Below, piece by piece: positions 1 to 21,342 of a DNA stretch of 21,342 bases (position 1 is its first letter; every line of letters begins with the position of its first letter). This DNA comes from Deltaproteobacteria bacterium (GTDB taxonomy: Bacteria; Desulfobacterota; GWC2-55-46; S146-70; JAUXIU01). The stretch covers positions 1-21,342 of the forward strand of contig JAUXIU010000002.1 in assembly GCA_030620895.1 (NCBI GenBank). Reading direction: 5' to 3'. The position numbers and the translations under genes are program-made. The notes below the pieces were generated by a model, which was given only the letters and a program-made list of their open reading frames with translations, had not been told where the DNA came from and ran no database searches.

Positions 1-509
1 ATACTTTCAACATATCCCTCTTTCATTCTTGAGACAACTGTCTCTTTAAACGGGTCCTTATCCCCGAATACCGTTGGGGTACTCCCCAGCAGATAGGAGG
101 CTATCTCTCCACCATTAAATGGATAGGGGGATTCTGCAGCAGGCCATCTGCGCAGCAATTCTTTTCTCTCATCAAGCAAAGAAAGGTTCTTACCGTCACA
201 TGCAAGTACAAATACAACCTGATTAAAAGGACCGAGGAATTCTATTCTGAAATGGTCAGGTTCTGAGGCAATTATAACGGCCCTAGCCGTAAAATTCAGG
301 CCGCCTATCTTCTCCATTCTTATTGTGGCCGTTGCCACAAGGTTTTTTGCACTACCTTCAATACCCTCCGGAATAACATCTTTATCCGAAGGTCTCTGGT
401 AAGGCATGATGATTGTGCACCCGGATATGATCAATAGTAATATGAGCCAAAGACTATTTGATTTTACCACTACACTTCTTAACAAACGTGATGTAAACGG
501 GGTATTCAT
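1..509 (-). CDS. LolB/DUF4292-like outer-membrane lipoprotein (partial, C-terminus off the left edge)
   Basis: The minus-strand frame is open from an ATG at 509 to the window edge, giving about 169 residues without a stop. The N-terminus is a lipoprotein signal: a basic stretch, a hydrophobic run (LWLILLLII), then a lipobox ISGC with the lipidated Cys at residue 31. After a short linker the mature part (LVATATIRMEKIGGLNFTARAVI, later FRIEFLGPFNQVVF) has the beta-strand pattern of LolB/DUF4292-type lipoproteins, which bind lipid or lipoprotein cargo in the periplasm. It starts 15 bp after the stop of the upstream TPR lipoprotein, so the two are probably co-transcribed. The ribosome-binding site is weak. 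The lipoprotein call is firm. The LolB-like assignment is fold-level recognition only, because the C-terminal half is missing. Confidence 0.6.
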   Translation of the reverse strand, partial: MNTPFTSRLLRSVVVKSNSLWLILLLIISGCTIIMPYQRPSDKDVIPEGIEGSAKNLVATATIRMEKIGGLNFTARAVIIASEPDHFRIEFLGPFNQVVFVLACDGKNLSLLDERKELLRRWPAAESPYPFNGGEIASYLLGSTPTVFGDKDPFKETVVSRMKEGYVES

Positions 510-524
510 CTGCGGTAAGTTGTA

Positions 525-2285
525 TCATTCAGAGGTAGGCTTAGGGTGAGCACCCTTTTCAATCTCCATCCTTAGCTTTTCCAACTTCTCTTGCAAACTT
601 TTGTTCTTTGGATCGAGTGTGTACGATATTTCAAAATACTTTAGAGCCTTCTCTTTTATTCCCTTCTTATAGTAAGCATCACCGAGATGCTCTGCAACAA
701 TCGGGTCTTCTGGGATGTATTTAGCTGCCCTTTCAAGTTCAACCACAGCCCTGTCAAAATCACCTTTCTTATAATATACCCAGCCGAGGCTATCTATCAT
801 CGGTCCACTATCGGGTTTCAGGCTCAGGGCCTTCTTTATTAGTTCCTCTGCCTCATCCAGGTTTATGCCTTTTTCCGCGAAAGTATAGCCCAGATAATTT
901 AGGGCATTTGCATGATCTGGATTAAGCCTTATTACCGTTCGCATCTCCTCTATGCTCTTCTCATCTTCATCGATGTCATCGTAAAGAACCCCAAGCGTAA
1001 AGTGCATCTCCTGATTCTCAGGTTCCAGTTCAATCGCCCTTTGAATCGTCTTTATCGCATCATCGAAGCGGTTGGCCTGTTTGTATACTGTTGCAAGCAA
1101 CCTGTATAGTCCAGTATCCTCGCCTTTAAGCTCTATCGCTTCTTTGATGACATCCACCGCATCATCTATTCTGCCCTGCCTTTCATAGATAAATGCAAGA
1201 TGTATCCTGGAATCAACAAAGATGTCAGCTTCAGACGGTATCTTCCCGAACTCCTCACTGGCCTTTTCCATGTCTCCTTTCTCTTCATACACAGACGCAA
1301 GATAGTATCTAACCTTGTGTTCCTCCTGGTTTGCCAAAAGCACACCCTTAAACTCGTCTATCGCCTTATCGTACTCTTTCTTTTCAAAATATATGAGCCC
1401 TATCCTTGTCCTAACGCTGGGTTTATTGGTGGAAAATTTCTCTAACTCTTTGTACTGTGCAAGCGCCTCATCCAGCCTCTTCTGTTGTATGAGAAGTTGT
1501 GCCATCTTTATTCGTAAATTTTTATTCCGTGGTTGGTATTTTAGGGCTTTCTGGTAACTATCTATTGCATCATCAATCTTCTTTTCGACCTCAAACATCA
1601 TACCGAGGTCAATATAGACAGAACCATAATGGGGGTCTAAGTCCAGGGCCTTTTTGTAATATTCCTCGGCCTTACTATAGCGGGTTCTCCCTGTTTCTAC
1701 TCGCCCCATATAATAATAGGCCGTCACGGAATCAGGATCTATCTCTAAAATCCTTTCAAGGGTAGAAATGGCAAGGTCGTAATTCTTACGTTCCTCATAT
1801 AGCATGGCTAAAAGAATGTATGGTTTTTGCTTTTTAGGTTCAAGTCCTATTGCGGTATTGTAAGCCTCTATGGCATCATTATCCCTCTTAAGGGTTGAAT
1901 ATAGATTCCCAAGAAGGAGATATGCCGGTCCATAGTCTGGATCTACTTCTACCGCCTTTTTAAGATTTGCAAGAGCAGACTCATTATCGCCCTTTTGTAT
2001 ATACAGGTGTGCAAGATCATAATAGAGAAGAGGTGACTGTGTGTTGACCTTTATAACCTTCTTGTACTCATCAATAGCACCATCTATATCGCCTTTCTTT
2101 ATCAGAAACTGGGCTATAGAAAAGTGATAATAGGCATCCGCTATGGTAGAGTCCGTCGTAACAAATTTGATGGCCGCCTTGTCATTGCCATCTATCTTAG
2201 GTTCAGCCCCTGGAAAGGAAACACAGGATGTGATAGTGAAGGATAGAAAAAAGGCTGAAACTATCAGCCTTTCATGATGTCTCAT
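525..2285 (-). CDS. TPR-repeat lipoprotein
   Basis: 586 residues. The N-terminus is a lipoprotein signal peptide with lipobox ITSC (Cys21), so the protein should be membrane-anchored and face the periplasm. From about residue 47 to 565 nearly the whole chain consists of 34-residue tetratricopeptide repeats, roughly 14-15 of them. They show the usual pattern of W/L-x-x-L/G, then A/Y-x-x-A, then P at the turn, for example DPDYGPAYLLLGNLYS and LNPDHANALNYLGYTFAEKG. TPR arrays are protein-binding scaffolds, and large TPR lipoproteins of this type often act in outer-membrane assembly or exopolysaccharide systems. No catalytic domain is visible, so no specific role can be assigned. The downstream LolB-like lipoprotein gene follows after 15 bp and is likely in the same transcript. 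A candidate promoter lies about 200 bp upstream. Confidence 0.85.
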   Translation of the reverse strand: MRHHERLIVSAFFLSFTITSCVSFPGAEPKIDGNDKAAIKFVTTDSTIADAYYHFSIAQFLIKKGDIDGAIDEYKKVIKVNTQSPLLYYDLAHLYIQKGDNESALANLKKAVEVDPDYGPAYLLLGNLYSTLKRDNDAIEAYNTAIGLEPKKQKPYILLAMLYEERKNYDLAISTLERILEIDPDSVTAYYYMGRVETGRTRYSKAEEYYKKALDLDPHYGSVYIDLGMMFEVEKKIDDAIDSYQKALKYQPRNKNLRIKMAQLLIQQKRLDEALAQYKELEKFSTNKPSVRTRIGLIYFEKKEYDKAIDEFKGVLLANQEEHKVRYYLASVYEEKGDMEKASEEFGKIPSEADIFVDSRIHLAFIYERQGRIDDAVDVIKEAIELKGEDTGLYRLLATVYKQANRFDDAIKTIQRAIELEPENQEMHFTLGVLYDDIDEDEKSIEEMRTVIRLNPDHANALNYLGYTFAEKGINLDEAEELIKKALSLKPDSGPMIDSLGWVYYKKGDFDRAVVELERAAKYIPEDPIVAEHLGDAYYKKGIKEKALKYFEISYTLDPKNKSLQEKLEKLRMEIEKGAHPKPTSE

Positions 2286-2375
2286 ACAACCCCCTAGGTT
2301 CTATACGTCTCGGAATTTCTATAACCTCCTGAAATTAAAGCTGTTTTATTCAGACTGTCGCATATTGCTTTACAC

Positions 2376-2450
2376 ATGGAATGGTTGCGTGTTGCGAGTT
2401 TCGTGTTGCGTGTTAAACCCGTAACCCGCAACTCGTAACATAGATTCCAT
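2376..2450. repeat. Palindromic element with ~7-bp unit arms (copy 1)
   Basis: A 75-bp imperfect hairpin. The ends are a perfect 7-bp inverted repeat, ATGGAAT at 2376-2382 and ATTCCAT at 2444-2450. The left arm is built of GTTGCGT-like units and the right arm of CCCGTAA/CCCGCAA/CTCGTAA units. Most differences between the arms are G/A or T/G, which would be tolerated as wobble pairs in one RNA strand. It lies in the predicted 5' leader of the TPR lipoprotein gene. The right arm shares ACCCGCAACTCGTAAC with the tandem array at 17708-17743. Confidence 0.6.
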
Positions 2451-2481
2451 TATTCCAATTGGCACGAAGCGCCTAAAGTAT

Positions 2482-2511
2482 AATATATCATACACTTTCC
2501 ACTACAGTCAA
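2482..2511 (-). promoter_or_regulatory. Candidate sigma70 promoter for the TPR lipoprotein operon
   Basis: On the minus strand, TTGACT (2511-2506) is followed after 18 bp by TATATT (2487-2482). Both hexamers are one or two bases from consensus. Transcription would start near 2475 and read through the hairpin at 2376-2450 into the TPR gene. The call rests on sequence match only. Confidence 0.4.
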
Positions 2512-2648
2512 TCTGTATACAAAGTGACGGCCAAATACCTAAGTTTTTTCCAGTAAGTTTTTGAAAGCGGTCGCTTTGCATCTTCATTTACCATCAAGGT
2601 GAGGAAAGAAGCTTGAGGTCAATAGTGTTAGCGGTTGGAGGAGGGAGG

Positions 2649-2710
2649 CTAAGGTTAAGGTTAAGACCAAGGCAAGGTTAATAAGCCCTGTCTTGCAACT
2701 TGCAACTTAG
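2649..2710. repeat. Palindromic element with short-unit arms (copy 2)
   Basis: The left arm begins CTAAGGTTAAGGTTAAGACC, a TAAGGT-type tandem. The right arm ends CTTGCAACTTGCAACTTAG, a CTTGCAA tandem. The termini CTAAG and CTTAG are perfect inverted repeats and the arms pair imperfectly. The architecture matches the element at 2376-2450, but the unit sequence differs. Apart from these two elements and the promoter, nothing was recognised in the 2286-2769 gap. Confidence 0.4.
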
Positions 2711-2769
2711 ATACCCGAGGGAACTGTCACTTGCAAAAGAGCACTTTCCGGATGAAAACTAATTAGGCA

Positions 2770-3552
2770 TTATTTCAAAATCCTAACAGTTACTCTCTGG
2801 CCCGGGCCAGATGCAAGTTCAAGCGCTGCACTTCCATCCCTTTTTGCTATCTCCAGCATCCCGTTACTACCTATCAATGCAACTGTTTCTCCCCTTTCAG
2901 CTTTACCGTAGGTCCCAACAAGCTTTTTTATCACTCTATCACCAACCTTCAGGATAAACTTGCCCGGCTTTGCAGGGGCAATGAAATCTTTTTGAATATT
3001 CGTTATTATATTCCCAAATCTGTCAATATGGATGATTGTACCGGTTATGATACCTTTGTTCGTCCGTGGTCTCTCTAGTCTGTGTTTCTTTATTCTGCCG
3101 TTCTTCTTTCCAAAGCCGGCAGGATCTACACCAAGGGAGAGATATGCAGCCACAGGTGCAAAAATATCTCTGCCATGGAATGTGTGGCTTACATCTTTTA
3201 AAAAGAACTCTCTATTGGATAAATGTATAACCCTTCTAACCTTTTCGCTTTGCAAGACCAATTCAAAAATGCCGTTATCAGGACCCACAAACAGATACCT
3301 TGAAGTTTCAACAAGGATCGGATGTCTAGAAGATGTTCCCACTCCGGGATCTATAACTGCTACATGTATGGTGTCTTTTGGGAAAAAAGGAGCCGCCTGA
3401 GATAGGACATGGGCACCCTGAAGTATATTCTGGGGCGAGATATCATGTGATAAATCTATAATAGTTGCTGCAGGATTTATAGAAAGGATTACTCCCTTCA
3501 GAGCACCAACATAGCCATCTTTGAGGCCAAAGTCGGTTAAGAGGGTTATCAA
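2770..3552 (-). CDS. S-adenosyl-L-methionine hydroxide adenosyltransferase (SAM hydrolase, DUF62 family)
   Basis: About 260 residues. The protein is of the DUF62 family related to SAM fluorinase/chlorinase. Non-halogenating members hydrolyse SAM to adenosine and methionine using a conserved Asp-Arg-His set. The motifs visible are TDFG at the N-terminus, a DPGVG loop followed by an Arg (VIDPGVGTSSR), GPDNG, and FHGRD with the catalytic His. The C-terminal beta domain (HIDRFGNIITNI, IGSNGMLEIA) is also present. The halogenase-specific insertion was not noticed. The start is taken as the TTG at 3552, because GGGGGAGG lies 7 nt upstream and family members usually begin just before the TLLTDFG strand. 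A second in-frame TTG at 3579 has a weaker ribosome-binding site. The gene follows a small conserved gene on the same strand by about 75 bp. Confidence 0.85.
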   Translation of the reverse strand: MITLLTDFGLKDGYVGALKGVILSINPAATIIDLSHDISPQNILQGAHVLSQAAPFFPKDTIHVAVIDPGVGTSSRHPILVETSRYLFVGPDNGIFELVLQSEKVRRVIHLSNREFFLKDVSHTFHGRDIFAPVAAYLSLGVDPAGFGKKNGRIKKHRLERPRTNKGIITGTIIHIDRFGNIITNIQKDFIAPAKPGKFILKVGDRVIKKLVGTYGKAERGETVALIGSNGMLEIAKRDGSAALELASGPGQRVTVRILK

Positions 3553-3626
3553 TCCCTTCCCTCCCCCTGCATCTTTCAATGGAATACCTGGAATTGTTTT
3601 ATCCTTTTTTCTTGCTCTATGTCTAA

Positions 3627-3902
3627 TCAGATATCCCTTCTCTTCTTCTCCTCGAGGATATCCCTCACCTCTGTGGGAATATGAACTCCTTCAATGTCTA
3701 AACTCGCCAGGAGGTCTGTCAATATCCCTATCTTCTCTATCGAGGACAAGCTCTTATGTATCAGTATTCGTCTTTCACCTTTCAGAATAAATAAACCTCC
3801 TTTGGTATCCACCTCCCCTTTCTTAAGGTCGTCATAATCCACCTTAATGGAGAGTTTCTCGGCAGTTTCCTCCAGAGTTGTCAGTATCTCTTCCTTCTTC
3901 AT
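3627..3902 (-). CDS. Conserved hypothetical small protein
   Basis: 91 residues from the ATG at 3902 (MKKEEILTTLEETAEKL). The frame is open further upstream to an ATG at 3956, but the 3902 start is preferred because a promoter-like sequence overlaps the upstream codons. The sequence has an amphipathic helix, then a strand-rich middle (KGGLFILKGERRILIHKSLS), then a helical C-terminus (IPTEVRDILEEKKRR). I recognise the layout as a conserved uncharacterised family in anaerobic and delta-type bacteria: a short helix, a GG-x-F-x-[LV]-x-G-x-R-R-[IL] strand pair, and an E-G-V/I-x-[IL]-P motif. No function is known to me. It has no signal peptide, no membrane segment and no cysteine motif. It is probably co-transcribed with the downstream SAM hydrolase gene. 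Confidence 0.65.
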   Translation of the reverse strand: MKKEEILTTLEETAEKLSIKVDYDDLKKGEVDTKGGLFILKGERRILIHKSLSSIEKIGILTDLLASLDIEGVHIPTEVRDILEEKKRRDI

Positions 3903-3909
3903 TACACTT

Positions 3910-3938
3910 ATTTTTACTCTATTGATTATGTCTGTCAA
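3910..3938 (-). promoter_or_regulatory. Candidate sigma70 promoter giving a leaderless transcript
   Basis: On the minus strand, TTGACA (3938-3933) is followed by a 17-bp spacer and AAAAAT (3915-3910, 4 of 6 consensus bases). The predicted start point is about 3902-3903, at the ATG of the small hypothetical gene, and no good Shine-Dalgarno sequence precedes that ATG. Confidence 0.4.
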
Positions 3939-3946
3939 GATTAAAT

Positions 3947-3980
3947 AACAAACCAATTGGAGAATTTATTTTGGTTTGTT
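3947..3980. repeat. Perfect 10-bp inverted repeat
   Basis: AACAAACCAA (3947-3956) and TTGGTTTGTT (3971-3980) are perfect reverse complements around a 14-bp centre. The left half includes part of the palindrome CCAATTGG. The repeat sits immediately upstream of the -35 box of the minus-strand promoter at 3910-3938, a plausible place for a regulator-binding dyad. There is no direct evidence for a cognate regulator. Confidence 0.45.
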
Positions 3981-4040
3981 CGTAAAAAAAATAGTGGGGG
4001 TTTAAATATTGAAAAATATCCCACCAGTAGAATGGGAGAA

Positions 4041-4203
4041 AAACCATCGCCTTTAGACGAAGACTTAAGTTTGACTTTTTACGACTCTAATGGTTCAAGG
4101 GGTCGAGGGTTCGAGTAGAATATGATAAGGAAATGTGTTTTACTTGTACCCTTCCACCTTGAATCCTCAAGCCATCGGCTTTAGCCAATGGTAGTTGACT
4201 TCA
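4041..4203. mobile_element. Possible IS200/IS605-type end remnants (non-coding)
   Basis: Two related segments are present. ACCATCGCCTTTAGAC begins near 4043, and GCCATCGGCTTTAGCC begins near 4171 and continues to TGGTAGTTGACTTC. The second folds as CCATCGGC-TTTA-GCCAATGG with one mismatch, resembling the subterminal hairpin at the right end of IS200/IS605 (tnpB/omega-RNA) elements. Between them, TTCAAGGGGTCGAGGGTTCG (4094-4113) and CCACCTTGAATCCTCAAG form another imperfect palindrome with short-unit arms. No tnpA or tnpB coding sequence is present. The rest of the 3957-4378 gap is AT-rich and holds the gcvT promoter. Confidence 0.3.
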
Positions 4204-4250
4204 ATGCATGTGTTTAATTCAATTAAAATACGAAAAAGGTAATTTTTTCT

Positions 4251-4280
4251 TTGACATTTACTTTCCTTTATGTCCATAAT
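4251..4280 (+). promoter_or_regulatory. Candidate sigma70 promoter for the gcv operon
   Basis: TTGACA (4251-4256, consensus), an 18-bp spacer, then CATAAT (4275-4280, 5 of 6). The predicted leader to the gcvT ATG is about 90 nt and AT-rich. I found no match to the glycine riboswitch core in it. Confidence 0.55.
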
Positions 4281-4378
4281 TTTTTTTGCCTAATAATTTC
4301 CACTATAATTGTATTAATAATTATTTTCAATGTATTTCTTGCAAGAGCCAATTATTTAGCTCAAAGAGAACCCGCTAA

Positions 4379-5530
4379 ATGGACAAACTCAAACAAACGC
4401 CTCTTTATAATATTCATCTAGAGCTAGGAGCAAGAATGGCTCCATTTGCCGGATGGAATATGCCTATCCAGTTTACCGGCGTCATTGAAGAACACAATAC
4501 GGTACGTAATCAATGCGGGCTCTTCGATGTAAGCCATATGGGTGAGATAGAGATACGAGGGAGCAATGCACTTGAAGCGATACAGTTGCTTACAACAAAT
4601 GATGCATCAAAGCTCACTAATTGGCAGGCTCAATACACAATTTTCTGCAACCCCAATGGTGGGATAATCGATGATGTTACCCTATACAAATTCAATGAAG
4701 AAAGATATATGTTCTGTGTTAATGCATCGAATACAGGAAAGGTTTACAACTGGATAAAGGAACAGGTCGGCTCAACCGCTGAAGTAAAAGACATAAGCAA
4801 ACTCATCGGCCAGATTGCTCTTCAAGGACCACTATCGCTTGAAGTATTACAACCAATTATCAATAAAAACCTTGCAGACCTTAGATACTATAGATTTCAT
4901 GAAGACAGCATTGGTACTACACAGTCGATCATATCGAGAATGGGCTATACAGGTGAGGATGGTTTCGAAATCTTTACACAAGCTGACAAGATAAAAAATG
5001 TTTGGCAAGAGATAATGAGCTCGGGTAAAAATTTTGGTATTCTTGCCTCTGGTCTTGCTTCAAGGGATACACTGAGGCTAGAGATGGGTTATCCACTTTA
5101 CGGTCACGAATTGAATGAAAAAACGACACCACTTGAAGCAGGTCTTGACAGATTTGTAAAACTTGATAAGCTAACCTTCATAGGCAAGACAGCACTTGAG
5201 AAAAAAAAGGAGGAGGGGATTAAGAAGAGACTTGTAGGTCTTGAGATGCTCGAACCAGGAATACCACGGCAAGGTTACCATATCAAAAAAAACGGTATTG
5301 TTATAGGTAATATTACCAGCGGCACATTTTCACCAACACTGAAAAAATCTATAGCAATGGGTTATATAGAGACACCATTTTCTTCTCTTGATACGGAACT
5401 AGATATAATGATAAGAAAAAGATTAGTTAAAGGAAGAGTGGTTACTATGCCGTTTTACAAAAAGACAGCCACTAATAAAGAGGAGCAGGCTTACATTAAA
5501 GATGAATCATTAAAAAGACTATTCAGTTAA
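4379..5530 (+). CDS. gcvT: Glycine cleavage system T protein (aminomethyltransferase)
   Basis: 383 residues, the usual length. The T protein transfers the methylene carbon from aminomethyl-lipoyl-GcvH to tetrahydrofolate and releases ammonia. Family signatures are plain: the N-terminal PLYNIHLELGARMAPFAGW, the folate-binding region GLFDVSHMGEI, the central RMGYTGEDGFEIF, RDTLRLEMGYPLYGHEL, and the C-terminal beta-barrel NGIVIGNITSGTFSPTLKKSIAMGY. The protein is cytoplasmic. It is the first gene of a gcvT-gcvH-gcvPA-gcvPB cluster with a good promoter about 100 bp upstream. The Shine-Dalgarno sequence is poor (AAAGAGAA), but the ATG at 4379 fits the family N-terminus. No L protein (lipoamide dehydrogenase) gene lies in the window. 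Confidence 0.97.
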   Translation: MDKLKQTPLYNIHLELGARMAPFAGWNMPIQFTGVIEEHNTVRNQCGLFDVSHMGEIEIRGSNALEAIQLLTTNDASKLTNWQAQYTIFCNPNGGIIDDVTLYKFNEERYMFCVNASNTGKVYNWIKEQVGSTAEVKDISKLIGQIALQGPLSLEVLQPIINKNLADLRYYRFHEDSIGTTQSIISRMGYTGEDGFEIFTQADKIKNVWQEIMSSGKNFGILASGLASRDTLRLEMGYPLYGHELNEKTTPLEAGLDRFVKLDKLTFIGKTALEKKKEEGIKKRLVGLEMLEPGIPRQGYHIKKNGIVIGNITSGTFSPTLKKSIAMGYIETPFSSLDTELDIMIRKRLVKGRVVTMPFYKKTATNKEEQAYIKDESLKRLFS

Positions 5531-5552
5531 ATATCGTTAGAACAAATGATTA

Positions 5553-5579
5553 GTTTTTAGGGGTTTTTGCACTGGAAAC
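5553..5579. repeat. R1 hairpin repeat, diverged copy (reverse orientation)
   Basis: GTTTTTAG (5553-5560), an 11-nt loop GGGTTTTTGCA, then CTGGAAAC (5572-5579). Compared with the other R1 copies, the two C positions of one arm are T. In a plus-strand RNA these would still pair as U-G. The flanking AATGATTA at 5545-5552 is the reverse complement of the TAATCATT that follows R1 at 14211 and 16974. The copy lies in the gcvT-gcvH spacer. Confidence 0.75.
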
Positions 5580-5628
5580 AATGTTTGTTCAGAGAACAGA
5601 TCGAGAATAAAGAAGCAAGGAGTGGGTC

Positions 5629-6015
5629 ATGGATTTCCCAGAAGACCTAAAGTACACAAAGGAGCACGAGTGGATAAAGATTGAAGATACAATGGCTACA
5701 ATTGGTATAACCGATCATGCCCAGGACTCACTCGGTGATATCGTATATCTAGAATTACCACGGGAGGGTGCTAAGGTTATAAAGGATGAGCCATTCGGGG
5801 TTGTAGAATCGGTAAAGTCAGTTTCAGACCTTTGTTCTCCAGCAAGCGGAAGTGTTGTTGAGGTTAATGACGCCCTTGTCGACAGCCCGGAGGTAATCAA
5901 TGACGATCCATATGGAGAGGCTTGGATGATAAAGGTTGAGATTGGCAACCCTGGAGACTTAGACGACGTCCTCTCAGCTGAAGAGTATCAGAAGTATATA
6001 GAAGAAGAGAAGTAA
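5629..6015 (+). CDS. gcvH: Glycine cleavage system H protein
   Basis: 128 residues, typical for GcvH. It is the lipoyl carrier that shuttles the aminomethyl group from the P protein to the T protein and is then reoxidised by the L protein. The lipoylated lysine is Lys63 in the motif FGVVESVKSVSDLCSPASG. The N-terminal KYTKEHEWIK and the C-terminal GEAWMIKVE are also characteristic. The ATG at 5629 has a good AGGAG about 8 nt upstream. The 98-bp spacer from gcvT contains an R1 hairpin. This single H protein presumably serves the gcvPA/gcvPB proteins encoded directly downstream. Confidence 0.97.
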   Translation: MDFPEDLKYTKEHEWIKIEDTMATIGITDHAQDSLGDIVYLELPREGAKVIKDEPFGVVESVKSVSDLCSPASGSVVEVNDALVDSPEVINDDPYGEAWMIKVEIGNPGDLDDVLSAEEYQKYIEEEK

Positions 6016-6074
6016 ATTGAAAGAAAACAGATCGCCTCTCGACAACTAAGTATTCCTCTGCCACACCCCTTTAC

Positions 6075-7421
6075 ATGACATATATTCCACATACAGATAA
6101 AGATATAAAAGATATGCTTGCAGCAATAGGAGTTACTTCCCTTGACGAGCTGTTCGACCAGATACCTTACGCATTACGGCTTCAAAGGCCTCTTAATATC
6201 CCACCGGGACTTCCCGAACGTAATCTCGTAAATGAACTATGTCACCTTTCAAAAAAGAACACAACGGTTGATGAATATATATCATTTCTTGGAGCGGGTT
6301 CGTATAACCACTATATACCTAGCGTGGTTAAATATATTGTCGCCCGCTCTGAATTCAATACATCATATACACCTTATCAGCCCGAGGTGAGTCAGGGCAC
6401 ATTACAGGCAATCTTTGAATACCAGACACTGATATGCCAGCTGACAGGAATGGAAGTTAGTAATGCATCGATGTACGACGGTGCTTCTGCAACAGCCGAG
6501 GCAGTATTAATGGCAGGGAGGCTAAACGGCCATCAGAGAGTAATCCTTAGTTCAGCACTTCATCCTGAATACCGCGAAACCATAAATACATATATTTCAA
6601 ATCAAGACAAGACAGTTAAAGAAGTAACATACTGCACAGCAACAGGAAAGACCCTTCCAGAGGCTGTAGAGGCTCAAATTGGAAATGAGCCTTCGTGTCT
6701 TGTTGTGCAGCATCCTAATTTCTTTGGATCCCTTGAGGATATAGCGGCACTGAGAGACCTGATACATAATAGAGGCGGACTACTTATAGTCGTTATAACA
6801 GAACCGATATCTCTAGGTCTTCTTACACCACCTGGCTCGCTAGGCGCAGATATTGTGGTCGGTGAAGGACAATCATTAGGAAACAATATGGCTTTTGGCG
6901 GGCCATACCTTGGTTTTTTTGCAACCCGGGAGGAGTATATAAGACAGGTGCCGGGGAGGATTGTCGGACAAACAACCGACAGTAAAGGCAAACGTGGTTT
7001 TTGCCTGACCCTTGCAACTAGGGAACAGCACATAAGAAGAGAGAAGGCAACCTCGAATATATGCACCAATGAAGGGCTCTGTGCAATATCTGCGGCGGTG
7101 TTCCTTTCAGTGTATGGGAAGAAGGGGCTAATTGATCTGGCGAGATTAAATTTTTCAAAATCCCAGTATCTCAAAAATTCCATCTCTAAAGTAGCCGGCA
7201 CCAGAATAGCCTTCTCTTCTCCGACATTCAACGAGTTTGTAATAGAATCTGAAATAGAAGCTGATGTATTACTCAAGGCACTTCTAAAAAAGGGCATACT
7301 TGGAGGGATATCCCTTAAAAAGTTTTACCCTGAACTTTCCAGGCACTTACTTCTATGTGCAACAGAGATGAACTCCAGGGAAGAAATGGATACATTTGTA
7401 GAGGAATTTTCAAAATTATGA
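6075..7421 (+). CDS. gcvPA: Glycine dehydrogenase (decarboxylating) subunit 1
   Basis: 448 residues. This is the N-terminal half of the split P protein, which with GcvPB forms the PLP-dependent glycine decarboxylase. Hallmarks are MTYIPHTDKDIKDML at the start, the FLGAGSYNHYIPSVVKYI motif, YTPYQPEVSQGTLQAIFEYQT, and the ANMYDGA-like segment SNASMYDGASATAEA. The PLP lysine is on the partner subunit. The start at 6075 fits the family N-terminus, although the Shine-Dalgarno sequence is weak. The stop overlaps the ATG of gcvPB by 4 bp (ATGA), which implies translational coupling and fits 1:1 assembly. Confidence 0.96.
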   Translation: MTYIPHTDKDIKDMLAAIGVTSLDELFDQIPYALRLQRPLNIPPGLPERNLVNELCHLSKKNTTVDEYISFLGAGSYNHYIPSVVKYIVARSEFNTSYTPYQPEVSQGTLQAIFEYQTLICQLTGMEVSNASMYDGASATAEAVLMAGRLNGHQRVILSSALHPEYRETINTYISNQDKTVKEVTYCTATGKTLPEAVEAQIGNEPSCLVVQHPNFFGSLEDIAALRDLIHNRGGLLIVVITEPISLGLLTPPGSLGADIVVGEGQSLGNNMAFGGPYLGFFATREEYIRQVPGRIVGQTTDSKGKRGFCLTLATREQHIRREKATSNICTNEGLCAISAAVFLSVYGKKGLIDLARLNFSKSQYLKNSISKVAGTRIAFSSPTFNEFVIESEIEADVLLKALLKKGILGGISLKKFYPELSRHLLLCATEMNSREEMDTFVEEFSKL

Positions 7422-8917
7422 GCAATCCAGTTTCTACCACAAATCCATGCAATCTTTCCAAAGAAGAGAAACTTATCTTCGAGAAATCGTCACATGGCAG
7501 AACGGGAACACTTCCCCCAATAGCCGATATTGAAGAGACAAGGCCTGAAGATCTTATACCGCCTGCCATGTTACGTGAAGATATTGAAGGATTCCCTGAA
7601 TTATCTGAACTCGATACGGTAAGGCACTTTACCAGGCTATCTCAGTTAAATCTCGGTATCGATACAGCTTTCTATCCACTTGGTTCCTGCACGATGAAAT
7701 ACAACCCCAAGGTCAACGAGGATATCGCCTCTCTCGACGGCTTTGCTCGACTTCATCCCTATCAGCCAGATGAACTGAACCAGGGCGCCTTGCAGCTAAT
7801 TCATGAAATGGAGTGGTTGCTTGCCGAATTAAGTGGTATGGATGCTGTAACACTCCATCCCGCTGCCGGTGCCCATGGGGAATTAGCCGGGATGCTGATG
7901 ATCGCTGCATATTTCAGGGAGATGGGCAATCCAAGAAAGAAGATAATAATCCCAGACACAGCCCACGGTACAAACCCTGCAAGCTGTATGCTTGCCGGCT
8001 TCTCTGTTATACTGGTAAGATCAGATGACAACGGTGTAATAACGCCGGAAAGCATAAACGCTATAATGGACGAAGATACGGCAGCCTTGATGTTAACGAA
8101 TCCTAATACGCTTGGCCTTTTTGAAAAACATATTAAGGAGATATCTGATATCGTCCATAATAAAGGAGGACTAATTTATTGCGATGGTGCAAATTTAAAC
8201 GCAATTCTGGGAATATCAAGACCTGGAGACATGGGTGTAGATATAATTCAATTTAATCTCCATAAAACATTCTCAACACCCCATGGAGGCGGTGGTCCTG
8301 GAAGCGGGCCAGTTGGGGTCAAAAGTTTTCTCGAACCCTATCTTCCAAAGCCTAGGATTAAAAAGAAGGACAGAAGGTTTTCCCTGGATTATAACCACCC
8401 CAAATCCATTGGGCGGTTAAGGGCCTTCCATATGAACTTTGGAATAGTGGTAAGGGGCTATAGTTATATAAGGGCTATCGGTGGCGAAGGATTAAAAAGG
8501 ACAAGTGAGATGGCTGTTCTTAATGCAAATTATGTGAAGGAGGCATTAAAGGGTCATTACCATCTACCTTATGATCTGCCATGCATGCACGAGTGTGTGT
8601 TTTCCGATATTCTCCAATATGAATATAACGTAAATACGCTAGACATAGCCAAGAGGCTAATAGATTATGGTATTCATCCTCCAACCATATATTTCCCACT
8701 TGTCGTAAAAGGAGCACTTCTGGTGGAACCTACTGAAACTGAGAGCAAGGAGACCCTTGACAATTTTATAGATGCGATGAAAAAGATAGCTTTTGAATCA
8801 AAAAAAGACCCTGACACACTAAGAAGTTCACCTCATACAACAAGTATGGGCAGGCTGAATGAGGCAAAAGCAGCCAGGAACCCTGTACTCAGGTGGAAGA
8901 GGGAAACAGGGAAATGA
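7418..8917 (+). CDS. gcvPB: Glycine dehydrogenase (decarboxylating) subunit 2
   Basis: 499 residues from the ATG at 7418, which overlaps the gcvPA stop (ATGA). The frame is open further upstream to 7355, but that would run inside gcvPA and does not fit the family start. This is the PLP-binding half of the split P protein. The Schiff-base lysine is in FNLHKTFSTPHGGGGPGSGP. Other signatures are YPLGSCTMKYNPK, HPYQPDELNQGALQLIHEME, LHPAAGAHGELAG and IPDTAHGTNPASCMLAGF. It catalyses glycine decarboxylation with transfer of aminomethyl to lipoyl-GcvH. It ends 11 bp from the convergent TonB-like gene, with no obvious terminator between them. Confidence 0.97.
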   Translation: MSNPVSTTNPCNLSKEEKLIFEKSSHGRTGTLPPIADIEETRPEDLIPPAMLREDIEGFPELSELDTVRHFTRLSQLNLGIDTAFYPLGSCTMKYNPKVNEDIASLDGFARLHPYQPDELNQGALQLIHEMEWLLAELSGMDAVTLHPAAGAHGELAGMLMIAAYFREMGNPRKKIIIPDTAHGTNPASCMLAGFSVILVRSDDNGVITPESINAIMDEDTAALMLTNPNTLGLFEKHIKEISDIVHNKGGLIYCDGANLNAILGISRPGDMGVDIIQFNLHKTFSTPHGGGGPGSGPVGVKSFLEPYLPKPRIKKKDRRFSLDYNHPKSIGRLRAFHMNFGIVVRGYSYIRAIGGEGLKRTSEMAVLNANYVKEALKGHYHLPYDLPCMHECVFSDILQYEYNVNTLDIAKRLIDYGIHPPTIYFPLVVKGALLVEPTETESKETLDNFIDAMKKIAFESKKDPDTLRSSPHTTSMGRLNEAKAARNPVLRWKRETGK

Positions 8918-8928
8918 CAACTATTATC

Positions 8929-9795
8929 TCATCTTTTAAGTCTCTCCAGAACATATTCAAAGCTGGCTTGGATAGTCACTCTATTTATCTCAAAGGTCTT
9001 CGGGAACGGATTGAATGGATCAGCGAGCCTTACTGCAGTTAATGCTGCATTATCCAGAACAGGATAACCAGAACCTCTTATCAACTCTATACTATCTAGG
9101 CCTCCGTCCCTCTTAACAGAAAAGGAGATAAAGAGCTTTCCCTGTTGTCCCTTCCTTATGGCAATATCAGGATAGTCCCACTGAAGCTCAATCCTCCTCT
9201 TTATACCGACGATGTAATACCAATACCTGTGCTCACTGGTATTAAGCGATAATATCTTTCCCTCTTCTGCTTTCGGTGCCACATCTTCATAGCTTCTTGA
9301 TAGCGCTGCAAGTCTATCTTTTGAAGGATAGAGGCTGGCTGGTTTCCCTTTTTTGGGAATTAGCGGAAGAGCGTGTTTTCCTTTCTCTTCAAATAATGAC
9401 AGGCCCCTTTCGACCAAATCCCCCTTAGATTCTAAATCAATCCCTTTTGTACCTATATCACCATGGTCAGATTGCCTGTTCGCTGTTTCCGTTGTACCTC
9501 TCCGTGAATAGATATCCTCCCGGAGGATGGTTGGCGGTTTCTGCTTTGGCTTAACCTCCTTCTTTACGCTCTGTGACCTTTGAGCATATCGCTCAACCTT
9601 CTCCGGTATCTTCTCTTCTCCTGTAACTGCGGGAGGGAGCTCAACTATCTCTATCGGTATAAGACTCCTGGAATCTTTTCGATGCGGTAATGAAGAAGGT
9701 AATAATATCAGGATGGTGAAGTGTAATAGAATAGAAAGTATAAGAAAAGGGATTAATTGCTTCTCCCCATCTTTTGGAAAAAATACTGTTGACAT
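8929..9795 (-). CDS. TonB family protein (C-terminal TonB domain)
   Basis: 288 residues. After a short cytoplasmic stretch there is one transmembrane helix (about residues 14-36, LIPFLILSILLHFTILILLP). A charged linker follows, moderately Pro/Lys rich (VKPKQKPPTI), and then a C-terminal TonB domain from about residue 195. The visible C-terminal pattern is IELQWDYPDIAIRKGQQGKLFISFSVKRDGGLDSIELIRGSG, then LDNAALTAVRLADPF and the final strand. Such proteins transmit energy from an ExbBD motor to outer-membrane receptors or related complexes. No exbB, exbD or receptor gene lies in the window, so the partner is unknown. It is divergent from tatA, with a 52-bp gap. Confidence 0.85.
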   Translation of the reverse strand: MSTVFFPKDGEKQLIPFLILSILLHFTILILLPSSLPHRKDSRSLIPIEIVELPPAVTGEEKIPEKVERYAQRSQSVKKEVKPKQKPPTILREDIYSRRGTTETANRQSDHGDIGTKGIDLESKGDLVERGLSLFEEKGKHALPLIPKKGKPASLYPSKDRLAALSRSYEDVAPKAEEGKILSLNTSEHRYWYYIVGIKRRIELQWDYPDIAIRKGQQGKLFISFSVKRDGGLDSIELIRGSGYPVLDNAALTAVRLADPFNPFPKTFEINRVTIQASFEYVLERLKR

Positions 9796-9817
9796 AAATC
9801 TTCTAATCTGTAAGAAT
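9789..9817 (+). promoter_or_regulatory. Candidate sigma70 promoter for tatA
   Basis: TTGACA (9789-9794), a 17-bp spacer, then AAGAAT (9812-9817, 4 of 6). It overlaps the start codon of the divergent TonB-like gene and would give tatA a leader of about 24 nt. Confidence 0.4.
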
Positions 9818-9847
9818 ATAGGTAAATTTAACTGAGATTATATTATC

Positions 9848-10024
9848 ATGTTTGGTATTGGAACTACAGAGTTAATATTAATACTGCTTGTTGTAATGAT
9901 TATCTTTGGTGTTGGTAAGTTGCCACAGGTTGGTGAAGGCCTAGGCAAGGCCATGAAGAGTTTTAAGAAGGCAACTTCAGAAGATGAAATAGATCCAACA
10001 CAAGAAGATAAGAAGAAGCTATAA
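9848..10024 (+). CDS. tatA: Twin-arginine translocase subunit TatA
   Basis: 58 residues. The protein reads as a TatA/E component. It has a short periplasmic N-terminus ([10 protein letters not shown]), one transmembrane helix (about residues 8-22), the hinge motif [14 protein letters not shown], and an amphipathic helix ending in AMKSFKKAT with an acidic/basic tail. TatA oligomers form the pore for folded proteins carrying RR signals. The FG-x-x-KLP hinge is clear, and the charge after the helix is TatA-like rather than TatB-like. The Shine-Dalgarno sequence is weak (CTGAG). No tatC is in the window, so the other Tat components must be encoded elsewhere. The hydrogenase in this window lacks an RR signal and is not a Tat substrate. 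Confidence 0.93.
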
Positions 10025-10155
10025 GTTTATCAGATTTATAAAGACTAATCTCCCCACTATATCCGTAATATATCCTGCCCTATAAAACAGTTGGTTTGCC
10101 CAACCTAATTTTATGTAAAGCGCAAATCAGGTTCTTGTTGTGTTTTAAGCAAGGA

Positions 10156-11391
10156 CTATTTGAGAACCTCTACGGTGTATTCTGCAAGGTCTGTTGGTTC
10201 CTTATAAAACACGACCATGAAAGGCACCGATCCTTTTGCAGGAATTACGGCGGCGGTGCTACCTCTAAAGCGTCTCTCCAGATCAACCCTTTTAATGGAC
10301 TTAAGCTTCTGTGCAGAGACCACCCTTCCTGGAGACACAATCCTTGCCGCAACCTGTTTTCCGGCCTTATCAAATAATGCGCCCTTTATCCCCTTGATAT
10401 TTTCTGGTTTATCTGAAAAGCTTAAGATTCTACCTTCTATTACAAAGAGACTTCCAATAACGGAGTTTTCTAGCGGATAACCCCTCAATTTAGCAATATC
10501 CATAGTTTTTTGAGGCGATACCCCTCGCTGTATACCCATAGTATTCAAAAGCCTCTCTATACCGCCTGTTAGGTACACAGCCGCTCCAGCTATTACTATA
10601 ATCAGTACGAACAGAACCTTGATCTTATTTCCTTTAGCAGCCTTGCCCACAGCAGCTTTAGGATGAGATCTTTCTTCTTCCTTTTCCTCTTCAGCAATAA
10701 AATCCGAAGTTGAAGCTGTTTGAGCTGCAGGCTTTTTCGGGGTGCGGCGTGGCAGTTCTTTTTCCAAGGATTTATAATCCAAACCGGAGAAACCCTCTGG
10801 TTTTTCAGCAGCCTCCTCCTCTAATCCCGTCTTTTCCAGTTCTGGCGCAAAACCATAAGACTCCTCCTCTGTTTCGGCAGATAGCCCCTCTTCTTTTTTG
10901 TCAGTTAAAAGAGTAAATTCTTCCTCTCCTACAGGAAATTCTTCGGCTTTTTCCTTAGATTTTTCTTCAAAAGAGACCTTTTCCGATTCTTCTCCACCCC
11001 CCCATCCTGCGTTGCCGTCACCTTCCCTACCCATTTCACCAAAGACAAACTCCTCTTCTCCTTTCCCAGCTTTCTCCTCCATAGATGGCACCCCTGCCCC
11101 AAAGTCGAAACCGTGCTCTATTTCCGTTGAAACTGGTTGACGCCCAAGGAGGCCTTCTTCTCCTGCCTCCTCCCTTTCCTCTTCACCTGAAGGAGCCATT
11201 TTCTCTTCTTCCTTTTCCTCACCCGGTGCGGCAAAAGAGGTTTCGACGGTCCCCTTTACCTCCTCCAGCTCAGGCGGTGCAACAACAAAGATGTTCTGGC
11301 ATTTTGTACACCTTACCTTAACACCCCTGCCCTTTACCTTGGTGCCGTCGAGCCTGAACTTTGTATTACAGCTATCGCATTTTATAATCAT
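10156..11391 (-). CDS. Zinc-ribbon (MJ0042-type) and DUF3426 membrane protein
   Basis: 411 residues. The N-terminus is an MJ0042-type zinc ribbon with two CxxC knuckles (IKCDSCNTKF and VRCTKCQNIF, residues 4-33). Residues ~45-245 are an extremely Glu-rich, low-complexity linker. One transmembrane helix follows at about residues 258-278 (VLFVLIIVIAGAAVYLTGG). The C-terminal ~120 residues match the DUF3426 beta-sandwich pattern (LFVIEGRILSFSDKP, GALFDKAGKQVAARIVSPG, VPFMVVFYKEP). This combination of cytoplasmic zinc ribbon, acidic linker, TM and periplasmic DUF3426 is common in delta-type proteobacteria and relatives, and its function is unknown. The start ATG at 11391 fixes the Cys pattern at the very N-terminus. 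It is divergent from folD, across a 136-bp spacer. Confidence 0.85.
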   Translation of the reverse strand: MIIKCDSCNTKFRLDGTKVKGRGVKVRCTKCQNIFVVAPPELEEVKGTVETSFAAPGEEKEEEKMAPSGEEEREEAGEEGLLGRQPVSTEIEHGFDFGAGVPSMEEKAGKGEEEFVFGEMGREGDGNAGWGGGEESEKVSFEEKSKEKAEEFPVGEEEFTLLTDKKEEGLSAETEEESYGFAPELEKTGLEEEAAEKPEGFSGLDYKSLEKELPRRTPKKPAAQTASTSDFIAEEEKEEERSHPKAAVGKAAKGNKIKVLFVLIIVIAGAAVYLTGGIERLLNTMGIQRGVSPQKTMDIAKLRGYPLENSVIGSLFVIEGRILSFSDKPENIKGIKGALFDKAGKQVAARIVSPGRVVSAQKLKSIKRVDLERRFRGSTAAVIPAKGSVPFMVVFYKEPTDLAEYTVEVLK

Positions 11392-11432
11392 CTCTACCTA
11401 CTTGATAAAATTAATGAATTTATTATTAACCA

Positions 11433-11448
11433 AATTAGTGAACTAATT
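11433..11448. promoter_or_regulatory. Perfect 16-bp dyad, possible operator
   Basis: AATTAGT-GA-ACTAATT is a perfect 7-bp dyad around a 2-bp centre, in the spacer between the divergent zinc-ribbon gene and folD. It lies about 43 bp upstream of the folD -35 box. AT-rich dyads can arise by chance, and no regulator gene is adjacent. Confidence 0.25.
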
Positions 11449-11490
11449 ATCACAAGCAGTAATGAATTGCAAGCTCATTGGATAAAAGTT

Positions 11491-11519
11491 TTGCAAAGGG
11501 AGGTTCTTTAAAGTATACT
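11491..11519 (+). promoter_or_regulatory. Candidate sigma70 promoter for folD (leaderless)
   Basis: TTGCAA (11491-11496), a 17-bp spacer, then TATACT (11514-11519). The -10 box ends 8 bp before the folD ATG, so the transcript would start within a base or two of the ATG. No Shine-Dalgarno sequence sits at a usable distance. The GGGAGG at about 11498-11503 lies inside the promoter spacer. Confidence 0.5.
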
Positions 11520-11527
11520 TTGATATT

Positions 11528-12391
11528 ATGCCTACCATCATAGACGGAAAGAGTCAGGCCAAAGACATAAAGATAGGTTTACATAGGGAAGTAGGCCCAC
11601 TAAAGGAAAATGGTGTAATACCGGGCCTTGCGGTTATACTTGTTGGAGATGATTCGGCCTCACAGGTATATGTAAAGGCAAAGGGGAAGGCATGTGAGGA
11701 GGTTGGAATATCATCCTTTCAGCATAGATTGGATGAAGATGTCACAGAGGATGAAGTGCTTAAGCTTATATCTGAATTAAACAATGATGAAAAAGTCCAC
11801 GGCATCCTTGTACAACTCCCTCTTCCTCCACACCTTAACGAAAGAACGTTAACCGAAGCTATAAACCCTGATAAAGATGTCGATGGCTTTCACCCTTATA
11901 ACATAGGAAGGCTTGTGCTAGGGGAACCTTACTTCCAGCCATGCACACCACTGGGTATTATGAGGCTTTTGGAATCAACAGGCATAGAGCTTTCAGGAAA
12001 AGAAGCAGTAGTCGTTGGAAGGAGCAATATTGTAGGAAAGCCTGTTGCATTAATGCTCCTTCACAGGAATGCAACAGTCACCATATGCCACTCCAAAACA
12101 AGGGAAATACAGGACAAGGTAGGTAGGGCAGATATAGTTATAGCAGCAGTAGGTAGGGCAAGAATGATACAAGGGGAGTGGATAAAGAAGGGTGCGATAG
12201 TTATAGATGTCGGTATAAACAGGAAAGCCGATGGCAAGTTGGTGGGCGATGTGGACTTCGAGGGCGCATCAAAGAAGGCATCTTATATAACACCGGTACC
12301 AGGGGGTGTCGGCCCGATGACTATTGCTATGCTCCTCTACAACACGGTACTTGCAGCTAAGAGACGGCAGTCAGGGTTGAAGGCTTCTTAA
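11528..12391 (+). CDS. folD: Bifunctional methylene-THF dehydrogenase / methenyl-THF cyclohydrolase
   Basis: 287 residues, full length. FolD interconverts 5,10-methylene-THF, methenyl-THF and 10-formyl-THF in the cytoplasm. Signatures in order: SQVYVKAKGKACEEVGI with the catalytic Tyr/Lys pair, ILVQLPLPPHL, NPDKDVDGFHPYNIGRL, PCTPLGIMRLL, the nucleotide-binding VVGRSNIVGKPVALML, and the C-terminal PVPGGVGPMTIAMLLYNT. The start at 11528 gives the normal N-terminus (PTIIDGKSQAKDIK). It is the first gene of a folD-metV-metF block, and together with the gcv genes it supports a methylene-THF hub. Confidence 0.97.
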   Translation: MPTIIDGKSQAKDIKIGLHREVGPLKENGVIPGLAVILVGDDSASQVYVKAKGKACEEVGISSFQHRLDEDVTEDEVLKLISELNNDEKVHGILVQLPLPPHLNERTLTEAINPDKDVDGFHPYNIGRLVLGEPYFQPCTPLGIMRLLESTGIELSGKEAVVVGRSNIVGKPVALMLLHRNATVTICHSKTREIQDKVGRADIVIAAVGRARMIQGEWIKKGAIVIDVGINRKADGKLVGDVDFEGASKKASYITPVPGGVGPMTIAMLLYNTVLAAKRRQSGLKAS

Positions 12392-12424
12392 AAATATTTC
12401 GAAAGCGGATGTCTTTGTAAAAAG

Positions 12425-12449
12425 TCAAGATACCCCGGACATCTTGACA
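12425..12449. repeat. Perfect 8-bp hairpin between folD and metV
   Basis: GTCAAGAT (12425-12432), a 9-nt loop, then ATCTTGAC (12442-12449). It is not followed by a T-run, so it does not look like an intrinsic terminator. The geometry resembles the R1 hairpins, but the sequence is unrelated. Confidence 0.4.
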
Positions 12450-12538
12450 GCGAGGAAGTTTCCATTACCTTAGCACGCCTCTTGACCCCGCCTACAAGGA
12501 AGTCTTCAGGATTGAATATGCAGAAGAAGGATAGATAG

Positions 12539-13204
12539 ATGATTATCACAAAAAAAAAGGAGCCTTCACTTATATTGGAATACCTTGATGGAAGAAAAAA
12601 AGTCTACCTTTTTGGTTGTAACTCCTGTGCCGAGCAATGTCAAACTGGAGGAAAAAGAGAGCTTGATGAGATGACCGTGATCCTCAGGGAGAATGGTAAG
12701 GAGATAACCGGTACATCCTTAATAGATGAGACCTGCTACAAGATGCTTGTTAAGAAAGAATTCAAGGCAAATGAAGCTATAATGTCGTCTGATGCTATAC
12801 TTGTACTTGCCTGTGGTGCAGGTGTAAAGACAGTTGCTGAAATTGCGGAAAACAGCACCCCTGTATTTCCAGCCCTTGACTCTCTCTTTCTCGCAAGCGT
12901 GGAGAGGTATGGAAGGTTTTTTGAAGGCTGCTCACTCTGCGGGGAGTGCATCCTTGGGAGCACTGCAGGGATATGTCCCCATACGTTATGTCCGAAGGGA
13001 CTGCTGAACGGTCCATGTGGCGGTGTGATAAACGGCAGGTGCGAAGTGAATATAGAAAACAACTGCGTCTGGGTTGATATATTCAGAAGGCTCAAGGCCC
13101 AGGACAGACTCAACGTACTTAAAAAGATACATCCCCCAAAAGACTATTCAAATGGGGTTAAACCCAGAAAGGTTATACTCGAGAGGAAGAAGACAAGGGC
13201 ATAA
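12539..13204 (+). CDS. metV: MetV-type methylene-THF reductase partner (Fe-S/zinc protein)
   Basis: 221 residues. This belongs to the methylene-tetrahydrofolate reductase C-terminal catalytic-domain family, known as MetV when paired with MetF in acetogens and other anaerobes. Cysteines dominate: Cys27, Cys30 and Cys34 in FGCNSCAEQC, a Cys in VLACGAG, and a dense C-terminal group (EGCSLCGEC, GICPHTLCPKG, NGPCGGVINGRCEV) suited to binding Fe-S clusters or zinc. MetV forms a complex with MetF and is thought to let it accept electrons without free NADH. The start ATG at 12539 has AGAAGGA 8 nt upstream. It sits between folD and metF, on the same strand. Confidence 0.88.
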   Translation: MIITKKKEPSLILEYLDGRKKVYLFGCNSCAEQCQTGGKRELDEMTVILRENGKEITGTSLIDETCYKMLVKKEFKANEAIMSSDAILVLACGAGVKTVAEIAENSTPVFPALDSLFLASVERYGRFFEGCSLCGECILGSTAGICPHTLCPKGLLNGPCGGVINGRCEVNIENNCVWVDIFRRLKAQDRLNVLKKIHPPKDYSNGVKPRKVILERKKTRA

Positions 13205-13209
13205 AATAT

Positions 13210-13236
13210 GTTTCCAGTGCAAAAACCCCTGGAAAC
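13210..13236. repeat. R1 hairpin repeat
   Basis: GTTTCCAG, an 11-nt loop TGCAAAAACCC, then CTGGAAAC: a perfect 8-bp stem. It is identical to the copies at 14184 and 16947. It starts 6 nt after the metV stop. Confidence 0.85.
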
Positions 13237-13276
13237 TGATTTTAATCGGTGTAATCTTATTGTAATCTGAGTAATC

Positions 13277-13308
13277 ATTGATTTTACGGTTTTTGCAGTA
13301 AAATCAAT
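13277..13308. repeat. R2 hairpin repeat directly upstream of metF
   Basis: ATTGATTTTAC, a 10-nt loop GGTTTTTGCA, then GTAAAATCAAT: a perfect 11-bp stem. The loop is the exact reverse complement of ten bases of the R1 loop (TGCAAAAACC) 40 bp upstream. It ends 8 nt before the metF ATG, where a Shine-Dalgarno sequence would normally lie. Confidence 0.8.
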
Positions 13309-13316
13309 CAAAAACA

Positions 13317-14213
13317 ATGAATTCTCTCAAACAATCGCTTATTTCTAAAAGATTTACAATCACAGCAGAGATATGCCCGCCGAAAGGGACTGATACTTCG
13401 GGTTTTCTTGATAAAGCCAGGCTTCTTAAAGGGCAGATAGATGCGGCAAATGTAACTGACAACCAGAGGGCTGTGATGAGACTATCATCACTTGCCTGTT
13501 CTTTACTACTTTTGAGGGAGGGGATAGACCCTGTTTTTCAGATGACATGTAGGGATAGAAACCGTCTGGCTATACAGTCAGATATCATGGGTGCCTGGGT
13601 ATTGGGAATAAGGAATATCCTTGCACTTACAGGTGATCATGTCTCATTTGGCGACCATAGAAATGCAAAGGCGGTATTTGACCTCGATTCTGTCCAGCTT
13701 GTACAAACAATAAGTAAACTCAATGAGGGAAACAATATCAATGATAAACCCCTGAAAGGTGGAACGGATCTTTTTATCGGTGCGGTTGTTGCACCTGGGG
13801 CAGAGCCATGGGAACCCGAGATGATAAAATTTGAGAAGAAGATTGAAGCCGGTGCCAGATTCTTCCAGACACAGGCCATATATGATATGGAGAGGTTTCA
13901 GAAGTTTTTCGAATACGCAAGACAGTTCGATATAAAGATCCTTGGTGGCATCCTTCTCCTGAAGTCCGCAAAGATGGCTAATTTTTTGAACACTAATGTG
14001 CCCGGGGTAGATGTACCGAAAAGGCTAATAGAAGAGCTGGAATCTTCAAAAGATCAACTCGAGAAAGGGATTGAGATCGCAGCCAGACAGCTAAAGGAAC
14101 TAAATAGCTTCTGCCACGGCGCCCACATAATGGCCATCGGACAGGAGGAAAGTGTTGTAAGGATAATAGAAAAGGCAAAATCTGTTTCCAGTGCAAAAAC
14201 CCCTGGAAACTAA
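13317..14213 (+). CDS. metF: Methylenetetrahydrofolate reductase
   Basis: 298 residues, a typical bacterial MetF TIM barrel. It reduces 5,10-methylene-THF to 5-methyl-THF with a flavin. Features are the N-terminal FTITAEICPPKGTD with the catalytic Glu18, ANVTDNQRAVMRLSS, FQMTCRDRNRLAIQSD, LALTGDH, FIGAVVAPGAEPWEPE, and GARFFQTQAIYDME. Following metV, it forms the MetFV type of reductase. The ATG at 13317 gives the family N-terminus but has no Shine-Dalgarno sequence, because an R2 hairpin occupies that position. The last nine codons (VSSAKTPGN) are exactly an R1 repeat, so the repeat supplies the C-terminus. The stop is 10 bp from the convergent hydG stop. Confidence 0.95.
   Translation: MNSLKQSLISKRFTITAEICPPKGTDTSGFLDKARLLKGQIDAANVTDNQRAVMRLSSLACSLLLLREGIDPVFQMTCRDRNRLAIQSDIMGAWVLGIRNILALTGDHVSFGDHRNAKAVFDLDSVQLVQTISKLNEGNNINDKPLKGGTDLFIGAVVAPGAEPWEPEMIKFEKKIEAGARFFQTQAIYDMERFQKFFEYARQFDIKILGGILLLKSAKMANFLNTNVPGVDVPKRLIEELESSKDQLEKGIEIAARQLKELNSFCHGAHIMAIGQEESVVRIIEKAKSVSSAKTPGN
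14184..14210. repeat. R1 hairpin repeat inside the metF 3' end
   Basis: It is identical in sequence to the 13210 copy. Here the 27 bp are nine in-frame codons of metF, followed at once by TAA and then TCATT, matching the TAATCATT that flanks R1 elsewhere. Confidence 0.85.
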
Positions 14214-14223
14214 TCATTACATG

Positions 14224-15615
14224 TTAGAAGTACATATCTCTACCCCCCTCTTCCACCTCTTTCAGCTTCTTTTTAGTTGCTGACCGGATTTTCTGATCCT
14301 TTATCGATGCCAATTGCTCTCGAATTATGGCTTCACCTGCCTTCTGTAAATTATCTGCACCAAAGTCAAGCAGGTATTCCTTGAAGGTCAAGAGTGAATT
14401 TGGGAGGCAGAATCTCTGGATCTGTCCCGGTTTTGCATAATCCATAAACTCCCTACCCGTCCTACCTACCCTGTAACATGCCGTGCAGAAGCTTGGGGTA
14501 AAACCGTGTCTGGAGATGTCATTTATAACTTCGGATGTTGTCCTCTTGTCTCCTAACAAAAATTGACCACTCGAATTGCCAGAATTATCCTTTCTACTGT
14601 AACCACCGGGGTATGTCTTTGAATTTGCACTTATCTGAGATATACCAATGTTTAAAAGCTCGTCTCTGAATATGGCATCCTCTCTTGTGCTGAGGATCAT
14701 CCCAGTATATGGAACAGCCAACCTCAATATAGCCACAAGTTTTTTAAAAGACTCATCGGAGACCTTATAAGGAGGGTGTTTTGAGATAGGGGAGTTTGAG
14801 GCAGGCTCAATCCTCGGTACTGAGATAGTATGCGGGCCTACGCCGAATTCACCTTCAAGATGACGTACATGGCACAGAAGGGCAAGGGTCTCAAATCTAT
14901 AGTCATAGAGACCGAAGAGTACACCCATCCCTACATCGTCTATGCCTGCCTCTTGTGCACAGTCCAACGCAAATAATCTGGTGATATAATCGCTTTTTGG
15001 CCCTGCAGGATGAAACCTCCTGTATGTGGGTTGATGGTATGTCTCCTGAAATAGCTGATATGTACCTATGCCGGTTGATTTTAGTCTCTGAAATCCCTTT
15101 ACCGACATTGGTGCTACATTGATATTGACCCTCTTTATCCCACCAACCTCAGTCCTCGTACCGTAAATTACCTCGATTGCCCTTTCTATATAATCTATTC
15201 CACACCGAGCGGGGTCCTCCCCCGCGACAAGAAGCAACCTCTTATGTCCATCTCTTATCAATACCTCCGTCTCCAGCGCTACCTCCTCATATGTAAGGAC
15301 ATTCCTCTCCGCTACTCGATTCTCCCTTCTAAAACCACAGTAGAGGCAACTGTTTATACAGGTACTTGAGAGGTAAAGTGGTGCAAACAAGACAAGCCGC
15401 TTCCCATATACAGACTCTTTTACAGACCCTGCAGCACAATATATCTCATTAACCTTCTCCTTATCCGTGCACTGGAGGAGGGCTGCAGCCTCCTCTAGCT
15501 CAAGGCCCTTGAGGGATATGCCTTTCTGTATAATAGAATTTATATCCCTGAGAGGCACATCCCTTGTTCGTTTAAGTAGAGTGTTAATCTTCTCTACAGG
15601 GATAAAGCTATCCAT
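14224..15615 (-). CDS. hydG: HydG-family radical SAM tyrosine lyase (CO/CN-forming)
   Basis: 463 residues from the ATG at 15615, preceded by GGAGGT 4 nt upstream. This overlaps the upstream hydE stop by 8 bp, so translation is probably coupled. In its family HydG cleaves tyrosine to CO and cyanide and builds Fe(CO)(CN) units on an auxiliary cluster for the [FeFe]-hydrogenase H-cluster. Seen here: radical SAM CX3CX2C (Cys86, Cys90, Cys93, in STCINSCLYCGFRREN), the ETYHQPTY and GPKSDY motifs, GIDDVGMGVLFGLYD, GPHTISVPRIEPA with the His expected to bind the labile iron, and the C-terminal CX2CX22C (Cys377, Cys380, Cys403). The last motif separates HydG from ThiH. Neither hydF nor an [FeFe]-hydrogenase gene is in the window. 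Confidence 0.93.
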   Translation of the reverse strand: MDSFIPVEKINTLLKRTRDVPLRDINSIIQKGISLKGLELEEAAALLQCTDKEKVNEIYCAAGSVKESVYGKRLVLFAPLYLSSTCINSCLYCGFRRENRVAERNVLTYEEVALETEVLIRDGHKRLLLVAGEDPARCGIDYIERAIEVIYGTRTEVGGIKRVNINVAPMSVKGFQRLKSTGIGTYQLFQETYHQPTYRRFHPAGPKSDYITRLFALDCAQEAGIDDVGMGVLFGLYDYRFETLALLCHVRHLEGEFGVGPHTISVPRIEPASNSPISKHPPYKVSDESFKKLVAILRLAVPYTGMILSTREDAIFRDELLNIGISQISANSKTYPGGYSRKDNSGNSSGQFLLGDKRTTSEVINDISRHGFTPSFCTACYRVGRTGREFMDYAKPGQIQRFCLPNSLLTFKEYLLDFGADNLQKAGEAIIREQLASIKDQKIRSATKKKLKEVEEGGRDMYF

Positions 15616-16921
15616 GTGGACCTCCAATGCCGATATCCGTTGGTGCCCTTCCAACGGAATATAGAAGTTCCAGAGTGTCTCTTATCTCACTTTTTACATC
15701 ATCTGTTTCTGATCCCTTGCCCGGATATATTGAATAGTGTTTACGATACTTCCGTGGTGTAAGATTTATCATCATGGAGTTTCCTCCTGCCATGAGCCCC
15801 TTTTTTATGCCTTCCTTCCCAAAGAGCCTCTCAACAGCAGATGTTACAAGTATACTTCCATTTGGATTCAAAATCCTTGCAACTGCTATAACCTTGAGGA
15901 TAGTATCAATATCAACCTGCGGTGTGTCTCCAAGGGGGGTTTCAGGGTGAGGCACAAGCGGACCAAATGAGTACATCTCCGTATCTAATAAACTGGCGAG
16001 CATGATATCATTCAGAAGGTCTTCTTCTCTCTGGCCCGGGAGACCAACAATAGAACCGGTAGCTATAATATAACCTATATCTTTTAAATTCTTAAGCAAT
16101 TGAACCCTCTTTTCATAGTGGATGGTTGAATGAAATTCAGCGTATAGATTTGAATTTGAAGTCTCGAACCTCATAAGGACGCCCCTGGCGCCGGCGTTAT
16201 ATAAAACCTTGTAGGACTCAATATCCCTTTCACCGATACTCAGGATAATAAGCACACCATGCCTTTTCCTTATTCTCCGGATGATATCTACAAGCCTTTC
16301 CGTGGTATAGTAACTGTCTTCCCCGGATTGGAGTACCAGCGCCTTAAAACCAAGTTTATCAACAGCCTTACATGCGGCTTCAACTATCTCATCAACTCCC
16401 ATCCTGTATCTTTTTACATCCGTATTTTCTTTCCTTAACCCACAGTATGCGCAGTCATTCTTGCAGATATTGGAGAACTCTATGATCCCGTGGACACAGC
16501 ATGAATTCTTGTGTTTCCTATGCCGAATAAGATTTGCTGTCTTGCAGATCAGTTCGAGATTCTCTCTGTCACTGCATTTTAATATTGCAATCAGCTCGTC
16601 CCTTGACAAGGGTGTACCCTCTTCCGCCTTCTTTAAGATATTCGCAATCTCTGTACCTGTCATTCCAGATTGCAAACCCTCTTCAGAAAGTCTCCTGTCC
16701 CTCTCTCTTAACCTGAAGAATGTCTCCCGCCACCCATCGAGTATACAGACAGCATCCTCTTCCGGGATTATCTGGACAATAAGGCCGCCCTGGGCAAAGA
16801 CATAGTCCCCAACCCTTACATCCTCCATGTCAGAATAGGCCTCCTTCTTCTCACCGAAATAGTCTATTACGGCTATATCATCATTTATATCAACCACCTT
16901 ACCTGGAATGGCGTAACACAT
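15608..16921 (-). CDS. HypC-HydE fusion: HypC chaperone domain plus HydE-family radical SAM maturase
   Basis: 437 residues. Residues 1-~60 are a HypC/HupF domain: MCYAIPGKVV at the start with the conserved Cys2, then IAVIDYFGEKKEA, VRVGDYVFAQGGLIVQ and PEEDA. HypC carries the Fe(CN)2CO unit in [NiFe]-hydrogenase assembly. The His usual in the VHxGxA segment is Gln44 here. Residues ~90-437 are HydE: GIIEFSNICKNDCAYCGLRKEN with the radical SAM CX3CX2C (Cys153, Cys157, Cys160), VLQSGEDSYYTTE, GARGVLMRFETSN, TGSIVGLPGQREEDL, and GNSMMINLTPRKYRKHYSIYPGK. HydE acts on the HydG product in H-cluster assembly. Both domains are in one uninterrupted frame and the ATG gives the exact HypC N-terminus, so a frameshift artefact is unlikely. 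The gene is followed at once by hydG. Confidence 0.92.
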   Translation of the reverse strand: MCYAIPGKVVDINDDIAVIDYFGEKKEAYSDMEDVRVGDYVFAQGGLIVQIIPEEDAVCILDGWRETFFRLRERDRRLSEEGLQSGMTGTEIANILKKAEEGTPLSRDELIAILKCSDRENLELICKTANLIRHRKHKNSCCVHGIIEFSNICKNDCAYCGLRKENTDVKRYRMGVDEIVEAACKAVDKLGFKALVLQSGEDSYYTTERLVDIIRRIRKRHGVLIILSIGERDIESYKVLYNAGARGVLMRFETSNSNLYAEFHSTIHYEKRVQLLKNLKDIGYIIATGSIVGLPGQREEDLLNDIMLASLLDTEMYSFGPLVPHPETPLGDTPQVDIDTILKVIAVARILNPNGSILVTSAVERLFGKEGIKKGLMAGGNSMMINLTPRKYRKHYSIYPGKGSETDDVKSEIRDTLELLYSVGRAPTDIGIGGPHG

Positions 16922-16946
16922 TTAACTATTACCCTTCATCAAATAT

Positions 16947-16973
16947 GTTTCCAGTGCAAAAACCCCTGGAAAC
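16947..16973. repeat. R1 hairpin repeat upstream of the hypC-hydE gene
   Basis: Perfect GTTTCCAG/CTGGAAAC stem and the loop TGCAAAAACCC, identical to the 13210 and 14184 copies. It is followed by TAATCAT and then directly by an R2 hairpin. It starts 26 bp upstream of the hypC-hydE ATG. Confidence 0.85.
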
Positions 16974-16979
16974 TAATCA

Positions 16980-17009
16980 TTGATTTTACGCTTTTTGCAG
17001 TAAAATCAA
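16980..17009. repeat. R2 hairpin repeat
   Basis: TTGATTTTAC, a 10-nt loop GCTTTTTGCA, then GTAAAATCAA: a 10-bp perfect stem. It differs from the R2 at 13277 by one loop base. It lies 6 bp from the R1 copy at 16947-16973, and the two loops are complementary at 9 of 10 positions. Confidence 0.8.
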
Positions 17010-17069
17010 ATAAGAACAGCCACGATTGCTGTAACTGCTTACCCTTTGCAAGAAAAGTCTGTACTGCGA

Positions 17070-17525
17070 CTAGCTATAGAAACATTGAATAAGCTGGAGG
17101 CGTGTATTAAGGACCCTCTCTGATGTCATCTTTGCCACCCTTCTCATAATGAGGAAACCCATGCGGTAGTCCTTCTCTATAAGTGCCATAAGCTTTTTTC
17201 CGTCTATAGAGAAAACAGAAGAATCCTTTACACATCTAGCGGATGCAGTGAATTTGAAAGGTTCTACAAGGGCAGACCAGCCAAAGGAATCAGCAAAGTG
17301 TGACACGGTTAATACGCTTATATACTTTCCACCTGTTACTTTTATATCTATCGATATCATCCCTTTTTTAAGTACATAGAGGTGTTCTGCAAGAGAATCT
17401 TCGACAAATACAAAATCTCCCTTTTTGTAGCTTTCCTCACAACAGAGATCCTGTAAAGACCTCAACTCATCCTCTGTAAAGTCCTTGAAGAATGCGATTT
17501 TCTTCAGATCATCGTATTCAATCAT
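17070..17525 (-). CDS. Cyclic nucleotide-binding-fold protein without a DNA-binding domain
   Basis: 151 residues from the ATG at 17525, which has GGAGGG 6 nt upstream. A start at 17546 is possible but has a poorer site. The whole protein is one CNMP-binding beta-roll (about residues 5-120: FFKDFTEDELRSL, KKGDFVFVEDSLAEHLYVLKKGMISI, FADSFGWSALVEPFKFTASARC) with a short helical tail. There is no helix-turn-helix. In the phosphate-binding cassette, the Glu of FGExAL is replaced by Trp and the usual Arg is absent, so classical cAMP binding is doubtful. Stand-alone domains of this type occur beside soluble group 3 hydrogenase genes, which suggests a sensor or structural role for the hydrogenase. 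That role is an inference. Confidence 0.8.
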   Translation of the reverse strand: MIEYDDLKKIAFFKDFTEDELRSLQDLCCEESYKKGDFVFVEDSLAEHLYVLKKGMISIDIKVTGGKYISVLTVSHFADSFGWSALVEPFKFTASARCVKDSSVFSIDGKKLMALIEKDYRMGFLIMRRVAKMTSERVLNTRLQLIQCFYS

Positions 17526-17556
17526 ATAACCCTCCTTCTGTATCAATGACAGGAAT

Positions 17557-17642
17557 TAGCTTTTTAGCTTCTTAGCTTTTTAGGGAAAAACAGGGAGTGG
17601 TTTCCAACCTAAGAAGCTAATAAGCTACAACCTAAAAAGCTA
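17557..17642. repeat. Palindromic element with short-unit arms (copy 3)
   Basis: The ends TAGCTTTTTAG (17557-17567) and CTAAAAAGCTA (17632-17642) are perfect inverted repeats. Inside the arms, TTAGCTT-type units recur with a 7-9 bp period, and the right arm is a variant of the left. It lies in the 228-bp spacer between the protease gene and the cNMP-fold gene. Confidence 0.55.
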
Positions 17643-17707
17643 TCTGGCCTCTTAACCTTTACCTTTTTCAAATGACCATTAACAGTCTTCATTCCTCAAT
17701 TTAAAAA

Positions 17708-17743
17708 CTCGCAACCCGCAACCCGCAACTCGTAACCCGTAAC
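17708..17743. repeat. 7-bp tandem repeat array
   Basis: Five 7-bp units of the form C-Y-C-G-Y-A-A: CTCGCAA, CCCGCAA, CCCGCAA, CTCGTAA, CCCGTAA. The array shares 16 consecutive bases with the right arm of the palindromic element at 2376-2450. It may be half of such an element. No left arm is evident. Confidence 0.6.
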
Positions 17744-17753
17744 AAGATTTCGG

Positions 17754-18236
17754 CTACGTTTGTGTATGATCTGTGATCATCTTCTTTATAAATCTTACCG
17801 CTTCCGGTATAAATCTCTTACACTCAGCTGATAATTCCATGGTGGGCGAGATATTTTTCGCAGAGACACCCAAAATAGATATTGGAGGTGTGTTCATTTC
17901 CAACCTCTTCATGAGTACAAGGCAAGAGCCCAGTTCCATATCGTGCATCGAATACACAGCTCCTTCACTCTCTTCATTAAGATCATCTGGGGAAAAGAGC
18001 CTCATACCGGAAAAAGACCCCTGCTTATCTCTTATGGCATCGATTATAATTACCCTCTGATAGTCAGATAGCATCTCTAAAAGGCCCAGGCCGGCCGTGC
18101 CGCCGTCAATAATATCGACAAAATCTGGAAAATTGATTCTCCTTAGTTCATTTACTATGTGAATGCCAACACCATCATCCCCCATCAGGAGATTACCCAG
18201 TCCAAGTATAAGAACCTTTTTTTCATTACTCGACAA
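17754..18236 (-). CDS. [NiFe]-hydrogenase maturation protease (HyaD/HycI family)
   Basis: 160 residues. The family is a nickel-dependent endopeptidase that removes the C-terminal tail of the large subunit after Ni insertion. Signatures: VLILGLGNLLMGDDGVGIHIV with the metal-binding Asp, IIDGGTAGLGLLEML, VIIIDAI with a second Asp, and a His in SMHDMELG. The start is a TTG at 18236. A strong GAGGTGAAG precedes it, and the start overlaps the large-subunit stop by 11 bp, so the pair is translationally coupled. The natural substrate is the large subunit encoded directly upstream, whose predicted tail is FLEVKFVE. Confidence 0.92.
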   Translation of the reverse strand: MSSNEKKVLILGLGNLLMGDDGVGIHIVNELRRINFPDFVDIIDGGTAGLGLLEMLSDYQRVIIIDAIRDKQGSFSGMRLFSPDDLNEESEGAVYSMHDMELGSCLVLMKRLEMNTPPISILGVSAKNISPTMELSAECKRFIPEAVRFIKKMITDHTQT

Positions 18237-19512
18237 ACTTCACCTCAAGGAAATGCGTGGAACACGATATACACGGGTCATAGGCCCTTACCAGCATCTC
18301 CAACCTCTGCTCAATCTCGTTCTTCGGAAGTTCAATAATAGTGGGTACCATTGATCGGATATCCTCTTCGATATTTAAAAGGTTCTGGGCCGTGGGAATT
18401 ATACAATTTACACCCTGAATTACCCCTTTTTCATCTATATCGTATTCATGATAGAGTGTACCTCTCGGCGCTTCAACCGCCCCCACACCATTTCCAGCTT
18501 TTACCTTTATCTGAGATTTCTCACCTCTGAGACTGCGGGAGGAAAGCAGGTCCAGGAGCTTTAAAGAATCGTGTATGCAATGGATAGATTCCACCACCTG
18601 AGCTATATTGTTCATGAATGGATTCGTTGATGGCGGTTCAAGACCAAGTCTCCGTGCCGCCTCTTTTGCCTCATCACATAAATATTCGTAATTATTATTC
18701 ACCCTCGCAAGCGCACCCACCATAATTGATTCATCGCCTGATCTGGCATGTTTTGCTGTAGAATATTCTATAACTTCTTCGGTAATCAATTCTTTATACC
18801 TTGCAGGTTCAATAGGAGGGATACCTTTCTTGTATAATCTTCCGTCATAGAGGGCATATTCATCTTTACTCCTCAAAGATATATATCTGGTTGCCCTGTT
18901 AAATTCAGGCATTTTTATGCCCTCAAAAAACCTTATAGTCTCATCCATATCAGGTGCAGTGCTTTCCAGCAAACCTCGAACCTCGTCGAGATCCTTCTGG
19001 GTAGGCAATCTCTTAAAACCACCTATATCCATCCCTATAGGATGGACATGCCTGCCTACAAGCACCCTGCATACCTCATTGGCTGCCCTCTTCAACCTGA
19101 GGGCCCTTCTGACTATATCAGGGTTTGTATCAACCATCGGTATTATCGATCCAACACCAAAGAAATCAGGTAAAGCCAGGAGATATACATGTAGTATATG
19201 GCTCTGTAAGACCTCTGCATTTATTAATATCTTTCTAAGCAGTACAGTCTCCTCGGAGGGAGCAATGTCCATAGCAGCCTCACATGCCTTGATGGAAGCT
19301 GTAGTATGACTTATGGCACAGATACCGCATATCCTTGATGTAATATGGGGGGCCTCATCAAATCTACGTCCCTTCAGCATAACCTCAAAGAAGCGCGGAG
19401 ACTCGACTATCTCGAGTCTCAATTCTTCTATCGTACCCTCTCTGATATTCAGGACCAGATTGCCGTGTCCTTCAATCCTCGTTATATGGTGTAAGTGGAT
19501 ATCGTGTGTCAT
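18226..19512 (-). CDS. [NiFe]-hydrogenase large (alpha) subunit, group 3b-like
   Basis: 428 residues. The Ni-Fe site ligands are present as RICGIC (Cys62, Cys65) and DPCISC (Cys414, Cys417). The C-terminal extension after His420 is only 8 residues, so processing would be short. The N-terminal ITRIEGHGNLVLNI, the segment IIPTAQNLLNIEEDIRSM and the C-terminus VRAYDPCISCSTH look most like cytoplasmic group 3b (sulfhydrogenase-type, NADP-linked) alpha subunits, as remembered from archaeal examples. The ATG overlaps the small-subunit stop (ATGA). The catalytic subunit oxidises or evolves H2. Group 3c is the main alternative. Confidence 0.93.
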   Translation of the reverse strand: MTHDIHLHHITRIEGHGNLVLNIREGTIEELRLEIVESPRFFEVMLKGRRFDEAPHITSRICGICAISHTTASIKACEAAMDIAPSEETVLLRKILINAEVLQSHILHVYLLALPDFFGVGSIIPMVDTNPDIVRRALRLKRAANEVCRVLVGRHVHPIGMDIGGFKRLPTQKDLDEVRGLLESTAPDMDETIRFFEGIKMPEFNRATRYISLRSKDEYALYDGRLYKKGIPPIEPARYKELITEEVIEYSTAKHARSGDESIMVGALARVNNNYEYLCDEAKEAARRLGLEPPSTNPFMNNIAQVVESIHCIHDSLKLLDLLSSRSLRGEKSQIKVKAGNGVGAVEAPRGTLYHEYDIDEKGVIQGVNCIIPTAQNLLNIEEDIRSMVPTIIELPKNEIEQRLEMLVRAYDPCISCSTHFLEVKFVE

Positions 19513-20246
19513 ATCTCTATATCTTCCAATCCATTAAAAAAACCTAACTTACTGCGGATCTCGTCCTTCGAAAACCCCTTCTCCAACAGGATATTGACCA
19601 AAGACTCGATATTCGGCTCTTCTACAAGCCCCCTGCACCCGGCACAGGAGTCTTTATAGGTGGGGCATATAGCGTCACAGCCTGCACGGGTTATAGAACC
19701 AAGACACCACTTGCCCTGTTCTACCAGACATATATTTCCCTTCGACCGACATTCAACACATACTGGATAATCGGGGAGTCTTGGCTCTATCTTAAGTATC
19801 AAAGACTGGACAAATCTTAAAAACTCACACTTGTCTATAGGACAGCCAGGCATGACATAATCAACCGGGACTACATCTTTTATCCTCCTTGTTGGAATAG
19901 TATCTGTAAAGAGGTCTTTCCTATTATAGACTGAAGGGAGCCATCCATCCATGGGATGTAAGTTCTTAAGGTTATTGACACCACCGAGATGAGCACAGGC
20001 GCCAAAAGCTATCAAAATCTCGGCCTTCTCTCTAATACTCTTTAACGTTTCTATCTCGGATTCCCTTGTTATCGACCCTTCTATAAAGGCAATCTGATAA
20101 TCCTCACCTTTTTCACTCATTGCCTCCCTGAAATTTACAAACTCAACCTGATCTATGAGTGAGGCAAACTCCTCTTCCAGATTAAATACCTGGAGCTGGC
20201 AACCCTCACAACTTGTAAAGCTGAATACCCCAATCTTCGGTTTCAT
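19509..20246 (-). CDS. [NiFe]-hydrogenase small (delta) subunit, group 3b-like
   Basis: 245 residues from the ATG at 20246, which gives the family start MKPKIGVFSFTSCEGC. The frame is open further up to 20345, but that would add a non-family hydrophobic stretch. Cluster-binding cysteines are visible: Cys13 and Cys16 in TSCEGCQ, FGACAHLGG, MPGCPIDKCEF, and a C-terminal block (PVCVECRSKGNICLV, GKWCLG, ITRAGCDAICPTY, SCAGCRG) that should bind further [4Fe-4S] clusters. There is no Tat signal, so it is cytoplasmic. The C-terminal DEIRSKLGFFNG is also as in group 3b delta subunits. The usual beta (Fe-S) and gamma (NAD(P)/FAD) subunit genes are not upstream in this window. A 135-bp palindromic element and then a TatD-radical SAM gene occupy that position. 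Confidence 0.93.
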   Translation of the reverse strand: MKPKIGVFSFTSCEGCQLQVFNLEEEFASLIDQVEFVNFREAMSEKGEDYQIAFIEGSITRESEIETLKSIREKAEILIAFGACAHLGGVNNLKNLHPMDGWLPSVYNRKDLFTDTIPTRRIKDVVPVDYVMPGCPIDKCEFLRFVQSLILKIEPRLPDYPVCVECRSKGNICLVEQGKWCLGSITRAGCDAICPTYKDSCAGCRGLVEEPNIESLVNILLEKGFSKDEIRSKLGFFNGLEDIEI

Positions 20247-20324
20247 ATTGAAATAATTTTCCCTCTTTATGTATTTCAGTTGAATGAAATATATGTATTG
20301 GAATGATGTCCATAAAGTGAACGT

Positions 20325-20459
20325 TACAAAATTTTTGGGGTACACTCTTGGCGAAGTTTGCGTCCCTGAAAGGGCGAATCTTAAGTGTCTGAGGCCGTAA
20401 GGCCGAGTTTTAAGATTCGAGCAAATAAGCCCTAGAATGGGTCAAAAATTCTGTAAGAG
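20325..20459. mobile_element. MITE-like nested palindromic element upstream of the hydrogenase genes
   Basis: A 135-bp segment flanked by direct AACGT (20320-20324 and 20460-20464). Near the ends, TTACAAAATTTTTG and the reverse complement of CAAAAATTCTGTAA match at 13 of 14 bases. Within it, CGAATCTTAA (20375-20384) and TTAAGATTCG (20410-20419) form a perfect 10-bp stem enclosing GGCC-GTAA-GGCC. The segments GGCGAAGTTTGC and GCAAATAAGCC also pair partly. It is non-coding. It lies about 80 bp upstream of the small-subunit start and could be a non-autonomous transposon or a structured RNA. Confidence 0.5.
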
Positions 20460-20493
20460 AACGTATGGATATTATTTCAATACTTAAACTATT

Positions 20494-21342
20494 TCACCCA
20501 ACCTCATTATACTCCCTAACCCTGAACGCCACACCGATCTCGTCTTCGGCCAATCTTTTACATGACTCAACGTCCAGGCCAGGGACAGCAACTACAGTTG
20601 CATTAACCTTCTTAATATATTTCTTCGCCTCCTTTAAAAACCACAGTATTGCAGGAAAGGCGTCATCTCCATAAGGTGTCTTTACAAGACCCTGGTACGA
20701 CTCTGAATCGGGGGCGTTTAAACTTACAGATATCTCATCGACAAACATAAGCTCTGGTAGAACATTCCTTTCATGAACGAGGTTTGCTAGGCCGTCGGTA
20801 TCTATCCTTATCCTGCACCCCATCTTCTTTAGGAATAGACCTGCCTTCTTTACAAGGTCAAGCCTTATGAGTGGTTCACCGAAACCACAGAATACCACCT
20901 CCTTGAAATTCTGAGGATCAAGGCCTACAGCCTTAATTATATCTTCGAAGGTCGGCTCATATCTAAGTCTTAAATAGTGCCCCTTTACAGAAAATGACCT
21001 GTGTTTAGCACAGAATGTACAGTAGTTTGTGCAACGGTTAGTGATATTTAGATAAAGTGAGTCCCTTATCTTATAGGCTATCTTTGATGGCCTTTCCGGT
21101 TTGCCGATGCCAAACAATTCCTTTGCGTTTAGCGTCGTTATCCTGGCTATATCCTCAAGGCTAAGGGCCTTTATCTCTGCTATCCTCTTCGCTGTCTCGA
21201 CCAAGAAAGCTGGTTCATTTCTCTTGCCTCTATAAGGCTCTGGCGAAAGGTAAGGGCAGTCTGTCTCCAGAAGTATCCTCTCAACTGGGACCTTTTCTAT
21301 AATCTCGTGGATATTTGTAGCCTTGTTAAAGGTTACAATGCC
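20494..21342 (-). CDS. TatD nuclease-radical SAM fusion protein (partial, N-terminus off the right edge)
   Basis: The frame is open from the window edge at 21342 to the stop at 20494, 282 residues. The first ~79 residues are the C-terminal end of a TatD-type metal-dependent hydrolase: VPVERILLETDCPYLSPEPYRGKRNEPAF with the metal-binding Asp in ETD, then ETAKRIAEIKALSLEDIARITTLNAKELF. The rest, from about residue 85, is a short radical SAM domain: LYLNITNRCTNYCTFCAKH with CX3CX2C (Cys104, Cys108, Cys111 of the visible part), VVFCGFGEPLIRLDLV, and RIRIDTDGLA. This is the TatD-associated radical SAM family, seen as a fusion here. The substrate is unknown. No break separates the two domains. Confidence 0.88.
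   Translation of the reverse strand, partial: GIVTFNKATNIHEIIEKVPVERILLETDCPYLSPEPYRGKRNEPAFLVETAKRIAEIKALSLEDIARITTLNAKELFGIGKPERPSKIAYKIRDSLYLNITNRCTNYCTFCAKHRSFSVKGHYLRLRYEPTFEDIIKAVGLDPQNFKEVVFCGFGEPLIRLDLVKKAGLFLKKMGCRIRIDTDGLANLVHERNVLPELMFVDEISVSLNAPDSESYQGLVKTPYGDDAFPAILWFLKEAKKYIKKVNATVVAVPGLDVESCKRLAEDEIGVAFRVREYNEVG

Follow-up and report, generated by a model that had tools for sequence, protein, structure and literature searches.

The window, the whole stretch of 21,342 nucleotides that was analysed, contains one open reading frame (ORF) of 437 aa at 15608..16921 (-), in which HypC (residues 1-75) is joined through a linker (about 76-90) to a HydE radical SAM domain (about 91-431). 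Pfam HupF_HypC (PF01455) matched residues 1-61 with 51.4 bits (cut-off 28.5), followed by Pfam Radical_SAM and then BATS. The NCBIfam HydE profile TIGR03956 scored 275.5 bits (cut-off 254.6), and the NCBIfam HypC profile TIGR00074 scored 44.3 bits, slightly below its cut-off of 48. VIA-align gave a fold match for the HydE part and barely covered the HypC part. The first-pass annotation had described a single ORF with a HypC start joined to HydE, and the two domain matches within one frame confirmed this description. A chance join of two ORFs was rejected, because all of the 120 best fusion homologues listed carry both domains. At one locus (L002), a single ORF of 943 aa unites HypC, HydE and HydG.

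The hydG gene lies at 14224..15615 (-) and encodes 463 aa from an ATG. The product scored 518 bits with TIGR03955 (cut-off 312.15), and its closest solved chain is 4wcx, titled HydG (545 bits). The mechanical ORF list starts it from a TTG at 15654, which is probably wrong. The ATG at 15615 has GGAGG upstream and makes hydG overlap the stop end of the fusion gene by 8 bases; we therefore place hydG at 15615-14224, and from this arrangement the two genes look translationally coupled. The CX3CX2C and CX2CX22C motifs and the GPHT stretch, as read from the sequence, are intact. Thus the overlap and the motifs bear out the earlier claim of a coupled HydG with all its cluster motifs. Among other loci, CX2CX20-24C was absent from HydG in 8 of 49 (L010, L027, L028, L041, L042, L049, L065 and L079); loss of the cluster cysteines was rejected there, since the three cysteines are present in a CX5CX19C arrangement. 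A HydF-type tail 3' of hydG was found in L058 alone among the frames of L001-L080, so a conserved tail of this kind was also rejected.

On the other side of the fusion gene lie a small cNMP-binding-domain protein (17070..17546 (-), PF00027), a HycI/HyaD-type hydrogenase maturation protease (17754..18236 (-), TIGR00072 113.5 bits) and the large (18226..19512 (-)) and small (19509..20345 (-), PF01058) subunits of a group 3b-like [NiFe]-hydrogenase. The protease and both subunits had been reported as near the fusion and on the same strand, which is correct: 832 bp separate the fusion from the protease, and this interval contains the cNMP-binding protein gene, whose relatives occur in loci L001, L002, L004, L005 and L006. 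In the large subunit the two cysteine pairs are present as RICGIC and DPCISC, and the chain continues as a C-terminal tail beyond the last His. Its closest solved chains are titled 'Sulfhydrogenase 1 subunit alpha', and sulfhydrogenase 1 has identical EAPRG and RAYDPCISC motifs. By the NCBIfam profiles the small subunit is nearest to sulfhydrogenase delta subunits, though below their cut-offs; its listed start is a GTG, and the natural start may lie downstream. The window hydrogenase (locus L087) thus resembles group 3b in both subunits and has the four cysteine ligands, without reaching the group 3b equivalog cut-offs. No diaphorase subunits were seen among the window ORFs, whereas relatives such as L001 and L004 have them.

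A promoter and terminator scan of 14000-21342 gave 15 promoters versus 15.0 in shuffles and 7 terminators versus 6.5, and therefore no operon borders could be read from it. The Rfam gathering search of the window gave no match. Glycine cleavage genes, named by reading their sequences, are also present in the window at 4379-8917.

Gene content of fusion-carrying genomes

The fusion was found at 196 GTDB loci in many bacterial and archaeal phyla. Locus counts rest on the best 80 of these 196 loci. Whole-genome counts rest on 51 genomes, namely the window's genome (G000, 81% complete) and those of 50 of the best 80 loci, picked as carriers of the first fusion type; nearly all of the 51 are metagenome-assembled genomes (MAGs) of unstated completeness. 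At 35 of the 80 loci the fusion has a [NiFe] large subunit on its own strand no more than 5 kb away, and a large-subunit match was obtained in 49 of the 51 genomes, 47 of these 49 showing both cysteine pairs. The earlier expectation that the fusion is always near [NiFe] genes thus held for presence in the genome but failed for close linkage. HydG was found in 48 of the 51 genomes.

None of the 51 genomes had HypD in the profile search, and none had HypE, HypF or free HypC above cut-off; every HypC above cut-off sits in a long, fused frame. The same searches scored above cut-off in four control genomes. In a control sample of 148 genomes of the window's phylum, HypD was found in 100, not including G000, G129 and G146, and it was present in 99 of the 103 genomes with a free-standing HypC versus 0 of the 3 with a fusion. 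In one carrier (G044), a 1.67 Mb contig titled 'curated_complete', the fusion and HydG are accompanied by a large subunit in which both cysteine pairs are present, whereas HypD is missing and none of HypE, HypF, HydF and HydA was above cut-off. HypA was above cut-off in 34 of the 51 genomes, in 16 of which the match covers only about the first 70 positions, and HypB in 7.

HydF was above cut-off in 8 of the 51 genomes (G027 is just below) and the [FeFe]-hydrogenase (PF02906) in 9; G000 has neither. Together, HydF or HydA occurred in 10 genomes, and neither was above cut-off in 41, G000 included, in line with the earlier prediction that fusions would be present in genomes lacking both. A tie of the fusion to hydF and hydA, which would have spoken the other way, was not found: where HydF or HydA is present, 8 of 10 genomes have an additional, unfused HydE frame (none was listed in G011 and G045). 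A role of the fusion in [FeFe] maturation was rejected on these counts.

Conserved residues and a candidate HypDEF-independent route

The HydE part has the cluster cysteines C153, C157 and C160 (CX3CX2C) and a fusion-specific pair, C142 and H144, before this loop. All 240 fused-lineage proteins listed have the pair (a pattern search recovered 239, and P0168 was recognised by eye), and none of 120 unfused HydEs does; these have I/L/F/V/A and Arg there. In the HypC part, Cys2 is kept in the window and in 81 of 81 aligned fusions, and the canonical His (H51 in E. coli) is replaced by Gln44. This position is Gln in 118 of 118 readable proteins of the listed best fusion homologues and A/I/T/S/V/N/L in 114 of 114 of the other homologue list, where P0180 has a His at the preceding position; 8 of the 240 homologues have no readable HypC start and were left out of this tally. 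In the tree, one branch (SH-aLRT 99) separates the fused HydEs from 8 unfused HydEs.

In [FeFe] maturation, HydG converts tyrosine to CO and CN- and forms a mononuclear Fe-CO-CN synthon. In the Hyp system, free HypC is proposed to deliver the iron unit through its Cys2. Our results suggest that the fusion and HydG quite likely form the centre of a pathway that makes the [NiFe] cofactor without HypDEF. We also lean towards the view that HydG and HypC-HydE wholly replace HypC, HypD, HypE and HypF, with CO and both CN- ligands derived from tyrosine. The results support the earlier idea that HydE may load the HydG product, CO or Fe-CO-CN, onto the HypC domain for [NiFe] assembly. The evidence reaches beyond it: HypD, HypE and HypF are missing too, and therefore the CN- ligands, not CO alone, probably come from HydG.

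In this route, HydG, whose motifs are intact, would cleave tyrosine and build the Fe-CO-CN synthon, which the fusion's HydE domain would take up as its putative substrate. The iron would stay single, with no dimerisation into a [2Fe] unit for HydF. As the conservation pattern suggests, it would be held between HypC Cys2 and Cys142/His144 of the HydE barrel, the latter standing in for HypD Cys41 and HypC His51. After ligand adjustment to Fe(CN)2CO, presumably by exchange, the HypC domain would deliver the iron unit via Cys2 to the apo-large subunit. Nickel would enter next, and the protease, where present, would trim the large-subunit tail.

Several observations count against such a route. Of the 51 genomes, 2 gave no large subunit (G006 and G021), and in 3 no HydG match exceeded the cut-off (G045, G046 and G049). 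Close linkage to [NiFe] genes is limited to the 35 of 80 loci given above. Nickel insertion is a difficulty in the 81%-complete G000, in which neither HypA nor HypB was found. The known product of HydG is Fe(CO)2(CN) (PMC12752695) and not Fe(CN)2CO, so a ligand swap or a second CN- is needed.

Competing explanations and related systems

It is hardly credible that HypD, HypE and HypF are present and were missed through incomplete bins or divergence. Most of the genomes are indeed MAGs, but the three genes and free HypC are jointly missing in all 51, the 'curated_complete' contig included, and the same searches scored above cut-off in the four control genomes, as did HypD in 100 of the 148 phylum genomes. 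We also consider it very unlikely that HydG and the fusion continue to supply an [FeFe]-hydrogenase with a di-iron precursor of the H-cluster type, HypC being an incidental or regulatory add-on. HydE and HydG are [FeFe] maturases by their TIGR03956 and TIGR03955 matches, and the window has glycine cleavage genes, whose H-protein is required for the dithiomethylamine bridge (PMC12752695). Against this stand the 41 genomes without HydF and HydA, the separate HydE retained by 8 of the other 10, and the invariant HypC Cys2.

The CN- ligands could come from elsewhere: HydG would give CO only, an unrecognised, non-homologous replacement of HypE/HypF would give CN-, and HypC-HydE would receive both on another scaffold. 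In favour of this improbable reading, some fusion genomes have HypE-like proteins, with scores reaching 119.5 bits, and two spirochaete genomes (G012 and G043) have a protein resembling the C-terminal half of HypF (125 bits). HypE ends in a PRxC motif, and none of the 8 best HypE-like frames read has this end; the HypF-like frames, 532 and 550 aa, span positions 378-738 only, in 2 of the 51 genomes. Both were rejected as hidden orthologues, and HydG makes CN- itself. We similarly see little chance of a non-classical site in the large subunit, made straight from the HydG synthon, e.g. Fe(CO)2(CN) with nickel or a nickel-free site. The HydG product described in PMC12752695 is in its favour, as are the low count of HypB and the lack of both HypA and HypB above cut-off in G000 and G001-G004. 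On the other hand, both cysteine pairs are kept in 53 of 56 large-subunit frames (the other 3 are truncated by locus ends), the window motifs equal those of sulfhydrogenase 1, and HypA is found in two thirds of the genomes (34 of 51).

The proposed HydG-dependent route shares with HypABCDEF maturation the HypC fold with Cys2, a [NiFe] large subunit with C-terminal tail, the protease and, in some genomes, HypA and sometimes HypB. It differs in that HypD is absent and neither HypE nor HypF was above cut-off, in the joining of HypC to a radical SAM enzyme with loss of the HypC His, and in that the carbamoyl-phosphate route to CN- was not seen in carriers. From HydEFG maturation it differs in that most searched carriers have no HydF or HydA, and in the joining of HydE to HypC. 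The aerobic HypX route likewise supplies CO for the [NiFe] site, but HypX acts alongside the Hyp set (PMC12134894); here a radical SAM tyrosine lyase would act instead, with HypDEF gone.

Neither a HypC-HydE fusion nor HydG in [NiFe] maturation was described in the titles or abstract beginnings of the open-licence PMC papers listed by the literature searches, and a term search of PMC6349859 returned no maturase names. The route would be an unrecognised second way to make the iron-carbonyl-cyanide part of the [NiFe] site. If true, a radical-SAM-based [NiFe] maturation would operate across large parts of uncultured bacterial and archaeal diversity, including anammox bacteria, with a definite and testable ligand source, tyrosine via HydG. 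It would join two hydrogenase maturation chemistries now treated separately, alter the prediction of hydrogen metabolism for uncultured genomes and provide a compact means of producing [NiFe] enzymes. In one genome of the phylum sample (G129), the fusion, HydG, protease, HypA and HypB lie in one run, which, judged by its gene content, reads as a hyp operon in which CDEF have been replaced.

Gene run around the fusion in the window

On the minus strand of the window, the genes for the small (20345-19509) and large (19512-18226) subunits of a group 3b-like [NiFe]-hydrogenase are followed by those for a hydrogenase maturation protease (18236-17754), a small cNMP-binding protein (17546-17070; relatives in 5 loci), the HypC-HydE fusion (16921-15608; PF01455 and HydE profile) and HydG (15615-14224). 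In the single open frame of the fusion, residues 1-61 matched HypC (PF01455, 51.4 bits; TIGR00074, 44.3 bits, just short of the cut-off of 48), and the radical SAM part passed the curated HydE cut-off (275.5 versus 254.6 bits). The most probable start codon of HydG is the ATG at 15615, which lies eight bases within the fusion and has GGAGG upstream; CX3CX2C, CX2CX22C and the GPHT stretch are all present in the protein.

In the large subunit, both pairs of cysteines (RICGIC and DPCISC) are present, and a tail extends beyond the last histidine. Its nearest solved chains are titled sulfhydrogenase 1 alpha (P. furiosus). The active-site motifs are the same as those of the classical 3b enzyme, and this favours the classical set of ligands in the window enzyme. 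Unlike a group 3b enzyme, the window hydrogenase has no adjoining diaphorase genes, whereas its relatives in loci L001 and L004 have them. The plus strand (4379-8917 and 11528-14213) carries glycine cleavage genes, folD and MTHFR-type genes (PF12225, PF02219); the glycine cleavage and folD names come from reading the sequences rather than from a family search.

Hyp and Hyd genes in fusion genomes

Profiles were searched in 51 fusion genomes, which are the window genome (G000, 81% complete) and the genomes of 50 of the 80 best fusion loci, with 30 loci left out. HypD was found in 0/51, and neither HypF nor HypE was above cut-off in any of the 51. Partial HypF matches reached 125 bits in two spirochaete genomes, and weaker ones occurred in all fusion genomes and also in 14/14 control genomes. 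HypE matches under cut-off were seen in 40/51 genomes (best score 119.5 bits), and the PRxC ending was absent from all eight best HypE-like frames. HypC was above cut-off in 51/51, every time within frames of 419 to 943 aa, so these frames are the fusion. Two HypC matches in the 51 genomes lay under cut-off, a 46-aa frame in G005 and an 83-aa frame in the Scalindua genome G034 (25.6 bits; locus L110, about 5364-5462, minus strand). The latter reads MCYAIPG like the fusion, lies near the intact fusion, and appears to be a truncated duplicate of its HypC start.

The [NiFe] large subunit was found in 49 of the 51 searched genomes (not in G006 and G021), and both cysteine pairs were seen in 47 of these 49; the G008 frame is truncated by the end of its locus, and the first pair of G037 is off the search pattern. 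An added check within the 49 confirmed the pairs in 14/15 genomes. HydG was above cut-off in 48/51 (not in G045, G046 and G049). HydF was above cut-off in 8/51, with G027 just under, and [FeFe]-hydrogenase was present in 9/51. The first-pass annotation had expected fusions in genomes without HydF and [FeFe]-hydrogenase, and this was borne out: 41/51 have neither, while 10 carry one or both. An extra unfused HydE frame (334-385 aa) was found in 8 of these 10, with none listed for G011 and G045. G044, on a 1.67-Mb contig titled curated_complete, encodes the fusion, HydG and a large subunit in which both cysteine pairs are kept; HypD was not found in it, and HypE, HypF, HydF and HydA were not above cut-off. 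This large subunit sits in a membrane-complex gene run, and its best NCBIfam match is NuoD (under cut-off), as expected for a group 4-type enzyme.

HypA was above cut-off in 34/51 genomes, with matches confined to roughly the first 70 of its 112 positions in 16 of the 34. HypB was above cut-off in 7/51, and the window genome and its relatives G001-G004 had neither above cut-off. HypA-like proteins of about 81-98 aa are encoded at L023:4449-4694 and in similar places in other loci, and they stop before the zinc-site part of HypA.

As a control, 148 genomes were sampled from the window's phylum, in which HypC was found in 106 and HypD in 100. HypD was present in 99/103 genomes with free-standing HypC (exceptions G055, G128, G143 and G153) but in 0/3 phylum genomes with HypC fused to HydE (G000, G129 and G146; Fisher p 0.0002, for this sample alone). 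G119 was the sole genome of the sample with HypD and without HypC. G129 and G146 came from the phylum sample and not from the fusion scan, and their fusions belong to a second type starting with MCLTIPAKV. In G129 (L093:6566-10795) the fusion is followed by HydG, protease, HypA and HypB, and the run reads as a hyp operon with C, D, E and F replaced. The G146 fusion is cut by the contig end; the opposite strand of this contig encodes a large subunit that has both cysteine pairs. Sources named among the 120 matches listed for the second type were Planctomycetes, Deltaproteobacteria, Patescibacteria, Kuenenia and Wunengus, the last two being anammox bacteria.

Conserved residues and the proposed route

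HypC Cys2 is kept in 81/81 aligned fusions; in Hyp maturation, this residue is proposed to bring Fe(CN)2CO to the apo-enzyme (PMC11565642). His51 of E. coli HypC is a proposed iron ligand (PMC12134894). The equivalent position is Gln in 118/118 listed window-type homologues and A, I, T, S, V, N or L in 114/114 listed second-type proteins, counts that leave out 8/240 proteins without a readable HypC start; one second-type protein (P0180) has His one position earlier. C142 and H144, directly before the SAM-cluster loop, were found in 240/240 listed fused-lineage proteins (239 by pattern, P0168 by eye). In 120 listed unfused HydEs, which are near relatives of a single Omnitrophota query, the first of these positions holds I, L, F, V or A and the second R. 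The 8 unfused HydEs of the searched genomes likewise have R and no Cys, and T. maritima HydE aligns with H and R. In a quick-method tree rooted on the 8 unfused HydEs, with L002 left out, all fused HydEs fell on one side of the branch (SH-aLRT 99). The AlphaFold2 model of the fusion was confident (pLDDT 89.3, pTM 0.90), and its HydE part superposes on T. maritima HydE, complex-B-bound structures included.

In [FeFe] maturation, HydG turns tyrosine into [Fe(Cys)(CN)(CO)2]-, which is handed directly to HydE, and HydE reduces and dimerises this synthon for HydF (PMC12752695). For the Hyp system, a model places Fe(CN)2CO between HypC Cys2 and HypD Cys41, with a proposed exit on Cys2 (PMC11565642). 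Since HypD and HydF are gone and HypC is fused to HydE, the simplest reading of the most likely working is that the fused HydE would keep the HydG synthon mononuclear and the HypC domain would deliver the iron unit, with C142/H144 and HypC Cys2 as candidate iron ligands. Conversion of Fe(CO)2(CN) to Fe(CN)2CO would take one more CN-, supplied by a further HydG turnover. The patchy occurrence of HypA and HypB for nickel insertion, the 3/51 genomes without HydG above cut-off and the 2/51 without a large subunit fit this route less well.

The fusion system is made of known families and fails defining features of both known systems: HypD, HypE and HypF on the Hyp side, which are absent or not above cut-off in the fusion genomes, and HydF and HydA on the Hyd side, which 41/51 of them lack. 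Neither the HypC-HydE combination nor this route appeared in the titles, abstract openings and passages of the open-licence papers found. Where source annotations are given, fusion homologues are called HydE, radical SAM protein or biotin synthase, and these names may explain why the pattern has escaped notice.

Spread, neighbours and HydG variants

HypC and radical SAM domains were present in 120/120 of the best listed fusion homologues of a protein search, and a pattern scan of GTDB species genomes for the window fusion type gave 196 confirmed loci. According to record titles and tree labels, the carriers include several archaeal groups and, among bacteria, Nitrospirota, Omnitrophota, Margulisbacteria/WOR-1, Elusimicrobiota, Planctomycetota, Spirochaetota, Patescibacteria and Gammaproteobacteria.

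Over the best 80 of the 196 loci, HydG lies within 1 kb of the fusion in 47/80. The expected closeness to [NiFe] genes proved common, with a same-strand large subunit within 5 kb in 35/80, but not universal. Among the 59/80 loci with more than 3.5 kb of sequence upstream of the fusion, it was found within 5 kb in 29, and a large-subunit-like ORF occurs anywhere in the locus in 41/80. Both cysteine pairs were seen in 53 of 56 large-subunit frames of the loci (some fetched twice), and the other three are cut at locus ends (L010, L070, and L077 at 20490). Group 4-like DPCxxCxxR endings were seen in 13/17 large-subunit frames read. Mrp-antiporter-like membrane subunits share the locus with the fusion in L025, L033, L041, L074 and L080, which suggests membrane-bound group 4-type [NiFe] enzymes as further clients. 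A gene for a Rex-like regulator of redox type (PF06971 and CoA_binding) also shares the locus with the fusion, at L029:11349-11981 and in 13 further loci.

A HydG frame was found in 49 of the 80 loci. The CX2CX20-24C pattern is absent from 8/49 (L010, L027, L028, L041, L042, L049, L065 and L079), whose C-terminal cluster has three cysteines with CX5CX19C spacing instead. This arrangement is mentioned in PMC9431212 and also occurs in HydGs from HydF-bearing genomes (L100, L105 and L106). A short frame directly after hydG at L058:12739-13011 matches the C-terminal end of HydF only (positions 321-392) and may be left over from an ancestral hydEGF operon; BLAST found no such frame in the other 79 loci. 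In a Woesearchaeota locus (L008:4008-5387) the HydG frame is broken by one TGA. In a Nitrospirae locus (L002:10001-12832), HypC, HydE and HydG form one 943-aa frame, in keeping with a direct hand-over between the parts.
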